From Propionibacteriaceae bacterium (GTDB lineage: Bacteria; Actinomycetota; Actinomycetes; Propionibacteriales; Propionibacteriaceae): a stretch of 64,000 bases of DNA. The position numbers and the translations under genes are program-made. The notes below the pieces were generated by a model. The model saw only the letters and a list, made by a program, of their open reading frames with translations. It ran no database searches and was not told the origin of the DNA. Below are positions 1 through 64,000 of this stretch, one piece after another; position 1 is the stretch's first letter; every line of letters starts with the position of its first letter. The stretch spans positions 1 to 64,000 of the forward strand of contig JAISCA010000031.1 in NCBI GenBank assembly GCA_031265875.1. The letters run 5' to 3'.

Positions 1-3000
1 AGCCGGCTCAGCGTCAAACGCCTCATGCGAGAACCGAACCGGGAACCCAATCGAACCCGACACCAAGTCGGCCGCCGCACCAGTCACAGCCACCGTCGCC
101 TCGACGAAACCGGTCCCCCTGGGCGGCCAAGAATCCAACTCCTCGTAATTGAACACAACCTGCTTCTCCGGCGCCGTCAGGGCACCGTAGGCCGCCAAGA
201 TGACCTCCCGGTCGGCCTGCGTCGACTGCGTGCCCAAAGCCGCGATAGCCCGCACCACCGCCTTAGCCGCCTCCGTCATGCTGGCGTCCTTACGGAACAA
301 GAAGTCCAAGAACTCAACCTTCAAATCATTGAAGGCCAGCTCGTACTCCTCCGCCAAAGGCGACTGGTGCGCGATGGCGTAGGTGTAGGCCTCATGGGTC
401 TGAAGGTCGGCGTCGTCGAAGGCCTGACGCAGATCGCCCAAAGCCCAACCCATCGTGCCCGGCCAAGCGTAGATCGCACCCGGCCAAGCCGCGTCGGGAT
501 CAGGATCGTTCCACTGGAAGGTGACCACGCCGTCGCCCTGGCCGAAGGTCGAGTACAGGCCGTCGCTCGGCTCGGCCGTCAGATAGACCCGCTGGGCCGC
601 CACCCCATTGGTGTAAGGACAGGCGTTGCCAAAGTGACCGGACGGCCCATTGCCAGTGGAAGCCTCCACACAGGCCTGGTCGTAGACCACATACATAGCG
701 CCGCCGGCCTGGCCGTCGTCGGTGATCTGGCCCCAACCACCGGTCCGCCAGCCGTTGATCCAAGCGCCGCCGTAACCAGTCGACAACCGCCACAGGCCAG
801 GATTGGCCTGCTCGGCCGCCGCCGTCATCGCCATCAAGATGTTGGCCGACTCCGGCACCGTCACAATGCTGCCAGCAGCGTTCAACGTCACACCCGTGCT
901 GAAAACATTGTTACCAGCATCCTCCAACACCCGGGTCCAATAAGCCACGGCCTCGGCCAAAGCCTCCGCCCCTTCGGTCTCAGCGATGGCCGTGACAGCG
1001 TGCGGATACTCCTCGGTCAACATCAGATAACGCGACGAATAATACTGACCCGTGGCCGAGGTGCCGACCGCGTTCCGGGCCAAACCCTCCAGATAGAGCT
1101 GACGCAACTGCGCCACGGCCGCGGCCCGCTCCTGAGTCAAACCCTTGTCCGTGCTAGGCGGGTTCGACAGATCGTAGACCTTCTCCACCGCCGGCTGACC
1201 AGCCACCGTCAAAGACACCCTGACCTGATCGCCCGGCGGCAACGAGTCCACCGGCACTATCACCACACCCGTGGCCGAGGTCAGATCGACCCATTGGACG
1301 GAGCCCAACGGCTGGTCCAGGCCCGGGCCGCCGAAGACCTCGACCGAGACCGCCCCGGCCACCCCAACCAACTGACTGACCGGGAACCACAACACCACAT
1401 TGTCGAAAGCCGACACCGTGTCCAGACCAGCCGCGCAACCAGTCAACTGACTGACACCGGGCCGGTAGTAATGCGACTCGATCGTGATCATGGGCAAAGC
1501 GTGACCAGACAGATAATTGGCGTTGGCGTCCGCGCAGGACGTGCCCGCCCCGCCGCCGACCACGAACGGACCGCCGCTGACCGACACGCCGTCGACCGCC
1601 CGGACCACCCGCGCCTCAGCGCCGACCAACTCCACCAGGCCCGGGACGAAGACCGCTCGATAGGTGATGTCGAAGTCCAACTCCACCGTCTGCAGGCGCA
1701 GATCCAAAGAGTTCGGCAACGGCGTCCACTCGGCGTCCCCAGCCGGCTCGGCGCTGGGCGTGACCTCCCAGCCAGACAGAATCCAGCCCTCACCCGGCTC
1801 GGCCGTCACCCGCCAACGGGTCCCGCCCGCCGCCGCCGCACCGACCACGCCCCGCGTCGGATCGTTCGCCACCACATTCAACCGATAAACGGAATCCACC
1901 ACCGGCTGCGGCGCCCAAGCGATCCGACCGCTCAGGCCACTGACGGTGTACGTCGCCTCGCCTCTTGTCAAGGTGACATTGAAGCTGAAGTCGCCGTCGA
2001 CGCCGTCGCCGCCGGCCACACCCCAGACCGCTGGGGTGTAACCAGTCACTACGATCTCAGCCGCCGCGCCGCTCAGCTGCGACCGGCCCACCTCGGTGAT
2101 CAACCGGTCCAACAGCTCCGACTCGCTCAAAGCCCGATCCTGCGGTACGACCCACTCAGCCACCGCCTCGATGACGGCCCGGGCTGACCCCACGTCGGCC
2201 AGGTCTGACTCAGCCACCTGATCGGCCGTGCCCTTATGGGCGTAAACCGGCTCGACCACCAAATCACCGGCGAAAGACGTCACCGCCGTGCCAGCCGGAG
2301 CCGCAGGCAGCTGAATCGCGGTGGCCCAGAGGGGATAAGTGGTGACGTCGGAGTTGGTCAGCTCGATCGTCCAGCCGTTGTAGCTGGACAGCATGTAGGT
2401 CAGACGGCCGCTGGCCAGACTGCCCAACAGATAGGAGTTAGCGCCCCGCTCGGCCTCGAAATCGGCCACCTCGACCAATTCCCCGTTGATCCGGAAGCCG
2501 ACGAAGGCATAATTCTCGGCGTCGAAATAGGTCGCCAACTGGGTCGGCGCGGTCGCGTTCGCTGTCATCTGAAGGCCGAAGACCACACTGGACGGCAGCG
2601 TCGTGGCCTGATCGGCCAGATTGCCATCCAGGAAGCGATCAGCCGTGCTGGGCTGACTGCCGTCCCGGGTGGTCCAACCAGAGAGCAGAGTCGTACCAAA
2701 AGCTTGCCCGGCATAGGCGATCTGGGCCGAGTAATCGGCGTTGAAGCTCAAACCACCCTTGGCCTCAGGCGCGGTCTTGACCGTCAGGGCGATGTCGTCG
2801 ACCCGGGCGAAACGGGCCCGGTAGACTACCGGCTCGTCCCCGCTCACCCGCACCAAGATGGCATAGTCCGGAAGGTGGAACCAGTCAGCCTGTTGCCAAA
2901 CCAGAGCGTCGACCACCTTGGACTGCCAACCGACATGGACGTAACCAGGATCAGCCGTGGCCCGTAAGACGGCAGCCTCGCGGTTGAGCTGCGTCAGCTC

Positions 3001-5748
3001 CACAGTGCCGCCCTCGACCGGCTGCACCGTCAGCAAAGATGGAGCCGGCGCCTCCACGAAATAGGCCCGGTAGATGACGTCCTCAGCGGCGCCAGCGGCC
3101 GTGTACAGCTCGTACTCGGCCGGCACCAGCCAATCGTTCTGCCAGCCATAGTCCGGCAGGTTCTGGCTGGCTCTGGCCACGGCCCAGGTCTGACCGCCGT
3201 CCGAGCTGACCTTCCAATGGTCGAACTCGTAGCCGGCGGTTGGACTGGCCTGAATCACCGCCAGGCCGGAATAGGCCGGATCGACCGTCGCAGCGACCTG
3301 GCCCAGGCCGACGCTGTCAGCGGCCACCTCGACGGCGACCCGGGCGAAGACCGCCCGATAACTGGTGTCCACCCCGTTATAAGAATGCGGCTCGGCGACG
3401 GGATCGAACCCGCCCCAAGCCGGAAAGTCGCTCCAATCGTCCTCCCCCGGATTCGCCACCTGAGAGTACTGCCAACGGACGAAACCATAGACCCCATCCG
3501 CGTCGGACACCGTGCTGACAACCGACAAAATAGCCTGATTGGCGCCATTGCGCTGGACCGCGATCAACCCTTTACTCGTGTCTTGGACCAAGGTCAGCTG
3601 GGCCGGGGCTACCAACTCGGTGAAGACCGCCCGGAAGGCCGTGTCACCCGTCAAAGAAGAGGCCGTGTAGCTGATGTTGGTGCTGAGCTGGGTCCAGGCC
3701 CCGCCGTTCAGGCTCTGCTCCCAACGGTCGAAAGCCCAAGTCCCAGTGGCGTCCTCGACCGTCGAAGTCACCGCCAAGGCCACCCCGGTGTCACTGGACC
3801 GCTGGACCGTGAACGTCCCGCCACCGACCGGCGGGGCCGCCGAGAAGGCGAAGAAACGGGCCTGGAAACGCACATCCTTGCCCCAGTCGCTCTGATTGGA
3901 CAGACTCACCGTCGCGCTGGCTGGCGTCCGCTGGCTCATCCGACCGCTGGCGCAAGGCGACCAAGTCACGCCGTCGAGCACACTGCAATACCAACCGTCG
4001 AAGACATAATCCTGCGTCGGATCCACCGTCACAGCCAAGGCCATCTGGAAGGGGTTGGCCGGGCTCAAGCTCACCACCGGGTCGCTGGCCGCCGCCGCCG
4101 GCAGCACCGGGACCGGATCCAACCCAAACTCGACCAAGCTGGCCGAGAAGGTCAAATCCGCCGCCGGCAACCAAGAGGCCAGGATCTGATACACCCCCGG
4201 CTGATCAGCCACCGCCGTGCCGGAACGAGAGACCGACTGCACCACGGGCTGGCCCGTGTTCGGATCGTCGTAGGCGTAGGTCAAGAGGCCAACGGTCCGC
4301 CCCTGAGACAAGGCCACCTGAACCCGCGCATAGGCCGCATAGGGCCCTTGCGCCAACGTCACCGCTCCAGAGACGTCGGCCGCCAGCGACAATTGGAAAT
4401 ACCTGGCCCGATAACTAGCGGAAGCCGCCGGCGTGACCTGCGCCGCCACCAAAGTCCCATCCGGCTGCTGCACGGCCAACCCGTTCGACGTCACCGCAGT
4501 CCAAGTCCCCGGAGCGGACTCGAACTCGAAACCATAGAAGAACCAACCCGGCGCCGGAGCCGGCGCCGTCAACATCAACCGATTCGGATAACCCGGCGAC
4601 GACTGCACCGCCAAAGACCCCGCCGCCGCCTCCGCCGGATAAATCCCGACTCCGTCGGCCGACCCGAAATACAAAGCTCGGAAGACCAAGCTCTGCGCCA
4701 ACGGCACATTGTCCAACCCGAACGAACCGTCGCTCCGCGCCGTCAACAGACAAGCCTGGGAGGAACTCGCGGTCAGGCAGGGCAGAGGCGACCAAGTCTG
4801 CCCGTCCACACTCTGCTCGAACTGCACGAAACGGAAACCGTCCTCCGGCGCCGGCGCCGTCAACCTGACCCGCTGCGAGTAATCGGCCGAGGCCTGGACC
4901 GTGACCTGGCCCGAGGCCGCCCCGGCCGGCTGGATCGACGGATCGGCGACGGCGAAACTACGGTAGACCGCCCGCCACAAGCTGTCTGCCACCACGCCGT
5001 TACTAGTTGAGGACCAGCGGCCGACGGCCGGATCGAGTGTTCCGGACCCGGCTGAGACCCACGCTCCGGTGGTCAAATTCTTGTATTCGAAACCGCCGAA
5101 GAGGTACCCCTCGGCCGCCGCCGGCGCGCTCAGAGCGAGCGTATACGGACTGGTGGCCAACCGGGCGACTGTGAGATCGCCGGCGGCCGCCCCCGCCGCT
5201 GGCAGCAACGGACCCTCGTCACCGGCCGCCGGACCGAAAGTGAAGAAACCGGCTTTGAACCACAGACCATCGGGCCGAGTCGCCGGAATCGTGTAAGCGC
5301 TGTGAACGACGCCCTCGGCGTCCATACTGAGACCGCCGCTGACCGCCAACGAATCGCCCGCCGCCGTCGAATACCCATTCCAGTTCCTGGCCACCCAGCC
5401 GTCCGCGATCGTGATGGTCCAACGGAAAGCGTCCGCCGTCTCGCCATTGGCCGCCATGGTCATGGTCCCGCCCGGATACTCGACCGTCCACAAGGTCCCC
5501 ACCGGCGTGGTGGCGGCCAAAGTGATCCCAGCCGCCTCATCCAAGAAAGGCTGAGCCTTGGTGGTCAGATCAGGAGCGACTACGGTCGGCGACGGGGGTG
5601 GCTCAGGCGGATCGTCCGCCCACGCCTGAGACTGGGACAAACCGCCCCAGGCCAAAGCCAGTGCCGACGCCAAAGCCAAAACACGCAGAGGCCCGGACCA
5701 AGGCCGAGCGCGACCATTCACAGATGGGGTACGAGAAAAAGAGGACAC
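1..5748 (-). CDS. giant secreted repeat protein under cobalamin riboswitch (3' end outside window)
   Basis: An open frame of 1916 codons runs from a GTG at 5748 to the window edge without a stop. GAAAGG lies 8 nt before the GTG. Residues 1-44 form a Sec signal peptide: basic start, hydrophobic core, cleavage after AWA before DDPPEP. From about 160 to 1000, and again near 1290-1370, modules of roughly 80-110 residues contain 'GY.F..W..S.DG..W' and end in YRAxF variants (FRALYF, YRARYF, YRAVFT, YRAYFV). This is typical of the divergent InlB B-repeat (Flg_new_2) class. Near 1840-1880 an 'AALGT..AYGALTAPEKQVV' stretch resembles the small helical spacers common in Gram-positive surface proteins. 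The anchor would lie beyond the edge. The riboswitch suggests corrinoid or cobalt acquisition, but no ligand-binding domain is visible here. All the long Arg/His-rich plus-strand frames in this stretch are antisense shadows. Confidence 0.87.
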   Translation of the reverse strand, partial: MSSFSRTPSVNGRARPWSGPLRVLALASALALAWGGLSQSQAWADDPPEPPPSPTVVAPDLTTKAQPFLDEAAGITLAATTPVGTLWTVEYPGGTMTMAANGETADAFRWTITIADGWVARNWNGYSTAAGDSLAVSGGLSMDAEGVVHSAYTIPATRPDGLWFKAGFFTFGPAAGDEGPLLPAAGAAAGDLTVARLATSPYTLALSAPAAAEGYLFGGFEYKNLTTGAWVSAGSGTLDPAVGRWSSTSNGVVADSLWRAVYRSFAVADPSIQPAGAASGQVTVQASADYSQRVRLTAPAPEDGFRFVQFEQSVDGQTWSPLPCLTASSSQACLLTARSDGSFGLDNVPLAQSLVFRALYFGSADGVGIYPAEAAAGSLAVQSSPGYPNRLMLTAPAPAPGWFFYGFEFESAPGTWTAVTSNGLAVQQPDGTLVAAQVTPAASASYRARYFQLSLAADVSGAVTLAQGPYAAYARVQVALSQGRTVGLLTYAYDDPNTGQPVVQSVSRSGTAVADQPGVYQILASWLPAADLTFSASLVEFGLDPVPVLPAAAASDPVVSLSPANPFQMALAVTVDPTQDYVFDGWYCSVLDGVTWSPCASGRMSQRTPASATVSLSNQSDWGKDVRFQARFFAFSAAPPVGGGTFTVQRSSDTGVALAVTSTVEDATGTWAFDRWEQSLNGGAWTQLSTNISYTASSLTGDTAFRAVFTELVAPAQLTLVQDTSKGLIAVQRNGANQAILSVVSTVSDADGVYGFVRWQYSQVANPGEDDWSDFPAWGGFDPVAEPHSYNGVDTSYRAVFARVAVEVAADSVGLGQVAATVDPAYSGLAVIQASPTAGYEFDHWKVSSDGGQTWAVARASQNLPDYGWQNDWLVPAEYELYTAAGAAEDVIYRAYFVEAPAPSLLTVQPVEGGTVELTQLNREAAVLRATADPGYVHVGWQSKVVDALVWQQADWFHLPDYAILVRVSGDEPVVYRARFARVDDIALTVKTAPEAKGGLSFNADYSAQIAYAGQAFGTTLLSGWTTRDGSQPSTADRFLDGNLADQATTLPSSVVFGLQMTANATAPTQLATYFDAENYAFVGFRINGELVEVADFEAERGANSYLLGSLASGRLTYMLSSYNGWTIELTNSDVTTYPLWATAIQLPAAPAGTAVTSFAGDLVVEPVYAHKGTADQVAESDLADVGSARAVIEAVAEWVVPQDRALSESELLDRLITEVGRSQLSGAAAEIVVTGYTPAVWGVAGGDGVDGDFSFNVTLTRGEATYTVSGLSGRIAWAPQPVVDSVYRLNVVANDPTRGVVGAAAAGGTRWRVTAEPGEGWILSGWEVTPSAEPAGDAEWTPLPNSLDLRLQTVELDFDITYRAVFVPGLVELVGAEARVVRAVDGVSVSGGPFVVGGGAGTSCADANANYLSGHALPMITIESHYYRPGVSQLTGCAAGLDTVSAFDNVVLWFPVSQLVGVAGAVSVEVFGGPGLDQPLGSVQWVDLTSATGVVIVPVDSLPPGDQVRVSLTVAGQPAVEKVYDLSNPPSTDKGLTQERAAAVAQLRQLYLEGLARNAVGTSATGQYYSSRYLMLTEEYPHAVTAIAETEGAEALAEAVAYWTRVLEDAGNNVFSTGVTLNAAGSIVTVPESANILMAMTAAAEQANPGLWRLSTGYGGAWINGWRTGGWGQITDDGQAGGAMYVVYDQACVEASTGNGPSGHFGNACPYTNGVAAQRVYLTAEPSDGLYSTFGQGDGVVTFQWNDPDPDAAWPGAIYAWPGTMGWALGDLRQAFDDADLQTHEAYTYAIAHQSPLAEEYELAFNDLKVEFLDFLFRKDASMTEAAKAVVRAIAALGTQSTQADREVILAAYGALTAPEKQVVFNYEELDSWPPRGTGFVEATVAVTGAAADLVSGSIGFPVRFSHEAFDAEPA

Positions 5749-5827
5749 CAGGGTGGCCTTTCGGTGAGCGATCTCGAGGACCGCCCCACCGGGCGCCCCC
5801 GCAGACCTCGGCGGGTTGAAGAACGCT

Positions 5828-5957
5828 CGCTGCCAGTTGGTGTTCGGGCTCACTCAGCCACTGAATCGTGACCGTCGTCTACCGTTGCGGGTCAGCGCCG
5901 GGTTTGGACCGGCTTCCCCAACAAACAGCGTATTCAATTGTGCATCTGGCGACAGCC
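5828..5957 (-). promoter_or_regulatory. cobalamin (AdoCbl/B12) riboswitch
   Basis: Read on the minus strand, 5881-5920 gives the conserved core: GGGGAAGCCGG, a short loop, CCGGCGCTG, then CCCGCAACGGT. The 3' B12 box AGCCCGAACACC (5839-5850) matches 10 of 12 positions of the published box. The closing helix is visible as GCCAG (5946-5950) pairing with CTGGC (5832-5836). The 80-nt leader that follows contains CGGTG, which could pair with the CACCG next to the GAAAGG ribosome site, so translational control is likely. The only gene downstream on this strand is the giant surface protein that starts at 5748. Confidence 0.88.
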
Positions 5958-6099
5958 CAAGGCCGACGAAGAAGGCCAGACGTTGGGCACGCTACGCTCC
6001 CGGCCGGGCCCTGTCAATCAGACGACGAGACCACCGCCCAGACGGGCATTCGACTATGAGGCGGTCCGTAGAGCAACGGCAAATAACAATAAAACTAGG

Positions 6100-6184
6100 C
6101 GGCGAGAGTGGGATTCGAACCCACGGGACGTCTCCGCCCGGCCGCTTTCAAGGCGGCTGCACTCGACCACTATGCGATCTCGCC
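6100..6184 (-). tRNA. tRNA-Ser (anticodon UGA)
   Basis: On the minus strand the 7-bp acceptor GGCGAGA/TCTCGCC closes a class II tRNA with a long variable arm. The anticodon loop CTTGAAA gives UGA (serine). The T-arm has GGTTCGAATCC, the discriminator is G as in bacterial tRNA-Ser, and CCA is not encoded. Confidence 0.96.
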
Positions 6185-6297
6185 TAAGTCTCCTGAGCCA
6201 TCGTAGCCCGAGGCCGGGCGGGCGGACCCGATCCGGCGGCGGTGTCCGGACGTCCTCCAATTGGGGACACAGCGCTAGACCGTGGCAGGCTGGCCCT

Positions 6298-7269
6298 ATG
6301 CGTGCCATCACTGTCAGTCAGCCGGGCGGGCCGGAAGTCCTCCAGCTGGGGGAGGTCCCGACGCCGCAGCCGGGACCGGGCGAGCTCCGGATCGCGGTCC
6401 AGGCGGTCGGGGTCAACCGGGCCGACCTGCTGCAGCGGCGGGGCTACTACCCGCCGCCGCCGGGCATCTCGGACATCATCGGGCTGGAGGTGTCGGGACT
6501 GGTCGACGCGGTCGGCCCCGGGGTCGAGGATTGGCGGGTCGGGCAAGCGGCGGTGGCCCTGATCGCCGGCGGCGGCTACGCCGAGTACGTCGTGGCCCCA
6601 GCCGGGCAGTGCGCTGCCCCGCCGCCTGGCCTCGACCTGACCCAGGCCGCCGGCCTGGTCGAGGTGGCGGCCACGGTGGTGTCGAACCTGACCCGGGTGG
6701 GGCTGGCCGCCGACGAGGTCTTCTTAGTCCACGGCGGGGCCGGCGGCATCGGTAGTTTCGCCATCCCCTACGCCAAGGCCCTGGGGGCCCAGGTCTTGAC
6801 CACGGCGGGCTCGCCGGCCAAGGCCGAGCACTGCCGCCAGTTGGGGGCGGACGCCGCCTTCGACTACCACGGGGCTTGGGCCAGCGAGGCCCGGGCGGCC
6901 AGCCAGGGGCACGGCTGCGACGTCATCCTCGACATCATCGGGGCCAAGTACCTCGAAGCCAACGTCTCGCTGCTGGCCCGCCACGGCCGCCTGGTCGTCA
7001 TCGGGCTGCAAGGTGGACGTAAGGGAACTCTTGACATCAATCAACTCTTGACTAAGTCGGCCAGTCTGAGCGCCACCAGCCTGCGCTACAGCCCGGCGGC
7101 GGAGAAAGCCGCCGTCATGCGCCAGTTGGAGACCCAGGTCTGGCCCTTGTACACCAGTGGCACCCTGCCGCTCATGCCCCAGACCGTTTTCCCGATCGAG
7201 CAGGCCGCCGCCGCCCACGCCCGGCTCGACTCGGACGACCACATCGGCAAGGTCGTGCTGGTCTGGTGA
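6298..7269 (+). CDS. NAD(P)H:quinone oxidoreductase, PIG3/QOR family
   Basis: 323 residues, medium-chain dehydrogenase/reductase superfamily, no zinc ligands. The GroES-like half runs to about residue 120 (the 'GVNRADLLQRRGYYPPP' stretch is typical of the PIG3 branch). The Rossmann half has 'VHGGAGGIGSFAIPYAKALGA' near 143-163 for NADPH binding, and ends with the usual 'AHARLDSDDHIGKVVLVW'. The ATG at 6298 is chosen because family homology begins there; the open frame upstream crosses the tRNA gene. Likely role: cytosolic NADPH-dependent reduction of quinones or reactive carbonyls. It stands alone, divergent from the tRNA and convergent with the DUF4921 gene. Confidence 0.92.
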   Translation: MRAITVSQPGGPEVLQLGEVPTPQPGPGELRIAVQAVGVNRADLLQRRGYYPPPPGISDIIGLEVSGLVDAVGPGVEDWRVGQAAVALIAGGGYAEYVVAPAGQCAAPPPGLDLTQAAGLVEVAATVVSNLTRVGLAADEVFLVHGGAGGIGSFAIPYAKALGAQVLTTAGSPAKAEHCRQLGADAAFDYHGAWASEARAASQGHGCDVILDIIGAKYLEANVSLLARHGRLVVIGLQGGRKGTLDINQLLTKSASLSATSLRYSPAAEKAAVMRQLETQVWPLYTSGTLPLMPQTVFPIEQAAAAHARLDSDDHIGKVVLVW

Positions 7270-7349
7270 AGCGGCACCGGGCGGACCCGCTCGCAGCCAG
7301 GTCTGACCCGGCGCTGAACCACCACCGGCTTCGTTCCACCGGACCCAGC

Positions 7350-7378
7350 CCGGACCAGCGCCGCCGGCGCCGGTCCGG
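7350..7378. terminator. bidirectional GC-rich hairpin between convergent genes
   Basis: CCGGACC-A-GCGCC, loop GCC, GGCGC-C-GGTCCGG forms a 12-bp stem with one internal mismatch. It lies in the 112-nt gap between two convergent stop codons. It has no U-tract, as is usual for high-GC actinobacteria. Confidence 0.6.
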
Positions 7379-7381
7379 CGA

Positions 7382-8716
7382 TCAGACTAAATTGGGGTTG
7401 TAGCGCAGCGGGTTGGGCGCGCCCGAGCACTCCATGGCCACGCGCAGGTCGGCCACCCGGCCCTGCTCCCGCAGCTCGAACAAGCGGGGCACCACCAGAT
7501 CGCGCAGGCGCTGCGGACTGATCGTGTTGATGTACAACTTGGTGCCGCCCTCGAAACCGGCCACGGTCGAGACCCGCCACTTCAGATTGACCCGCCACGG
7601 CATCCTGAGGTCGAGGTCGGGCGGCTGATGGTGCCACTCCTCGTTGCAAGGCACCTGGGAGCCGGTGGCGGCGTGCAGGGCGTGGATCAGATCGCTCATC
7701 CGATCGACTTCGGCTGGGTGTTGGCGCCAGGGCAGGGGCTCGGCCGACTTGGAGTAGACCTCGATGGTCGGGTAGCGGTGCCCGAAGCCGGCGTAGGCCA
7801 CGGCCGCCTCGTTCTCCGCGATCAGGAGATTGTGATAACTGGCGTAGTTGACCCCGGCCTCATTGAAGAGATTGGGGTTGTCACGCAAGCGACCCAAGGT
7901 CAGATCGACGTTGGTGCCATGCTCGTCCACCGCCACCAGTTGTTTGTGCAGGTGGTCGAAGGAGGCCCCGGCCGCCTTGAGCCAGTTCTGGAAGACGGCC
8001 ACGTAACGGACATAGCGGTTGGTCTCGTACAACCGCTGGGCCGAGTCGATGGTCAAACCGATATAGGCCCGGTGCTCGTCCGGCGTCAGATCGCCCGAGC
8101 CGGCCAATTGCGAGTCGTCGCTGGCCTGATCCAACCAGTGCCGCCGGGCGATCACGACATCGTGGCCGCCGCCGAAGAAACCGGTCGCCTGGGCCACCAA
8201 CTGGTCCTGGCTCAGAGCCGCCAGCTCGGCCTCGGACCAACCGGCGGCGCGCATCTTCCTCTGCTGGACCTCGACCACATGGCGCAGACCGGCCGCATCG
8301 CTCAAATAGGCCTGCCGGATGGCCGCCACCGCTTCCGGCAGCGCGTACTCGTAATTGTCGTGCCAATAGTCGTAGGACAAGATCTCGAATAGGTTCGGCA
8401 CCACCCTGAACTCGGCCACGGAGTCGAACAGCTGACCCGCCGGCAGCCAATCCAGGCGCTGCCAGCGGCCGTCCCGGCGCACCAAGCGGGACTTCTCCGG
8501 CGGGGTCTCCAGGTAGCGCTCCGGGCAGAAGGCGCAGGCCCGGCCGCGCTGCTCCGGCGGGATCGCCCCAGGTGGGCGGGCGGGATCGGTCAGCGGCCGG
8601 TCGGCCCGGCCGGACACGGTCCAAACCCGGGTGCCCGTGAAAGGGTTGACCTGCTTGATGGTGCCGTCGGCCATGCGCTGGAGGTAGGCGGGCTCGATCA
8701 TATGAGGCTGGACCAC
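7382..8716 (-). CDS. DUF4921 family protein, GalT-like HIT superfamily
   Basis: 444 residues. The protein matches the DUF4921 family by memory of its opening ('PAYLQRMADGTIKQ.NPFTGT.VWTV'). It has a zinc-type cluster 'RACAFCPERY' near residue 60. The 'FDHLHKQL' motif near 250 corresponds to the HxHxQ nucleotidyl-transfer motif of galactose-1-phosphate uridylyltransferases. The biochemical role in actinobacteria is not established; a nucleotidyl- or AMP-transfer activity is inference. The GTG at 8716 is preferred because GTAGGATC lies about 9 nt upstream; the ATG at 8701 has no ribosome site. Confidence 0.85.
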   Translation of the reverse strand: MVQPHMIEPAYLQRMADGTIKQVNPFTGTRVWTVSGRADRPLTDPARPPGAIPPEQRGRACAFCPERYLETPPEKSRLVRRDGRWQRLDWLPAGQLFDSVAEFRVVPNLFEILSYDYWHDNYEYALPEAVAAIRQAYLSDAAGLRHVVEVQQRKMRAAGWSEAELAALSQDQLVAQATGFFGGGHDVVIARRHWLDQASDDSQLAGSGDLTPDEHRAYIGLTIDSAQRLYETNRYVRYVAVFQNWLKAAGASFDHLHKQLVAVDEHGTNVDLTLGRLRDNPNLFNEAGVNYASYHNLLIAENEAAVAYAGFGHRYPTIEVYSKSAEPLPWRQHPAEVDRMSDLIHALHAATGSQVPCNEEWHHQPPDLDLRMPWRVNLKWRVSTVAGFEGGTKLYINTISPQRLRDLVVPRLFELREQGRVADLRVAMECSGAPNPLRYNPNLV

Positions 8717-8788
8717 GAGCAGTGATCCTACCGACCGCTGGCCCGGCGCCGAATCTGACCGTTTGGACGGGGCAGTACGCTAGGCGCC

Positions 8789-9343
8789 ATGAGTGAGACC
8801 CCTGACCAGGCCGGCGTCATCTTGAGCCAAGGGCCCGACGGTGAGATTTATCTGCTGCAGCCGAACGGCGACCCCAGCCCCGCCCAGGCTCCGGCCGAGG
8901 ACGAGTCAGTGGTCGAACCAGCCAAAGTGATGCGGATCGGCCGCATGATCTCCCGCCTCTTGGACGAGGTCAAAGACGCTCCCCTGGACGACGTCTCGCG
9001 GGCTCGCTTGCGCGAGATCTACACCCAATCGATCGACGAGTTGGCCGGCGGGCTGGACGCCGAGCTGGCCGACGAGCTGAGGCGCATCACCTCGCCCTTC
9101 GCCCAGGACTTCGACCCGACCGACGCCGAGCTGCGTATCGCCCAAGCCCAATTGGTGGGCTGGCTGGAAGGCCTCTTCCAGGGCTTGCAGACCGCTCTAG
9201 TGGCCCAGCAGATGGCGGCCCGAGCCCAGGTCGAGCAGATCCGGCGGGCCATTCCGGGACGGCCCAGCGGACCCCAAGCCGAGGCCGGGGACCAAGCCAC
9301 CCCGCCGGCCGGCCGCGGCCCGGGCAACGGCTTGTACCTCTAA
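8789..9343 (+). CDS. bpa: bacterial proteasome activator Bpa (PafE)
   Basis: 184 residues with the DUF2587 core (about 45-150). Its long helices include '[23 protein letters not shown]' variants and '[20 protein letters not shown]'. The protein ends in GLYL, matching the C-terminal GQYL that docks Bpa rings into the 20S proteasome alpha ring in mycobacteria; position 2 is Leu instead of Gln. Bpa acts in the cytosol as an ATP-independent ring that feeds unfolded proteins to the proteasome, so the organism should encode a 20S proteasome. Its last 4 nt overlap the convergent serS stop. Confidence 0.93.
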
Positions 9344-10605
9344 CCCAGCTGTTCTAGCCCGCCCAGGTACGGCCGCAGGGCCTGGGGCAGATAGATCGAG
9401 CCGTCGGCCCGCTGGTGGTTCTCCAGCAGAGCGATGATGACACGGGTCATGGCGCAGAGGGTGCCGTTGAGGGTCGCCACCGGGCCGACGCCATCCTCGT
9501 ACCTCGCCCTAGTGCCGAGGCGGCGGGACTGGAACTCGGTGCAATTCGAGGTCGAGGTGATCTCGCGGTAGCGCTCCTGTGACGGCACCCAAGCGTAACA
9601 ATCGTACTTCCGGGCCGCCGACAGGCCGAGGTCGCCGGCCGGCACCTCCAGCACCTGGAAGGGAATCTCGAGAGCGGCGATGAACTCCTTCTCGTAACCC
9701 AGCAGGCGCTGATGCTGGGCCTCGGACTGGCCCGGCGCGCAGTAGACGAACATCTCGACCTTGTCGAACCAGTGCACCCGGAAGATACCTTTGGTGTCCT
9801 TGCCGTACGAGCCGGCCTCGCGCCTGAAACAGGGGCTGTAGCCGACGTAGCTCAGCGGTAGGGCGGCGCCGTCTAGAATCTCGTCCGAGTGGTACGCCGC
9901 CAGCGCCACCTCGGAGGTGCCGACCAGGTAGAGGTCGTCCTCCGGCAGGTGGTACACGTCCTGGGCGGCTTGACCCAGGAAACCGGTGCCGTCCATGGCC
10001 GAGGGCTTGACCAGGGCGGGCGGCAGGATGGGCTTGAAACCCCAAGACATGGCCTTGGCCATGGCGAATTGGATCAAGGCGAACTCGAGTTGAGCCCCCA
10101 CCCCGGTCAGGAAGTAGAAGCGCGGGCCCGACACCTTGGAGCCGCGTTCGATGTCGATGGCGCCGAGGGCCTCGCCCAGTTCGACGTGGTCCTTGGGGCT
10201 GAAGCCCTCGGCCGCGAAGTCACGCGGGCGACCGATGGTCTCCAAGACTTGGGCGTCGTCCTCGCCCCCGACCGGCACGTCGTCGAAGACCGGGTTGGGC
10301 AGCAGACGCAGCGCCTGGCCGAAGTCGGCCTCGGCCGAACTGGCGACGGCCTGGGCCTGTTTGACCTGCTCGGCCAGGGCCTTGGCCTCCTCCAGCAGGG
10401 CCGGCCGCTGGTCGGCCGCCGCCTTGGGCACCTGCTTGCTGACCTCCTTCTGCCGCGCCCGCAAGGCCTCGAAGGCGGCGGCGCTGGAACGCCGCCGTTC
10501 GTCGGCCTCGATCAGACGGTCCACTAGCTCGGGCGACTCGCCGCGAGCGACTTGGGCGCGGCGCAGACGGTCGGGTTCGGTACGGAGCAGCTTGGGATCG
10601 ATCAC
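9340..10605 (-). CDS. serS: seryl-tRNA synthetase
   Basis: 421 residues, full length for the bacterial enzyme, which charges tRNA-Ser with serine in the cytosol. The N-terminal coiled-coil arm (about 1-110, '[14 protein letters not shown]') binds the long variable arm of tRNA-Ser. Class II motif 2 is at '[20 protein letters not shown]', and motif 3 is near the end at '[20 protein letters not shown]'. The ATG at 10605 gives the standard start MIDPKLLR. A tRNA-Ser gene lies 3 kb away, and pheA and cysK follow nearby. Confidence 0.97.
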
Positions 10606-10734
10606 CCGGTCAGTCTAGTGTCCCCCGCCGGAGCGGCCTGGAACGGACAACCGGCCTGATTGGCTGAAGCGGACCGGGCCAGGCCAGGGCTGGGGCCGAA
10701 GTGGAAGAATGGCCGGCATGACTGAGGCAGGCCG

Positions 10735-12318
10735 ATGAGCCCAACGCTGCGGCGACGCCTGCTGCTCGGTTGCCTGATCGGTTTCGGACTGTGGACCGCC
10801 GCAGTCCTGGCTTGGCCGGATCTAACGGCCTGGGACCGGGCCTGGTCCGGTCCCAGGCTCGACCCGGATTCGGCTTGGGGCCAGATTCTGTCCGCCCTGG
10901 CCTTGGTCAGCTCGCCGGTGGTGGTCGGCGTCGTCATCGCCGTGATGTCGGTGTGGGCTTGGAACCGGGGTCTGCGCCGCCTGGCCTGGTCGATGGCGGC
11001 CACCATCGTGGTCGGACCTCTGGCCTACTTAGCGCTCAAACGTCTTTGTCACCGGGTCCGGCCCGACTCGCCCTTCGCCGACAACATCGCCCAGGGCGGC
11101 TGGGCCTATCCCTCCGGCCATGTCGCCATGGTCACGACCCTGGCCATCTTGGCGGTGTTGCTACGACGCCAGCAGCGCGGCGCCATCGCCTCGCTCTGGT
11201 TGGCCCGCTTGAACGGACTGATCGGCGTGGCCGTGGTGGCGGCGGACCGCTGGGCCATGCGGGCGCACTGGCCCTCCGACTTGGTGGGCGGCGTCCTGAT
11301 CGGCGCCAGCGTCGCCCTGGCCGTTTGGCTGGTCTCGGAACGGGCGGACCCCCGGCCGGCTGAGACCGGCGCGGTCAGCTCGCGTCAGGCCGCCGTCATC
11401 TACAACCCGACCAAGCTGACCGACTTGGGCCTGTTCCACCGTCGCCTCGACTATGAGTTCCACCAGCGCGGCTGGAAACCGGCCTTCTGGCTGGCCACCA
11501 CTCCAGACGATCCCGGCGGTTCGATGGCGCAGGCGGTCCGCCAGCGCGGCGTCGATCTGGTGTTGGCGGTGGGCGGCGACGGCACGGTCCGGGCGGTGGC
11601 GGCCGAGTTGATCGGCTCTGGGTTGCCCGTGGCCATCATTCCCAGCGGCACCGGCAATATCCTGGCCCACAATCTGTCCATCCCCTTGGACCAGGACGGC
11701 GCCTTCCGGGTCGCTTTCGAGGGCGTCCCCAAGCTGATCGACTCGGTCAAGGTGACCGGTCCCGGCTTCAGCGCCCACTCGACTGTCATCTCCGGGCTGG
11801 GGGCGGACGCCGCCGCCATGGAGGCGACCAGCTCCGAGCTGAAGCAGACCGTCGGCAACATGGCCTACGCCTTGTCCATCTTGCAGAATCTGAGCAACGA
11901 CGGTATCGAGGTCACGGTCCGAGTCGACGACCGGCCGCCGGTGGTCCGCCGGGCCCTGTCGGTGCTGGTGTCGAACGTCGGCGGCGTCCAGATTCCGATC
12001 CAACTCTTCCCGGCCGCCTCGCTCGACGACGGCTTGCTCGATCTGCTGGTGGTGGCCCCGACCAAGGTCGTCGACTGGGCCAAGATCGTGTCCGGCCTGA
12101 TCGCCGGCAGCGTCGCCAAACCGGAGCTGCCGGAGGGATTGAGCGGCCGCTTGGGCCAGTCCGGCCAGCCCCTGGAGTACGACCAGGGCCGTCGGGTCAG
12201 GATCGAAGCCAGCCCGGCGACGATGTGCCAGGTCGACGGCGACGTGGTCGGCCCGACTAGCTGGTTGGAGGCCGAGTCAGTGCCCCAGGCCTTCCTGGTC
12301 ATGACGCCGCCCGACTGA
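10735..12318 (+). CDS. PAP2 phosphatase - diacylglycerol kinase fusion
   Basis: 527 residues with two enzymes in one chain. Residues 1-205 are a multi-pass PAP2 lipid phosphatase with the three signature blocks: 'KRLCHRVRP' near 102, 'YPSGH' near 124, and 'RWAMRAHWPSD' near 166. Residues 215-525 are a soluble lipid kinase of the DAGK/YegS type with the nucleotide loop 'AVGGDGTVRAV' near 280 and 'IPSGTGNILAHN' near 305. The product probably turns over phosphatidic acid/diacylglycerol or undecaprenyl/phosphatidylglycerol-phosphate at the membrane; the substrate is not readable from sequence. The start at 10735 fits the first membrane segment. It is divergent from serS. Confidence 0.9.
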   Translation: MSPTLRRRLLLGCLIGFGLWTAAVLAWPDLTAWDRAWSGPRLDPDSAWGQILSALALVSSPVVVGVVIAVMSVWAWNRGLRRLAWSMAATIVVGPLAYLALKRLCHRVRPDSPFADNIAQGGWAYPSGHVAMVTTLAILAVLLRRQQRGAIASLWLARLNGLIGVAVVAADRWAMRAHWPSDLVGGVLIGASVALAVWLVSERADPRPAETGAVSSRQAAVIYNPTKLTDLGLFHRRLDYEFHQRGWKPAFWLATTPDDPGGSMAQAVRQRGVDLVLAVGGDGTVRAVAAELIGSGLPVAIIPSGTGNILAHNLSIPLDQDGAFRVAFEGVPKLIDSVKVTGPGFSAHSTVISGLGADAAAMEATSSELKQTVGNMAYALSILQNLSNDGIEVTVRVDDRPPVVRRALSVLVSNVGGVQIPIQLFPAASLDDGLLDLLVVAPTKVVDWAKIVSGLIAGSVAKPELPEGLSGRLGQSGQPLEYDQGRRVRIEASPATMCQVDGDVVGPTSWLEAESVPQAFLVMTPPD

Positions 12319-12400
12319 GACGGGGAGCGCCTCTTAAGTCAAGTGCCCGTGTGGTTGGGGCCGGGCCGGCTCCGGCGGCATCAGCGGTAGCCTTGCGCTC

Positions 12401-13315
12401 GTGCTTGGATACTTCGGCCCCGCGGGCACCTTCACCCATCAGGCCCTGCTCAGCTTGAGCTACGACGAGGAGACCCGCCCCTTCCCCACCGTCGGAGCCA
12501 CCCTCGACGCCGTCCGCCACGGCTCGGTCCGGGCCGGTCTGGTGCCGATCGAGAACTCGGTCGAGGGCGGCGTCTCAGCCACCATCGACAATTTGGCCCA
12601 AGGCAAGGCGCTGGTCATCGTCAGCGAGGTCCTGCTGCCGATCCAATTCGGTCTCTACGCCCGCCCCGGCGCCAGCTTGGCCGGCGTCGAGCGGGTCATC
12701 ACCCACCCCCACGCCGCCGCCCAGGTGCGCGGCTGGCTGGAGCTCAACCTGCCCCAAGCCCAGGTCACCGAGCAGGGCTCGACCGCCGCCGCCGCCGCCC
12801 AGGTGGCCCAACCGGACTCGACCTTCGACGCCGCCGTCTGCGCCGACGTGGCCGGCCAGCTCTACGGCCTGGAAGCCTTGGCCCGAGACATCGCGGACAA
12901 CGCCGAGGCCGTCACCCGTTTCGTCTTGGCGGCCCGCCCGGCCGCGCCGCCGGCCCCCACCGGGCACGACAAAACCAGCCTGATCTTGCACATGCGGGAC
13001 GACCATCCCGGCGCCCTGAGGCAGATGCTGGAGCAATTCGCCCTGCGTGGGGTCAATCTCTGCCGGATCGAGTCGCGCCCGGCCAAGGACAAACTGGGCA
13101 ATTACTACTTCAGCGTCGACGCCGAAGGCCACATCGCGGACGCCCGGCTGGCCGAAGCCCTGCTGGGGCTGCACCGGACCTGCAAGCGGGTCGACTACCT
13201 GGGCAGTTACCCCAGGGCCGACGGCACCGAACCGGTGGTCAAAGCCGGCTTCCGGGACTCCGACTTCGCCAAGGCCGCCGCCTGGCTGAAGCGGTTGTAC
13301 GACCCGGAGGCTTGA
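12401..13315 (+). CDS. pheA: prephenate dehydratase
   Basis: 304 residues; converts prephenate to phenylpyruvate in phenylalanine synthesis. The catalytic domain (1-180) opens with 'LGYFGPAGTFTHQAL' and contains 'VPIENSVEGGVSATIDNL'. The C-terminal ACT domain (about 200-280) has the phenylalanine-binding 'ESRPAKDKLGNYYF' motif, so feedback inhibition is expected. The GTG at 12401 is the only start that keeps the family N-terminus. A monofunctional enzyme near serS is the usual actinobacterial arrangement. Confidence 0.95.
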   Translation: MLGYFGPAGTFTHQALLSLSYDEETRPFPTVGATLDAVRHGSVRAGLVPIENSVEGGVSATIDNLAQGKALVIVSEVLLPIQFGLYARPGASLAGVERVITHPHAAAQVRGWLELNLPQAQVTEQGSTAAAAAQVAQPDSTFDAAVCADVAGQLYGLEALARDIADNAEAVTRFVLAARPAAPPAPTGHDKTSLILHMRDDHPGALRQMLEQFALRGVNLCRIESRPAKDKLGNYYFSVDAEGHIADARLAEALLGLHRTCKRVDYLGSYPRADGTEPVVKAGFRDSDFAKAAAWLKRLYDPEA

Positions 13316-13316
13316 G

Positions 13317-14249
13317 TCACTCGACCAAGCCGGCGAAGAGCGGCGTCGAGAGGTAACGCTCGCCGAAGTCCGGGGTGATGGCCACGATCAACTTGCCGGC
13401 GTTGGCCGGCCGGGCCGCCAACTCGATGGCGGCCTTGGCCCCGGCGCCGGCCGAGATGCCGGTCAGGATGCCTTCCTCGGTGGCCAGGGCGCGGGCGGTG
13501 GCGATGGCGTCGGCCGTAGTCACCGTCAGGACCTCGTCGATCAAAGTCCGGTCCAAGACCTCGGGCACGAAGTTGGCCCCGATGCCCTGGATGCCGTGGG
13601 GACCGGCCTTGCCCTGGCTCAGCAGGGGCGACTCGGCCGGCTCGACCGCCACGATCTGGATGGCGGGGTTCTGTTCCTTCAGGTAGCGCCCGGCGCCGGT
13701 CAGGGTGCCGCCGGTGCCGAAGGGCGAGACCAAGATGTCGATCCGCCCCTCACTGGCCTGCCACAGCTCCGGCCCGGTGGTGTCGTAGTGGACCTGGGGG
13801 TTGGCCAGGTTGGCGAACTGGCGGGCCAGGACGCCGCCCCGCTCGGCCGCCACCCGCTCGGCCGTCTCGACGGCTCCGCGCATGCCGTCGGCCTTGGGGG
13901 TGAGGACCAGCTCGGCCCCGTAGGCCCGCAGCAGCGCCCGCCGCTCCAAGGACATCGACTCCGGCATGGTCAGCACCAGTTTGTAGCCCCGGGCCGCCGC
14001 CACCCAGGCCAAGGCGATGCCGGTGTTGCCGGAGGTGCCCTCCACGATGGTGCCGCCCGGCTTCAGCTCGCCGGATCGCTCGGCGGCGTCGATGATGGCC
14101 ACGCCGATGCGGTCCTTGACCGAGTTGGCCGGGTTGTAGAACTCGAGTTTGACGGCCACGGTGGCGTTCTGGCCGGCCAGACGGTTGAGCTTGACCAGAG
14201 GCGTCTGGCCGACGGCTTGAGTGAGATCATCCAAGATGGGCATGTTCAT
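13317..14249 (-). CDS. cysK: cysteine synthase A (O-acetylserine sulfhydrylase)
   Basis: About 310 residues, PLP fold type II. It makes cysteine from O-acetylserine and sulfide. The PLP lysine sits in '[15 protein letters not shown]' (about 40), the phosphate loop is '[11 protein letters not shown]' (about 70), and '[12 protein letters not shown]' (about 175) is the second family block. A start at 14249 (MNMPIL) or 14243 (MPILDD) is chosen because homology begins there; AGAAAG lies 2 or 8 nt upstream, favouring 14243 by spacing. The longer frame to 14354 adds 35 unrelated residues. The gene is convergent with pheA with a 1-nt gap. Confidence 0.94.
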
Positions 14250-14720
14250 TCTTTCTACTGTGGAAGAGCGGGGGTCGGTCGATGGTTCCAGGGACGGGCG
14301 CCCGGCCTGGACCCGGCGATGGGTCGGGCCAGACGCCCCCACGACAGGAGTCACAACGAAGCGGGAGCGGGATCACCATCGTCGCAGTCCTTACCTGTCG
14401 GCCGGCTGAATTGGCGTCACAGTAACAGATTTCACTCTCTGCATACAAGCGCGTACGCCAGTCGACCATATCCACCCGCGCCCGCGGCCCGGACGCAACG
14501 ACCGCCCTATCGGCAGCGGCGTCGTCGGCGAGAGGACGGTTCCAGCGCGCGACGCGCCGGTGAGGGGCGTCGTAACCACCCTCTCGCCGAGCCTGCCATA
14601 GCCGGGAGACGCGATTACGACCAGCCACCGGCCCCGCTGGGGCAGGCGGAGCCGTGAGACCGACCGCTAAACTGCCCGGAACCGCCAATCACCCTCGTCG
14701 TCGTGGGAAGGAGATCATCG
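14250..14720. other. 471-nt divergent intergenic region cysK / FadR-type regulator
   Basis: This stretch must hold the promoters of both divergent genes. I see no gene, no T-box or SAM-type core, and no convincing palindrome. The only clear signal is the strong ribosome site GGAAGGAG (14706-14713), 7 nt before the ATG at 14721. Confidence 0.6.
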
Positions 14721-15479
14721 ATGGCCGACGCGGCCCGCGGTTCGGCGATGGCCCGGACCACTTTGGCCAGCCTGAGACAGAAGATCGTGTCTGGGGAATG
14801 GCCGATCAACTCGCGGATCCCGAAAGAACCGGAGTTGATGGAGCTGATCGGCGTCGGCAAATCGACCGTGCGCGAGGCCGTGCGTTCGCTGGCGAATCTG
14901 GGGATGCTGGAGACGATCCGGGGGGTCGGCACTTTCGTGCGCTCCCGCGCCCCGGTCAGTTCGGTGTTGACTGAGTACCTGGGCGATTACGACATCGGGC
15001 AGATGCTGGCCTACCGGCGGGCCCTCGAGATCGAAGCCGCCCGCTTGGCGGCCAGGCACAGCACCGAGGCACAGATCGAGCGGCTGCGCCGGGCCCACGA
15101 ATTGGAACGGCGGCCGGACCCGGCGCGACCGCAGACGATCGAACGGGGAACCACTCCCGGTGCCTTCCACCACCTGGTTTTCGAGGCGGCCGGCGTCGAG
15201 TTGCTGGCGGTGCTCTATTCCGGCTTGATGACCGCGATCCGTACGACGGCCCGCCGGGACGGCGTGGTCCGTCGAGCCGACGACGACTCGCGCCAACGCG
15301 AGCACCAGGCCGTCTTAGTGGCGATCGAAGCCGGCGACCCGCTGGAGGCGGCGCGGGCCATGGCCCAGCACGTCGATCACGACATGCGGGCGAACGGATC
15401 GGCCTGTGACCCAGCGGCTGTGACCGTCCGGTCGCAGTCCATCCCGGACTGGACGCCCGAGGTCCTGACCGACCGGTAA
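14721..15479 (+). CDS. GntR-family (FadR subfamily, FCD) transcriptional regulator
   Basis: 252 residues. The N-terminal winged helix spans about 10-75, with 'IPKEPELMELIGVGKSTVRE' as the recognition block and 'GVGTFVRS' as the wing. The C-terminal all-helical FCD domain (about 85-225) carries acidic and His residues ('HHLVFEAAG', 'REHQAVLVAIEAGD.LEA') that usually bind a metal and a carboxylate effector. The ATG at 14721 follows GGAAGGAG by 7 nt, so the longer GTG start at 14703 is rejected. The target is unknown; it could regulate the divergent cysK. Confidence 0.88.
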   Translation: MADAARGSAMARTTLASLRQKIVSGEWPINSRIPKEPELMELIGVGKSTVREAVRSLANLGMLETIRGVGTFVRSRAPVSSVLTEYLGDYDIGQMLAYRRALEIEAARLAARHSTEAQIERLRRAHELERRPDPARPQTIERGTTPGAFHHLVFEAAGVELLAVLYSGLMTAIRTTARRDGVVRRADDDSRQREHQAVLVAIEAGDPLEAARAMAQHVDHDMRANGSACDPAAVTVRSQSIPDWTPEVLTDR

Positions 15480-15492
15480 CCCGACCGTCCGC

Positions 15493-16872
15493 TCAGGTGT
15501 CGGCGGGCAGTAGGTGGCGCAGGCCGTCGGCCAAGCCGCCGCGCCAGCAGGCGTAATCATGGCCGCCGTTGTATTCGACGAAGCGGACATCCGCCCCGGC
15601 GGCGCCCATGAGCTGGGCCAGTCGCTGGTTCGGCCCCCGCAGGACCCATTCCTGGGCGCCGACCTCGATGTAGGCGCGCAGCCGGCTCAGATCACGACCG
15701 GCCAGCGCCGGGCCGAGGTCGGACTGCCAGAGCGAGGCGGACTGGGCCAGCGCTCCGCCCACCGCCGTCGGGTGCTCCAAAGCCGCCCGCAAAGCGGTCA
15801 GACCGCCCAATGACTGACCGGCCACGATCACATCGGCCGGATCGGCTGACGCAAGATACCGTTGACGCGCCCAGGGCAATAGCTGGCGCACCACCCAATC
15901 GGCCGTGCCACCGGAGCCGTCCATCTCGGCCCAGCGCCGCTCGCGCCCGCCCGAGTCCGGCATCAGCACCAAAGCGGGCCGGATCAGCCCGTCAGCCAGC
16001 AGATTGTCCAAGGTGCAGGTGGCGTCCTGACTGGAGTTCCAGACCTCGCCGTCGAGCAGCACCACCACCGGCAGCCGGCCCGCCGCTCCGTCCGGTCGGC
16101 CCACCGCCGCCAACCGCTCCGTCTGGTCGGCCGGGTCGCCCACTGGACCCAAGCGCTCCGCCTGATCGACCGAGTCGCCCACCAAGCCCAAGCGGTCCGC
16201 CAAACTCAAGCGGTCCGCCTGTCCGGGCGGCTGGTAGACCCAGACCCGGCGCCGCCCTGGCCCCCATTCGGCCGTCACCCGCCCGCGCGCCCGCAGCGAG
16301 CGGGGCCGCAGCCAAGGCTGGGCCGGCGCCTCGGGCGACTCCACCACCGATTGCACCACCCCCTGGCGGTTGCGATTGGTCCCCGGGTTGCGCGGATCGG
16401 CCCGCCCTCGGTCCAAGGCCGCCCGGATCGACGGCTGGTCGCCCTCGCCCCAGGGCCAGTCCTGGCCGGGATAGCGAGGCAAGAAACTGTACGAGGCCCG
16501 CCAGTCCGCCCCCATCAGATAGGACAGATGCCAAAGGTCGCTGTCGGCCACCCGTCGCATCAGACTGGCCGCCAAGTCGCGCTCGTCGGTGATCCGGTTG
16601 ACGAACAGCAGCACCTCGGCGGCCTCCGGGTCACGCCACAGGAAGGTCACGATCAGACCACCGCCCGCGACCGCCGGCCCCGGCTCTTCCAACAGGGGCC
16701 AGGACTCGCCCTCGTGGGCGCGCCAGAACTGCTCCACCCGCGACCGGGCGGCGGCTCGGTCCAGCCCAGCTGATTCGGCCATCAGCGCGGCCAGGCTCGG
16801 ACTGACTGTCACTGGCGCGGGGGCCGGACGGGGCAGCTTGGGCGGTGTGCGAGGCGCGCGCGGACCGTTCAT
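15493..16872 (-). CDS. Fes-like enterochelin/siderophore esterase
   Basis: 459 residues. The N-terminal half (about 15-180) resembles the Fes N-terminal domain (DUF3327), and the C-terminal half is an alpha/beta hydrolase of the esterase D type. The nucleophile elbow is 'VIVAGQSLGGLTAL' near 345, and the histidine is in 'EYNGGHDYACWRGG' near 435. Fes-type enzymes hydrolyse the ester backbone of ferric catecholate siderophores in the cytosol to release iron. As the last gene of the iron-box operon, overlapping the ATPase by 4 nt, it points to a tri-ester catecholate siderophore. Between the domains (about 215-265) lies a degenerate low-complexity insert of 'ADRL/VGD.ADQ' units. Confidence 0.86.
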   Translation of the reverse strand: MNGPRAPRTPPKLPRPAPAPVTVSPSLAALMAESAGLDRAAARSRVEQFWRAHEGESWPLLEEPGPAVAGGGLIVTFLWRDPEAAEVLLFVNRITDERDLAASLMRRVADSDLWHLSYLMGADWRASYSFLPRYPGQDWPWGEGDQPSIRAALDRGRADPRNPGTNRNRQGVVQSVVESPEAPAQPWLRPRSLRARGRVTAEWGPGRRRVWVYQPPGQADRLSLADRLGLVGDSVDQAERLGPVGDPADQTERLAAVGRPDGAAGRLPVVVLLDGEVWNSSQDATCTLDNLLADGLIRPALVLMPDSGGRERRWAEMDGSGGTADWVVRQLLPWARQRYLASADPADVIVAGQSLGGLTALRAALEHPTAVGGALAQSASLWQSDLGPALAGRDLSRLRAYIEVGAQEWVLRGPNQRLAQLMGAAGADVRFVEYNGGHDYACWRGGLADGLRHLLPADT

Positions 16873-17819
16873 CGGGCGTCCTCCCCCGCCGCTCCCCCAT
16901 CTCCCGCTGTCCCCACGTCCCCCACCGGCCCCGCTCCCACCGCGTTCCCCGTGACGTCGTCCTCCTGAGGCACCACGATCGGGCGGCCCGAGACGGGGTC
17001 TACGATCAATTGGCAGGGCAGGTTGTAAACCTGCTCGATCAATTCGGCGGTGACGACTTCAGCGACCGGACCTTGGGCCACGATCGCGCCCTGCGACATG
17101 ACGATCAGCCAGGTGGCGTAACGGAAAGCCAAGGTCAACTCATGCAGGACCACCACTACGGTGAAACCTTCACGCTGGAGGGAGCGGGCCAGGTTCAAGA
17201 CCTCGACCTGGTGGGCGATGTCGAGGTAAGTGGTCGGCTCGTCCAGCAGCAGGATCGGGGTCTGTTGGGCCAGAGCCAAGGCGATCCAGACCCGCTGGCG
17301 TTGACCGCCGGACAGCTCACCGACCAGACGGTCGGACAGATCGGCCACGCCGGCCCGGCTCATGGCCGAATCGACCGCCCGTTGGTCGCGGTCCGACCAT
17401 TGCCGCAAAACACCTTGATGGGGGTAACGTCCCCGCGCCACTAGGTCCTCGACCACGATGCCGTCCGGCGCGATCGGTGATTGCGGCAACAGACCGAGTC
17501 GACGGGCGACCTCCTTGGGCGGGTAAGCGGTGATGGCCCGGCCGTCCAATTCGACTTGGCCGGTCCGGGCCGGGAGCATCCTGGCCAGCGCCCGTAGCAA
17601 GGTCGACTTGCCACAGGCGTTCGGTCCCACGATCACAGTCAGTTGACCGGTCGGGATGGCCACGTCCAGGTCGGCGATGACTCTCTGATCGCCGTAGCCG
17701 ACCGTCAAGCCGTGACCGCTCAAACGAGCGGCAGCCGGGACCGGTGGGACGGCCGACGGAGCCAAGGGGTCGGCCGCCGGAGCCGACGACGGGACAGCGG
17801 GCACAGGTGACGGACTCAT
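16869..17819 (-). CDS. iron-siderophore ABC transporter ATP-binding protein (FecE/FepC type)
   Basis: 316 residues. Walker A is 'VGPNACGKSTLLRAL' (Ala replaces Gly after N, the usual FecE form), the signature is 'LSGGQRQRVWIALALAQQ', and Walker B is 'ILLLDEPTTYLDIAHQ' with the FecE-typical TTYLD. The ATG at 17819 overlaps the permease stop as ATGA. An in-frame upstream extension to 18248 is noise lying over the permease gene. It energises the two FecCD permeases. The last 30 residues form a Gly/Ala/Asp-rich tail. Confidence 0.95.
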   Translation of the reverse strand: MSPSPVPAVPSSAPAADPLAPSAVPPVPAAARLSGHGLTVGYGDQRVIADLDVAIPTGQLTVIVGPNACGKSTLLRALARMLPARTGQVELDGRAITAYPPKEVARRLGLLPQSPIAPDGIVVEDLVARGRYPHQGVLRQWSDRDQRAVDSAMSRAGVADLSDRLVGELSGGQRQRVWIALALAQQTPILLLDEPTTYLDIAHQVEVLNLARSLQREGFTVVVVLHELTLAFRYATWLIVMSQGAIVAQGPVAEVVTAELIEQVYNLPCQLIVDPVSGRPIVVPQEDDVTGNAVGAGPVGDVGTAGDGGAAGEDAR

Positions 17820-18889
17820 GCGGAGTCTTTCCTCCATTCGCGGGCCAATAACCAAATCAAGTAGACGCCACCGAGCGCGCCGGTGACCACGCCGACCGGC
17901 AGCTGGGTCGGAGCGAAGATACGTTGCGCCACGATGTCGCTCACCAATACCAGCAAGGCGCCCATGATCCCGGCGGTGGCCAGGCCCGGGCCACTGGCGC
18001 CGCTCAGGCGGCGAGCCAATTGAGGGGCCGCCAGGGCGACGAAACTGATCGGCCCGGCGGCGGCCACCGCCAAAGACACCAGCGCCACGCCGACCAGCAC
18101 CAGTTCCAGGCGGCGGCGCTCGACCCTGACGCCCAGGCCGGTGGCCAACTCGTCCCCCATCGCCATGGCCCCCAGGGGCCTGGCCAAGGCCAGCGCGGCT
18201 GGCCCCAAGACCGCCACCGCCAGAGCCACCAGTGAGGCCTCGGCCCAACCGGTGGCGTTGAACGATCCGGCCAGCCAGACCGCGGCGGTCTGAGCGGCGG
18301 CCAACGAGGCTCGGACGATCAACAGCGCGTTGAGGCCTTGGAGCAAGGCCGCCACCCCCACACCGACTAAGACCAGCCGGAATCCGGCCAGCCCGCGCCG
18401 CCAGGCCAGGGCGTAGACCACCGTGGCGGTGGCGAACCCGCCCAGGACCGCCCCGACCGCCACCGCCGCCGGCCCGCCACCGAAGACCATGATCTGCAGC
18501 AGAGCTCCGGTGGCCGCCCCGGTGGTGAAACCGATCACGTCCGGGCTGCCCAGTGGATTGGCCGACAAGGACTGGAAGATGCCGCCCGACAAGCCCAAGG
18601 CCGCCCCCACCAGCCCGGCCGCGACGACGCGGGGAGCGCGCTGCTCTTGGACGAAGAACTGACCCAGGGGATCGTCGCCCCAGCCCAAGAGCGCCCGCAG
18701 GGCCTCCGATGGGGTCAACGGATAATCGCCGATCAGCAGCGCTCCGGTGGCCGCCACCACGATGGCCGCCCCTAGGGCGCCGCCCACTAGCAGGGAGCGC
18801 CGCTCCACTCTGAGCGCCACCCGGCCCAGCCGGATCGTCCGGCGCCGGGGCCTCGCCCCGCCCCTGGGTCGAGTGCGGGAGGCGGTCAC
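17816..18889 (-). CDS. FecCD-family iron ABC transporter permease (second)
   Basis: 357 residues with about nine membrane segments. Family blocks include 'RAPRVVAAGLVGAALGLSGG' and 'ANPLGSPDVIGFTTGAATGA', plus the C-terminal 'GVVTGALGGVYLIWLL'. The start is the GTG at 18889, which overlaps the previous stop as GTGA; the longer frame to 19348 is out-of-frame noise over the first permease. Residues 1-30 are Arg-rich, consistent with a cytoplasmic N-terminus. It forms a heterodimeric channel with the product of the gene ending at 18886. Confidence 0.94.
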   Translation of the reverse strand: MTASRTRPRGGARPRRRTIRLGRVALRVERRSLLVGGALGAAIVVAATGALLIGDYPLTPSEALRALLGWGDDPLGQFFVQEQRAPRVVAAGLVGAALGLSGGIFQSLSANPLGSPDVIGFTTGAATGALLQIMVFGGGPAAVAVGAVLGGFATATVVYALAWRRGLAGFRLVLVGVGVAALLQGLNALLIVRASLAAAQTAAVWLAGSFNATGWAEASLVALAVAVLGPAALALARPLGAMAMGDELATGLGVRVERRRLELVLVGVALVSLAVAAAGPISFVALAAPQLARRLSGASGPGLATAGIMGALLVLVSDIVAQRIFAPTQLPVGVVTGALGGVYLIWLLAREWRKDSA

Positions 18890-20028
18890 AGCGCCTCGAT
18901 CCGGCGCCGCCGCACGATGGCGATGAAGACCGGCCCGCCCAGGATCGCCGACACGACGCCGACTTGGATCTCTTGGGGGGCGATGACCAGGCGGGCGCAG
19001 ACGTCCGCCACCAGCAGTACGACCGGGGCGGCCAGGGCCGAATAGGGGATGGACCAGCGGGCGTCGGGGCCGCCGATGGCTCGGGCCAGGTAAGGGACGC
19101 CCAGACCGATGAAGGCGATCGGGCCGGCGGCGGCGGTGGCCGCCCCCGCCAACAGGGTGACCGCGATCATGGCCAGGGCGCGGGTGCGGGCCAGGCGGAC
19201 GCCGAGGGCGCGGCCTGTGTCCTGGCCCAAGGCCATGGCGTTGAGGGCCGGGCCGGTGGCCCAGGCGACCACCAAACCGAGCCCGATGAAACCTGAGACC
19301 ACCGCCAGGACGGGGTAGCCCCGCCCCTCGACCGACCCGGCGGCCCACAGCCGGAACTCGTTATAGGCCGCTTGATTGGACAAGATGACCATGTCCACCA
19401 GCGCCGATATGGCCATCGAGATAGCCACCCCGGCCAGAGCCAGCCGCACCGGCGTGGGCGACCGCCGGCCGGCCCCGCCCAACAGGTAGACGGCGACCGC
19501 GGCCAGGGCGGCCCCGGCGAAGGCGAACCAGAGGTAGAACCAGATCGAAGCCACCCCGAACACCGCCACCGCCAGCACCACCGCCAGCGAGGCGCCGGCG
19601 TTGACGCCGAGCACGCCGGGGTCGGCCAGGGGGTTGCGGGTCAGCGATTGCATCAACGCGCCGGCCACCCCCAGCGCGGCGCCGACCACTATCACCAGCA
19701 GCGTCCGGGGCACGCGCTGCTGATGGATGATGATCGACTCGAAACTGCCGTCGGGTTCCAGCAGCAAGGACCAGACCTGGCTCAGCGGCAGGTGGTTCGA
19801 CCCCACCGCCACCGACACCAGCGCGGCTACGACTATCAGCGCCAACGCCCCGACCAGCCCGGCCGCCCGCCGAGCCGGCTGGTTCGGGGCCGGGCCGGCG
19901 GCGCCTGAGAGGTCCGGGCCCGTGACACGGACGTCCGCAGCGCTCCGGTCCGAGGAGCCACCGTCCCCGGCCACCGTGTCCGGGCCGGCTCCAGCCGGGA
20001 CGCTGTCGTCCAGGACGCTGAAGGTCAT
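18886..20028 (-). CDS. FecCD-family iron ABC transporter permease (first)
   Basis: 380 residues. A 50-residue Ser/Asp/Gly-rich cytoplasmic N-terminus precedes about ten membrane segments. Family hallmarks are 'RVPRTLLVIVVGAALGVAGA', 'TRNPLADPGVLGVNAGASLA' and the terminal 'GVVSAILGGPVFIAIV'. It overlaps the upstream surface-protein gene and the downstream permease gene by 4 nt each, indicating translational coupling of surface proteins and transporter. Confidence 0.95.
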   Translation of the reverse strand: MTFSVLDDSVPAGAGPDTVAGDGGSSDRSAADVRVTGPDLSGAAGPAPNQPARRAAGLVGALALIVVAALVSVAVGSNHLPLSQVWSLLLEPDGSFESIIIHQQRVPRTLLVIVVGAALGVAGALMQSLTRNPLADPGVLGVNAGASLAVVLAVAVFGVASIWFYLWFAFAGAALAAVAVYLLGGAGRRSPTPVRLALAGVAISMAISALVDMVILSNQAAYNEFRLWAAGSVEGRGYPVLAVVSGFIGLGLVVAWATGPALNAMALGQDTGRALGVRLARTRALAMIAVTLLAGAATAAAGPIAFIGLGVPYLARAIGGPDARWSIPYSALAAPVVLLVADVCARLVIAPQEIQVGVVSAILGGPVFIAIVRRRRIEAL

Positions 20029-21260
20029 AGGCCGGAGGTTCCCGGCCCGGCCTGATCGTCTAGGCTCTCCCCCGAACCAGCTCCATTCCCGGAGTCAGGC
20101 CCATTCCCGGGGTCAGGCGTACGCCCGGGATCAGGCCCGTCTGCCGGACCGGACACGTCCCCTGAGCTGGGCTTCTCCTCTGGACCGGACCCGTCTCCTA
20201 GAGCGGACCCATTCTCTGGAACCGACCCGCCCCCTGGAGCGGGTCCTTCAGCTTGATTGGACTCCCTTGGGCCGGCCCCAGTTCGGGCACGTCCCCGACG
20301 CCAGACCAGCGCCGCCGCCGCACCGGCCGCCAAGACAACCACGGCGGCGCCGATCAAACCGAACCGTGGCTGCGAGCGGGCGGTCGCGGGCGGCGCGATG
20401 AGTCCGTCGGTGGGCTCCGGACTAGACGTCGGGCCCGTGGCCCCGGCCGCCGGCGACCCGGCCGGCGAGGCCGACGAATCTGGGACCAGTCCAGGGTCGA
20501 TCCCCAGCACGCCGCCGGGACCGCCGACCTGCTCCGCTCCCTGGCCGGTGACCGCCCCAGCCTCGGGTCCAGCGGCCGAGCCCGACCCGGCTCCGGCATT
20601 CCCAGAACCAGTGTTGCCGCCGGACCCGGCCGCCACGACTATGAAATCGGCTCCGCCCCGACGGGTGAAACCGATCACGCCCTTGTTCGGGTCGGACGGG
20701 TCGACGTAGGCGGAGGCCAGGAAGCGCAGCCAGTGCTCGCCCGGCGTGATGTCGCAGGGCAACTCGAAGGAGCCACTGACCCGGCCCGAGTTGGGGATGG
20801 CCTGGCTGTGCCAGACGCCCGAGCCTTGGACCGAGGTGTCGCCGTAACCGATGCCGTCGTCGATCTTGACGTAGACGGTCTCGCCGGCCGGGTAACCGGA
20901 GACGCTGAAGTTGATCGTCGCGCAGGGGGCCAGGCTGGTCGGCCAGACCGACGAGGCCGTGCCCGGGGTGTCCGCCCCCGCGCCGTCCGGTGGCAGAGCC
21001 GGGACGACGGGATGGGCGGGCAGGGGCGCGGCCAGCGCTGGCTGAGCCCCACCGGCCAATCCGCCGACCGCCAACCCGAGCGCGACCAGCCAGCCGCCCA
21101 GACCGCCGCGACTAGCTCGACTGCCGGGCCGGGCCGAGGACCCGCCTGAGGCGACCGGGTCGGAGCGGCCCAGCCGCCCGCGGGCGGCTGGGAGCGAGGC
21201 CGACTGGGTCTCCTCCGTCCTCTCGGCCACTGGTCTTCCCCGGCTAGCCTGGACGCTCAT
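20025..21260 (-). CDS. membrane-anchored surface protein with one KLDDG-type domain
   Basis: 411 residues. After a basic N-terminus, a hydrophobic core ('WLVALGLAVGGLAGG', about 53-68) ends at ALAAP, giving a signal peptide with cleavage near 76. Residues about 95-210 form a domain with 'VYVKIDDGIGYGD', 'GVWHSQAI' and 'GEHWLRFLAS', paralogous to the domains in the next two upstream genes. Two cysteines (in 'APCATINF' and 'ELPCDITPG') could form a disulphide. A Gly/Ser/Pro linker leads to one membrane helix (about 285-305, followed by WRRGRAR). About 105 residues of Pro/Gly/Asp/Ser repeats then sit on the cytoplasmic side. There is no LPXTG. It is probably the membrane-proximal receptor that passes ligand to the FecB-like protein (inference). 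Confidence 0.82.
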   Translation of the reverse strand: MSVQASRGRPVAERTEETQSASLPAARGRLGRSDPVASGGSSARPGSRASRGGLGGWLVALGLAVGGLAGGAQPALAAPLPAHPVVPALPPDGAGADTPGTASSVWPTSLAPCATINFSVSGYPAGETVYVKIDDGIGYGDTSVQGSGVWHSQAIPNSGRVSGSFELPCDITPGEHWLRFLASAYVDPSDPNKGVIGFTRRGGADFIVVAAGSGGNTGSGNAGAGSGSAAGPEAGAVTGQGAEQVGGPGGVLGIDPGLVPDSSASPAGSPAAGATGPTSSPEPTDGLIAPPATARSQPRFGLIGAAVVVLAAGAAAALVWRRGRARTGAGPRESNQAEGPAPGGGSVPENGSALGDGSGPEEKPSSGDVSGPADGPDPGRTPDPGNGPDSGNGAGSGESLDDQAGPGTSGL

Positions 21261-24200
21261 GACGAGACCCGGCCAGTCCGCCGCCGGCGAACGATCAACC
21301 AGGCGCCGGCCAGCAGGGCGACGGCCAGCGCCACCGCACCGGCCAGCAGCCAGAGGTCGTCGGCGTATAGCTGAATGACCGGCCGGGCCGAAGAGCCAGA
21401 GTCCGGGTCCGGGGCGGTCCCGGAGCCGGTCTGGTCAGGGGAGCCGGTCTGGTCCGGGCCGGTGGCCGGATTCCCCTGACTGGTGTCGGTCGCGGTCGGA
21501 GCCGCGTCCAGTCGAGCTGCGACCCAGCCGATCAGGGCGCCCGTCGCGTCCTGGGCCACGACTCGATAGTCGCCGCCGGCCAAACCGGCCAGATCGACCC
21601 GGACCTGCTGGTTGGAGTCGACCTGGATCCAACCGACCGGGATCGCGCCGGGATAGACGTACAGGTAGCTCCAATCCCCGGCCTGGGCCTGGGGCAGGGT
21701 GACGGTGGCCACCGTGCCGCTTTGGAGGCCGCTGGCGGCCCCGCTGTTGGCGCCGATCAAGGCGCTGGCGTCGGCCACCGGCGGGGCCGGGATGAAGGCC
21801 GGGGCCGTCGAGTTGGCCGTCGCGGCACTGGTGGTCCGCTTGACCACCTGGTAGATCGGCCGGGTGATCGTCGTGATTCCAGCGGCGCCGGAGCCGCTGT
21901 CGTCGACCGGCGGGGCTTCGACGGTCAGCCAAGCCCAGCCCAGCAAACGGCCGGTCTGACCCTGAGCGCCGGATTGGGCCACCATCTTCAACTGCCCGAC
22001 CGGCAGCGTGATGCCGGCCAGGGAGGCGGTGACCCGCCCGGCGGCGTCGGCCTGGAACCAGGTCCCGCCCCACAACAACCGGGGCGACCCGTCCGGCAGG
22101 TAAGCCGACAGGTAGACCCAGTCGCCCGCCTGAGTCCCCGGCACGGTCACGGTCAGAGCCGGGCCGGCCCGGGCCACTGTCACCGCGCCGCGCTCCGCCT
22201 CCGACAGTTCTTCGTCGTACTCCAGCGGGTCGGGCGCCCCGTTGGGCGCGTATTGGCCGACCACGAACTCGGCCGACTCGATGGTGCGGACGGTGTCGCC
22301 GGCCTTCAGTGAACCGGTCAACAGTCGCAGGGTGTGGGCTCCGGCCGGGAAGGCGGGGGACGAGCCATCGGTCCCGGCAGCGGTGCCGTCCGGCAACTGC
22401 AACTCGACGCTCCAGTCGCCGGTGGCGGCGTCGGCCTCGACGATGGCCCAGACGCTGAGGTTCTGGTGGATCTGGTCGGTCAAGTGGCTGTAGGCCCCCT
22501 CGTCCAGCTTGATGGTGACGACCGAGCCGCCTCGGTGCTCCGCCGGATGGCACCAACCCGTGCCTGAGACCTGGAGCCGGCCGCCCAAAGCCACCGTCGA
22601 GGCGCCCAAGGTCACCTGCGGCGTCGGCGTCGAGGGCAGGCAGGTCGGCTGATCGTCGCCACCGCCGTCCGGATCGGTGTAGGGCGTCCCGCCCACCACC
22701 AGGAAGTCGGTGGTGACGGCCCTGGTCACGTCGGCCAGGTCGAAGCGGCCGGATTGGAACAACACCGTCAGGTACTGCCCAGCCGTCAGGCCGGCCGGCG
22801 CGTCGATGACGGTCTCGAAGTTCCCGTCCGGGCCGATCACGATCACATTGGGGTGGTCGTCCGGGTCGGACGGCGCCAGCAGGGCCCAGATCGTGTCGTC
22901 GCCGGTGGCGGTGGGGTGACGCACGATCCCTGAGCCCGAGCGGGTGTATTGCCGGGAGTCGCCGTAGTTCAGCTTCAAGGCGATGGTCGAGGCGCCGGTC
23001 CCGGCCTGGTCGACCCAACCGTGGCCCTTGATCCGGATGGTGGCGCCGTCCCCGGCCGCCAGCTCGTTCTCCACCCAGGCGGTGGCGACGCCGCCGCTGA
23101 TCGGATCGGTCACCGTCAACGTCTGATGCCCCCAGACCGGCGGCTGGTCCGGACCGGTGACGGTGTCGCCGGCGATGGTGAAGGGGATCGACTCGGTCCG
23201 GATCTTGTCCCCGCTCAGGAGCGACCCGGTCAGCAGGCGGACATTGTGGCTCTGGCCCGGCAACCATTCACTGTTCGAGTTGGCCGGGGTCGGGTAGGGG
23301 AAGGTGGCGGACCAACTGCCATCCGGGTTGACCGCCACCGCCGCCCAGATGTCGCTGGCCAGGGTCTGACCGGTCTCGGGGTTGACCTGGGCCGTGACGC
23401 CCCTGACCGCGCCATCGTCCAATTTGACGGCGATGACCGAGCCGCGGGTGCCGCTGGTCGTGACCCAGCCGGCGCCCGAGACCGTGATGTCGGCGCCCGC
23501 CTCCACCATGGTGGGGCCGGTGAAGGTGACCGAGGGGTCGGCGGCGCTGACGTAGGTCCGCTCGGTCGGCGGCGGCGTCACCGTCAGTACGACCGGGTCG
23601 GTCTCGACGCTGCCGGCGGCGTTCGTGAAGACGGCCTTGTAGAGAGTGCCGGACATCGCCTCCAGGGTGTTGGTCAAGGTCAAAGTCCGGGCGGTCGCCC
23701 CCACCACGATGGCCCAATCGGTTCCGTTGGAGCTGGAGTGCCACTGGACCGACGGGGCCGGAGCGCCGGAGGCGGCGGCCGTGAAGCTGGCCGTCTGACC
23801 TGTCTCTATGGTCAAGTCCGCCGGTTGGGCGGTGATCTGCGGGGCCTGGGCCGAGCTTGAGACGGACAGCAGGGCCGCGCCGCTGCGGACCGAGCCGAGC
23901 TGGTTGGTGAAGACGGCCCGGAAGACGGCGCCATTGTCCGCCTCGGTCACATTCTGGACCGTCAGGATAGTCGCGGTGGCGCCGGGGATGTCGGCGTAGT
24001 CGTCGTCCAGCGGAGCCCGCTTCTGCCACTGGATGTCCGGGGTGGTCACGCCCGTGCCGGCGACCGTGAAGGTGACTGAGTCACCGAGGGCGACCGACTG
24101 ATTGACCGGGTGGGTGGTGACGGTGGGCGCCTCAGGGGAGCCGCAGTGCACCATCACCCAGTCGCTGGTGGCGATCCCCGCCGCCGTCCAGGCCCAGAAG

Positions 24201-26050
24201 CGGAAGACGCTGCCCTCCTGGCAAGTGGGGGCGGTATACTTCAGCGGGAGAGTGTATGTGTTGCCATCCTGGACGCCAAGGCCGGCGTCGGCCTCAGTCG
24301 GGGTGCTGAGGTTGATCTTCCAGGACCACCGGTAGTGGACCGGCCCCGGGTTGTCGGCGATCTCGACCGAATAAGAATGCTCCAACTGCTCGGTCGCCCA
24401 GGTCTTCTCGGTCGGCTGGACGATGATCTCCGGGATGACGGCGGCTGGGTCCTCCACCACCGTGACCGGGTCGGTGTCGAAGTCGAGAGCGCTCCCGGTG
24501 GGGTAGACGCCCGCCACACCGTGGATGTGGAGCCTCAGTCGGGTCTCGCCCAGGGGCGACAAGCCATCCCCGGGCAGCATGTTGTCACTGTAAAGCCCAA
24601 GGCTCAGCTTCACCGGCAGGTCGGTCAGAGCGCCATTGGAGTCGGTCGTGAATCCTTGGCTTTGCTCCACCAGGGTTCCATTACGGTCGGACCAGCCCAC
24701 GCTCACCGCCTGGCCAGCGGGCAACCCAGTGGCCGACAGATGCACCGTGCCGCCCCGCTCTACAGTCTCTTCGGCCAGGGTGATCTGGGCCTCCCACATG
24801 GTCAGGGTGGCCGGCTCGGTCGCAGTGGCGCCGGCACTGTTGCTGAATACCACCCGGTATTGGGTGCCATCGACCGGTTTGAGGTCGCTGTCCCTTATGT
24901 GCAGGGCGTAGGAGGAGGAGACCTGGGTCGCGGAGCCGGTCAGGCTGGTCGCCCCGGTGATGTCGGCCCATTCCCCGCTGGGAGCCTTGACCTGCCATTG
25001 GGCGCCGGTGGCGATCGGTTCCGCCGTGGCGCTCAACCTCACCAGGGAGGTCAGTCGGGTGGCGATCAGATCGGAGGGGGAGGTGTAGATCGCCGGCGGC
25101 AGATCCGACGAGTTGACGGTCAATCTGGCCGGGTCACTAGTCGCAGAACCAGCATTGTTTACCACCACCGCCCGGTACAGGTTGCCGGACTGGGCCAGCG
25201 TGGTGTTCGCCAATGACAAGGTGGCCGAGGTCGCATCGGGCAAATCCACCCAGGTCGTGCCGTCGTCCGCGCTGGACTGCCAACTGAAGCTGGCTCCCAT
25301 ACCCCCATCGGCGTCCACCACGGTGAGACTGGCGGTTTGTCCGGCGAACACGGTCCGGTCGACCGGATGGGTGGCGATAGTCGGTTGGTGCAGCAGTGCC
25401 GTCCAAGTGGTCTGAGTCGACGTCAGTGACCGCTCGTCGCCCTCGGCGTCCGTCCACGATATAACCACATAAATCCTGAGCTTATTCCAATTGTTCCACT
25501 GGGTGTTGTTGTATTCGCCGTTCCTGATTTGAGTCCAGCTCGCCGTGAACACTCCGTCTTTTTCCGCCTGACTAAGAGTGATACCGCTATTGCTCTTAGA
25601 GATAACTGTGAAAGCGGCCTGCTCGGTTTTATTACCCGGCTTGTAATACCACACGACTACGGCGTCAGCGGGGATGTTCGCGGCTTCGACGCTGGAGGCG
25701 AAAGTCGGGAGATCTCCCAGCGCGCCCGTCGCTGTCGCGGGCAGGTCTTGGATGAAATAGGCCGTCGGAGCAGCGTTGGACGACTGAGCGTCGACCGTCG
25801 AAACAGCCGTCTCGCCCTCAGCCGTTGACACTTCCTCCGAATTAACGGTGTCCTCCGGATCGACAGTGTCCTCCGGATCGACGGTGATCGTGACATCATC
25901 GCTATCGCCGCTGTGAGTCGCACTGTCACCTGAATCGCCGTAAGCCGGCAGGGACAGTAATGACATGATCAAGGCCGTCACCAAGATGACCGCCAAACCG
26001 ACGAATGTCCGGCGGTACCGAGTGCGGGTGACGAGTGAGGTGACGTTCAT
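21257..26050 (-). CDS. large Ig-like/KLDDG-domain surface protein of the iron operon
   Basis: 1597 residues. Signal peptide 1-38 (core 'FVGLAVILVTALIMSLLSL'), then an acidic DPEDTV stretch. Ig-like modules follow at about 222-313, 318-417, 641-731 and 736-825 ('HPVDRTVFAGQTASL', 'GSATSDPARLTV' style), with two degenerate ones at 420-640. Three copies of the KLDDG domain are at about 836-960, 975-1121 and 1143-1265 ('GSVIAVKLDDGA', 'STIALKLNYGDS', 'SVVTIKLDEGAY', each with 'IWA/VWA' and most with 'RLLTGSL'). Two short 'GDWVYLSAYL ... LLGWAWL' modules sit at about 1290-1378 and 1445-1515. A Pro/Gly/Asp linker, a membrane helix (1563-1587) and an RRRR tail complete it. There is no sortase motif. 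AAAGGAA lies 9 nt before the ATG. Its place between the FecB gene and the permeases suggests ligand capture outside the membrane. Confidence 0.88.
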   Translation of the reverse strand: MNVTSLVTRTRYRRTFVGLAVILVTALIMSLLSLPAYGDSGDSATHSGDSDDVTITVDPEDTVDPEDTVNSEEVSTAEGETAVSTVDAQSSNAAPTAYFIQDLPATATGALGDLPTFASSVEAANIPADAVVVWYYKPGNKTEQAAFTVISKSNSGITLSQAEKDGVFTASWTQIRNGEYNNTQWNNWNKLRIYVVISWTDAEGDERSLTSTQTTWTALLHQPTIATHPVDRTVFAGQTASLTVVDADGGMGASFSWQSSADDGTTWVDLPDATSATLSLANTTLAQSGNLYRAVVVNNAGSATSDPARLTVNSSDLPPAIYTSPSDLIATRLTSLVRLSATAEPIATGAQWQVKAPSGEWADITGATSLTGSATQVSSSYALHIRDSDLKPVDGTQYRVVFSNSAGATATEPATLTMWEAQITLAEETVERGGTVHLSATGLPAGQAVSVGWSDRNGTLVEQSQGFTTDSNGALTDLPVKLSLGLYSDNMLPGDGLSPLGETRLRLHIHGVAGVYPTGSALDFDTDPVTVVEDPAAVIPEIIVQPTEKTWATEQLEHSYSVEIADNPGPVHYRWSWKINLSTPTEADAGLGVQDGNTYTLPLKYTAPTCQEGSVFRFWAWTAAGIATSDWVMVHCGSPEAPTVTTHPVNQSVALGDSVTFTVAGTGVTTPDIQWQKRAPLDDDYADIPGATATILTVQNVTEADNGAVFRAVFTNQLGSVRSGAALLSVSSSAQAPQITAQPADLTIETGQTASFTAAASGAPAPSVQWHSSSNGTDWAIVVGATARTLTLTNTLEAMSGTLYKAVFTNAAGSVETDPVVLTVTPPPTERTYVSAADPSVTFTGPTMVEAGADITVSGAGWVTTSGTRGSVIAVKLDDGAVRGVTAQVNPETGQTLASDIWAAVAVNPDGSWSATFPYPTPANSNSEWLPGQSHNVRLLTGSLLSGDKIRTESIPFTIAGDTVTGPDQPPVWGHQTLTVTDPISGGVATAWVENELAAGDGATIRIKGHGWVDQAGTGASTIALKLNYGDSRQYTRSGSGIVRHPTATGDDTIWALLAPSDPDDHPNVIVIGPDGNFETVIDAPAGLTAGQYLTVLFQSGRFDLADVTRAVTTDFLVVGGTPYTDPDGGGDDQPTCLPSTPTPQVTLGASTVALGGRLQVSGTGWCHPAEHRGGSVVTIKLDEGAYSHLTDQIHQNLSVWAIVEADAATGDWSVELQLPDGTAAGTDGSSPAFPAGAHTLRLLTGSLKAGDTVRTIESAEFVVGQYAPNGAPDPLEYDEELSEAERGAVTVARAGPALTVTVPGTQAGDWVYLSAYLPDGSPRLLWGGTWFQADAAGRVTASLAGITLPVGQLKMVAQSGAQGQTGRLLGWAWLTVEAPPVDDSGSGAAGITTITRPIYQVVKRTTSAATANSTAPAFIPAPPVADASALIGANSGAASGLQSGTVATVTLPQAQAGDWSYLYVYPGAIPVGWIQVDSNQQVRVDLAGLAGGDYRVVAQDATGALIGWVAARLDAAPTATDTSQGNPATGPDQTGSPDQTGSGTAPDPDSGSSARPVIQLYADDLWLLAGAVALAVALLAGAWLIVRRRRTGRVSS

Positions 26051-26157
26051 AGTCGGGGTTCCTTTGAAGAGATTTAACTCGAAGGGGTTTGACCTATACG
26101 TTTGGCACCGATGCGATCAAAGATCGTTTAGCGCTTTCTGACTTACCCAGATTCGCT

Positions 26158-26191
26158 GGTGCGGGGACGGATATTGATCCGCCCCCGCACC
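26158..26191. other. intra-operon 15-bp hairpin
   Basis: GGTGCGGGGACGGAT (26158-26172), loop ATTG, then a complement with one mismatch (26177-26191). It sits just after the stop of the small secreted protein gene and 108 nt before the start of the 1597-residue gene. With no U-tract, it could be a partial terminator or an RNA-processing/stabilising element that lets the upstream genes be expressed more strongly. Confidence 0.65.
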
Positions 26192-26200
26192 CTTGCTGGA

Positions 26201-27040
26201 TCAGGAAACCGTGAACACGGCGCTCAGAGCCACGCCTGCCCGGTCACCGGTTTGGAGAGAGCCCGCCAAGGCCCGAACTCGGTAGCTGCCCGTTCCGAAC
26301 TCCGGGTTGGAGCCGTTCGCACCCGTCGTGCCGCTGGGCAGAGTGATAGTGATCGAAAAATCACCATTGGCATCGGGCCGGGCATAGGCCCAGATCGTCA
26401 GATTCGCGCTGATGTCAGGATCCGCCGGATAACCAGGCAAATGGTTATACGTGACCGAGCTATCAGAGGCCTGTTCGATCTTCAACGCCACGATCGCGCT
26501 GGCGGACACATTGGTCGTGGTCCAGCCCGAACCGGTGACAGTCAAGCTGCCGCCGGTGACGCCGGAACTGGCGGTGGTGACAGTGACCGATGCTGGAGTC
26601 GTGACCGTGATAGGAACATACAGTTCCGTGAACGCGCTATCGATGAAGTACAACTCGTATTCACCTGTCGTCGGGAAGTTGCTGACCGCTATCGGCACCC
26701 TGGTGTAGTCCGGCGCGACCGTTCCGGTGTCGCCGTTTTCATCTAGAGGGTAGCTGCGCAGCAGCGGCCCGGTATCATCGCCCAAGTAGACGTAGAGCGT
26801 GCCTTCGGGATCGAAGCCGGTGGCTTCGAAGGTCCACTGACCGCCCTGTGGGGCGGTGTAGTCATCGTTCACGTTGGTGACGCAGGGCTCGTCGGGCAGG
26901 CATGTCGGGTCGTCGGCCTGCGCGGCCGGGCTGCCCAGCCCGATGAAGCCGAGGCCCATCAGCCCGGCGGCCAGAATGGCGACGGCTTGGCGCCACCAGC
27001 TCCGCTGGCTCGGGCCAGCGGTTGCGATCGTAGTTCTCAT
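26201..27040 (-). CDS. small secreted protein with KLDDG-type domain
   Basis: 279 residues. The signal peptide (core 'AVAILAAGLMGLGFIGLG') ends at AAQA before DDPTCLPDEPC. Residues about 50-150 form a beta-rich domain ('GGQWTFEATGFDPEGTLYVYLGDD'). Residues about 152-278 are a KLDDG-type domain with 'GSGWTTTNVSASAIVALKIE', 'TIWAYARPDANGDF' and 'RVRALAGSLQTGD'. No membrane helix or sorting signal follows, so it is released or held non-covalently; a diffusible or wall-associated scavenger is plausible. GAAAGGAAG lies just before the ATG. Second gene of the iron-box operon. Confidence 0.83.
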   Translation of the reverse strand: MRTTIATAGPSQRSWWRQAVAILAAGLMGLGFIGLGSPAAQADDPTCLPDEPCVTNVNDDYTAPQGGQWTFEATGFDPEGTLYVYLGDDTGPLLRSYPLDENGDTGTVAPDYTRVPIAVSNFPTTGEYELYFIDSAFTELYVPITVTTPASVTVTTASSGVTGGSLTVTGSGWTTTNVSASAIVALKIEQASDSSVTYNHLPGYPADPDISANLTIWAYARPDANGDFSITITLPSGTTGANGSNPEFGTGSYRVRALAGSLQTGDRAGVALSAVFTVS

Positions 27041-27106
27041 GGTCTTCCTTTCGGTTTTCTTTCTTGGTTCTCGGGGTCCCCTGGCCTGACGCCGGGATTC
27101 CCCACG

Positions 27107-28192
27107 TCATATAGTCAATGTTCGCTTGACGTCATCCAGGATTCGGTTCATCAGGAGCGGGCCGCCGGTCGAGGTCCAGGCCGAACCGTCGACCAAGATG
27201 ATGTGGCCGTCTTTGTAGGCGGCCAGCTCGGTGAAGCCGGGCACCGCGATGGCCTCGGCCAGGGCCCGGGCGGCCCCGGAGACGTCGGCCGAACCGCCGG
27301 CCTGGGGATTGGCCAGGCTGGAGCCGCCCAGCGTGCCGAAGAACATGTAGTCGGCGTCGGCGTCGCGCAGGTTCTCCAAGGACAGTGGCTCGGAGTGCCC
27401 CCGGCCGACCCGGTCTTGGCTAGGCGGGCGGCGCAAGCCGAGATCGGTCAGGGCCCGGCCCGGCAGCAGCTCTTTCAGGATCAGCGAGGCCGAGCTGCCC
27501 TGCCAACGCACCACCGAGAAGGTCTGATCCCGATAGCCGCTCAACGATTCGGCGTATTCAGCGGCCTTGGCGTCGTACTGGGCGATCACCCGCTCGCCCT
27601 CCGCCACCAGGTTGAGCGCCTCCGCCACCAGACGGAAGTTGTCCCGCCAGTCGCCGCCGGCGTAACCGGTGTACACCACCGGCGCGATCCGGCGCAGCGC
27701 TTCGATCACCGGTGGGTTGTTGTTGACGCTGGTGCCGTCAACCAGGATCAAGTCCGGCCGGGCGGCCCCGATGGCCTCGAAGTTGGGTTGCGCCACCCCG
27801 CCCAGGATGGGCAGGTCTTGGGCTAGGTCGACCAGGTAGTTCGGCACGGTCTGCTGTCCCCGACCGCTGACCGTCCCGATCGGTTTGAGGCCCAACGCCA
27901 GCACGCCGTCCAAGGTCGGCTCGGACAAGGTCACCACCCGCTCCGGATGGATCGGCGCCCGCACCTCGGTCCCCTCGACGTCGATGACTGTACGGGTCTC
28001 GCCCTCGGACGCTCCGGCGCCCGGCCCCGACGCGACCGGAGCGCAGGCGCTCAAGGCCAAGACCGCGACCAAGGCCAAGAGCTGGGCTAGGACGGTCGTC
28101 GAGTGGCGCCCAGGAGTCGAAACTGGTCCGGCCGCCGAGCGGCGTTCCCCGGTCGGGACGGGTCCGCTGGCTGGTGGCGTCACAGCGGTCAT
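27107..28192 (-). CDS. FecB-like iron-siderophore substrate-binding lipoprotein
   Basis: 361 residues. The lipobox 'LALSAC' puts the acylated Cys near residue 50. The mature part is a class III periplasmic-binding fold: 'RVVTLSEPTLDGVLALGLKP' opens lobe 1, 'GVAQPNFEAIGAARPDLILV' is the family block, and a long helix ('NFRLVAEALNLVAEGERVIAQYDAKAA') links the lobes. The first ORF start is a GTG at 28204, but AGAGAG lies 6 nt before the ATG at 28192, which is preferred. First gene of the operon, 158 nt downstream of the iron box. It delivers ligand to the two FecCD permeases. Confidence 0.93.
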   Translation of the reverse strand: MTAVTPPASGPVPTGERRSAAGPVSTPGRHSTTVLAQLLALVAVLALSACAPVASGPGAGASEGETRTVIDVEGTEVRAPIHPERVVTLSEPTLDGVLALGLKPIGTVSGRGQQTVPNYLVDLAQDLPILGGVAQPNFEAIGAARPDLILVDGTSVNNNPPVIEALRRIAPVVYTGYAGGDWRDNFRLVAEALNLVAEGERVIAQYDAKAAEYAESLSGYRDQTFSVVRWQGSSASLILKELLPGRALTDLGLRRPPSQDRVGRGHSEPLSLENLRDADADYMFFGTLGGSSLANPQAGGSADVSGAARALAEAIAVPGFTELAAYKDGHIILVDGSAWTSTGGPLLMNRILDDVKRTLTI

Positions 28193-28349
28193 GGGCTCTC
28201 TCACTCGGCGGCACGCCCGTCCGCTCCCCTGGCCTCCGTCACCACCGAATCGGGTCGACCCCGGTTCGGGCGGGTGGCGAGTCCCGGCGGGCGGGCCGGT
28301 CGCGCCTGTTCAGCGTGGGCATCGTCAGACTGTATTCATCTGATGTGAG

Positions 28350-28368
28350 TGAGGCTAGGCTAACCTTT
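28350..28368 (-). promoter_or_regulatory. DtxR/IdeR iron box
   Basis: On the minus strand AAAGGTTAGCCTAGCCTCA matches 15 of 19 positions of the DtxR/IdeR consensus palindrome, including the central GGTTAGCCTA. It lies 158 nt upstream of the FecB gene and on the same strand as the whole eight-gene operon. In actinobacteria such boxes mediate repression by Fe(II)-loaded DtxR/IdeR. Confidence 0.75.
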
Positions 28369-28404
28369 TCGCACTGTCAAACTTGCGTTATTCGTTAGGC
28401 CGGA

Positions 28405-28449
28405 GACGGGACGGTCCTCGTGCTCGCTGTCGTCATGGTCGCCGCCGGG
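28405..28449 (-). pseudogene. relic copy of the 3' end of a metal P-type ATPase gene
   Basis: These 45 nt match 29884-29928 (inside the P-type ATPase gene) at 41 positions, same orientation. Both encode PGGDH-x-D-x-EHEDRPV. The left copy has no upstream coding body; after it a frame runs into the iron box and stops. It is best read as a duplicated remnant, not a gene. Confidence 0.55.
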
Positions 28450-28471
28450 GATCGGGTCCAACACCGGCTCA

Positions 28472-29725
28472 CTAGTGAAACTGGTGCAGCCACAGGGCGG
28501 TGATGGGAAGGATGTGCAGCCAGTCGTGGAGACGGGCGGTGGTGTCGCCGGCATGGAGCAAGACCCCGGTGATACCACGATCAGCGAAACGTTCGTGCAG
28601 AACAGTGAGATTGCGCCAGTGCTGCCGAGTGGGGGTCGTGGTGGTCTTGACCTCGATGGCGATCAACCTCCCATCGTCGGTCTCGATCATCAGATCGGCT
28701 TCGAGGCCGTCGAGGTCACGGAAATGGTACAAGGTGTTCGGAGTCACGCTCCACAAGCGCTGCTTGGTCAGCTCCAGAGCCACGAATTGCTCGACCAGAG
28801 CGCCGTAGTACTGTTTCCCGCCGGCGGTCACCGCCTTGGCGGCGGTGAAATTACTGAGCCGGGCGCTGAGACCGGTGTCGACCAGACTGACCTTGGGACG
28901 GTGCATCAGACGGCGATGTGGGGACCGGTTCCAGGCCTTGTACTCCTGGACCAAGCGCATCGTCTTAGCCAACCGCAGATAGACGTCCACGGTGGACTCG
29001 GCCACACCCAGGTGACGGGCCAGACCGGCCTTGACCAGTTCGGTCTGCCCCAGAGTCGCCAAGTAGGTCAGCAGAGCCGACAACTGATCGGCGTAACCAC
29101 CGCCTCTCAGCTCGCGGGCGTCGTGGCCGGCTAGGCGAGCGACGTAATCGCTCAGCCATTGCCCCGCCCTGCTGGAGCTACGGGCGCAAGCCTCCGGGAA
29201 GCCTCCCCGGATGACAGTCTCAGGCTCCAAAGCCGGAAAACCATCCCCGGGAGCCCCGGCCAGCAACCAGGTCACGAAGTCTTCGCCGGTGGGGCGCCGC
29301 GCCAGTTCGCCTTGGCTGAACGGCATCATCTCGACGGTCTCGGCTCGTCCGGCCAGCGAGTCGCCGACGCCCTTGACCTGCAGCAAGTCGGCGGAGCCGG
29401 TGAGAAGGAAACGCCCTGGCCGCCGGGAGGCGTCCACGTTGGCTTTGAGCGGGAGGATCAGCTCCGGAGCCCGTTGGGCTTCATCAATGGCCAGCAGACC
29501 GGCCGGGTACTGGCCGATGACAGCTTTGGGGTCGTCCTGGGCCAGGTCGAGGGCGAGTGGGTCATCCAAGGTGATGACTCTGGCGTCCCGGCCTGCCGTC
29601 ACCATCTGGACGAGCGTGCTCTTACCCACCTGCCGAGCGCCTTGGATGACGACCACGGGTGTGTCGCTGAGAGCCGTTTCCACCGCCGTCAGGGCGAAAC
29701 GAGGTCGGAGGGCGTCATCTGTCAT
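28472..29725 (-). CDS. AAA-family ATPase with DUF4143 (AAA_14) architecture
   Basis: 417 residues. The Walker A 'VIQGARQVGKSTLVQMV' is near 30, Walker B 'GLLAIDEAQRAPELI' is near 80, and a sensor 'FLLTGSADLLQVK' is near 110. A winged-helix segment is visible at about 225-260 ('LATLGQTELVKAGLARHLGV'). The DUF4143 C-terminus contains 'FRDLDGLEADLMIETDDGRL' and 'IAIEVKTTTTP', a restriction-endonuclease-like D...E-x-K arrangement. Function is poorly defined for the family. The ATG at 29725 is preceded by four phased palindromes that the winged helix could bind (inference). Confidence 0.88.
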   Translation of the reverse strand: MTDDALRPRFALTAVETALSDTPVVVIQGARQVGKSTLVQMVTAGRDARVITLDDPLALDLAQDDPKAVIGQYPAGLLAIDEAQRAPELILPLKANVDASRRPGRFLLTGSADLLQVKGVGDSLAGRAETVEMMPFSQGELARRPTGEDFVTWLLAGAPGDGFPALEPETVIRGGFPEACARSSSRAGQWLSDYVARLAGHDARELRGGGYADQLSALLTYLATLGQTELVKAGLARHLGVAESTVDVYLRLAKTMRLVQEYKAWNRSPHRRLMHRPKVSLVDTGLSARLSNFTAAKAVTAGGKQYYGALVEQFVALELTKQRLWSVTPNTLYHFRDLDGLEADLMIETDDGRLIAIEVKTTTTPTRQHWRNLTVLHERFADRGITGVLLHAGDTTARLHDWLHILPITALWLHQFH

Positions 29726-29744
29726 ACCTCAATCATGCCACCCA

Positions 29745-29824
29745 CTCGAAGATTTGAGGAGCTTGACTCGAAGATTTGAGCTACTTAACTCGAAGATTTG
29801 AGCTAAGAAAATCGAAGATTTGAG
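29745..29824 (-). repeat. four phased 14-bp palindromic operators, 22-bp period
   Basis: CTCGAAGATTTGAG occurs at 29745-29758, 29767-29780 and 29789-29802; the fourth copy at 29811-29824 starts with A instead of C. Starts are exactly 22 bp apart, so all sites face the same side of the helix. Each unit is an imperfect palindrome CTCRAA-NN-TTYGAG. The array lies directly upstream of the DUF4143 ATPase start and begins 3 nt after the P-type ATPase stop. The tract is AT-rich against its surroundings. Confidence 0.85.
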
Positions 29825-29826
29825 GA

Positions 29827-32223
29827 CTATGTCACTTGCTGTACGACTGAGTCAGTCGGTCGGGCTAGGCGGGCAAGGGTCATGACGGGGCGGTCCTCGT
29901 GCTCGATGTCGGCGTGGTCGCCGCCGGGCTCGAAGCGGAGCAGACGCAGGCCATTGCAGACCACCAGCAGGGTCGAGCCCTCGTGGATCAGGACGACCGG
30001 GCCGATGCTGAGGTCGAGCAGGGCCAAGGGGGCCAAGACGGCCACCACCGCTAGGGCCAGGATCAGGTTCTGACGCACCAAGCGGCTGGTGGCCTGGGCC
30101 AGACGGCGGAGGAAGGGGACCCGGCCGAGGTCGTCCGACATCAGGGCGATGTCGGCGGCTTCCAGGGCCACGGTCGAGCCGGCCGCGCCCATGGCCAGGC
30201 CGAGGTCGGCTTGGGCCAGAGCGGGAGCGTCGTTGACGCCGTCGCCGACCATGCCGGTGACCCGGCCTGACGCCCCCAACTGGCGGATCACGGCCACCTT
30301 GTCCTGGGGCAGCAGACCGCCCAAGGCACGGTCCACGCCGACCGCCCGGCCGACCGCCTCGGCCACGGTTTGATTGTCGCCCGACAGCAGCACCAATTCG
30401 CCCACCCCACCCTGGCGCAGGGCCTGGAGGGTGACGGCCGACTCTCGACGGGGCGAGTCCATCAGACCGATCAAGCCCAGATCGGTCTGGCCCCGCCGCA
30501 CCGCCATGACGGTGCGGCCCTGGGCCTGCAAGCCGGCGGCCGCCTGGGCCAGGTCGTCGGACAGAGGCCGGCCGGACTCGTTCAGCCAGCGGGGCGAGCC
30601 GACCAGGACTGGATCGGGGCCGATCCAAGCCCGCAGGCCCCGGCCGGGGACCGCTTCCAGTCCGGTCACGGGAAGAATCCGACCAGTCAAAGGCGGACCA
30701 GACGAGGGCCCACCGGCCCCGAGCCGACCGGACGCGCCCGGATCGACTGGACCCTGACCAGACGAGACCGGACCGACTGGACCCTGACCAGACGAGACAC
30801 GGTCGGATGGGACCTGATCGCCCCGGATCTGACTGGCCAGGCCGTGTCGGACGGCCTGGGCCAGCGGATGGTCGCTGAGAGCTTCGACGGCCCAGACGGT
30901 CTCGACCAGCTCTGGTCGCTCGACCCCGGCGGCCACCACCACATCGGTCAACTGGGGCTGGCCCCAAGTCAAGGTGCCGGTCTTGTCGAAGGCCATGGCC
31001 TGGACCCGGCCCAAGGCCTCCAGGGCGGCGCCGCCCTTGACCAGAGCGCCGGCCCGGGCCGCCCGGGCGATGGCGGACACCAGGGCGGCCGGGGTCGAGA
31101 TGGCCAAAGCGCAGGGGCTGGCCGCCACCAACACCACCATGGCCCGGTGGAAGCTGACGCCGAAGGCCTGGCCCAGACCGATCCAACCGATCAGACAGAT
31201 GACCGCCACCGCCGCCAACACCACCGGCACGTAGACCCGCTCGACCCGCTTGATCCGCGTCTGGGTGGGCGACTGACCGGCCTCGGCCTGTTCGATCAAG
31301 CTCGCCACCCGAGCCAAAGTCGAGTCCTGGGCCGCCGCCGTCACCACCAGTTCGAAAGCGGCCGGCCCGTTGACCGTGCCGGCGAAGGCACGGGCCGACT
31401 TGGGCGCGGCGCCAGGATCGATCGACCGATCCGCCTCCATCGCATCAGCCCTGTCGAACGCCCCGGTCGGACCGTCCAGGACGCTGGGATCGGCCACCAG
31501 GGCCACCGCCTGGGGCCAGGGCCGTTTCTCGACCGGGATCGACTCGCCGGTCACGGCCGATTGGTCGATCACGGTTCGACCGGTCAGGACTAGACCGTCG
31601 GCCGGGACTCGGCTGTGGGGCCGGACCGATACGACGTCGCCCGGTCGTAGCCGCTCGACCGGGCGTTCCCGATGGGTCTTCGGCCCGGTCTTGAGCCAAG
31701 CCGTGCGGGGCGCGAGTTGGCCCAAGGCCGCGATCGAGCGGCTGGCCCGAGCCATGGCCAACTCTTCCAAGGCGTGGCCCAAGCTGAAGAGGAAGAGCAG
31801 CACCGCGCCTTCGGCCAGCCGGCCCACGGCCACGGCTCCGACGGCGGCCAGCAACATCAAACTGTCGACCTCGAAGCGCCCCCGCCGCAGCGAGCCCCAG
31901 GCCTGACGGGCGGTCAACCAGCCGCCGCACAGACAGGCCACGACGTAGGCCAGGGCCGGCCCGGGCCGAGCCGCGCCGATCAGATGTTCCAAAACCAGAC
32001 CGGCGCCGTAAGCCGCCCCGGCCGCCAGGGCCAGACCCAACTCAGCCCGGTGGCCGCCGCCTCCTTCGGCTCGAGGACGCCCGGAAGGCTCGGGTCGGAC
32101 GACGTCGGACCGCTCGGAACGAGAAGGCTTGGGCAGAGGACGTGCGGGGCTGGAAGCGCCGGCGCGCCCCGGGTGACCAAGGGGGCTATCAGCCGCCCGC
32201 CTTTGGCTGGGCTCTACGTTCAT
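29827..32223 (-). CDS. P1B-4-type heavy-metal efflux ATPase (Co2+/Zn2+/Fe2+)
   Basis: 798 residues. Residues 1-60 are low-complexity with no classic metal-binding domain. The actuator domain has 'DQSAVTGESIPVEKRP'. The membrane metal site is 'ASPCALAIS' near 370, phosphorylation is at 'FDKTGTLTWG' near 413, the HP motif is 'SDHPLAQAV', and the hinge is 'MVGDGVNDAPALAQADLGLA'. The SPC motif plus 'HEGST' near 748 is diagnostic of subgroup P1B-4, whose members export cobalt, iron(II) or zinc. The tail 'GGDHADIEHEDRP' could bind metal. A 30-bp tandem repeat sits in the nucleotide-binding domain. The second ATG (32223) has better spacing to GAGG. It is divergent from a CzrA-like regulator. Confidence 0.92.
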   Translation of the reverse strand: MNVEPSQRRAADSPLGHPGRAGASSPARPLPKPSRSERSDVVRPEPSGRPRAEGGGGHRAELGLALAAGAAYGAGLVLEHLIGAARPGPALAYVVACLCGGWLTARQAWGSLRRGRFEVDSLMLLAAVGAVAVGRLAEGAVLLFLFSLGHALEELAMARASRSIAALGQLAPRTAWLKTGPKTHRERPVERLRPGDVVSVRPHSRVPADGLVLTGRTVIDQSAVTGESIPVEKRPWPQAVALVADPSVLDGPTGAFDRADAMEADRSIDPGAAPKSARAFAGTVNGPAAFELVVTAAAQDSTLARVASLIEQAEAGQSPTQTRIKRVERVYVPVVLAAVAVICLIGWIGLGQAFGVSFHRAMVVLVAASPCALAISTPAALVSAIARAARAGALVKGGAALEALGRVQAMAFDKTGTLTWGQPQLTDVVVAAGVERPELVETVWAVEALSDHPLAQAVRHGLASQIRGDQVPSDRVSSGQGPVGPVSSGQGPVDPGASGRLGAGGPSSGPPLTGRILPVTGLEAVPGRGLRAWIGPDPVLVGSPRWLNESGRPLSDDLAQAAAGLQAQGRTVMAVRRGQTDLGLIGLMDSPRRESAVTLQALRQGGVGELVLLSGDNQTVAEAVGRAVGVDRALGGLLPQDKVAVIRQLGASGRVTGMVGDGVNDAPALAQADLGLAMGAAGSTVALEAADIALMSDDLGRVPFLRRLAQATSRLVRQNLILALAVVAVLAPLALLDLSIGPVVLIHEGSTLLVVCNGLRLLRFEPGGDHADIEHEDRPVMTLARLARPTDSVVQQVT
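30744..30803 (-). repeat. in-frame 30-bp tandem repeat in the P-type ATPase gene
   Basis: Two tandem 30-bp units (30744-30773 and 30774-30803, the second diverging at its end) encode SSGQGPVGPV-like decapeptides. They lie in a surface loop of the nucleotide-binding domain, after 'RHGLASQIRG'. Confidence 0.8.
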
Positions 32224-32234
32224 CATAACCTCAC

Positions 32235-32256
32235 CATATCATGATGTGCTGATATG
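32235..32256. promoter_or_regulatory. ArsR-type operator in divergent promoter
   Basis: CATATCA (32235-32241) and its exact complement TGATATG (32250-32256) are separated by 8 bp, in the AT-rich 98-nt gap between the divergent P-type ATPase and ArsR genes. This is the expected geometry for a CzrA/SmtB-type dimer site repressing both genes. Confidence 0.7.
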
Positions 32257-32321
32257 AAAATACAAAGCCGACGGCGCCGATCCGTGCTTTACTGGTGCGC
32301 AATCGACATGGAGGGGGTGCG

Positions 32322-32612
32322 ATGCGGCTGTCGCCCGAAGAGGCCGAGCAGGTCGCCGAGACCATGAGCGGGCTGGCCACCCCGGCCCGCATCCTCATCT
32401 TGGCCCGACTGCTCGAGGCCCCCGCCACGGTCAGCCAGCTGACCGCTGAGCTGGAGTTGAGCCAGACCGCCGTCTCCAACCACCTGCGCATCCTGCGCCA
32501 CCTCAACCTGGCGGCCGGCTCGCGCCAGGGCCGTAACGTGGTCTACCAGCTCCAAGACGACCACGTCCGCGCCATGGTCCAACAGGTCCTCAGCCACACC
32601 CGCCACGCCTGA
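32322..32612 (+). CDS. ArsR/SmtB-family metal sensor, CzrA-like
   Basis: 96 residues. The winged helix-turn-helix is 'TVSQLTAELELSQTAVSNHL' at 36-55, followed by the wing 'AGSRQGRNVVYQL'. The alpha-5 helix has D79, H81, H92 and H95, the exact DxH...HxxH zinc/cobalt site of CzrA, while the cysteine alpha-3 site is absent. So it should sense Zn(II)/Co(II) and release DNA when metal is bound. The ATG at 32322 follows GGAGGGGG (32310-32317). It is divergent from the P1B-4 ATPase it probably controls. Confidence 0.9.
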   Translation: MRLSPEEAEQVAETMSGLATPARILILARLLEAPATVSQLTAELELSQTAVSNHLRILRHLNLAAGSRQGRNVVYQLQDDHVRAMVQQVLSHTRHA

Positions 32613-32840
32613 GCCGACCGATCGACCGGGCGTCGACTGGCCCCTCGGACGGACGGCGAAGCCGGGCGCCTCAGGTCGAATGCCGCGTAGTGGTGGGGGT
32701 GACCAAACCGCGCCCGGCCAGTAGTCTTGGCGGCTGAGCCGCGATCGTCGACCTTTCGGGTCTCAACACTTCAATCGGCTCACCCACAAGCGCGAGCGTT
32801 TGACGTTCGCCTCAATCAGGCATAGCCGTAAGGAAGTCCA

Positions 32841-33698
32841 ATGGGGCCTGTCCGTCCATCCTCGGCCAGGGTCAAGCGCGGGCGTCACGACGCCGAGCGC
32901 ATTGAGCTGCCGAATGATCTCAACGCCCTTTTCCCGTACATCATGAAGGGCCGTAACGATTCCATCGCCTACTACCCGATCACGATCGAAGTCGACAACC
33001 TGCTCGAGTACATCGAGCGCAAGGCCGGCACGGATGAGGCCATCACCTTCTTCCAGGCCATCTTGCTGGCCCTGACCAAGATCCTGCGTCAGAGGCCTTG
33101 GTTGAACCGCTACATCATCGGCCGCCGCCTGTACCAACGCCACGACGTCGTGCTCGGCTTCATCGCTCGTCGCGCCTTGACCGAGGACAGCCACGAGACC
33201 AACGTCTTGGTCCGCATCCAGCCCGAGGACAGCCGGCGCCAGGCCATCGACAAGATCACTGGCCGCATCCGGGAGGCCAAAGCCGGTTCGGCCAAGGCCG
33301 ACGACAAGGTCATCTCCGCCTTGATGCGCCTGCCCCGGAGCCTCCTGCGGGTCGTCGTCAAGCTGCTCGAGCTGTGGGACTTCTACGTCGACACGCCGAG
33401 CTTCCTGCGCGGAGTCGACCCTCTGCACTGCAGCGCCTACCTGGCCAACGTCGGCAGCGTCGGCCTGGGCGCCCCGTACCACCACCTCTTCGAGTGGGGC
33501 ACCTGCTCCCTCTTCATCACCATCGGCCGCATCGAGCCCAAGGTCTGCGTCGGCCCGGACGGCCAACCCACCGTGCGGCGGGCGGTCGACCTCAAGATCG
33601 CCTTGGACGAGCGCATCGCGGATGGCTTCTACGACGCCCGCTCGTTGGAACTCTTCACCCAGTACCTGAGCCATCCTGAACTCTTGGAAGAACTCTGA
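32841..33698 (+). CDS. E2-like (2-oxoacid dehydrogenase acyltransferase fold) protein without catalytic His
   Basis: 285 residues. It has only the chloramphenicol-acetyltransferase-like catalytic fold of dihydrolipoyl acyltransferases ('ITFFQAILLALTKILRQRPWLN', 'DSRRQAIDKITGRIREA'); there is no lipoyl or peripheral-subunit domain. The canonical D-H-R-x-x-D-G active site reads D256-E257-R-I-A-D261-G, so the general-base His is replaced by Glu. It is probably a non-canonical or regulatory acyl carrier partner of the acyl-CoA ligase 52 nt downstream. The ATG follows AAGGAAG by about 5 nt. Confidence 0.8.
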   Translation: MGPVRPSSARVKRGRHDAERIELPNDLNALFPYIMKGRNDSIAYYPITIEVDNLLEYIERKAGTDEAITFFQAILLALTKILRQRPWLNRYIIGRRLYQRHDVVLGFIARRALTEDSHETNVLVRIQPEDSRRQAIDKITGRIREAKAGSAKADDKVISALMRLPRSLLRVVVKLLELWDFYVDTPSFLRGVDPLHCSAYLANVGSVGLGAPYHHLFEWGTCSLFITIGRIEPKVCVGPDGQPTVRRAVDLKIALDERIADGFYDARSLELFTQYLSHPELLEEL

Positions 33699-33750
33699 GG
33701 AGCCCTGGCCTGTACTCTGGTGGGGACACCCCAAATGGAGGTTCGTGACT

Positions 33751-35460
33751 GTGACGGCCCTTGAACGACCGTGGTTGAAGTTCTACGGCGACACCCCCGC
33801 CGACATCGACGTGCCGGACGCGACGATGTACGAGACGCTGGCCAGTTCGGCCGAGCGTCACCCCGGCCGGACCGCTCTGGTCTACATGGGCAATAAGTTC
33901 ACCTACACCGCCCTCCTGCGCGAGGTCGTCCGCTGCGCCAGCGCCTTCAGCGCCCACGGCGTCCGGGCCGGCGACACCGTCCTCTTGGCTCTGCCCAACA
34001 TTCCCAACGCCATCATCGCCTTCTACGCTCTCAACCGGATCGGAGCGCGGGTGGCCATGGCCCACCCCCTGTCCTCGCCCACCGAACTGGCCCACTATCT
34101 GAACGAGACCGCAGCGACCTGGGCGGTCACGGTCGACATGTTCTACGGCCGCTTCCAGCCCATCCTGGAGCAGACGCCGGTCCGCCGCCTGCTCATGACC
34201 CATTTCTCCGACTACCTGACCCAGGCCAAGGCGATCGGCTTCAAAGTCACCAAGGGCCGCAAGATCGCGCCGGTGCCGAAAAACGACCCCACCATCGTGA
34301 ACTGGCGCGACTTCTTGCGCGGAGCCGGGCCGGACCAGCCTTACGAGCGTCCCCTCGCCCCCACCGACGGCGCGGTCGTGCTCTTCAGCGGCGGCACCAC
34401 CAATCTGCCCAAGGGCATCGAGTTGACCTCGGCCAACTTCAACGCCCTGGCCGTCGCCATGACCCTGATCACGCATTTCTCGTATCAGCACTCGGTCTTG
34501 GCCATCCTGCCGGTCTTCCACGGCTTCGGGCTGGGCCTGTGCGTCCACACCGCCATGTGCGCCGGGGCCAGCTCGATCTTGGTGCCCGAGTTCTCGGCCC
34601 AGATCTACATCGACAATCTGATCAAATACAAACCGTCTTTCATCGCGGGCGTGCCGACCCTGTTCCAGGCCCTGTTACGGGAGGAGCGCTTCGCCAAAGT
34701 CGATTTCTCGGGTCTGATCGGGGCTTATTCCGGCGGCGACTCCTTGACGGCCGACATGAAGCGGCGCTTCGACCAGGCCATCGCCGACCAGGGCGGCCAG
34801 GTCGAGTTGGTCGAGGGCTATGGCCTGACCGAGTGCGTGACCGCCTGCGTGGTCTCCCCGGTGGGCCATTACCGTGACAATTCGATGGGCGTGCCGATGC
34901 CTGGCATGTTGGTCAAGGTGATCGATCCCGAGTCCGGCCAGGAGTTGGAGCCCGGCCAGACCGGCGAGATCTGCATCGCCGGACCGACCCTGATGAACTG
35001 CTACATCAACGACCCCGAGGCCACCGCCGAGACCCTGCGCCGTCACGCCGACGGGCGGCTCTGGCTGCACTCCGGCGACGTCGGCTCGATGGACGCCGAT
35101 GGCTTCGTCTACTTCGTCAACCGGATCAAGCGCATCATCAAGGTCTCTGGTGTGACGGTCTACCCGACCCAGGTCGAACAGATCCTGGAGTCGCACCCGC
35201 TGGTCTGGCGGGCCTGCGTCATCGGCACTCCGGACGACTACCAGATCTCCAGCGTCAAGGCCTTCGTCGTGCTGTCCGACCGTTCGGACGGCTCCGACCA
35301 AGTGCGGGACGAGTTGATCGCCTACTGCAAGAAGCACCTGATCAAGTGGGCGGTGCCGCGCGACGTCGTGTTCTGCCCCGAATTGCCCACCACCTTGGTG
35401 GGGAAGATCGCCTACACCGAGTTGGAGCGGGCCGAACAGGCCCAGCCTCCGACCGACTGA
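33751..35460 (+). CDS. acyl-CoA synthetase (AMP-forming), class I adenylating enzyme
   Basis: 569 residues from the GTG at 33751. GGAGG (33737-33741) is 9 nt before it but only 3 nt before the alternative GTG at 33745. The P-loop A3 motif is 'LFSGGTTNLPKGIELT' (near 210, in place of the usual SSGTTGxPKG). The A5 motif is 'EGYGLTECVTA' (near 365), A7 'WLHSGDVGSMDADGFVYFV' and A8 'KRIIKVSGVTVYPTQVEQIL'. The A10 lysine is in 'TLVGKIAYTEL' near the end. It activates a carboxylic acid as acyl-AMP and then acyl-CoA; the substrate is unknown. Co-directional and probably co-transcribed with the E2-like gene. Confidence 0.9.
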   Translation: MTALERPWLKFYGDTPADIDVPDATMYETLASSAERHPGRTALVYMGNKFTYTALLREVVRCASAFSAHGVRAGDTVLLALPNIPNAIIAFYALNRIGARVAMAHPLSSPTELAHYLNETAATWAVTVDMFYGRFQPILEQTPVRRLLMTHFSDYLTQAKAIGFKVTKGRKIAPVPKNDPTIVNWRDFLRGAGPDQPYERPLAPTDGAVVLFSGGTTNLPKGIELTSANFNALAVAMTLITHFSYQHSVLAILPVFHGFGLGLCVHTAMCAGASSILVPEFSAQIYIDNLIKYKPSFIAGVPTLFQALLREERFAKVDFSGLIGAYSGGDSLTADMKRRFDQAIADQGGQVELVEGYGLTECVTACVVSPVGHYRDNSMGVPMPGMLVKVIDPESGQELEPGQTGEICIAGPTLMNCYINDPEATAETLRRHADGRLWLHSGDVGSMDADGFVYFVNRIKRIIKVSGVTVYPTQVEQILESHPLVWRACVIGTPDDYQISSVKAFVVLSDRSDGSDQVRDELIAYCKKHLIKWAVPRDVVFCPELPTTLVGKIAYTELERAEQAQPPTD

Positions 35461-35500
35461 CCGCGCTCAACCGGCCGAGACGGCGTTTCAGCCCTGTAAC

Positions 35501-35524
35501 AAGTTTCAGAAGTTTATGAAACTT
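35501..35524. promoter_or_regulatory. palindromic operator upstream of the peptide-uptake operon
   Basis: AAGTTTCA, 8 nt, TGAAACTT: a perfect 8-bp inverted repeat (35501-35508 / 35517-35524), 163 nt upstream of the lipoprotein start, in an AT-rich patch. The GbsR-like regulator encoded within the operon is the natural candidate ligand. Confidence 0.65.
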
Positions 35525-35686
35525 CAAGAATTCGGCGCCTTTCAGGCCCTATGCTCAGCACCACGTCCGGACCATCGCCTATGTTCCATACTTTTATCGC
35601 ACCTCTACCGCACCATCCAGCCAGCCGGACGCCACTGGCGGCCCAACCACCGAAGACGGCGGCGGCCCCGCACCCTAGGAGGTCTT

Positions 35687-37285
35687 GTGAAGCTCTCGAT
35701 CCGCGCCGGGCTCGGCGTCGCCTTGGCGGCCGCCCTCAGCCTCGGCTTGACCGCCTGCGGCGGTGATTCGCCCTCCGACGACCCGACTGGTGGCGCCGAC
35801 AGCGCCAGCATCGTCGTGGCGACGGAGACGATCGACCATCTCACGCCCGGCAACCACTACTCCGCCTACATCGCCATCCTGTCCCTCTTCACTCCGCTGA
35901 CCAGCCTGACCCAGGACGAGCAGCTGGAGTACCAGCAAGCCGAGTCGGTCACCTCGGACGACGGCATCACTTGGACCATCAAGCTGCGCTCGGGCTGGAC
36001 CTTCCACAACGGCGAGCCGGTCACCTCCGACTCGTACATCGACTCCTGGAACTACCTGGCCTACGGCCCCAACGCCTGGGTCAACTCGGGCCAGTTGCGG
36101 GGCGTGGTCGGCTTCGACGAGATGCAGGGCGACAATCCCACGACCAAGACTCTGTCCGGCTTGAACAAGGTCGACGACCTCACCTTCACGGTCCAGCTGA
36201 AGACGGCCGATCGGCAGTTCCCCTTCCAGCTGTCGGACGGCCAGACCGGCCTCTACCCGCTGCCGAAGGCCGCCTTCGAGGACCTAGAGGCCTACGACCA
36301 GTTCCCGATCGGCAATGGCCCCTTCCAGATGGCGACCGCCTGGACCTCGGACAGCTCTGACATCGTGGTCAAGGCCTACCCGGACTACAAGGGCACCAAG
36401 CCGGCCCTGGAGCAGATCACCTTCCGGCCCTATCAGGACACCAACACGGCCTACACCGACGTCCTGGCCGGCAATATCGACGTCGCCGCCGTGGCCAGCG
36501 GCAAGAACGCCATCGCCCAGCAGGAGCTGGGCGACCGGCTGCACACGCTGGACGCTCCCGGCGTCGACCTGCTCGGCTTCAATCCCAACGATCCGCGTTT
36601 CGCCGACGTCCGGGTGCGCCAAGCCTTCTCCATGGCGATCGACCGCGCGGCCATCAACCAGGCCATCTTCTCCAACTCTCAGATCCCGGCCACCTCGCTG
36701 ACCTCGTCCTCCATGCCGGGCGACCCGGCTGGCGTCTGCGGTCGCTACTGCGAGTTCGACCCGGCCGGGGCCAAGGCCCTGCTGGCCGAGGCCGGCGGCC
36801 TGACCGGCCAGGTCGTGCTGTTGTACGTCGGCGGTTGGGGCCAAGAGGACCTCTTCCAGGCCTACGCCAATCAGCTGCGCCAGAACCTCGAACTCGACGT
36901 CGTGGCCACTCCGGCGACCGACTTCGCCGAGTTCCAAGAGCGCCTGCAATCCGGCGACTACGCCCTCAACCGGGCCCGCTGGGGCGCCTTGTACCCGAGC
37001 CAGCAGGACACCCTGCACTCGCTCTACACGGCGGCCGGCGACGGCAATTTCGCCGCTGGCGGCTATCACAACGACGAGGTCGACGCCCTCCTGGCCCAGG
37101 CCGACGCGGCCGACACCATCGAGGCCTCCTTCGCCATCTACCGCCAGGTCCAAGAGCGGATCTTGGCCGACTTCCCGGTCATCCCGACCTTCGGCAACCG
37201 CTACCTGTGGGCTTGCAGCGAACGCATCGACCAGGTGCCTTCAGCGGCCGGCACCGTCTACTTCGCCCGCCTCACCCTGAAGTGA
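35687..37285 (+). CDS. family 5 peptide-binding lipoprotein (OppA/DppA type)
   Basis: 532 residues from the GTG at 35687, which follows AGGAGG (35677-35682). The longer frame from 35516 has no homology before this point. The signal peptide ends in the lipobox 'LGLTAC'. The mature protein follows the SBP family 5 pattern: 'WTIKLRSGWTFHNGEPVTSD' near 90, 'FPFQLSDGQTGLYPLPK', 'VRQAFSMAIDRAAINQAIF' near 315, and a C-terminal 'ADFPVIPTFGNRYLWA'. It captures oligopeptides outside the membrane for the permeases encoded downstream. Confidence 0.93.
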   Translation: MKLSIRAGLGVALAAALSLGLTACGGDSPSDDPTGGADSASIVVATETIDHLTPGNHYSAYIAILSLFTPLTSLTQDEQLEYQQAESVTSDDGITWTIKLRSGWTFHNGEPVTSDSYIDSWNYLAYGPNAWVNSGQLRGVVGFDEMQGDNPTTKTLSGLNKVDDLTFTVQLKTADRQFPFQLSDGQTGLYPLPKAAFEDLEAYDQFPIGNGPFQMATAWTSDSSDIVVKAYPDYKGTKPALEQITFRPYQDTNTAYTDVLAGNIDVAAVASGKNAIAQQELGDRLHTLDAPGVDLLGFNPNDPRFADVRVRQAFSMAIDRAAINQAIFSNSQIPATSLTSSSMPGDPAGVCGRYCEFDPAGAKALLAEAGGLTGQVVLLYVGGWGQEDLFQAYANQLRQNLELDVVATPATDFAEFQERLQSGDYALNRARWGALYPSQQDTLHSLYTAAGDGNFAAGGYHNDEVDALLAQADAADTIEASFAIYRQVQERILADFPVIPTFGNRYLWACSERIDQVPSAAGTVYFARLTLK

Positions 37286-37317
37286 CCCGCGTCACCTCGA
37301 AGTGAACTGAGAACGAA

Positions 37318-38709
37318 GTGTCCCAACCCGACACCGTCCAGGTCGGCTCGCCGGAGGACATCCTCCGGCGAGCCGCCGCGGTGCCGCCCTTGGACGGCTT
37401 CCCGCCCTTGGACGACCTGCTCCGGCGCTTCGACGCCGTCGCCTCGGCCCACCCCGACCTGATCACCCGCCGCCGGGCCGGCACCAGCCGGCTGGGCGAG
37501 GCCATCCCGGTCTACGGCCTAGCCGGCGGCCAGCGCCACCACCTGGTGGTGGGCGGCGTCCACCCGAACGAACCCATCGGCTCTTGGACCGCCTTGCATC
37601 TGATCACCCGACTGGCCCAGGACACCGCCTTGCGCGAAGCTCTGAACGCCTCCTGGCAGATCGTGCCTTGCATCGACCCGGACGCCTACCGCCTGAACGA
37701 GGATTGGTTCGCCGATCCGACCGACCGGTCCCATTACGCCCGTCACTTCTACCGCCCGGCCGGCGACGAGCAGGTCGAGTGGACCTTCCCCTTCTCCCAC
37801 AAATCGGCCTACTTCGACCGTATGCTGCCCGAGACCCAGGCCTTGGCCCGGCTGATCGATCAGACCCAGCCGGAGTTGTACGTGCCCCTGCACAACTGCG
37901 AGATGGGCGGCGTCTACTACTACCTGACCCGGCCGGTGCCGGAATTGTACGATCTGCTCTCACTGTTGCCCGGCCAGCTCGGACTGCCCTTGCACCAGGG
38001 CGAGCCGGAGTCCGGCAACCTGGAGGCGCTGGCGCCTGGCATCTACGCCACCGGCGAGCTGGCCCAGGCCTACGACTGGGCCGAGGCCCTCGGCCTGGAC
38101 CCCTACCCGCCCGGCTCCGGCGGCGCCTCCTCAACCGAGTACGCCGGCCGCTTCGGCACGCTCGGCCTGATCGCGGAGCTGCCCCAGTGGCGCCATCACC
38201 AGGCCGACGACACCCGCCCGGTGGCGGAGTCGTACGCCGACCTCTTGACCCGCACCGGCCGGCAATTGGCCGAGCTGAGCGACGTCCTCTGCCAGGTGCT
38301 GGCCGAGGCCGAGCCGTACCTCAAACTCGACACCCCCTTCCTCCGCGGCGCCCGCGCCTTCGCCCTGGGCATCGCCCAGTCGGCCGAGACCAGCCTGACC
38401 CGGGCCCAACAGACCAGCAGCCAACGTTTGGCCAGCGTGGCCGAGCGCTTCGGCTGCGAAGACGTCGTGCGCATGTTCCGCTTGCGCTACGGCGGCATGA
38501 CTTGGCGGGCGCTGGCGGCCGAGGTCCAAGCCGGTGTGGCGGCGGTCGAACTGCGCCGTTTGGCGGCCCGGATGGCGACCCACTTCGCGGACTGGGCGGC
38601 CGAAGCCGAGACCCTGGACGGCGCCGAGCCGATCGCCATCCAGGACCTGGTCGGAGTGCAGTACGGCGCCATCTTGGCCGGAGCGGCCTATTGTGAAGGT
38701 CTGCTCTGA
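37318..38709 (+). CDS. M14-family zinc carboxypeptidase (MpaA-like), cytoplasmic
   Basis: 463 residues, no signal peptide. Zinc ligands are H82 and E85 in 'GGVHPNEPIGSW' and H192 in 'PLHNCEMGG'; the catalytic Glu is E287 in 'LIAELPQW'. The rest is helical and unfamiliar. Placed between the peptide-binding lipoprotein and the permeases, it likely trims imported peptides. Cytosolic M14 enzymes such as MpaA cleave the gamma-D-Glu-diaminopimelate bond, so muropeptide salvage is possible (inference). The GTG at 37318 has only a weak ribosome site. Confidence 0.85.
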   Translation: MSQPDTVQVGSPEDILRRAAAVPPLDGFPPLDDLLRRFDAVASAHPDLITRRRAGTSRLGEAIPVYGLAGGQRHHLVVGGVHPNEPIGSWTALHLITRLAQDTALREALNASWQIVPCIDPDAYRLNEDWFADPTDRSHYARHFYRPAGDEQVEWTFPFSHKSAYFDRMLPETQALARLIDQTQPELYVPLHNCEMGGVYYYLTRPVPELYDLLSLLPGQLGLPLHQGEPESGNLEALAPGIYATGELAQAYDWAEALGLDPYPPGSGGASSTEYAGRFGTLGLIAELPQWRHHQADDTRPVAESYADLLTRTGRQLAELSDVLCQVLAEAEPYLKLDTPFLRGARAFALGIAQSAETSLTRAQQTSSQRLASVAERFGCEDVVRMFRLRYGGMTWRALAAEVQAGVAAVELRRLAARMATHFADWAAEAETLDGAEPIAIQDLVGVQYGAILAGAAYCEGLL

Positions 38710-38711
38710 CG

Positions 38712-39644
38712 ATGGCGACGGCTCTTCGATGGGGTAAGCGCCTGGGCGGTCTGGCGATCGTTTTCCTGGGCGTCACCTTCATCATCTACCTAGCCGTCTT
38801 CGCGCTGCCGGGCGACCCGATCCGGGCCTTCGCCGGCGACAGGCCCATCTCGGACTCCGTGGTGGCCACCCTGCGGGCCAAGTATCACCTGGACGACCCG
38901 CTCTGGCGGCAGTATCTGGACTACCTGCTGGGGCTGTTCCAGGGCGACCTGGGGACGACCTTCAACGGCCGGCCGGTGGCCGACCAGCTGGCCGCCCGCT
39001 GGCCGGTCACCATCACCTTGGCCCTGACCGCTTGGGTGCTGGAGATCGTCTTCGGGCTCGGCCTGGGCGTGGTGGCGGCGCTGAAGCGGGGCAGCCTGGT
39101 CGACCACGGCCTGCTAGCCGTCACAGTGCTGGCCAGCTGCGTGCCCATCTTCGTCTTGGGCGTGCTGTCGCAGCAGGTCTTCGGCGTCAAGCTGGGTTGG
39201 CTGCCGGTGGCCGGCGTGCGGTCAGGCTGGCCGGTGTCGTACATCCTGCCGGCCAGCATCATCGCCGTCTTCGGGCTGTCGGCCGTCTCCCGCCTGATGC
39301 GTGGCGCCATGGTCGAGAACCTGGGGGCCGATTACGTCCGCACGGTGCGGGCCCAGGGCTTCGGCGAGGGCCGTATCGTCGGCCTCCACGTCATGCGCAA
39401 CTCGCTCATCCCGGCTTCGACCTACCTGGCCACCGACTTGGGCTACCTGCTGGGCGGTTCGGTCATCATCGAGGGCATCTTCAACCTGCCTGGGGTGGGC
39501 AATCTGCTGTTCGAGTCCATCCGTTCGCACGAGGGCCCGACCGTGGTCGGCATCGCCACCGCCTTGATCGTGGTCTTCCTCTTGACCTCGGTCTTAGTCG
39601 ACGCCATCCACGCCCTGCTCGACCCCAGGGTGCGCCGTGGCTAG
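38712..39644 (+). CDS. peptide ABC transporter permease (DppB/OppB type)
   Basis: 310 residues and six membrane segments. The N-terminal family block is 'FLGVTFIIYLAVFALPGDPI'. The EAA loop is 'YVRTVRAQGFGEGRIVGLHV' near 215, and the C-terminus has 'IIEGIFNLPGVGNLLFESI'. The ATG is 2 nt after the carboxypeptidase stop. Its 3' end overlaps the next permease by 8 nt. Confidence 0.94.
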   Translation: MATALRWGKRLGGLAIVFLGVTFIIYLAVFALPGDPIRAFAGDRPISDSVVATLRAKYHLDDPLWRQYLDYLLGLFQGDLGTTFNGRPVADQLAARWPVTITLALTAWVLEIVFGLGLGVVAALKRGSLVDHGLLAVTVLASCVPIFVLGVLSQQVFGVKLGWLPVAGVRSGWPVSYILPASIIAVFGLSAVSRLMRGAMVENLGADYVRTVRAQGFGEGRIVGLHVMRNSLIPASTYLATDLGYLLGGSVIIEGIFNLPGVGNLLFESIRSHEGPTVVGIATALIVVFLLTSVLVDAIHALLDPRVRRG

Positions 39645-40512
39645 GCCGGCGCCGGCCCAGCGCACCCGCCGCAGCGGGGGGCAGCGGCTGCGCCGGGACT
39701 GGACCTTCGTCGGACCGGCGGTCCTGATCGGCCTGCTCCTAGTGGTGGCCCTGGTCCCCGGCTTCTTCGCCGGCCTCTTCGGCCACGGCGATCCCCGCGT
39801 CTGCGACCTCTACTCCAGCCAGCTCGGACCTAGCGCCGGGCATCCCTTCGGCTTCGATCTGCAAGGCTGCGACGTCTGGGCCAATGTCATCTACGGCACC
39901 CAGTCCTCCATCGCGGTCGGTCTGATGGCGACCGCCATCTCCGGGGTCATCGCCGTCGTCTTGGGCACCTTGGCCGGTTTCAACGGCGGCTGGGCCGATT
40001 GGCTGATCTCCCGGCTGACCGAGGTCTTCTTGGGCTTCCCCTTCCTGCTGGCCGCCATCGTGGTGCTGAACTCGATCGGCCAGCGCACCGTCTTCACGGT
40101 GGCGGCCGTGCTGGGGCTGTTCGGTTGGCCCACCATGGCCCGGCTGGTGCGGGCCTCGGTCCGTCAGGTGCGCTCCCTCGACTACGTCCTGGCCGCTCGC
40201 ACCATGGGCCTGGGCGTCTGGCGTATCGTCACCCGCTACGTCTTGGCCAACGGTTTGACGCCGGTTCTGATCCTGGCCACCATCTCCATCGGCACCGTCA
40301 TCGTGGCCGAGAGCTCCCTGACCTACCTGGGCGTCGGGCTGGCTCCGCCGGCCATCTCCTGGGGCTTGCAGATCGCGGACGGCTCGCGCTACTTCCAAAC
40401 CGCTCCCCACATGATCGTCTTCCCCTCGCTCTTCTTGTCTTTGACCGTCCTGTCCATCATCATGCTGGGCGAGGCCCTGCGCGCCGCCTTCGACCCCAAG
40501 AGGTTGCAATGA
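39637..40512 (+). CDS. peptide ABC transporter permease (DppC/OppC type)
   Basis: 291 residues from the GTG at 39637. It has the DppC features: 'HPFGFDLQGCDVWANVIYGT' (the HPxGTDxxGRD-like block), 'LTEVFLGFPFLLAAIVVLNS', the EAA loop 'YVLAARTMGLGVWRIVTRYV', and 'SLTYLGVGLAPPAISWGLQI'. It pairs with the preceding permease, and its stop overlaps the regulator start as ATGA. Confidence 0.94.
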   Translation: MARPAPAQRTRRSGGQRLRRDWTFVGPAVLIGLLLVVALVPGFFAGLFGHGDPRVCDLYSSQLGPSAGHPFGFDLQGCDVWANVIYGTQSSIAVGLMATAISGVIAVVLGTLAGFNGGWADWLISRLTEVFLGFPFLLAAIVVLNSIGQRTVFTVAAVLGLFGWPTMARLVRASVRQVRSLDYVLAARTMGLGVWRIVTRYVLANGLTPVLILATISIGTVIVAESSLTYLGVGLAPPAISWGLQIADGSRYFQTAPHMIVFPSLFLSLTVLSIIMLGEALRAAFDPKRLQ

Positions 40513-41135
40513 CTTCCACCCGACCCGCCGTCGACGCCAAGGAGCTGGCCCGGCGCCAGTTCGCCGAGGACCTCTCCTTGATCTGGGAGATGGCCGGCAC
40601 CTCCCGCATGGACGGGCGGGTGCTGGGCTATCTCATGATCATGGACCAGCCCTACATCTCCTCGGCCGACTTGGCCCAGGCCCTGCGCGCCTCGGCTGGG
40701 GCGGTCTCGATGGCGACCCGGCGGCTGGTCGACATGCGCTTCATCCGGCAGCACTCCATTCCGGGCGACCGGCGGCACTATTTCAAGGCCGAGGACGACC
40801 CTTGGGGCAGCTTCCTGAGCAACGAGCACCGCTATTTCGACCGCGAGATCGAGACCCTGGAACAGGCCATGGAACTGCTCGGCCCCGATGAGCCGGCGGC
40901 CCGGCGGCGGCTCCGCAACGGCCGCGACTACCTGGCCTGGATCTCGGCCTATCACAACAAGATGCTGGCCGATTGGGAGTCCCACAAGCGGGAACGCGAC
41001 GCCCGCGAGCGGGCCGGGACGGCCGATCTGGCTGACCTGGCCGACTTGATCGACCGAACCGATCAGACCGACCTAGCTGACTCAGCCGAGTCAGTGGGCT
41101 CAGCTGACCCAGCTGAGCCAGCGGCCCAGGACTGA
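40509..41135 (+). CDS. GbsR/MarR-family transcriptional regulator
   Basis: 208 residues from the ATG at 40509; the longer frame from 39999 is noise over the permease gene. The winged helix is near 30-95: 'GRVLGYLMIMDQPYISSADL', then 'ASAGAVSMATRRLVDMRFI' as the recognition block and 'GDRRHYFKAED' as the wing. Residues 165-208 are a low-complexity tail of ADL/DRTDQTD units. Being embedded in the transporter operon suggests local control through the palindrome at 35501-35524. Confidence 0.85.
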   Translation: MTSTRPAVDAKELARRQFAEDLSLIWEMAGTSRMDGRVLGYLMIMDQPYISSADLAQALRASAGAVSMATRRLVDMRFIRQHSIPGDRRHYFKAEDDPWGSFLSNEHRYFDREIETLEQAMELLGPDEPAARRRLRNGRDYLAWISAYHNKMLADWESHKRERDARERAGTADLADLADLIDRTDQTDLADSAESVGSADPAEPAAQD

Positions 41136-41138
41136 GCC

Positions 41139-42998
41139 ATGGCCGACTGCCTGCTCCAGATCGAGGACCTCGACGTCAGCTTCGACGTCGAGGGCGAGAC
41201 CGTGCTCGGGGTCAGGGGCGTCAGCTTCGACGTGTCCGCCCACGAGGTGGTGGCGGTGGTCGGCGAGTCCGGTTCCGGCAAGACCGTGACGGCCATGTCC
41301 GTGCTCGGACTCCTGCCCCATAACGCCAAGGTGTCCGGTTCGGTCCACTTGTTGGGCCAAGAGGTCGGCCGGCTCAACCCAGCTCAGCTACGACAGTTGC
41401 GTCGTTCCAGCGTCGGCATGATCTTCCAAGACCCGGTGGCGGCCCTCAACCCGGTCTTCAGCGTCGGTTTCCAACTCGGCCAGGTGGTGCGCCTGCATCA
41501 CCACGACCTGTCCCGCGAGCAGGTCCGCCAGCGGGTGGTCGAATTGCTCGACCTGGTCGAGATCGATCAGCCCGAGACCCGGCTGAAGAATTACCCGCAC
41601 GAGTTCTCCGGCGGTCAATGCCAGCGCATCGTCATCGCCATGGCCATCGCCGGGTGGGGTCAGCCGACCAGCGGCGACGGTTCGGACCCGGCGGAACCCG
41701 CTGGCCAGCCCCGGCTCCTGATCGCGGACGAGCCCACCACCGCCTTGGACGTCACGGTCCAGGCCGAGATCCTGTCCGTCCTACGCCGGATCAAGGACCG
41801 CCTAGGCGCCTCCGTGCTGCTCATCACCCACAATATGGGCGTGGTGGCCGATCTGGCCGACCGGGTGGTGGTGATGCGTGCGGGCGAGGTGGTCGAGATC
41901 AACGATTGCGCCAAGTTGTTCGCCCAACCCGAGGCCGACTACACCAAGGCCCTGCTGGCGGCGGTGCCCAAGATCGGCGCCAGCGCGACCGCGGCCCCGC
42001 CAGCGCTGGAGACGCGCCCCACCGTCCCAATCCCTCCGCCGGACGGCCCCGACCCAGCCTCACCCGCCCCGACAGATCGCATTGCCCCAACCTCACCGAC
42101 CATCCCAGCCGACCGGCGGACTGACCCCATGGCTCCAGCGTCCCCGCCGCCCGCCTTAGAGGTGACCGACTTGGTGGTGTCCTACGGCCGGGGCAAGCGG
42201 GGCCGGACCGAGGCCGTGGCCTCGGTCAGCCTGTCGGTCCAAGCCGGCGAGATCGTCGGTTTGGTGGGCGAATCGGGTTCGGGCAAGACCACCTTGGGCC
42301 GGGCCGCCGTCGGCCTGGCCCCGATCAGCGGCGGCCGCGTCCTGATCGAGGGCCAAGACCTGGCCGGGCTGAGCCGGTCCCGCCGCCAAGAGCTGCGGCG
42401 CCGGGTCGGGGTCGTCTTCCAGAACCCGGCCACCTCGCTCAATCCGCGCTACTCCGTCGGCGCCACCGTCACCGAGCCGTTACGGGTCTTGGGCGGGCTG
42501 GCCCCGCCGGAGGCCCAAGGGCGGGCGGTCGAACTGTTGCGAGCGGTCGGCCTGGGGCCGGACTGGCTGGACCGTTACCCCCACGAATTGTCCGGCGGTC
42601 AGCGTCAACGGGTCGCCATCGCCCGCGCCGTCGCCCTCGACCCGGTCCTGTTGATCGCGGACGAGCCGACCAGCGCCCTCGACGTGTCGGTCCAGGCCCA
42701 GGTCTTGGACGTCTTCCGCTCCCTCCAGGCCCGGCTCGGTTTCGCTTGCTTGTTCATCAGCCACGACCTGGCCGTGGTGGACTCCCTCTGCGGCCGGGTG
42801 GCGGTCATGCACCAGGGCCGCCTGGTCGAGGTCGGTCCGCGTCAAGCAGTCTTGCAGCGGCCCCGCCATCCTTACACCCGTCGCCTGGTCGAGTCCGCCC
42901 CCATCCCGGACCCGGTCCGCCAACGCGCTCGGCGGGTCGCTCCGGCCGACCCGGCCGATCGGACCGACCCGACCAGGGACCACTCCGTATCTTCCTAG
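41139..42998 (+). CDS. fused peptide ABC transporter ATPase (DppD-DppF)
   Basis: 619 residues with two complete nucleotide-binding domains. NBD1 (about 1-280): Walker A 'VGESGSGKTVTAMSVLGL', signature 'EFSGGQCQRIVIAMAIA', Walker B 'LLIADEPTTALDVTVQ'; an unusual insert of about 17 residues ('GWGQPTSGDGSDPAEPAGQP') separates signature and Walker B. NBD2 (about 340-600): 'VGESGSGKTTLGRAAVGL', 'LSGGQRQRVAIARAVALD', 'LLIADEPTSALDVSVQ'. A Pro/Thr-rich linker joins them. Both halves carry the oligopeptide C-terminal extension style. The ATG is 3 nt after the regulator stop. Confidence 0.94.
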   Translation: MADCLLQIEDLDVSFDVEGETVLGVRGVSFDVSAHEVVAVVGESGSGKTVTAMSVLGLLPHNAKVSGSVHLLGQEVGRLNPAQLRQLRRSSVGMIFQDPVAALNPVFSVGFQLGQVVRLHHHDLSREQVRQRVVELLDLVEIDQPETRLKNYPHEFSGGQCQRIVIAMAIAGWGQPTSGDGSDPAEPAGQPRLLIADEPTTALDVTVQAEILSVLRRIKDRLGASVLLITHNMGVVADLADRVVVMRAGEVVEINDCAKLFAQPEADYTKALLAAVPKIGASATAAPPALETRPTVPIPPPDGPDPASPAPTDRIAPTSPTIPADRRTDPMAPASPPPALEVTDLVVSYGRGKRGRTEAVASVSLSVQAGEIVGLVGESGSGKTTLGRAAVGLAPISGGRVLIEGQDLAGLSRSRRQELRRRVGVVFQNPATSLNPRYSVGATVTEPLRVLGGLAPPEAQGRAVELLRAVGLGPDWLDRYPHELSGGQRQRVAIARAVALDPVLLIADEPTSALDVSVQAQVLDVFRSLQARLGFACLFISHDLAVVDSLCGRVAVMHQGRLVEVGPRQAVLQRPRHPYTRRLVESAPIPDPVRQRARRVAPADPADRTDPTRDHSVSS

Positions 42999-43009
42999 GA
43001 GGCACTGTC

Positions 43010-44521
43010 ATGCTGACCCTGCGCCATGTCCGTCTACCCGGCCGCGATGGTCTCCACGACGTCCTGATCGAATCTGGCCAGGTGGCGGAGGTCCGTCCCC
43101 CGGCCGAGGCGGCGGGCGCCACCGTAGCCGACCTGGCGGCCGGCCTGAGGGGCGATCCCCAGGCTGGCCAGGGCGCTCGGCCGGGTCCCGCGCTGGAGGC
43201 CGACGGGCGCTGGCTCCTGCCCGGTTTCTGGGACGAGCACGTTCACTTCCGGCTCTGGTCCGAACTGTCCCGCCGGCTCGACGTCAGCCAGGCCGCCTCG
43301 GCGGCCGAGGTGGCCCAACTGGTCCAGGCCGGGTTGCCGGCGGCCGGGGCCAGCCAAGTGATCGCGGCCGGCTTCCGTGACGGGCTGTGGCCGGACGCCC
43401 CTCGGCGCGAGCTATTGGACGCTGTGACCGCGATCGAGGTCTACGTCGTCTCGGCCGACCTGCACTCGATCTGGCTCAATTCGCCCGCCCTGGCCCGCTT
43501 CGGCCTAGCCGACCACCCGACCGGCTTGCTGCGCGAGGATGACTGCTTCAAGATCGCCTGGGCCCTGTCCGACGTGCCGACCGAGGTGTCCGACGCCTGG
43601 GTCCAGGAGGCGGCCCAGCGGGCGGCGGCCCGGGGCCTGGTCGGATTGGTCGACCTCGACCTGACCTGGTCCCTGGACGATTGGCGGCGCCGGGCGGTGG
43701 CCGGCTTCGACCAGGTCCGGGTGGCCTGCGGCGTCTTCGGGGAGGCTCTCGACCAGGCCGTGGCCGCCGGGCTGCGCTACGGCGATCCGCTCGATCAGAA
43801 CGGCTTGATCCGGGTCGGCCCGCTCAAGATCGTGACGGACGGCTCGCTCAACACCCGGACGGCCTGGTGCTTCGACCCCTATCCCGGCCTCAGCGGCGAC
43901 GAGGCCAGGGGCCGGCCCAGTTGGGCCCTGGCCGATCTGATCGACCTGATGCGGCGGGGCTGGCAGCACGGTCTGTGGCCGGCCGTCCACGCCATCGGCG
44001 ACCAGGCCAACGCGGAGGCCTTGGACGCCTTCGCCGCCGTCGGCTGCCCCGGCCGGATCGAGCACGCCCAGCTCCTGCGCTGGCAGGACATCCCGCGCCT
44101 GGCCGAGTTGGGCCTGATCGCCAGCGTCCAGCCCGAGCACGCCATGGACGACCGCGACGTGGCCGACCGGCACTGGGCCGGGCGGACCGAGCGGGCCTTC
44201 GCCTGCCGCAGTCTGCTCGACGGCGGCGTCCGGCTGGCCTTGGGCTCCGACGCCCCGGTCGCCCCGCTCGACCCTTGGATCACAGTCGCCGCCGCCGTCG
44301 CACGCAGCCGGGACGGACGGGAGCCCTGGCACCCCGAACAAGCCATCCCCCGCGCCGCCGCCTTGGCCGCCTCAGCCCGCCAACGGGCAGCAGTGGCCCC
44401 AGGGCAACCGGCCGACCTGCAACTGATCGAGCTGGACCCCTACCAGGCCAGCCCCGACCAACTCCGGACCATGCCCGTGGCCGCCACCTGGCTGGGCGGG
44501 CGCTGCACCCACGTCGGCTGA
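43010..44521 (+). CDS. metal-dependent amidohydrolase, YtcJ-like
   Basis: 503 residues from the ATG at 43010, 7 nt after AGGAGG; the open frame upstream to 42746 is noise. The metal site begins with 'WDEHVHF' (HxH, near 75). Later ligands are expected in 'PAVHAIGDQANAEALDAF', 'RIEHAQLL' and the Asp of 'LALGSDAPVAPLDPW'. 'KIVTDGSLNTRTAW' is typical of the amidohydrolase_3 subfamily. It is likely a cytosolic hydrolase acting on the transported compound or on its peptidase product. Last gene of the operon. Confidence 0.88.
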   Translation: MLTLRHVRLPGRDGLHDVLIESGQVAEVRPPAEAAGATVADLAAGLRGDPQAGQGARPGPALEADGRWLLPGFWDEHVHFRLWSELSRRLDVSQAASAAEVAQLVQAGLPAAGASQVIAAGFRDGLWPDAPRRELLDAVTAIEVYVVSADLHSIWLNSPALARFGLADHPTGLLREDDCFKIAWALSDVPTEVSDAWVQEAAQRAAARGLVGLVDLDLTWSLDDWRRRAVAGFDQVRVACGVFGEALDQAVAAGLRYGDPLDQNGLIRVGPLKIVTDGSLNTRTAWCFDPYPGLSGDEARGRPSWALADLIDLMRRGWQHGLWPAVHAIGDQANAEALDAFAAVGCPGRIEHAQLLRWQDIPRLAELGLIASVQPEHAMDDRDVADRHWAGRTERAFACRSLLDGGVRLALGSDAPVAPLDPWITVAAAVARSRDGREPWHPEQAIPRAAALAASARQRAAVAPGQPADLQLIELDPYQASPDQLRTMPVAATWLGGRCTHVG

Positions 44522-44617
44522 GCTCCCAGCCGACGATGTGACCACCACATCGGCGATGACGTGTCGAAACGCCTGTCTGACGAGAAACCCGCTCCGCCGG
44601 CCACTCGAGGTCGCACC

Positions 44618-44643
44618 GCATGATCGCACTTGTACTATCATGC
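44618..44643. promoter_or_regulatory. inverted repeat upstream of the Xre gene
   Basis: GCATGAT (44618-44624), 12 nt, ATCATGC (44637-44643): perfect 7-bp arms ending 29 nt before the ATG of the helix-turn-helix gene. This is a probable autoregulatory operator. Confidence 0.6.
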
Positions 44644-44671
44644 TGAGAATGCGATGATGAGAGAGGATGAC

Positions 44672-44992
44672 ATGGGCAACTACTCTCGCTGGGAGGACGC
44701 CAAGAAGGCGCGACCCCACACTGCCGCCGAGCGGCGGGCAGCCATCGAGCAAGACCTCGATCTCGGTCAACTCATTTACGACCTACGCACCGCAGCTGGC
44801 CTCAGCCAGCGCGAATTAGCGCTCAGAATGGGCACGACCCAGTCGGTCATCTCCCGTCTCGAAGAAGGCGGCGGAGCACGTAACCGCATGGACACGCTCG
44901 CCCGTGTGGCGACAGCGCTCGGACGCCACCTGATCGTCTCCTTCCCTCAGCAGCTCCCCGCCGAGCTGAAGGACGCCGTTCGAGTCGCCTGA
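44672..44992 (+). CDS. Xre/HigA-like helix-turn-helix protein, orphan antitoxin
   Basis: 106 residues. The helix-turn-helix is 'GLSQRELALRMGTTQSVISR' (about 48-67), followed by 'MDTLARVATALGRHLIVSF'. This C-terminal arrangement is common in antitoxins that follow RelE/HigB toxins. The region upstream (44522-44671) has no room for a toxin and the gene downstream is a convergent enolase, so it stands alone. The ATG at 44672 follows AGAGG by about 5 nt; in-frame ATGs at 44654 and 44657 are alternatives. Confidence 0.8.
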   Translation: MGNYSRWEDAKKARPHTAAERRAAIEQDLDLGQLIYDLRTAAGLSQRELALRMGTTQSVISRLEEGGGARNRMDTLARVATALGRHLIVSFPQQLPAELKDAVRVA

Positions 44993-45039
44993 CGACGCTG
45001 GAGCGCCTGGCTCGGATCCGCCGGGAACGATCGCTTCCA

Positions 45040-46143
45040 CTAAGCCAGGCGGTACGGCTCCAGCGCCTCGAAGTCGGGGTCCAGTCCGGCCCCTGGCTGC
45101 TCCGGGATCAGGACCGTGCCATGATCGGTCATGACCGGCGGGTTCAGGTAGGCCCGGCTCTGCATCGGCTCGATCGCCGGCGGATAGAACTCCAACAGCC
45201 TGGCGTTGGGGATGGCTCCGAGCAGCTGCAGGTGGGTCTGCTGGTCGCCGTGCGGGGCGACGTCGACGCCGTGGGCCTGGGCCAGGGCCGCCACCTTCAT
45301 GAACTCGGTCGCCCCGCCCATGTAGCGGGCGTCTGGATTGATGATGGCGATCACGCCGGTGGCGATCAGATCACGGAAACCATACTTGGTGTATTCGTTC
45401 TCGCCGGCCGCCAGCCGGATCGCGCTGTGGGCGGCGATCCGGCGGAAGCCGTCGTAGTCGTCCGGGGGCACCGGCTCCTCGAACCAGAAGGGCTGGAAGG
45501 GCTCAGCCCGACGAGCCAATTCCACCGCGTCGTGCCAGCTGTAAGCGCAATTGGCGTCCAGCAGTAGAGCCACTTCGTCGCCGATGGTCGCCCGCACCGC
45601 CTTGATCCGGGCGATGTCCTCCAGCACGGAGACGGCTCCGACCTTCATCTTGACCGCCTTGGCCCCCAACTCGACGTAACGGGCGAATTCCTCTCGCAAC
45701 ATCGTCATCGACTTGCCCTGGCCGTAATAGCCGCCGGCGATGTAGAAGGGGATCTCTTGACGGTAGCCGCCCAGCAGGCGCGACAGGGGCAGCCCGGCGT
45801 ACTTGGCCTTGACGTCCCACAGGGCCAGGTCGATCGACGACAGGGCGCGGGTCTCGTAGCCCCGCCGTCCGGACATCTTGGGGCTCCACAGACTGGCCCA
45901 GATCGCCTCCGTCATGGTGGCGTCGCGGCCCACCAGACGGGACAGGAAGTCGGCCCGGAACTCCCGCTCGCCCGGGCGGGGCCGGCCGATGCCGTAACCG
46001 GTGACACCGGCGTCGGTCCTGATCTCGACCACCGTGATGTCGGAGGTGGCGTAGGTATGGGAGCCGTTGCTGATGGGACGCTCGCGCAGCCACTCGTAAT
46101 CATGGGCGATGGCTTGTGTGATCGTGATACCCGACTGTGGCAT
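45040..46143 (-). CDS. enolase-superfamily enzyme, mandelate racemase-like
   Basis: 367 residues from the ATG at 46143, preceded by GGAGAG; the frame to 46236 adds unrelated residues. The mandelate racemase subgroup machinery is visible: K-x-K in 'GAKAVKMKVGA' near 165, metal ligands in 'LLLDANCAYSWHDA' (D), 'FWFEEPVPPDD' (E) and 'AAGENEYTK' (E), and the His-Asp dyad in 'INPDARYMGG' and 'VAPHGDQQTHL'. Such enzymes dehydrate or racemise sugar acids and related 2-hydroxy acids. It sits beside a LacI regulator and opposite a lyase-TctBAC set, implying one carboxylate pathway. Confidence 0.87.
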   Translation of the reverse strand: MPQSGITITQAIAHDYEWLRERPISNGSHTYATSDITVVEIRTDAGVTGYGIGRPRPGEREFRADFLSRLVGRDATMTEAIWASLWSPKMSGRRGYETRALSSIDLALWDVKAKYAGLPLSRLLGGYRQEIPFYIAGGYYGQGKSMTMLREEFARYVELGAKAVKMKVGAVSVLEDIARIKAVRATIGDEVALLLDANCAYSWHDAVELARRAEPFQPFWFEEPVPPDDYDGFRRIAAHSAIRLAAGENEYTKYGFRDLIATGVIAIINPDARYMGGATEFMKVAALAQAHGVDVAPHGDQQTHLQLLGAIPNARLLEFYPPAIEPMQSRAYLNPPVMTDHGTVLIPEQPGAGLDPDFEALEPYRLA

Positions 46144-46160
46144 AGTCTCTCTCCTGCTGT

Positions 46161-46172
46161 GGGACCGGTTCC
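46161..46172. promoter_or_regulatory. possible LacI-type operator upstream of the enolase gene
   Basis: GGGACCGGTTCC is a near-palindrome with the central ACCGGT seen in many actinobacterial LacI-family sites, 17 nt upstream of the start. An identical 12-mer at 28921-28932 inside the DUF4143 coding sequence shows that such strings occur by chance here. Confidence 0.3.
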
Positions 46173-46281
46173 GCCGGGCTGGGGCGACCGCGTCGGACTT
46201 GCCACCGAGTGAACCCGGAGCGCTGGCCAGCGTCAACGGAAATTATCTGACAAGCCCCCTGGAATCGATTGCCGACGGCCC

Positions 46282-47301
46282 TCAGAGTCCGCCGGGCGGA
46301 GCCGTCGATCCGCGCACCACCAGGTCGCCCGATATCCAGATCCGGACCGGACGCCCATCCTCTGGTGGGCCTTTCTCGATCCGCGAGGTCAGCAAGAGGG
46401 CGGCTGTCATGGCCATCTCAGGCAGGGGCAGGGTGTACGTGGTCAGGGGCGGCGATATCAGCTGCCCCCACTCCGGGTCCCCGAAAGCGGCCAAAGAGAC
46501 CCGCTGGGGAATCAAGACGTTTTGTTCTTTGGCCGCCATCGCCACCCCCAGGACGAACTGGGCGCTGGTGGCGAAGACCGCCGTGACTGGCGGTTCGACC
46601 GCCATCAAGGTCTCGAAAGCGCGATGACCCGCCGCCGGTGAGTACTCCCCATGCACCACTCGCAGAGCCTTCGGCCCCAGGCCGGCGGCGACCAAGGCCC
46701 GCTCGGCCCCGGACAGCCGACGCTTGGTTGAACTGGTCTCGGGCGGCCCGGTGATGACGCCGATCCGGCGGTGGCCCAGGTGGATCAAGTGCTCCATCAC
46801 CCGGTAGGCGCCCTCCTCGTCGTCGTAGAGCACCCCGTCGTAACGCTCGGCCTGGGAACGACGCAAGAATTCCAGCACCGGAATGGAACGGGGGCCGGCG
46901 TTCAGCACGTCCACGCTCATGGCCGAGGTCGGCACCCGCAGCACACCGTCGACTTGCTGGAAGCGCAGACGGTCGATACAACGCAACTCGGTCTCACGGT
47001 CGTAGCCAGTGACGTAGAGGACGGTGCCATAGCCCAGCTCTTGGAACTTCCGCTGCAGTAGGACGGCCGACTCGCTAGAGAAAGAACTATTGCGCATGTC
47101 CGGGATCAAGACCCCGATGGTGCGGGTCTGATTGCGCCTCAGACCGCGCGCCATCGAGTTCGGCACGTAGCCGAGCTCGCGGGCGATGGTTTGAATGCGC
47201 TTTCTCGTCTCGTCCTGAACGTGGTGGTGCCCGCTCAGCGCGCGTGAGGCGGTCGAGATCGACACCGAGGCCCGGACGGCGATGTCCCGTAGGGTGGCCA
47301 T
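46282..47301 (-). CDS. LacI-family transcriptional regulator
   Basis: 339 residues from the ATG at 47301; homology begins at MATLRDIAVRASVS. The LacI helix-turn-helix and hinge cover 1-55 ('ISTASRALSGHHHVQDETRK', then 'GYVPNSMARGLRR'). The effector domain starts at 'TIGVLIPDMRNSSFSSES' and ends with 'TTYTLPLPEMAMTAALLL'. Lying between the enolase gene and the divergent lyase-transporter operon, it is the likely local repressor responding to the imported carboxylate or a metabolite. Confidence 0.92.
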   Translation of the reverse strand: MATLRDIAVRASVSISTASRALSGHHHVQDETRKRIQTIARELGYVPNSMARGLRRNQTRTIGVLIPDMRNSSFSSESAVLLQRKFQELGYGTVLYVTGYDRETELRCIDRLRFQQVDGVLRVPTSAMSVDVLNAGPRSIPVLEFLRRSQAERYDGVLYDDEEGAYRVMEHLIHLGHRRIGVITGPPETSSTKRRLSGAERALVAAGLGPKALRVVHGEYSPAAGHRAFETLMAVEPPVTAVFATSAQFVLGVAMAAKEQNVLIPQRVSLAAFGDPEWGQLISPPLTTYTLPLPEMAMTAALLLTSRIEKGPPEDGRPVRIWISGDLVVRGSTAPPGGL

Positions 47302-47377
47302 CCGCAAACGATACCAGCAAAATTGCAGCCATTTACTCATTGAAGGCTGAGGCTCGAGCGTGTTTATCTGGCATCAC

Positions 47378-47394
47378 CTCACCAAGGCGGTGAG
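47378..47394. promoter_or_regulatory. inverted repeat in the lacI / lyase divergent region
   Basis: CTCACC, 5 nt, GGTGAG (47378-47383 / 47389-47394), 91 nt upstream of the lyase start. It could be a regulator site or a short RNA hairpin. Confidence 0.4.
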
Positions 47395-47484
47395 ACGTCA
47401 GGTCCACCGACGCACGGCCACCAGTGGCGATCCATCCGATCCAGAACGACTCCATCACCATCGAGCGAGAACGAGGGGGACCCC

Positions 47485-48879
47485 GTGCCCAGTGTCACTC
47501 CGACCGCCGGGCGAGTGCCCGAGACCGGCATCCGCCATCTCTACCAGTTGGAGTCGCGCTGGCAAGCCTGGTTGGACGTCGAAGCGGCTCTGGCCCGGGC
47601 CCAGGCCCAGCTCGGCCTCATACCAGCGTCGGCGGCCGACCGCATCGCCCAAGTGGCCCAGCTCGAAGCGCTGAACCGTGACGCCATCGACGCGGCCACC
47701 CTACGCACCAGCCATCCGCTGGTGCCATTGGTCTGGGAGTTGGCCCGCGTGGCCGGAGAGCCGGCCGGCGGCTGGGTCCATTGGGGCGCCACGACCCAGA
47801 ACATCGTCCAGACCGGCGACGCCCTGGTGCTGCGCCGGGCCCACCGCGTCTTCCTCGGCCTGTTGGCCGACTGCCTCTCGTCCGCCGCCGACTTGGCGGA
47901 AGCCCACGCCGAGACGCCGATGGCGGGCCGCACCCACGGCCAGCACGCCGTTCCGACCACCTTCGGCTTCAAGGTCGCCACCTGGGTCGACGAGTTGTCC
48001 CGCCAGAGCGAACGCCTGCGCCAACTCGAAGGACGGGTCTTCGTGGTCTTGCTGGGCGGGGCCGTGGGCAACTTCGCCGCCACCGGCCCAGACGGCGTCG
48101 CCGTCCAGCGGGCCGTCGGCGCGGCCTTGGGCTTGACGCCGATGCCGGTGCCGGCCCGTAGCATCGCCGATCACTTGGCCGAGTATGTGACGGCCCTAGG
48201 GCTGCTGGCCGGCACCGTGAGCAAGATCGCGCGCGAGATCTACACCTTGATGAAGACCGAATTCGGCGAGGTCGAGGAGCCCTTGCCGAATGGCACGGTC
48301 GGCAGTTCGACCATGCCGCAGAAGCGCAACCCCCAGCTCTGCCAAGACATGATCGCCAGCGCCGCCCAAGTCCGAGCCGCCGTCTCACTGGCTCTGGAGG
48401 GAATGCAGATCGAGCACGAGGCCGACCGCTCCCGCAGCCTCATGCTGCAGGAGGCGACCCAGGTCGCCTGCGTCGCGACCGGCGACATACTGGCTCGTCT
48501 GAGCGTGGTTCTGGCCGGTCTGAAGGTCGACGCCGGCCGTATGCGAAGCAATCTCGACTTGACTTCCGGTTTGATCATGAGCGAAGCCGTCATGATGGGC
48601 TTGGCCGTGCGGCTGGGCCGGCAACGGGCCCACGATGTCGTGTACGAGGCCGGGCAGCGCGCGGCGGTCGAGGGCCTCGACTTCGGCGACATCTTGCGGT
48701 CCGACCCGCGCATCCAGGCGGTCCTGGACGAGCAGGCCCTGGCCGACTCGCTCGACCCGGCCCACCACCTGGGCCAGTCGCCGGCTTTGGCCCGGGCCGC
48801 CGCCGCCTGGGGCCGGCGCGCTGTGGCCGAGCTGCGCCAGCACCTGGCGGCGGAGATGTCAGGCGATCCCGATGACTGA
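47485..48879 (+). CDS. fumarase/aspartase-superfamily lyase (PurB/PcaB-like)
   Basis: 464 residues from the GTG at 47485, preceded by GAGGGGGA. The superfamily blocks are present: 'HWGATTQNIVQTGDAL' near 95, 'MAGRTHGQHAVPTTFGFKVA' near 150, and the catalytic signature 'VGSSTMPQKRNPQLCQD' near 272. The closest types are adenylosuccinate lyase and 3-carboxymuconate cycloisomerase, but the context (carboxylate transporter, enolase-superfamily enzyme, LacI) argues for a catabolic beta-elimination of a di- or tricarboxylate. It overlaps tctB by 8 nt. Confidence 0.88.
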   Translation: MPSVTPTAGRVPETGIRHLYQLESRWQAWLDVEAALARAQAQLGLIPASAADRIAQVAQLEALNRDAIDAATLRTSHPLVPLVWELARVAGEPAGGWVHWGATTQNIVQTGDALVLRRAHRVFLGLLADCLSSAADLAEAHAETPMAGRTHGQHAVPTTFGFKVATWVDELSRQSERLRQLEGRVFVVLLGGAVGNFAATGPDGVAVQRAVGAALGLTPMPVPARSIADHLAEYVTALGLLAGTVSKIAREIYTLMKTEFGEVEEPLPNGTVGSSTMPQKRNPQLCQDMIASAAQVRAAVSLALEGMQIEHEADRSRSLMLQEATQVACVATGDILARLSVVLAGLKVDAGRMRSNLDLTSGLIMSEAVMMGLAVRLGRQRAHDVVYEAGQRAAVEGLDFGDILRSDPRIQAVLDEQALADSLDPAHHLGQSPALARAAAAWGRRAVAELRQHLAAEMSGDPDD

Positions 48880-49432
48880 TCGAACCAGCCCGCCGCCCGA
48901 CCAGCCGGTCCGGCCTCAGCGCACTCGGGGCGAACGCATCGCCGCCGTCGGCCTCATCGTGGTCTGCGGCGCCATGTTCGTCCAAGCCCTCGGCTACGGC
49001 CTGTGGCAACGCAATCAGCCCGGCCCGGGCCTCTTCCCGGCGCTGGTGTCCGCCCTGATGGTGGTTCTGAGCCTGCTCTGGCTGATCACCAAACCCGCCC
49101 CGCGCCCATCCGACGGCCTGTTGGGCGCGGCGGTGGCGGCGGAAGAGGCGGCCGAGGCGGCCGAGGCCAGCCGCATCGAGCGAGCCGGACGGCGCACCAT
49201 CGTCTTCACCATCGTCTGGGCCCTGATCCCGATCTTCGCCCTGGACAAGATCGGCTTCGTCCTCACCACCACCGCCTACGTCGGCGGCATGCTCATCTTC
49301 ATCGCCCGGATACGTTGGTGGCTGGTTCTGCCCATCACCGCCGTGGTGTCCGTCTTAGTCAACCTGGGGGCCGACCGCATCGGCATCGCCCTGCCCGATC
49401 CATTCCGCTTGCTCTGGCTGCTGGGGGTCTGA
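48872..49432 (+). CDS. tctB: tripartite tricarboxylate transporter small membrane subunit TctB
   Basis: 186 residues from the ATG at 48872; the longer frame from 48635 overlaps the lyase and is noise. It has four membrane segments: 'IAAVGLIVVCGAMFVQALGY', 'FPALVSALMVVLSLLWLI', 'TIVFTIVWALIPIFALDKIG', and a final pair around 'WWLVLPITAVVSVLVNLGA'. A cytoplasmic Ala/Glu-rich stretch (about 85-103) interrupts them. It is the small membrane subunit of a proton/sodium-driven carboxylate importer, and its stop overlaps the TctA start. Confidence 0.88.
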   Translation: MTDRTSPPPDQPVRPQRTRGERIAAVGLIVVCGAMFVQALGYGLWQRNQPGPGLFPALVSALMVVLSLLWLITKPAPRPSDGLLGAAVAAEEAAEAAEASRIERAGRRTIVFTIVWALIPIFALDKIGFVLTTTAYVGGMLIFIARIRWWLVLPITAVVSVLVNLGADRIGIALPDPFRLLWLLGV

Positions 49433-50952
49433 TGGACATTCTGAAGGATCTTCTGCTGGGCTTCTCACACATCCTGACGCCCCAGATCCTGGCCTTCGCC
49501 GTGCTCGGTTGCGCCCTGGGCATGATCACTGGCATCTTGCCCGGTTTCGGCCCCTCGGCCGCCACCGCGCTGCTGCTGCCCTTGGCCTTCGTGCTCGAAC
49601 CGACGGCCTCCATCGTCATGATCGCGGCCATCTACTACGGCTCGATGTACGGCGGCACCATCACCTCTGTGCTGTTGAACATCCCCGGCGAGGTCTCCTC
49701 CGTCGCCACCGGCATCGACGGCTACGAGATGACGAAACGGGGCGAGGCCGGCAAAGCCTTGGCCATCGCCGCCGTGGGCTCGTTCGTCGGTGGCAGTCTG
49801 GCCGTCATCGGCGTCCTCTTCGCCAGCCCCTTCGCCACCTTGGCCATCAAACTCAAGTTCACGGACGTCTTCGCCCTCTCCCTGCTCGCCCTCATGCTGG
49901 TCATCGGTCTGGCCGGCTCGTCCATGATCAAGGGCTTGATCTCAGCCGCCTTGGGTTTGCTCATAGGCACGGTCGGCCTCGATCACTTCACCGGCAGCCC
50001 GAGATTCACCTTCGGCACCTTGGCCTTGTCCAGCGGCTTGAACTACATCGCCATCATCATGGGGCTGTTCGGGCTGGCCGAGATCTTGGAGAACTTGGGC
50101 AGCGGCAAAGTGCCCGACTTCTCAGCCAACATCGGCTCGCTCAGGCTCAAGTGGCAAGACATCCGCGACAGCCTGGGCTCGATGGGCCGGGGCACGGTGA
50201 TCGGCTTCTTCTTCGGCCTGGTACCGGGGTCGCCGGCCGCGGCCAGCGCCTTCACCTCGTACGCGGTCGAGAAGAGGGTCTCCAAACACCCCGAACGCTT
50301 CGGCCATGGCGCCATCCAGGGGGTGGCCGGACCGGAGACGGCCAACAACGCCCTGGGCATCTCGAACTTCATCCCGCTGCTGACCCTGGGCATACCGTCC
50401 TCGGCCACCATGGCCATCCTGCTGGGCGCTTTCATCATCAATGGCTTGCAGCCCGGACCGCTGCTCTACGCCCAACACCCTGAGATCGCCTGGGGCATCA
50501 TCGCCAGCCTCATCGTGTCCAACGTCATCCTCTTCATCATGGCTCTGCCCTTGGTCCAGGTCTGGGTCTCGATCTTGCGGGTGCCGACCTTGATCCTGTA
50601 CCCGGTGACCCTCGGCGTGATGTCGGTCGGGGCCTTCCTAACCAACAACAGCACATTCGACATCCTGGTGATGTGGGTGTCAGGGCTGGTCGGCCTGGCC
50701 CTGCGCAAGCTCGACGTGCCGTTGGCCCCGGCCGCCCTGACGCTGGTGTTGGGACCCATGCTCGAAGCCAACTTCCGCCGGGCCCTGTCGCTCGGCAATG
50801 ATCCCGTCCAAACCTTCCTGGGCAGCCCCGTCTCGGCTTCAGCCTTCGCCCTCATCGTCGTCGTCTTCCTGATCCGGGGCGTCCTGACGACCCGATCGGC
50901 CTTCCTCCGTCGTAAGAAGGCCCTCGTGCCCGTCGCCGGAGAGGAGGTGTGA
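49432..50952 (+). CDS. tctA: tripartite tricarboxylate transporter large membrane subunit TctA
   Basis: 506 residues and about twelve membrane segments. Family hallmarks: '[20 protein letters not shown]' near 30, '[20 protein letters not shown]' near 65, and their second-half repeat '[20 protein letters not shown]' near 265. The ATG at 49432 overlaps the TctB stop; the frame upstream to 49003 is noise. It forms the translocation channel with TctB and accepts substrate from TctC. Confidence 0.95.
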
Positions 50953-51060
50953 GACCTGACCCCATGACCGCCCAGAAGCGGTCGGCGCCACTGGCGCACC
51001 CACGTGAACGAACCTCAGACTCGCGGATCTCCGCACCGATAGACAACGGAGTAACTACCA

Positions 51061-52047
51061 GTGAAAAAGTCTGTTATCGCCCTTCTTTTCGGAGTCCTTC
51101 CACTCCTAGCCGCCTGTGGCGCTCAGTCCGATGGCGGCGACCCGACCGGGGGCGTCCATTATCCTGACAATTGCAGAACCGTTCAGATCATCGTCACCTT
51201 CTCCGCCGGTGGAGCCTCGGACACCAATTTCCGGCTCCTGGCGGAATATTTCAAAGACGAGTTCCCTGGCACCGATTTCCAGGTCGTCAACGTGCCCGGC
51301 GGCGGTGGTGCCACGGGCATCAACCAATTGCTCAACTCACCGGCCGACGGCTGCACCATCGGACACACTTCGATCCCGTCGCATCTGGCCTACCTACTGC
51401 CCGACTCGCCCGCCACCTACACCAAATCCGATCTCCAGTTCGCCGGTGGCTTCGGCCTCGAGCCCCAATTGTTGGTGGTGGCGGCCGACTCTCCGTACCG
51501 AACCTTCCAAGACCTGGTCGACGCTGGACGCACGACCGGCTACCTCAACGCCGTGGCTGACTCGCCCACCGGCACCGACGCCATCATCAACGTCCAATTC
51601 GCCGACGCCTCCGGCATCAAGCTGCGTCAGACCGTAGTCGACGGCTCGGCCGAGAAGGTGGCCGCCCTGCTCAGCGGTCAAGTCGACTTCGCCAACGGGG
51701 CCATCGGCGGCGTCCTGCCGTCGGTCCAGTCGGGCCAACTGCGCGCTCTGGCGGTCTGGTCGGAAGAACGGGCCAGCACTCTGCCGGACGTCCCAACGGC
51801 GACCGAGCTCGGCATTCCCACCGTCGTCGAGGTGCGTTTCGGCGTGATCATGTCGAACAAGGTCTCCGCCGAGGTCCGTCAGACCTTGGAGACCGCCTTG
51901 CACGACATCACCCAGAAGCCTGATTTCATCCAGACCATGGCCAGTTACGGCAATGACACCGTGTTCTTGACCGGGTCTGAGTTCTCGGTCGTCTGGGACG
52001 AGATGGGCCAGACCTTGACCGGTCTCGACTTCAGCAGTCTGGGCTGA
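51061..52047 (+). CDS. tctC: TctC/Bug-family substrate-binding lipoprotein
   Basis: 328 residues from the GTG at 51061. The signal peptide ends in the lipobox 'PLLAAC', giving a lipid-anchored receptor as expected in a monoderm. The Bug fold is clear: 'VQIIVTFSAGGASDTNFRLL', 'VVNVPGGGGATGINQLLN', and 'RALAVWSEERASTLPDVPTA'. 'LPDVPTATELGIPTV' is a family signature. A 108-nt gap separates it from tctA. The exact carboxylate bound cannot be told. Confidence 0.93.
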   Translation: MKKSVIALLFGVLPLLAACGAQSDGGDPTGGVHYPDNCRTVQIIVTFSAGGASDTNFRLLAEYFKDEFPGTDFQVVNVPGGGGATGINQLLNSPADGCTIGHTSIPSHLAYLLPDSPATYTKSDLQFAGGFGLEPQLLVVAADSPYRTFQDLVDAGRTTGYLNAVADSPTGTDAIINVQFADASGIKLRQTVVDGSAEKVAALLSGQVDFANGAIGGVLPSVQSGQLRALAVWSEERASTLPDVPTATELGIPTVVEVRFGVIMSNKVSAEVRQTLETALHDITQKPDFIQTMASYGNDTVFLTGSEFSVVWDEMGQTLTGLDFSSLG

Positions 52048-52094
52048 GCCCGGCCACTGGGCGACGTCCGCCGTCGTTCGACCGCTGAATCGGT

Positions 52095-52131
52095 GTCGGG
52101 GCCGGATCCCGCTGGGTGATCCGGCCCCGAC
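52095..52131 (+). terminator. 14-bp GC-rich hairpin after tctC
   Basis: GTCGGGGCCGGATC (52095-52108), 9-nt loop, perfect complement (52118-52131), 48 nt after the tctC stop. There is no U-tract. Confidence 0.75.
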
Positions 52132-52560
52132 GCCACCAGGACCTGTTCGATCCGCAAATCCAGCCCAGCAAGTCTCGGAAACGATTGCAGACTGTTTTCC
52201 AGGTCTGTCTCCTTGACCCGTCCCCGGCCAGCCAGTTCATACTGGTTCGTATGACCTTACGATTGCCGCCCCGAAGGGTCCAGCTATCATCGAAATCTCG
52301 GCTCGGGTTTGAGCGCCCGTCCTCATCCCGCTTCGCCTGTTTGCTATTTGCTATACTATAATCGAAATCTCGGACCGGCTCGGAACCCCGGCGCCCAGAC
52401 CGACCGACGTCGATCGAACCTTTCCATCGGACCGGCTCGATCGTCATTCCAACCCATCGGCCGCCCTGACCAAGGAGACATCTCTTGTCCACGCCCCGCC
52501 TCACCCCAGGCCCGACTAGGCCCGCGGCCGATCGTTCCTCGGGCCTACCTGGAACCCGCC
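52132..52560 (+). promoter_or_regulatory. promoter region of the decarboxylase operon
   Basis: No gene is visible. TCATAC-N6-GTATGA (52237-52242 / 52249-52254) is a perfect inverted repeat. ATCGAAATCTCGG occurs twice in direct orientation (52289-52301 and 52361-52373). An AT-rich tract between them holds overlapping -10-like hexamers TATACT (52352-52357) and TATAAT (52357-52362), giving an expected transcript leader of about 190 nt. No riboswitch core was recognised in the leader. Confidence 0.5.
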
Positions 52561-54105
52561 ATGTCTGACCATCTGACCCAATTGCGGCTGAAGCGCCAGC
52601 AAGCCGTCCAGGGCGGCGGCCCGGCCCGCGTCGAGGCCCAGCATCAGCGCGGCCAGTTGACCGCCCGCGAACGGCTGGCCATCTTGTTGGACGAGGGCTC
52701 CTTCCAAGAGCTGGGGGCGCTGGCCCGGCACCAGAACACCGATTTCGGCATGGCCGACCGGCGCTTCCTGGGTGACGGCGTGGTGACCGGCTTCGGCAAG
52801 ATCAACGGCCGCCGGGTGGCGGTCTACGCCCAGGACTTCACCGTCTTGGGCGGGTCCTTCTCCCAGGTCCAGTCCCAGAAGATCTGCCGCCTGCAAGACC
52901 GGGCGGTCGAAGCCGGCATCCCCCTGATCGGCTTGAACGACTCCGGCGGCGCCCGCGTCCAAGAGGGCATCCAGTCGCTGGCCGCCTACGGCGAGATCTT
53001 CTACCGCAACGTGACCGCCTCCGGCGTCGTTCCTCAAATCTCCTTGATCATGGGGCCGTGCGCCGGCGGAGCGGTCTACTCACCGGCTCTGACCGACTTC
53101 GTCATCATGGTGACCGGCACCTCGCACATGTTCTTGACCGGCCCGGAGATCATCCAGACGGTGACGGGCGAGGCCGTCACGGCCGAGGACCTGGGCGGCG
53201 CCTGGGTCCACAACAGCCGCAGCGGGGTGGCCCACTTCGCGGTCGAGTCCGACCAAGAGGCCATCGTCTTGACCAAGCGGCTGCTGGCCTATCTGCCCCA
53301 GAACAATTCCCAAGACCCGACCCCGCTGACGCCGTACGACGACGCCGACCGCTTGGAGGAGGCCCTCAACACCATCGTGCCGTCGGACGAGAACCTGCCC
53401 TACGACATGCGTCAGGTGCTCAGCCTGGTCTTCGATCTGGACTCGGTCTTGGAAGTGTCGAGCGACTTCGCCCCCAACGCCCTGACCGGGTTGGCCCGCT
53501 TGGACGGTCACGCCGTCGGTCTGGTGGCGAACCAACCGGCCCACTTGTCGGGCGTGCTCGACATCGACTCCTCGGACAAGATCGCCCGCTTCGTCCGGCT
53601 GTGCGACTCCTTCAACATTCCCCTGGTCACCTTCGTCGACTGCCCCGGCTACTTGCCCGGCGTCGACCAGGAGTACCACGGCGTCATCCGCCACGGGGCC
53701 AAGATCATCTACGCCTACTCCCAGGCCACCGTGCCCAAATTGGCCGTCATCGTGCGTAAAGCCATCGGCGGCTCGTACGTCGCCCTCAGCTCGAAGCAGA
53801 TGGGCAACGACATCGCCTTCGCCTGGCCCACCGCCCAGATCGCCGTCATGGGAGCCGAGGGGGCCTTCCGTCTGCTCGGCCGCAAGGCCGCCCAAGCCAG
53901 TCCCGATCCGGCTGAGGCCGAACGGCAGTTCCTGGACGATTACCGGGAGAAGTTCTTCAACCCCTACCACGCCGCCGACCTGGGGCAGATCGACGAGGTC
54001 ATCGAGCCCCGGGAGACGCGCCTGCGCCTGATCCGCGCCCTGGAAGTGGTGCGCACCAAAGTCCAGACCGGCCTGCCCAAAAAGCACGGCCTCTTCCCGG
54101 TCTAG
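52561..54105 (+). CDS. mmdA: methylmalonyl-CoA decarboxylase alpha subunit / acyl-CoA carboxyltransferase
   Basis: 514 residues from the ATG at 52561; the frame from 52309 is noise. PccB/12S-type carboxyltransferase: 'RGQLTARERLAILLDEGSF' near 35, the first oxyanion block 'LNDSGGARVQEGIQSLAAYG' near 122, 'MGPCAGGAVYSPALTDFVIM' near 163, 'LSGVLDIDSSDKIARFVRLC' near 335, and the second block 'RKAIGGSYVALSSKQMGND' near 400. It moves CO2 from methylmalonyl-CoA to biotin on the gamma subunit. The three following genes supply the Na+ pump parts, so this is a decarboxylase, not a propionyl-CoA carboxylase. Confidence 0.93.
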   Translation: MSDHLTQLRLKRQQAVQGGGPARVEAQHQRGQLTARERLAILLDEGSFQELGALARHQNTDFGMADRRFLGDGVVTGFGKINGRRVAVYAQDFTVLGGSFSQVQSQKICRLQDRAVEAGIPLIGLNDSGGARVQEGIQSLAAYGEIFYRNVTASGVVPQISLIMGPCAGGAVYSPALTDFVIMVTGTSHMFLTGPEIIQTVTGEAVTAEDLGGAWVHNSRSGVAHFAVESDQEAIVLTKRLLAYLPQNNSQDPTPLTPYDDADRLEEALNTIVPSDENLPYDMRQVLSLVFDLDSVLEVSSDFAPNALTGLARLDGHAVGLVANQPAHLSGVLDIDSSDKIARFVRLCDSFNIPLVTFVDCPGYLPGVDQEYHGVIRHGAKIIYAYSQATVPKLAVIVRKAIGGSYVALSSKQMGNDIAFAWPTAQIAVMGAEGAFRLLGRKAAQASPDPAEAERQFLDDYREKFFNPYHAADLGQIDEVIEPRETRLRLIRALEVVRTKVQTGLPKKHGLFPV

Positions 54106-54115
54106 GCGGTGGGAA

Positions 54116-54532
54116 GTGTCTGAGATCGGCTTCGGCCTCCAGGTCACCGCCCTGGGCATGGGCACGGTCATCGCCATCCTGGTGGCTCTGATGCTGGTGC
54201 TCCGGGCCATCGGTTGGTGGGACCAGCGCAGACAGAGCCGAGCCGAGGCGGCCCGGGCCGCCGCTCTGGCCCAGGCCCAAGCCGAGGCCGACGCCAGCTG
54301 GCCCGGCCAAGGCGACGACCCGGCCTTGGTCTTGTCCGGCCCGGCCGCTGGCCGATTGAGCGACGAGGACATCGCGGCCATCACCTTGGCCGTGGTCAGT
54401 CACGCCCGCCTGCGCCGTCTGCAAGGCGCCCCCGAAGTGCGGGCCCATACGCCGGGCAGCCATCTGTTCGCCTCCCGTTGGGTGGCCAACGGGAGGGCCA
54501 GCCAACATCAGCCGTGGAGACGAGGGAACTAG
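54116..54532 (+). CDS. mmdD: decarboxylase delta subunit (OadG/MmdD family)
   Basis: 138 residues from the GTG at 54116. One N-terminal membrane helix ('LGMGTVIAILVALMLVLRAI', about 12-31) is followed by an Ala/Gln-rich coiled segment and a basic C-terminus, the layout of OadG/MmdD assembly subunits. 'DEDIAAITLAVVSHARLRRL' is the conserved cytoplasmic block. It tethers the alpha subunit to the membrane beta subunit. It lies 10 nt after mmdA and 3 nt before mmdC. Confidence 0.85.
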   Translation: MSEIGFGLQVTALGMGTVIAILVALMLVLRAIGWWDQRRQSRAEAARAAALAQAQAEADASWPGQGDDPALVLSGPAAGRLSDEDIAAITLAVVSHARLRRLQGAPEVRAHTPGSHLFASRWVANGRASQHQPWRRGN

Positions 54533-54535
54533 ATC

Positions 54536-55084
54536 ATGCGTCGTTACGTCATCCAGATCGGTGACAACACCCACTCCGTCGACGTCGAGGAACTGGGCAG
54601 CCAGACCTTCAACGTCGCCTTGGCCGACGGCCGCCAGTTGACCGCCCGCCTGCTCGACGACCACGACCTGGGTCAGTCCCAGCTGACCGCCGGCCTGGAG
54701 CCAGAGCCGGCCGGCCCGCCCGGCCCCGGACCGTCCGGCCGCGCCGTCGCCGCTGACTCCCCCGGCGCTGGAGTCAGCCGGGCCGCCGCCGCCCGAGTTC
54801 CCAGTGGCCCCGCCCGGACCACCGGCGGCCCGGCCGCAGGGAGCCGGAGCGCGGGCGGACCCAGCCTGTTCGAGGCCCCCATGCCTGGTGTCGTCTTGTC
54901 CATCGAGGTCGCCCCCGGCGCTCCCGTCCGGCACGGCCAGACCCTGTTGGTGCTGGAAGCCATGAAGATGAAGAACGAGCTCAAGGCGCCGCGTGACGCC
55001 ATCGTGGCCGACGTCCTGGTGGCGGCCGGCCAGCAGGTCAAGCACGGAGATCCGTTGATCAAATTCGAACAGGTGCAATCGTGA
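54536..55084 (+). CDS. mmdC: biotin carboxyl carrier (decarboxylase gamma subunit)
   Basis: 182 residues. A beta-rich N-terminal segment (1-50) is joined by a Pro/Ala/Gly-rich swinging linker (about 55-110) to a biotinyl domain with 'EAMKMKNELKAP' (biotin on the second-motif Lys, near 140) and 'APMPGVVLSIEVAPGAPVRH'. The biotin arm shuttles CO2 from the alpha subunit to the beta subunit. It requires a BirA-type biotin ligase elsewhere in the genome. It overlaps mmdB as GTGA. Confidence 0.93.
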   Translation: MRRYVIQIGDNTHSVDVEELGSQTFNVALADGRQLTARLLDDHDLGQSQLTAGLEPEPAGPPGPGPSGRAVAADSPGAGVSRAAAARVPSGPARTTGGPAAGSRSAGGPSLFEAPMPGVVLSIEVAPGAPVRHGQTLLVLEAMKMKNELKAPRDAIVADVLVAAGQQVKHGDPLIKFEQVQS

Positions 55085-56196
55085 CCCTCGACCGCCTCAG
55101 TCAAGTCTTCGAAGGCTTGACCCACATCACCTGGCAGTCCCTGGTCATGATGGCCATCGGCGGGCTGTTGATCTACTTGGCCGTGGCCAGGGAATACGAA
55201 CCCTTGCTGCTGTTGCCCATCGGGGCCGGCGCCATCTTGACCAATCTGCCCCTGTCCCCCCTGATCGGGGAGGACGGGCTGCTGCACATCCTGTACAACG
55301 TCGGCGTCGGCAACGAGTTATTCCCCCTCTTGATCTTCGTCGGCATCGGAGCGCTGACCGATTTCGGGCCCTTGCTGGAGAACCCCAAGATGGTGCTGCT
55401 GGGCGCGGCCGGCCAATTCGGCATCTTCTTGACCTTGATCTTGGCCCTACTGCTCGGCTTCACCCGGGAGGAGGCGGCCTCCATCGGAGTCATCGGGGCG
55501 ATCGACGGACCGACCTCGATCTACGTCTCCGGCATCCTGGCCCCCCACCTGTTGGGTCCGATCACGGTGGCCGCCTACAGCTACATGTCCCTGGTGCCGA
55601 TCATCATGCCGCCGGTCATGCGCCTGCTCACGACCAAGGCCGAGCGCTCCATCCGGATGCCCTACTCACAGCGTCAGATCTCACAGCGCACCCGTATCCT
55701 CTTCCCCATCATCGTGACGGTCGGGGTCGGCTTGCTGGTGCCCTTCGCCACGCCTCTGATCGGCATGTTGATGCTGGGCAATCTGATGCGCGAGTCCAAG
55801 GTGGTCGAGCGCCTGACCCAGGCCTCGGCCAATGAGATGGCCAATGTCGTGACCTTGTTCCTCGGCCTGGCCATCGGCTCGACCATGCGCGGCGACGCCT
55901 TCTTGAAGCCCTCCACCTTGGCCATCCTGGGGCTGGGCCTGCTGGCCTTCCTGCTCGACACCGCCACCGGCGTCCTCTTCGGCAAGCTGATGAACGTCTT
56001 CACTCACGGTCACTTCAACCCCTTGATCGGCGCCGCCGGCATCTCCGCCTTCCCCATGGCCGCCCGGGTGGTCCAGAAGGAGGCCTCCCGCGAGGACTTC
56101 TCCAATTTCATCCTGATGCACGCCATGGGCGCCAACGCCGCCGGCCAGGTCGCCTCCGTCGTGGCCGGCGGCGTCCTCTTGGCCCTGATGGCCTGA
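55081..56196 (+). CDS. mmdB: Na+-translocating decarboxylase beta subunit (OadB/MmdB)
   Basis: 371 residues, multi-pass. Hallmarks of the sodium pump are present: 'VGIGALTDFGPLLENPK' near 88, 'IGAIDGPTSIYVSGILAPHL' with the essential Asp near 140, 'HFNPLIGAAGISAFPMAARV' near 320, and 'MGANAAGQVASVVAGGVLLA' near the end, equivalent to the Na+ site helix. It decarboxylates carboxybiotin while exporting Na+. The GTG at 55081 overlaps the mmdC stop. Length is normal for the family. Confidence 0.95.
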   Translation: MTLDRLSQVFEGLTHITWQSLVMMAIGGLLIYLAVAREYEPLLLLPIGAGAILTNLPLSPLIGEDGLLHILYNVGVGNELFPLLIFVGIGALTDFGPLLENPKMVLLGAAGQFGIFLTLILALLLGFTREEAASIGVIGAIDGPTSIYVSGILAPHLLGPITVAAYSYMSLVPIIMPPVMRLLTTKAERSIRMPYSQRQISQRTRILFPIIVTVGVGLLVPFATPLIGMLMLGNLMRESKVVERLTQASANEMANVVTLFLGLAIGSTMRGDAFLKPSTLAILGLGLLAFLLDTATGVLFGKLMNVFTHGHFNPLIGAAGISAFPMAARVVQKEASREDFSNFILMHAMGANAAGQVASVVAGGVLLALMA

Positions 56197-56291
56197 GGCA
56201 GCTATCGCGAGCTAGCGCTTACGACCCTAGCTTCGGCGTGTCCTTGTACGAGACCGCCCGCTCGGCGATGGAGCCCGCCGTGAGCGAGCGC

Positions 56292-58976
56292 TTACGACTG
56301 CAGCTGGGTCTGGGCCGTCGGGTCGGCGGCGCCTTCGATGTCGAAGCGGGGCAGGAGGCGGTCCAACCAGGCTGGCAACCACCAGGCGGCGGGGCCCAGC
56401 AGTCGCATCAGGGCCGGCATCAGCACCAGCCGGACCAATAAGGCGTCCGCCACCACGCCCAAGCCCAGGCCGAAGCCGACCGATTTCACAATCGTGGAGT
56501 CCGACAGCACGAAGCCGCCGAAGATGGCCACCATGATCAAGGCGGCGGCCAGCACCACCGGCCGCCCGGCCGCCAGGCCCCGGCTGACGGCCTGGTCGGC
56601 GCTGACGCCGCCGGCGTAAGCCTCCCGCATGCCGGAGGCCAGGAAGATCTGGTAATCCATGGCCAAGCCGAACAGCACCCCGGCCAGGATGATGGGCAAG
56701 AAATTGAGCACCGGACCGGTCGAGTGCAAGCCCAGGACCGGCCCGGCCCAACCCCACTGGAAGACCGCCACCAGCGCGCCCAAGGTGGCGAAGAGGGACA
56801 GAATGAAGCCGCCGGCCGCGATCAGGGGCACCAGCAGGGAACGGAACACCAGCAGCAGGAGCAGCAGCGACAGCCCCACCACCACGGCCAGGTAGACCGG
56901 CACCACGTCGCCCAAGCGCTCCGAGAGGTCGATGTTGATGGCGGCCTGCCCGGCTACGCCCAAGGCGACGCCGTCAGTCGGGCTGGCCAGGGCGCGCAGA
57001 CGTCGCACCAATTCGGCGGTCGACTCGTCGTTGGGACCGCCTTGGGGCAAGACCTGGAAGGCGACCAGGGCGCCCGAGTCCGAGACACCGGCCAGAGCCA
57101 CGCCCAAGACGCCGTCCTGCTGGCCCAGGGCCAGGGCCACCTGGGCTTGGGCGGCCAGGCGCGAGGTCTCGTCCAAGCCGGCCGGCAGATCGGCCGTCAC
57201 CAGCAGGGGGCCGTTGGCGCCGGGGCCGAACTCGGCCGCCAAGATGGCGTCGGCCCGTTGGCCCAGGGAGCCCAGCGGCTCCGAAGAACCGTCCGGCAGC
57301 CCCAGTCGCAGGGACAGGGCGGGGCTGGCCACGACCAAGAGGACGGCCGCCACCACCAGGGCGCGGACGATGTCCCGCCCCTTCCGCCGCCGGCCGGCCG
57401 GGGCGGACGCCGTCGTAGCGGCGGCGTCAGCCGGGCCAGGAGCGTCAGCCGTGGCCGGATGGCCATTCGTAGCGACGGCGTCACCCGTACCGACGACGTC
57501 TTCCACGCCTTCAGCGTCAGCCGGGTCCTGAACCCGTCCTGATCCGACGGCCCCCGGGTCCACCGCCGCGTCGGACCCGGCCAGACTCGACTCGGACCCG
57601 GTCGGGCGCAGACGCCGAGGCAGGACCCGCCAACCCATCAGACCGAGTAGGGCCGGGGTCAGGGTCAGGGCCACCAAGACGGCCAGGGCCACGGCCGCCG
57701 CCGCGATGGAGCCCATCAGGCCGAGGAAGGGGACGCCCGTCAGATTGAGGGCGGCCAGCGCCACCACCACGGTCGAGCCGGCGAAGACCACGGCCGTGCC
57801 GGAGGTCCCATTGGCCGCGCCGATCGACTGAGTCAGGTTTTGGCCGGCCAGGAGTTGCTGGCGGTGGCGGTAGATGATGAAGAGGGCGTAGTCCACCCCC
57901 ACGGCCAGCCCCAGCATGACGGCCAGGATCGGCGTGATCGAGGTCATGGTCACGACGGAGGAGAAGGCCAGGGAGCCCAAGGCGACCACCGCCACCCCGG
58001 TCAAAGCGCCGATGACGGGCGCCGCCATGGGGGCGAGAGCCCGGAACATGACCACCAACACCAGGGCGGCCAAGCCCAGACCGACCACCTCGCCCCAACC
58101 CAAGATGTCTGGCACGTCCTGCGACAGATCGACCGAGACGGCCACCTCGATACCCTCCCAGCCGGCTTCGGTGAAATAGTCGATGGCGGCCTGCTTGGAG
58201 GCGCTGTCCAAGTCGAGCCTAGGCTGCGTGAACAGAATGGTGACCTGGGCGGCCCGACCGTCCGGGCTGACCAACCGGATCGGATCGGCCAAGTCGAGCA
58301 GAACGGCGGCAGCCTCTAAGGCCGGCGCCCGAGCCTCCAACTCGGTTCGACCAGCGTCAATCAAAGCTTGCTTGGCTTCCAGCTCGGCCCAGCCGGCCGC
58401 CAGTTCGGTCCGGCCGGCCTCCAATTGGGCCCGTTCGGCCTGGAGGCGAGCGGGGTCGAGCCCGGCGGCGGCCTGGTCCAACTGGGCCTGGGCCTGGTCC
58501 AACTGGGCCTGGCTCTGCTCCAGCAGGGCTCGGCCGGCGTCCAATTCGGCTTGCCCGGCTTCCAGCTGGGCCCGGCCCTGCTCCATTTCCATCAGGCCCT
58601 GCTCCAGGGCCTGTCCCTGGGCCTGACGTTCAGCCTCGCTGGCGAAGGGGTCGATCACCTGGGCCACGTCCGGCAACCCAGCCGCGCCGGCCACAGTCCG
58701 GCTGATCTGATCCCGCAGGGCCTGGCTGAAAGGCTGCCCGTCGCTGGTGCGCAGCACGATGGCGCCGGAGGCCCCAGCGTACTGCGGCAGCTCGGCGGCC
58801 AACTGGTCCACCACGGTGGCCGACGGCAACCCCGGCACGTCGAAGCTAGACGTCAGTCGGCCGTGCCCCAGGACGAAGGCGGTGGCGGCCAAGATCAGCG
58901 CCACGGCCCAACCGCCCAGCACCAGCCCCGCCCGTCGGGCCGCCGCCCGCCCCAGCCGAGTCAACCATCGCGCCAT
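56292..58976 (-). CDS. MMPL/RND-family membrane transporter
   Basis: 894 residues from the ATG at 58976, which follows GAAGGAG; the frame to 59009 is longer but lacks a site. There are twelve membrane segments in two halves of 1+5. The MMPL blocks are 'VMLGLAVGVDYALFIIYRHR' near 370 and 'ILAGVLFGLAMDYQIFLASG' near 780, each with the proton-relay Asp-Tyr. The first extracytoplasmic domain (about 130-225) holds a Gln/Leu/Ala coiled coil ('LDQAQAQLDQAAAG', 'LEAGRTELAAG'). The central cytoplasmic loop has a low-complexity insert (about 470-545). It exports lipids or drugs; the adjacent TetR gene suggests inducible efflux. Confidence 0.93.
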   Translation of the reverse strand: MARWLTRLGRAAARRAGLVLGGWAVALILAATAFVLGHGRLTSSFDVPGLPSATVVDQLAAELPQYAGASGAIVLRTSDGQPFSQALRDQISRTVAGAAGLPDVAQVIDPFASEAERQAQGQALEQGLMEMEQGRAQLEAGQAELDAGRALLEQSQAQLDQAQAQLDQAAAGLDPARLQAERAQLEAGRTELAAGWAELEAKQALIDAGRTELEARAPALEAAAVLLDLADPIRLVSPDGRAAQVTILFTQPRLDLDSASKQAAIDYFTEAGWEGIEVAVSVDLSQDVPDILGWGEVVGLGLAALVLVVMFRALAPMAAPVIGALTGVAVVALGSLAFSSVVTMTSITPILAVMLGLAVGVDYALFIIYRHRQQLLAGQNLTQSIGAANGTSGTAVVFAGSTVVVALAALNLTGVPFLGLMGSIAAAAVALAVLVALTLTPALLGLMGWRVLPRRLRPTGSESSLAGSDAAVDPGAVGSGRVQDPADAEGVEDVVGTGDAVATNGHPATADAPGPADAAATTASAPAGRRRKGRDIVRALVVAAVLLVVASPALSLRLGLPDGSSEPLGSLGQRADAILAAEFGPGANGPLLVTADLPAGLDETSRLAAQAQVALALGQQDGVLGVALAGVSDSGALVAFQVLPQGGPNDESTAELVRRLRALASPTDGVALGVAGQAAINIDLSERLGDVVPVYLAVVVGLSLLLLLLVFRSLLVPLIAAGGFILSLFATLGALVAVFQWGWAGPVLGLHSTGPVLNFLPIILAGVLFGLAMDYQIFLASGMREAYAGGVSADQAVSRGLAAGRPVVLAAALIMVAIFGGFVLSDSTIVKSVGFGLGLGVVADALLVRLVLMPALMRLLGPAAWWLPAWLDRLLPRFDIEGAADPTAQTQLQS

Positions 58977-59044
58977 CGCCTGCTCCTTCTCCGACACCAG
59001 TCGCGGCACTCATTCCACGATTAGCGAGACGGACCGGTTCGTAT

Positions 59045-59086
59045 CGTTGACTGACTATACAATGTTGCAGTGCCCGATAGTCAACG
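59045..59086. promoter_or_regulatory. TetR/MMPL divergent operator and leaderless promoter
   Basis: CGTTGACT (59045-59052) and AGTCAACG (59079-59086) are perfect 8-bp arms spaced 26 bp apart, spanning the start of the tetR gene. TATACA (59056-59061) is a -10 box whose start point would fall at or next to the GTG at 59070, so the regulator mRNA is probably leaderless. Confidence 0.6.
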
Positions 59087-59645
59087 CGGTCCCCATGGCC
59101 CTGGCCGTTCCGCCGCCTCCCGCCTCGCCATCCTGCACGCCACGGCCCGCCTGTTCGCAGAACGGGGTTACGACCACCTGACCATCGAAGGCATCGCGGC
59201 GGAGGCCAAGGTCGGCAAGCAGACCATCTATCGCTGGTGGGACTCGAAGTCAGCTCTGGTGGCGGAGTGCCTATTCGAGGGGTTCATTCTCGCGACCGCC
59301 CTGACGCCGCCCGACAGCGGTGACATCCGGACCGATCTGACGGCCTGGATGGCGGAGGTGCTGGCCTTCCTGGATGATCCGGCCCACGCCTCCATGCTCC
59401 GTTCTCTGATGGCCGCCGCCGCTGACAACGAGCAGATCGGCCGCCTGCTGGGCGAGGTCCTAGGGGCCGGGTCGGTTCTGCACGACCGCCTAGAACGGGC
59501 CGTCCAAGCCGGCCAACTGCGCCGGTCCACCTCCCTGCCCGAGTTCGGCAAGGCCCTGATCGGCTTCGCCATCTTCCACGCCCTGGAACGCACCCCCAGC
59601 CAGCCCGACCTCTCCCGCCGCCTGATCGACGCCCTCTTGCCCTAG
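59070..59645 (+). CDS. TetR-family transcriptional regulator
   Basis: 191 residues. The N-terminal helix-turn-helix (about 15-60) is 'RLAILHATARLFAERGYDHL' then 'IEGIAAEAKVGKQTIYRWW'. The C-terminal ligand domain includes 'MLRSLMAAAADNEQIGRLLG' and matches the TetR_C_16-like group. The GTG at 59070 lies inside the inverted repeat, which fits autorepression. It is divergent from the MMPL exporter, the usual pairing for efflux control. Confidence 0.92.
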   Translation: MPDSQRGPHGPGRSAASRLAILHATARLFAERGYDHLTIEGIAAEAKVGKQTIYRWWDSKSALVAECLFEGFILATALTPPDSGDIRTDLTAWMAEVLAFLDDPAHASMLRSLMAAAADNEQIGRLLGEVLGAGSVLHDRLERAVQAGQLRRSTSLPEFGKALIGFAIFHALERTPSQPDLSRRLIDALLP

Positions 59646-59669
59646 CGCCCGGTGCCCGGCACCCGGCGC
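59645..59669. terminator. GC-rich hairpin at the tetR stop codon
   Basis: GCGCC-C-GGTGC, loop CCG, GCACC-C-GGCGC: a 10-bp stem with one internal C-C mismatch, starting at the last base of the stop. It separates tetR from the convergent aminotransferase gene. Confidence 0.65.
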
Positions 59670-59786
59670 CAGACGCTGAACCAGTCGTCGCCGAGCGGTG
59701 GGTTACGGCCGTCGACACGCCGGAAGCGAGTGCCGTAACAGCTCGTTCGCGTCGCCACACCGAAGCGCCCCCGCCACCGCGTCGGA

Positions 59787-60911
59787 TCAGATCCGTCGCA
59801 CCGCCCCAGCCACCGCGTCGGTCAGGCGACGGACGTCGGCGGCGTCGTTGTAGATGTGGGTGGACAGCCGCAGGATGGTGGGGCCGGTCGGATCGGTCCC
59901 GACCCAGGCGACGACGCCCGCCTCGGCCAAGGCCTGTTCGAGGACGGCTGGCGTCGTGTCGGGCACGACGAAGGCTCGCAGCCGGGGAGTCCTAAGAGTC
60001 GAGTCGCCGGTCGGCACGAGCCCCAAGCCAACCAGGGCGGCGGCGCTGGCGTCGGCCGTGGCGACGGCCTGGTCCAACAGCCCGTCAGCCCGCCAGCCCG
60101 CCACCGCCGCTAGGGCAGGCTCGACCATGAGCGCGGGCGTCGGGTCCCAGGTGCCCCGCCAAGAGAAGCGCTCGGCCAGGGTGGCGGTATCCCGGCGCAA
60201 CGCCACCAAGGCCGGTTTGACCCGGTCGGCCAGCTGGTCGGCCACCCAGAGGAATCCGACCGAGCGGGGGCCCGGCAGCCACTTATGCGCGGAAGCGAAC
60301 AGGGCGGCGCAAGGCGGGAGGCTGAAGTCGGTCGGTCCGTGACCGACCACATGGGCGGCGTCGACGATCAGGTCGATGCCGCGTTCGGCGCAGAGGGCCG
60401 AGGTCTCGGCCAAGGGCAGGCTGAGGGCGGCCGTGGAGGAGATCGCGCTGAGCACCAGGACGCCGATGTCCGAGGGCAGGCGCTCGAGCCGGGTCAGGAC
60501 GGCCTGCCGCGTCGTCGGCAGAGGCAAATCGATGACCAAGGCCGAGGCTCCAGCCCGGGCGCAGGCCAACTGCCAGGCCACGACGACCGAGGAATACTCC
60601 AGCGACAGCAAAGCCACCCGCCTGGACGGCCCCAGCGGCCAGGACGCCGCCAAAGCCGAGTTGGCTTCGGTCGAATTCATCGTGATGGCCGCCTGGCCGC
60701 CGGTCAGACCCAGGCTGGCCTCGATCCGGCTGGCCGCCGCCCGTAGCCCAGGCACCAGATGATCCGGCATCCCGGCCGTGTCGGCCTCGAAGCGGTGCCG
60801 CGATTCCTGGGCCTGATCGAGCAGGGCCCGCGACGGCGTGCCGAAAGAAGCGTGGTTGAAGTGCGTCCGACCGCGATCGAGCAGGAATAAGTCGATCAGC
60901 TCATTCGACAT
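59787..60911 (-). CDS. class V PLP-dependent aminotransferase/epimerase-like enzyme
   Basis: 374 residues. The opening 'LDRGRTHFNHASFGTPSRAL' is typical of isopenicillin N epimerase/cysteine desulfurase-like proteins. Asp in 'IDLIVDAAHVVGHG' near 185 binds the pyridine nitrogen, and the PLP lysine is in 'ALFASAHKWLPGPRSVGF' near 210. 'TWDPTPALMVEPAL' is the substrate loop. The reaction cannot be named from sequence; aminotransferase, lyase or epimerase are all possible. It stands alone between the TetR and VapBC units. Confidence 0.88.
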   Translation of the reverse strand: MSNELIDLFLLDRGRTHFNHASFGTPSRALLDQAQESRHRFEADTAGMPDHLVPGLRAAASRIEASLGLTGGQAAITMNSTEANSALAASWPLGPSRRVALLSLEYSSVVVAWQLACARAGASALVIDLPLPTTRQAVLTRLERLPSDIGVLVLSAISSTAALSLPLAETSALCAERGIDLIVDAAHVVGHGPTDFSLPPCAALFASAHKWLPGPRSVGFLWVADQLADRVKPALVALRRDTATLAERFSWRGTWDPTPALMVEPALAAVAGWRADGLLDQAVATADASAAALVGLGLVPTGDSTLRTPRLRAFVVPDTTPAVLEQALAEAGVVAWVGTDPTGPTILRLSTHIYNDAADVRRLTDAVAGAVRRI

Positions 60912-61249
60912 CTTGGGTCTCCCTCTCCGGGGCTCCTCCGACTCTAGGACAGTCCCAGAGCGAGAACGCGAGTGGTCCGGCGGGGCGCCCGGGCTGGGAT
61001 CGGGCGCCTTCCAGGGGTGGGACGACCCGGGCTGGAGTCAGCCTACCCTCCACAGCTCGGGGCGACAGCCCATCCGATGGGGCCCAGCGCCTCCCTGTTC
61101 GACCCCCACCACCTGACCGATGCCCTGTCGTCCTAGCGCCCGACCCCACCACAGGCCGGGTTCGGCCGGTCGAACCGGATCACGATACGTCTGAATTACG
61201 TGCTGCGCTAATCTGCCGCATGTATATGACGCATTGATACGATGCAGTC
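60912..61249 (+). promoter_or_regulatory. 338-nt divergent region with VapBC operator/promoter at its end
   Basis: Nothing coding is visible in 60912-61215. At 61218-61245 GCATGTAT and ATACGATGC form an imperfect inverted repeat. TACGAT (61238-61243) lies 7 nt before the A of the vapB ATG (61250) and no ribosome site precedes that ATG, so a leaderless transcript is likely and the antitoxin probably autorepresses here. Confidence 0.5.
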
Positions 61250-61477
61250 ATGAGACGTACGACTGATCTACGACCCGCCACCGACCGTCGGGTGGAGCGG
61301 CTGGCCACCGCCACCGGCCGATCGATCTCCACCACCATCGCGGAGCTGGTGAGCCGGGGACTGGACACCTTGCCCCCGGACGCCCCACCGACCGACCCAC
61401 GCACCGGATTTCCCGTCTTCAGCTTCGGGACCTCACTCACTGTCGAACAGATCTCCCAACTCATAGAGGAGGATTAG
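61250..61477 (+). CDS. vapB: VapB-type antitoxin (ribbon-helix-helix)
   Basis: 75 residues. The N-terminal 45 residues have the ribbon-helix-helix pattern ('RRTTDLRPATDRRVERLATA', then 'SISTTIAELVSRGLD'), which binds DNA as a dimer. The C-terminal 30 residues ('GFPVFSFGTSLTVEQISQLI') are the expected toxin-neutralising arm. Its stop is 2 nt before the vapC start, so the pair is co-translated. Confidence 0.85.
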   Translation: MRRTTDLRPATDRRVERLATATGRSISTTIAELVSRGLDTLPPDAPPTDPRTGFPVFSFGTSLTVEQISQLIEED

Positions 61478-61479
61478 GG

Positions 61480-61869
61480 ATGACGGTGCTCTTAGACTCG
61501 AATGTGCTCATCGCGCTGAGCTATCTGGAACATCCGCACCACGAGACGGCGGTACAGGCGCTGGGGCACTGGGACGATTTCGCCACCTGCCCAGTGACAG
61601 AGGGAGCGCTCACTCGCTTCCTCATCCGCATGGGTGAGACACCCGTCAACGTCACTGCAGCGCTCAAGCAGATCGGTTCGCTTCCAACGCACCAGTTCTG
61701 GCCCGACGACCTGCCCTACGCGGACGTCGACCTGGCGGGCCTTCGAGGACACCGACAAGTGACTGACACGTACCTGGCGGCGCTGGCCGCCCACCGTGGC
61801 ACCAAGCTGATGACCTTCGACAAGGGGCTGGCGGCGGCCAATCCCAAGACCGCCCTGCTGCTGACGTAG
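61480..61869 (+). CDS. vapC: VapC-type PIN-domain ribonuclease toxin
   Basis: 129 residues, a complete PIN domain. The four acidic metal ligands are all present: D6 in 'VLLDSNVLIAL', E41 in 'CPVTEGALTRFL', D96 in 'RQVTDTYLAALA', D114 in 'LMTFDKGLAAAN'. The toxin should be active, cutting tRNA or other RNA unless bound by the antitoxin encoded immediately upstream. GAGGAGG (61467-61473) precedes the ATG. Confidence 0.92.
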   Translation: MTVLLDSNVLIALSYLEHPHHETAVQALGHWDDFATCPVTEGALTRFLIRMGETPVNVTAALKQIGSLPTHQFWPDDLPYADVDLAGLRGHRQVTDTYLAALAAHRGTKLMTFDKGLAAANPKTALLLT

Positions 61870-61938
61870 CCGTCGCGGGACCGGTCGCCGCCGAGCGGAC
61901 GATCTCGGACCTCGACACGCCGAAACTAGGGGTAGGAA

Positions 61939-63228
61939 CTATCCGCTCGCAAGATCCCGCCGGGGTGGATCGAGGCGGTGGACGCCGCGCGGGCGGTAGC
62001 CGAGCTCGGCGGCCAGGCCGAGCGTGGCCGCCATCAAGTGGACGATGCTCAACCACATCTCGGAGCCTTGGAGGCTCGGCCTCCCCTCCTCGGGGTCGAA
62101 GGCGAAGCCCCGCCCGGGCGACCAGCGGGACAGGGTCTGGTTCAATCGTCGTTCCATCCACTGCTCGACCTGGTCTAGTTCGGTCGGATCTAGTTCAGTC
62201 GGGTCCAGCTCGATCTGGTCTAGCCCAGCCGGACGCGGCTCGATTGTGACCGCCTCGACTCGGCCGGAACCGACCGAGGCCGGATCGATTGAAGCCGGAT
62301 CGATTGAGGCCGGATCGTCTAGGGCCGATGCGGCCGGGGCCGACTGGCCGCGCTCCTGCCGGAGGCACAGCCACAGCGGGTGTACGACGTCGAGCACCGC
62401 GCAGGCCGTGCCCCGGCCCTGGCCGAAGACAGCGTCGTCGTGGCAGTGCCTCCAGACCGTGGCGCGGGCCGCCCCCGGGTGGGGCAGGGGCCGGCCGAAT
62501 TGGGCGTAGGTCCCTCTGGTCAGGCGGTAGAACCCGTTGACCGGCAGCAACCAGCCCCGCTGACCCGGCTCCCCCCACAGGCCGCTGACCGGGTCGCAAC
62601 GCCGGTCCAACCAGTCGAACAGCGTCTCCACCGGGGTGGCCAGGCCGAAGTGGCGGGCGTTGGCGTCGAGGCAGGAGGCGTAACAGTCGACCCAGTGACC
62701 GGCGTCCCAGGGGTCGCTGGCCCAGGCCTGGGCGTCGAGCAGAGGAACGAGCCGCTCGGCCGTGATGGCGCCGACCTCGTGGACGGGCCCGGGCAGGTGG
62801 GCGCCCAAGCACTCCAAGGCGTAGTTGACAGCCATGGTGTTGTACCGGTCCGGCCCGCCGGAGGGTACGGGCAGGTCGGTGTCGGCGGAGGGAGTGGGAG
62901 CCGGTGAAAGGGGAGCCGCTTCGTCGAGGCCCCAGGGCGGATCGAGCCGGCGGTCTGCGGCCAGGTGCTCCCCCACCAGCCCGCTGACCGGGTCCTGGCA
63001 GGAGCCCAACAGCTCGACCCAGCCCGCCCGCGACCTGCCTGGCGGCAGGGTGTCGAACATGGCCGCGATCTCGACCGCGTCGCAGTTGGGCCGCACCCGC
63101 CGGGCCTGTCCCGGCTGGTCGACGAAACAGGGGCCGTCATCGGCGCTGGCCGCGTACCGCTCGAAGAGTTGGGGCAATTCGGCCTGGACGGTGGCGCCGA
63201 ACTGGCGCAGACGGGTGGACAGGTCCAT
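61939..63228 (-). CDS. unrecognised protein with pentapeptide tandem repeats
   Basis: 429 residues that I cannot assign. There is no signal peptide or membrane helix. Paired 'CQDPVSGLVGEH' and 'RCDPVSGLWGEPGQ' motifs, and repeated Trp/Gly-rich helical units ('YNTMAVNYALECLGAHLPGP', 'LTRGTYAQFGRPLPHPG', 'WRHCHDDAVFGQGRGTACAV', 'MWLSIVHLMAATLGLAAELG'), suggest an alpha/alpha toroid like prenyltransferase or terpene-cyclase repeats (inference). Between about 302 and 353, two 15-bp tandem arrays encode DPASI and DPTEL pentapeptides. The only same-strand neighbour is the beta-helix acyltransferase, 222 nt upstream. Confidence 0.7.
   Translation of the reverse strand: MDLSTRLRQFGATVQAELPQLFERYAASADDGPCFVDQPGQARRVRPNCDAVEIAAMFDTLPPGRSRAGWVELLGSCQDPVSGLVGEHLAADRRLDPPWGLDEAAPLSPAPTPSADTDLPVPSGGPDRYNTMAVNYALECLGAHLPGPVHEVGAITAERLVPLLDAQAWASDPWDAGHWVDCYASCLDANARHFGLATPVETLFDWLDRRCDPVSGLWGEPGQRGWLLPVNGFYRLTRGTYAQFGRPLPHPGAARATVWRHCHDDAVFGQGRGTACAVLDVVHPLWLCLRQERGQSAPAASALDDPASIDPASIDPASVGSGRVEAVTIEPRPAGLDQIELDPTELDPTELDQVEQWMERRLNQTLSRWSPGRGFAFDPEEGRPSLQGSEMWLSIVHLMAATLGLAAELGYRPRGVHRLDPPRRDLASG
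62171..62325 (-). repeat. two 15-bp tandem arrays inside the unrecognised gene
   Basis: About 62171-62227 holds degenerate 15-bp units (GGATCTAGTTCAGTC type, encoding DPTEL-like pentapeptides). About 62274-62325 holds three near-identical CGGATCGATTGAGGC-type units encoding DPASI. Both keep frame. Confidence 0.75.
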
Positions 63229-63450
63229 GAGTTGGCTTTCAGGTACCGGACGGGGCGTGATCGCCGACGGCGGGGCGTATCGGCGGTTGGCCCATAGCTA
63301 GCCCCTCGGGCAGCGATAAACGAGTGTAGGCACTGGGGCTGAATCCGATTCCACCGATCGTCCCCGCCATGGGAGCGGCAGACACCAGCGGGTGACTCGG
63401 CGGTCTGGGGTGAGGGGACGGGCTGGGACCGTGGAGCGTCGGCGATCGGC

Positions 63451-64000
63451 TCACGGCTGGCTCCTTAGGCGCAGCAAGCGGGCGGGATTACCGGCCACGA
63501 TGGCAGTGTCTGGCACATCGTGGGTGACCACGGCGCCGGCGGCCAGGATCGTATGGTGGCCGACTTGGACCCCGTCCAGCACGGTGACGTGCGCGCCGAC
63601 CCAGACGTCGTCGCCCATCAGGACGCCCCGGCTGGTCAGCGGCTGACGGAAAACCGGCCAGTCCAGCCGCTCGAAGCCGTGGTCGAACCCGATCAGGGCC
63701 GAGTAGGCGCCGATCCTGACCCCGTCGCCGCAGACCACCCGTCCCCGCAACGAGGCGAAGGAGTTGACCGAGCAGTCGGAGCCGAGTCGGACCGGTCCGG
63801 TGACATAGGCCTGGCCGGCGATGTACGAGCGGGGGCCCAGCTCGACCGGCTGTTCGGCCGTGGCGACGACGGCGGCCCGCTCCGACACGTAGCAGCCCTC
63901 CCCCGCCACCAGCCCCTGGGACCGAGTCAGAAAGGCCTGGTAGGCCAGCTGCTCCGCCTGTTCTTGAGGCGTCGACTCGGCCCAGAACAGCCACGGACAA
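63451..64000 (-). CDS. left-handed beta-helix (hexapeptide) acyltransferase, 5' end outside window
   Basis: 183 codons are visible, and the frame stays open to the right edge ('CPWLFWAESTPQEQAEQLAY' is the first readable stretch). Hexapeptide turns run through the whole protein: 'LGPRSYIAGQAYVTGPVRLG', then 'VRIGAYSALIGFDHGF'. It ends with the trimeric acetyltransferase signature 'GDDVWVGAHVTVLDGVQVGH', 'HTILAAGAVVTHDVPDTAIV' and 'GNPARLLRLR'. It resembles maltose/galactoside O-acetyltransferase-type enzymes using acetyl-CoA; the catalytic His is probably in 'GFDHGF'. The internal GTG near 63909 is not the true start. Confidence 0.9.
   Translation of the reverse strand, partial: CPWLFWAESTPQEQAEQLAYQAFLTRSQGLVAGEGCYVSERAAVVATAEQPVELGPRSYIAGQAYVTGPVRLGSDCSVNSFASLRGRVVCGDGVRIGAYSALIGFDHGFERLDWPVFRQPLTSRGVLMGDDVWVGAHVTVLDGVQVGHHTILAAGAVVTHDVPDTAIVAGNPARLLRLRSQP

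Follow-up and report, generated by a model that had tools for sequence, protein, structure and literature searches.

Background

In the Hta/Hmu systems of corynebacteria and in the Isd systems with their NEAT domains, surface proteins made of repeated domains are encoded together with an ABC importer and a lipoprotein receptor under iron control. The anchored repeat-type ABC transporter of actinobacteria (TIGR03771 and partners) also combines an ABC importer with surface-anchored repeat proteins. Siderophore uptake in Gram-positive bacteria is usually described as a lipoprotein and an ABC importer with nothing further out, and the FepBDGC/Fes and FeuABC/BesA operons are not known to encode multi-domain proteins exported to the surface. 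PBP2 substrate-binding proteins have been presented as the primary siderophore recognisers in Gram-positives (PMC13293324); in its main text, "surface protein" and "cell wall" had 0 occurrences and no mention of an exported surface partner was seen. The FecB protein of the operon analysed here is likewise a Peripla_BP_2 protein, and it is encoded together with three exported proteins that may catch siderophores outside the cell in a manner not described before.

Results

Operon layout and iron box

The window (the whole 64-kb stretch of Propionibacteriaceae DNA that was analysed) contains at 15493–28204 eight minus-strand genes whose reading frames form one operon, encoding a FecB-type lipoprotein, three exported proteins, two FecCD permeases, an ATPase and a Fes-type esterase. 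The gene of the substrate-binding lipoprotein (27107–28204; lipobox LALSAC by eye) is followed after a gap of 66 bp by that of the exported protein p279 (26201–27040) and, 150 bp further on, by that of the large exported protein p1597, hereafter also the receptor (21257–26050). Then come the genes of the exported protein p411 (20025–21260), a FecCD permease (18886–20028), a second one with a GTG start (17816–18889), the ABC ATPase (16869–17837, with the start at 17837 or 17819) and the esterase (15493–16872). Neighbouring genes overlap by 4 nt at five of the seven junctions, provided that the ATPase starts at 17819; a start at 17837 would give a permease-ATPase overlap of 22 nt. The gene map confirms the eight same-strand, mostly overlapping genes of the initial annotation and, together with a DtxR-type box, supports its view of them as a single unit behind an iron box.

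This candidate DtxR/IdeR-type box (28350–28368, minus strand) lies about 146 bp upstream of fecB. It is the best match within the 64 kb to a 19-base DtxR/IdeR consensus, with 4 mismatches in the plus and 5 in the minus reading. The 15-base core is matched without mismatch at five places in the 3.1 Mb assembly, of which this box is one. At ≤ 1 mismatch, the core had 18 matches in the whole assembly vs. 16 for a reversed control, so the genome-wide count by itself proves nothing. Across the 44 related loci described below (791,410 bp), 29 sites with ≤ 4 mismatches were found vs. 0 for the reversed pattern, which supports the iron box proposed ahead of the operon. After merging, 28 sites were left, 19 of them near fecB or a surface gene (at most 500 bp ahead of the gene's longest reading frame or 200 bp into it), 1 at hmuT and 8 at neither; the surface genes themselves carry 11 of the 28. 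When the scan was confined to the sequence beside fecB, 13 of 40 loci had a site with ≤ 5 mismatches; shuffled controls had means of 7.6–9.0 mismatches and single shuffles went as low as 5. An operator-like DtxR/IdeR site lies upstream of the operon, which is probably iron-repressed. Elsewhere in the genome, iron-box neighbours named by eye were a siderophore-interacting reductase (after C40:34943) and an ABC exporter-type gene (after C69:26191).

Importer and esterase

All importer components scored above their Pfam cut-offs: the FecB lipoprotein with PF01497 (Peripla_BP_2, 65 bits), the two permeases with FecCD (301.6 and 247.9 bits), the ATPase with ABC_tran (105.8 bits) and the esterase with both Enterochelin_N (PF11806, 104.7 bits) and Esterase (PF00756, 76.9 bits). 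The best NCBIfam matches were Fe(3+)-siderophore permease for the first and iron-enterobactin permease for the second permease, iron-enterobactin ATPase for the ATPase, and dicitrate followed by enterobactin models for FecB; for these four proteins none of the siderophore, enterobactin or dicitrate models reached its cut-off, and the esterase scored 211.8 bits with NF007758 (cut-off 222). These matches bear out the annotated ferric-siderophore importer with a Fes-type esterase, and the importer is probably one for enterobactin-type iron carriers. The solved structures closest to FecB were YfiY, then FecB; the first place of YfiY, a hydroxamate-citrate receptor, counts against a catecholate as cargo.

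Exported proteins and their shared domain

One domain family, X/Y, is common to p279, p1597 and p411, and in the proteins of the window it escapes all Pfam and NCBIfam models (the NCBIfam search covered the window proteins and the profile A6). The protein p279 consists of an N-terminal domain and one X domain (residues 145–279), with no membrane anchor seen by eye. In p1597, Ig-like domains (PF07679, PF13927) are accompanied by three X domains (X1, 831–962; X2, 974–1121; X3, 1137–1266), two C-terminal modules (1288–1380 and 1444–1516) and, by eye, a C-terminal membrane segment; no sortase motif was seen. Its Ig matches to Robo and similar receptors were read as common Ig domains. The third protein, p411, has one Y domain (residues 88–211) and a membrane segment by eye.

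X copies are related to each other by BLAST (ten-segment test) and by alignment. The two domain types are divergent and Ig-like; a comparison of X and Y profiles gave 96.3% for probable homologs (E = 1.8e−9). This comparison is independent of the profile A1, which includes the p411 domain and whose matches to p411 are circular. With the Y profile alone, X1 and X3 of p1597 scored just 4.7 and 10.6 bits. The large Ig-rich receptor of the initial annotation does have genuine Ig domains, but most relatives align over X1–X3 and the following modules and not over the Ig repeats, the conserved core being X3 and the next module (A6: the window and 29 relatives). L086, a near copy of L085, was excluded from A4, A5 and A6, and L077 from A6 owing to an unread residue. 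Sortase-type ends were found in 7 of the 98 C-termini scanned, two of the seven belonging to receptors, and extra X proteins lie beside the cassette.

The AlphaFold model of the p411 Y domain (pLDDT 87.3) predicts an Ig-like sandwich, and the fold list is headed by neocarzinostatin-type carriers, tied with other Ig folds. PF00960 matched 2 of 44 Y domains at E ≤ 0.01 (best 7.6e−4), that of the window not included, and its gathering score was not reached (L079, 17.3 bits; cut-off 25). Further Pfam matches in relatives were AglB_L1 in L060 (25.9 bits, cut-off 23.6) and MalQ_N, Big_13 and CARM1 in L059 (45, 38.9 and 23.5 bits; cut-offs 24.1, 27 and 22). Two proteins with ten Y domains had whole-protein scores of 87.9 and 82.8 bits for GEVED (cut-off 24.4), 37.4 and 55.7 for MG2 (32.8) and 27.6 and 34.8 for NPCBM_assoc (24.4), and a four-Y protein scored 55.4 for GEVED and 25.1 for DUF5979 (cut-off 25). 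We read these beta-sandwich and other matches as fold-level similarity, leaving room for a true kinship of Y with GEVED. Sequence searches of solved structures found none for p279, and no match with E < 0.1 for the A4 and A6 profiles.

Conservation of the cassette

A p411-based scan of species genomes yielded 47 loci, 44 of them clear, in Corynebacterium, Rothia, Nocardioides, Microbacterium, Coriobacteriales and others; p411 is present in them by construction. L054 belongs to Microbacterium fluvii, a non-pathogenic species. L096–L098 were left out of the 44 as the cassette is absent on the same strand, with FecB- and Fes-like genes on the opposite strand in L097 and L098; the flank and gene-order counts keep L096 and L097 and omit L098, where p411 is unmatched. 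Among the loci with sufficient flanks, FecB lies upstream in 38/41 and FecCD downstream in 37/40. Long enough flanks on both sides and all six genes were available in 28 loci, and 26 of these have the order fecB, receptor, p411, permease, permease, ATPase; same-strand FecB counterparts are 55–73% identical in L052–L095. The surface genes are thus kept next to the transporter in relatives, a gene-order check that could have refuted the initial annotation, and the cassette is well supported as a conserved unit. Between the p411 domain and FecB, pairwise distances show a correlation of r = 0.68 (820 pairs, uncorrected for species relatedness), and those of the transporter genes among themselves one of 0.61–0.86. 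Of 40 eligible loci, 22 have a Fes gene downstream, and hence the cargo is not necessarily a trilactone everywhere.

Both the FecB ortholog and the X domain are missing in the 18 congeners searched, a hint that the cassette may be gained or lost as a unit; 11 of these assemblies are ≥ 90% complete with ≤ 5% contamination and the other seven are poorer, so that some absences may be gaps. A plasmid origin was set aside, as nothing similar to p1597 turned up among 72,556 plasmid records. Twelve other genomes of the family bear X; the cassette was seen in seven of them, in some just to the contig end, while G031, G154, G160 and G198 (G162 is not among these) have X and no cassette on the stretches examined.

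The proposed relay, from a secreted scavenger to the receptor, then the anchored receptor and FecB, finds no support in that order: stand-alone proteins like p279 are rare in relatives, and the receptor gene lies ahead of fecB in four loci (L052, L053, L068, L076). Among 57 relatives, p279 matched this genome alone. Two loci of Coriobacteriales, L068 and L076, have a stand-alone p279-like protein next to the cassette, and p279-like stretches occur within larger proteins in L054, L056, L061, L062, L081 and L084.

Linkage to catecholate biosynthesis

Genes for dihydroxybenzoate siderophores, relatives of EntA, EntB or EntE, were found within the flanks (≤ 10 kb) of 11 of the 44 loci, a count that omits NRPS-only matches (L072, L074, L094) and weak EntC matches (L057, L066); the other 33 loci keep the surface genes. 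Seven of the 11 are from Rothia and therefore not independent; they include Rothia mucilaginosa, a species reported to make enterobactin (PMC7190385, PMC8210680). Within 394 genomes of the class, a FecB relative (E ≤ 1e−60) was present in nine and a strong Y domain (E < 1e−10) in seven, with an overlap of seven (P = 1.3e−13); 15 genomes have weak Y matches only (E from 4e−6 to 9e−4) and no FecB relative at E ≤ 1e−60. The five FecB relatives that are more distant all have EntA/B/C/E and NRPS genes nearby; at two of them the gene of a ten-Y protein and the NRPS gene overlap, by 4 nt and 1 nt.

The window genome gave no sign of catecholate biosynthesis and would thus take up siderophores made by neighbours. 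Its best EntE-type score was 178.9 bits vs. 541–566 in three Rothia enzymes, themselves also below the cut-off of 723.55. It has two isochorismate synthase-type matches, one above the cut-off; the latter has a geranylgeranyl reductase-like gene as its neighbour and was assigned by eye to MenF of menaquinone synthesis. The cargo is likely a ferric catecholate and not haem.

Discussion

The gene content, the shared domain, the conservation as a unit, the iron boxes and the linkage to catecholate biosynthesis in relatives lead us to favour, with somewhat more confidence than doubt, a cassette for catecholate siderophore uptake whose exported proteins would capture ferric catecholates or pass them to FecB. 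Outside the cell, the Ig-like X and Y domains would bind the ferric siderophore, or keep it close by, and deliver it to the FecB lipoprotein; import would be the task of the two permeases with the ATPase, and the esterase would open the trilactone in the cytoplasm, releasing the iron. A bolder proposal, which we put forward tentatively, is that X/Y constitutes a new actinobacterial extracellular siderophore-binding module, an Ig-fold carrier akin in architecture to the neocarzinostatin type, which would collect ferric catecholates and pass them through the envelope to FecB, as one copy or several in a row, on proteins that are secreted or anchored in the wall or the membrane.

The Ig-like fold serves many purposes, plain spacers included, and the exported proteins could be iron-regulated adhesins or envelope spacers that sit in an importer operon and never touch the siderophore. 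Their Ig-like repeats, their patchy distribution and the Big, MG2, MalQ_N and GEVED matches in some relatives (general beta-sandwich models, a few above cut-off) are in line with such a role; such close adherence to one transporter lineage would, however, be surprising for adhesins, with permeases downstream in 37 of 40 eligible p411-found loci, strong Y domains tracking FecB relatives across the class and ten-Y proteins abutting catecholate NRPS genes, and we hold this to be unlikely. It seems improbable, too, that p411 and the receptor bind no cargo and serve the importer as accessory subunits for its assembly or positioning: the membrane segment of p411 and the place of its gene between the receptor and permease genes would suit this, but large multi-domain receptors, extra X proteins and sortase-type ends exceed what an assembly factor needs.

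Two other explanations concern the cargo. If the domains kept the secreted apo-siderophore at the surface, as an aid to retention or export, the link of ten-Y proteins to an NRPS gene and the biosynthesis genes at a quarter of the loci (11/44) would be accounted for, but the conserved partner is the importer, the surface genes persist in the 33 loci whose flanks have no EntA, EntB or EntE, and the window genome shows no such biosynthesis, all of which makes the idea quite improbable. An Hta-type haem relay with unrecognised haem domains would draw on a weak X match ahead of the HtaA domain of one protein (G031), on a further HtaA in G077 and on HmuT- and HmuU-like genes near the surface module of L077. 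Against it, HtaA is missing from 11 of the 13 X-bearing family genomes, the window genome included, the transporter components are most like those of enterobactin importers and come with a Fes-type esterase, and catecholate genes adjoin the cassette in 11 of 44 loci. The HtaA domain (PF04213) had 0 matches in the genome (control Corynebacterium glutamicum positive), and a Pfam scan of the three exported proteins at E ≤ 1 gave no NEAT model and no haem domain, in agreement with the initial annotation; the haem relay was set aside as highly improbable.

The favoured role in catecholate uptake would add to current descriptions: an exported family tied to one importer lineage, and partly to catecholate biosynthesis, suggests an outer stage of siderophore uptake. 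Surveys that group genes by Pfam could miss such a stage, as no Pfam model recognises X/Y in the window's proteins. X/Y surface proteins are undescribed among the matches listed from open PMC papers, and passages of PMC6314084, PMC7139808 and PMC11296517 hold nothing on the family. An outer stage would matter for how commensals share and pirate siderophores, and whether bacteria with a single membrane have surface receptors for siderophores could be tested directly on small soluble domains.

With regard to known systems, the anchored repeat-type ABC transporter likewise pairs an ABC importer with surface proteins, but the operon ATPase scored 133.9 bits with its model (cut-off 268.8) and none of its NCBIfam models matched the three exported proteins at E ≤ 1. 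Neocarzinostatin-type chromoproteins (PF00960) stand at the top of the Y-model fold list in a tie with other Ig folds; the Y domains remain below the family cut-off. With FepBDGC/Fes and FeuABC/BesA import, the operon has in common the substrate-binding protein, two FecCD permeases, the FecE-like ATPase, the trilactone-type esterase and the iron box, and it differs in its three exported proteins; those operons are not known to encode exported multi-domain surface proteins. Its layout is like that of Hta/Hmu and Isd/NEAT, yet it is without HtaA or NEAT and the evidence on its cargo points to catecholates; if our proposal is true, the X/Y module would do for siderophores what the NEAT and Hta relays do for haem.

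Gene organization of the cassette

The cassette combines an iron-box-like site, an operon layout, a family of exported domains and linkage to an importer. On the minus strand, a DtxR-type box (28350–28368) lies upstream of a gene for a FecB-type lipoprotein (27107–28204), followed by those of three exported proteins, p279 (26201–27040), p1597 (21257–26050) and p411 (20025–21260), two FecCD permeases (18886–20028 and 17816–18889), an ABC ATPase (16869–17837, alternative start 17819) and a Fes-type esterase (15493–16872). Provided that the ATPase starts at 17819, neighbouring genes overlap by 4 nt at each of the five junctions between p1597 and the esterase. The gene immediately preceding the operon, in the same orientation (28472–29725), encodes an AAA ATPase with DUF4143.

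The importer part is of ordinary type. Permeases, ATPase and esterase all exceed Pfam cut-offs, and their best NCBIfam models are siderophore and enterobactin permeases, the enterobactin ATPase and the enterochelin esterase, respectively, with scores below the equivalog cut-offs. The solved structures nearest to the lipoprotein are YfiY (E 1.7e-34) and FecB (E 1e-19); three Peripla_BP_2 paralogs occur elsewhere in the window's genome, two of them alignable with it (35% and 30% identity).

A domain family common to the exported proteins

Judged by sequence comparison, p279, p1597 and p411 share one domain family. In a BLAST test of ten segments, the form termed X was found in three copies in p1597 (X1–X3) and one in p279 (X1 vs. 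X3, E 1.5e-19; X3 vs. p279, E 2.3e-22), while the p411 form, Y, was more distant (X1 vs. p411, E 6.9e-6 in this small test). Comparing profiles of 44 Y and 30 X3-module (the conserved core of p1597) sequences, the window's included, gave a probability of 96.3% (E 1.8e-9) and paired KIDDG with KIDEG and HWLRFLA with HTLRLLT; invariant positions of the 44 Y domains include K45, D47, G49, H89, L91, and R92, and D48 is nearly invariant. The window's X and Y domains had no meaningful Pfam or NCBIfam match, and general beta-sandwich Pfam models reached cut-offs in some relatives. Further X proteins are present at several cassette loci, and sortase-type ends were detected in seven of the 98 C-termini scanned, two belonging to p1597-like receptors (L072 and L074) and five to other X proteins or p1597 relatives. 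An HtaA protein at locus L049 (G031:C4, 8321–9778; PF04213, 164 bits) has a weak N-terminal X-like match (E 2.5e-4), a hint that the X fold may be used in haem surface proteins too.

Distribution and conservation

Within the family, X was detected in 13 of 198 genomes (the window's counted) and in none of the 18 congeners, which also lacked a FecB ortholog (FecB relatives at 30–35% identity occurred in two). In stretches fetched from 11 of the 12 other X-bearing genomes (all but G162), the cassette was seen in seven, in some of them cut by contig ends (G066, G077, G146, G161, G168, G202, and G203), the Fes gene not being found in the G066 stretch, nor the ATPase and Fes genes in that of G146; in G031, G154, G160, and G198, X was present and the cassette absent from the stretches fetched.

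A non-exhaustive scan of species genomes with the p411 core, run through a pair of degenerate peptide patterns, yielded 47 loci, 46 of them with a p411 match in the gene tally. The surface genes, which the initial annotation had coupled to the transporter, are indeed conserved beside it: FecB was encoded upstream of p411 in 38 and a receptor in 37 of the 41 loci with > 5 kb on that side, and the first permease, second permease, ATPase and Fes downstream in 37, 37, 33, and 22 of the 40 with > 5.5 kb. Gene order was collinear in 26 of the 28 loci that had enough sequence on both sides and a complete set of the six core genes; the receptor gene precedes fecB in L052, L053, L068, and L076, and L095 had no receptor match. 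At the Nocardioidaceae locus L077 (about 6419–17144), HmuT- and HmuU-like genes come some way after the fecB, receptor and p411 genes, and no permeases of the usual kind were found. Two Coriobacteriales metagenome bins (L068, 542–8634; L076, 1408–8563) have, next to the cassette, genes for a p279-like protein and a long receptor, as in the window, and the Ig domains of the long receptor were confirmed in L076; exchange between lineages is possible.

If the surface genes were mere casual neighbours, FecB relatives without them would be expected to be common. Among 394 class genomes (the draw appears identical for both searches), FecB relatives (E ≤ 1e-60) occurred in nine and Y domains (E < 1e-10) in seven, all within the nine (P 1.3e-13, a value that assumes independent genomes, an assumption that does not hold, with E thresholds chosen after the lists were known). 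A p411-type Y occurs in four genomes, the window's included, and exactly these four have FecB at ≥ 58% identity, against 40% and 43% in the two FecB carriers that lack Y; in 15 further genomes all Y matches were weak (E 4e-6 to 9e-4) and FecB was missing at E ≤ 1e-60.

Iron boxes

The DtxR consensus matched 29 sites with ≤ 4 mismatches in the 44 clear loci, vs. none for the reversed pattern. Sites were assigned to a gene when they lay between 500 bp ahead of its longest reading frame and 200 bp into it; on this basis, 28 merged sites in 20 loci comprised 11 at surface-gene starts, eight at fecB, one at an hmuT gene and eight at neither; the remaining 24 loci had no DtxR-type site at this limit. 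Considering the region upstream of fecB alone, a box with ≤ 5 mismatches was present in 13 of 40 loci. A looser 15-base scan of the window's genome gave no enrichment over the control (18 vs. 16). Two zero-mismatch cores lie 278 bp apart in that genome (G000:C68:20543 and 20821), near a small two-gene unit that by eye resembles a toxin-antitoxin pair.

Links to catecholate biosynthesis

Part of the loci is linked to catecholate genes: EntA, EntB or EntE relatives lie within the flanks (≤ 10 kb) of 11 of the 44, namely seven from Rothia, two from Nocardioides, and one each from Corynebacterium suicordis and C. pelargi. Among ten proteins scanned, three Rothia EntE enzymes had dihydroxybenzoate ligase as best model, with scores under the cut-off; an isochorismatase-like protein matched no model at an E limit of 1e-20. 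According to PMC7190385, repeated in PMC8210680, Rothia mucilaginosa ATCC 25296 makes enterobactin and all 45 Rothia genomes mined carry a catechol-siderophore-like cluster; we infer that locus L093 contains this published cluster.

Five more distant FecB relatives (G282, G296, G337, G346, and G376) are encoded near EntA, EntB, EntC, EntE and NRPS genes, mostly within about 14 kb (the G296 NRPS gene is ~17 kb from fecB). In G282 and G296, the gene of a protein with ten Y domains, which by eye starts with an export signal and has a membrane segment at its C-terminus, overlaps the NRPS gene. Exported proteins with ten (L138, 3002–6460; L140, 5973–9470) or four Y domains (L141, 14924–16705) are encoded in or beside catecholate siderophore clusters of other actinobacterial families.

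Because no EntE-grade enzyme was found in the window's genome, we suggest that its organism uses foreign siderophores; with the assembly given as 99% complete, a catecholate cluster was possibly missed. Against the dihydroxybenzoate ligase model, an AMP-forming ligase in the window (33817–35421) reaches 130 bits, a score that falls far short of the cut-off.

Proposed mechanism and comparison with known systems

In the mechanism we propose, the receptor, p411 and, at loci that have them, p279 or further X proteins would capture a siderophore and deliver it to FecB, import would follow, and the esterase would cleave the imported siderophore. For the exact order put forward by the initial annotation, from a secreted scavenger to a large Ig-rich receptor, a membrane-anchored receptor and then FecB, only predicted localisation speaks. 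Among the matches listed from open papers, none described a catecholate importer coupled to exported domain proteins. A survey from 2026 that covered 16,232 Gram-positive genomes (PMC13293324) names PBP2 lipoproteins as the primary recognisers, and the terms "surface protein" and "cell wall" are absent from its main text.
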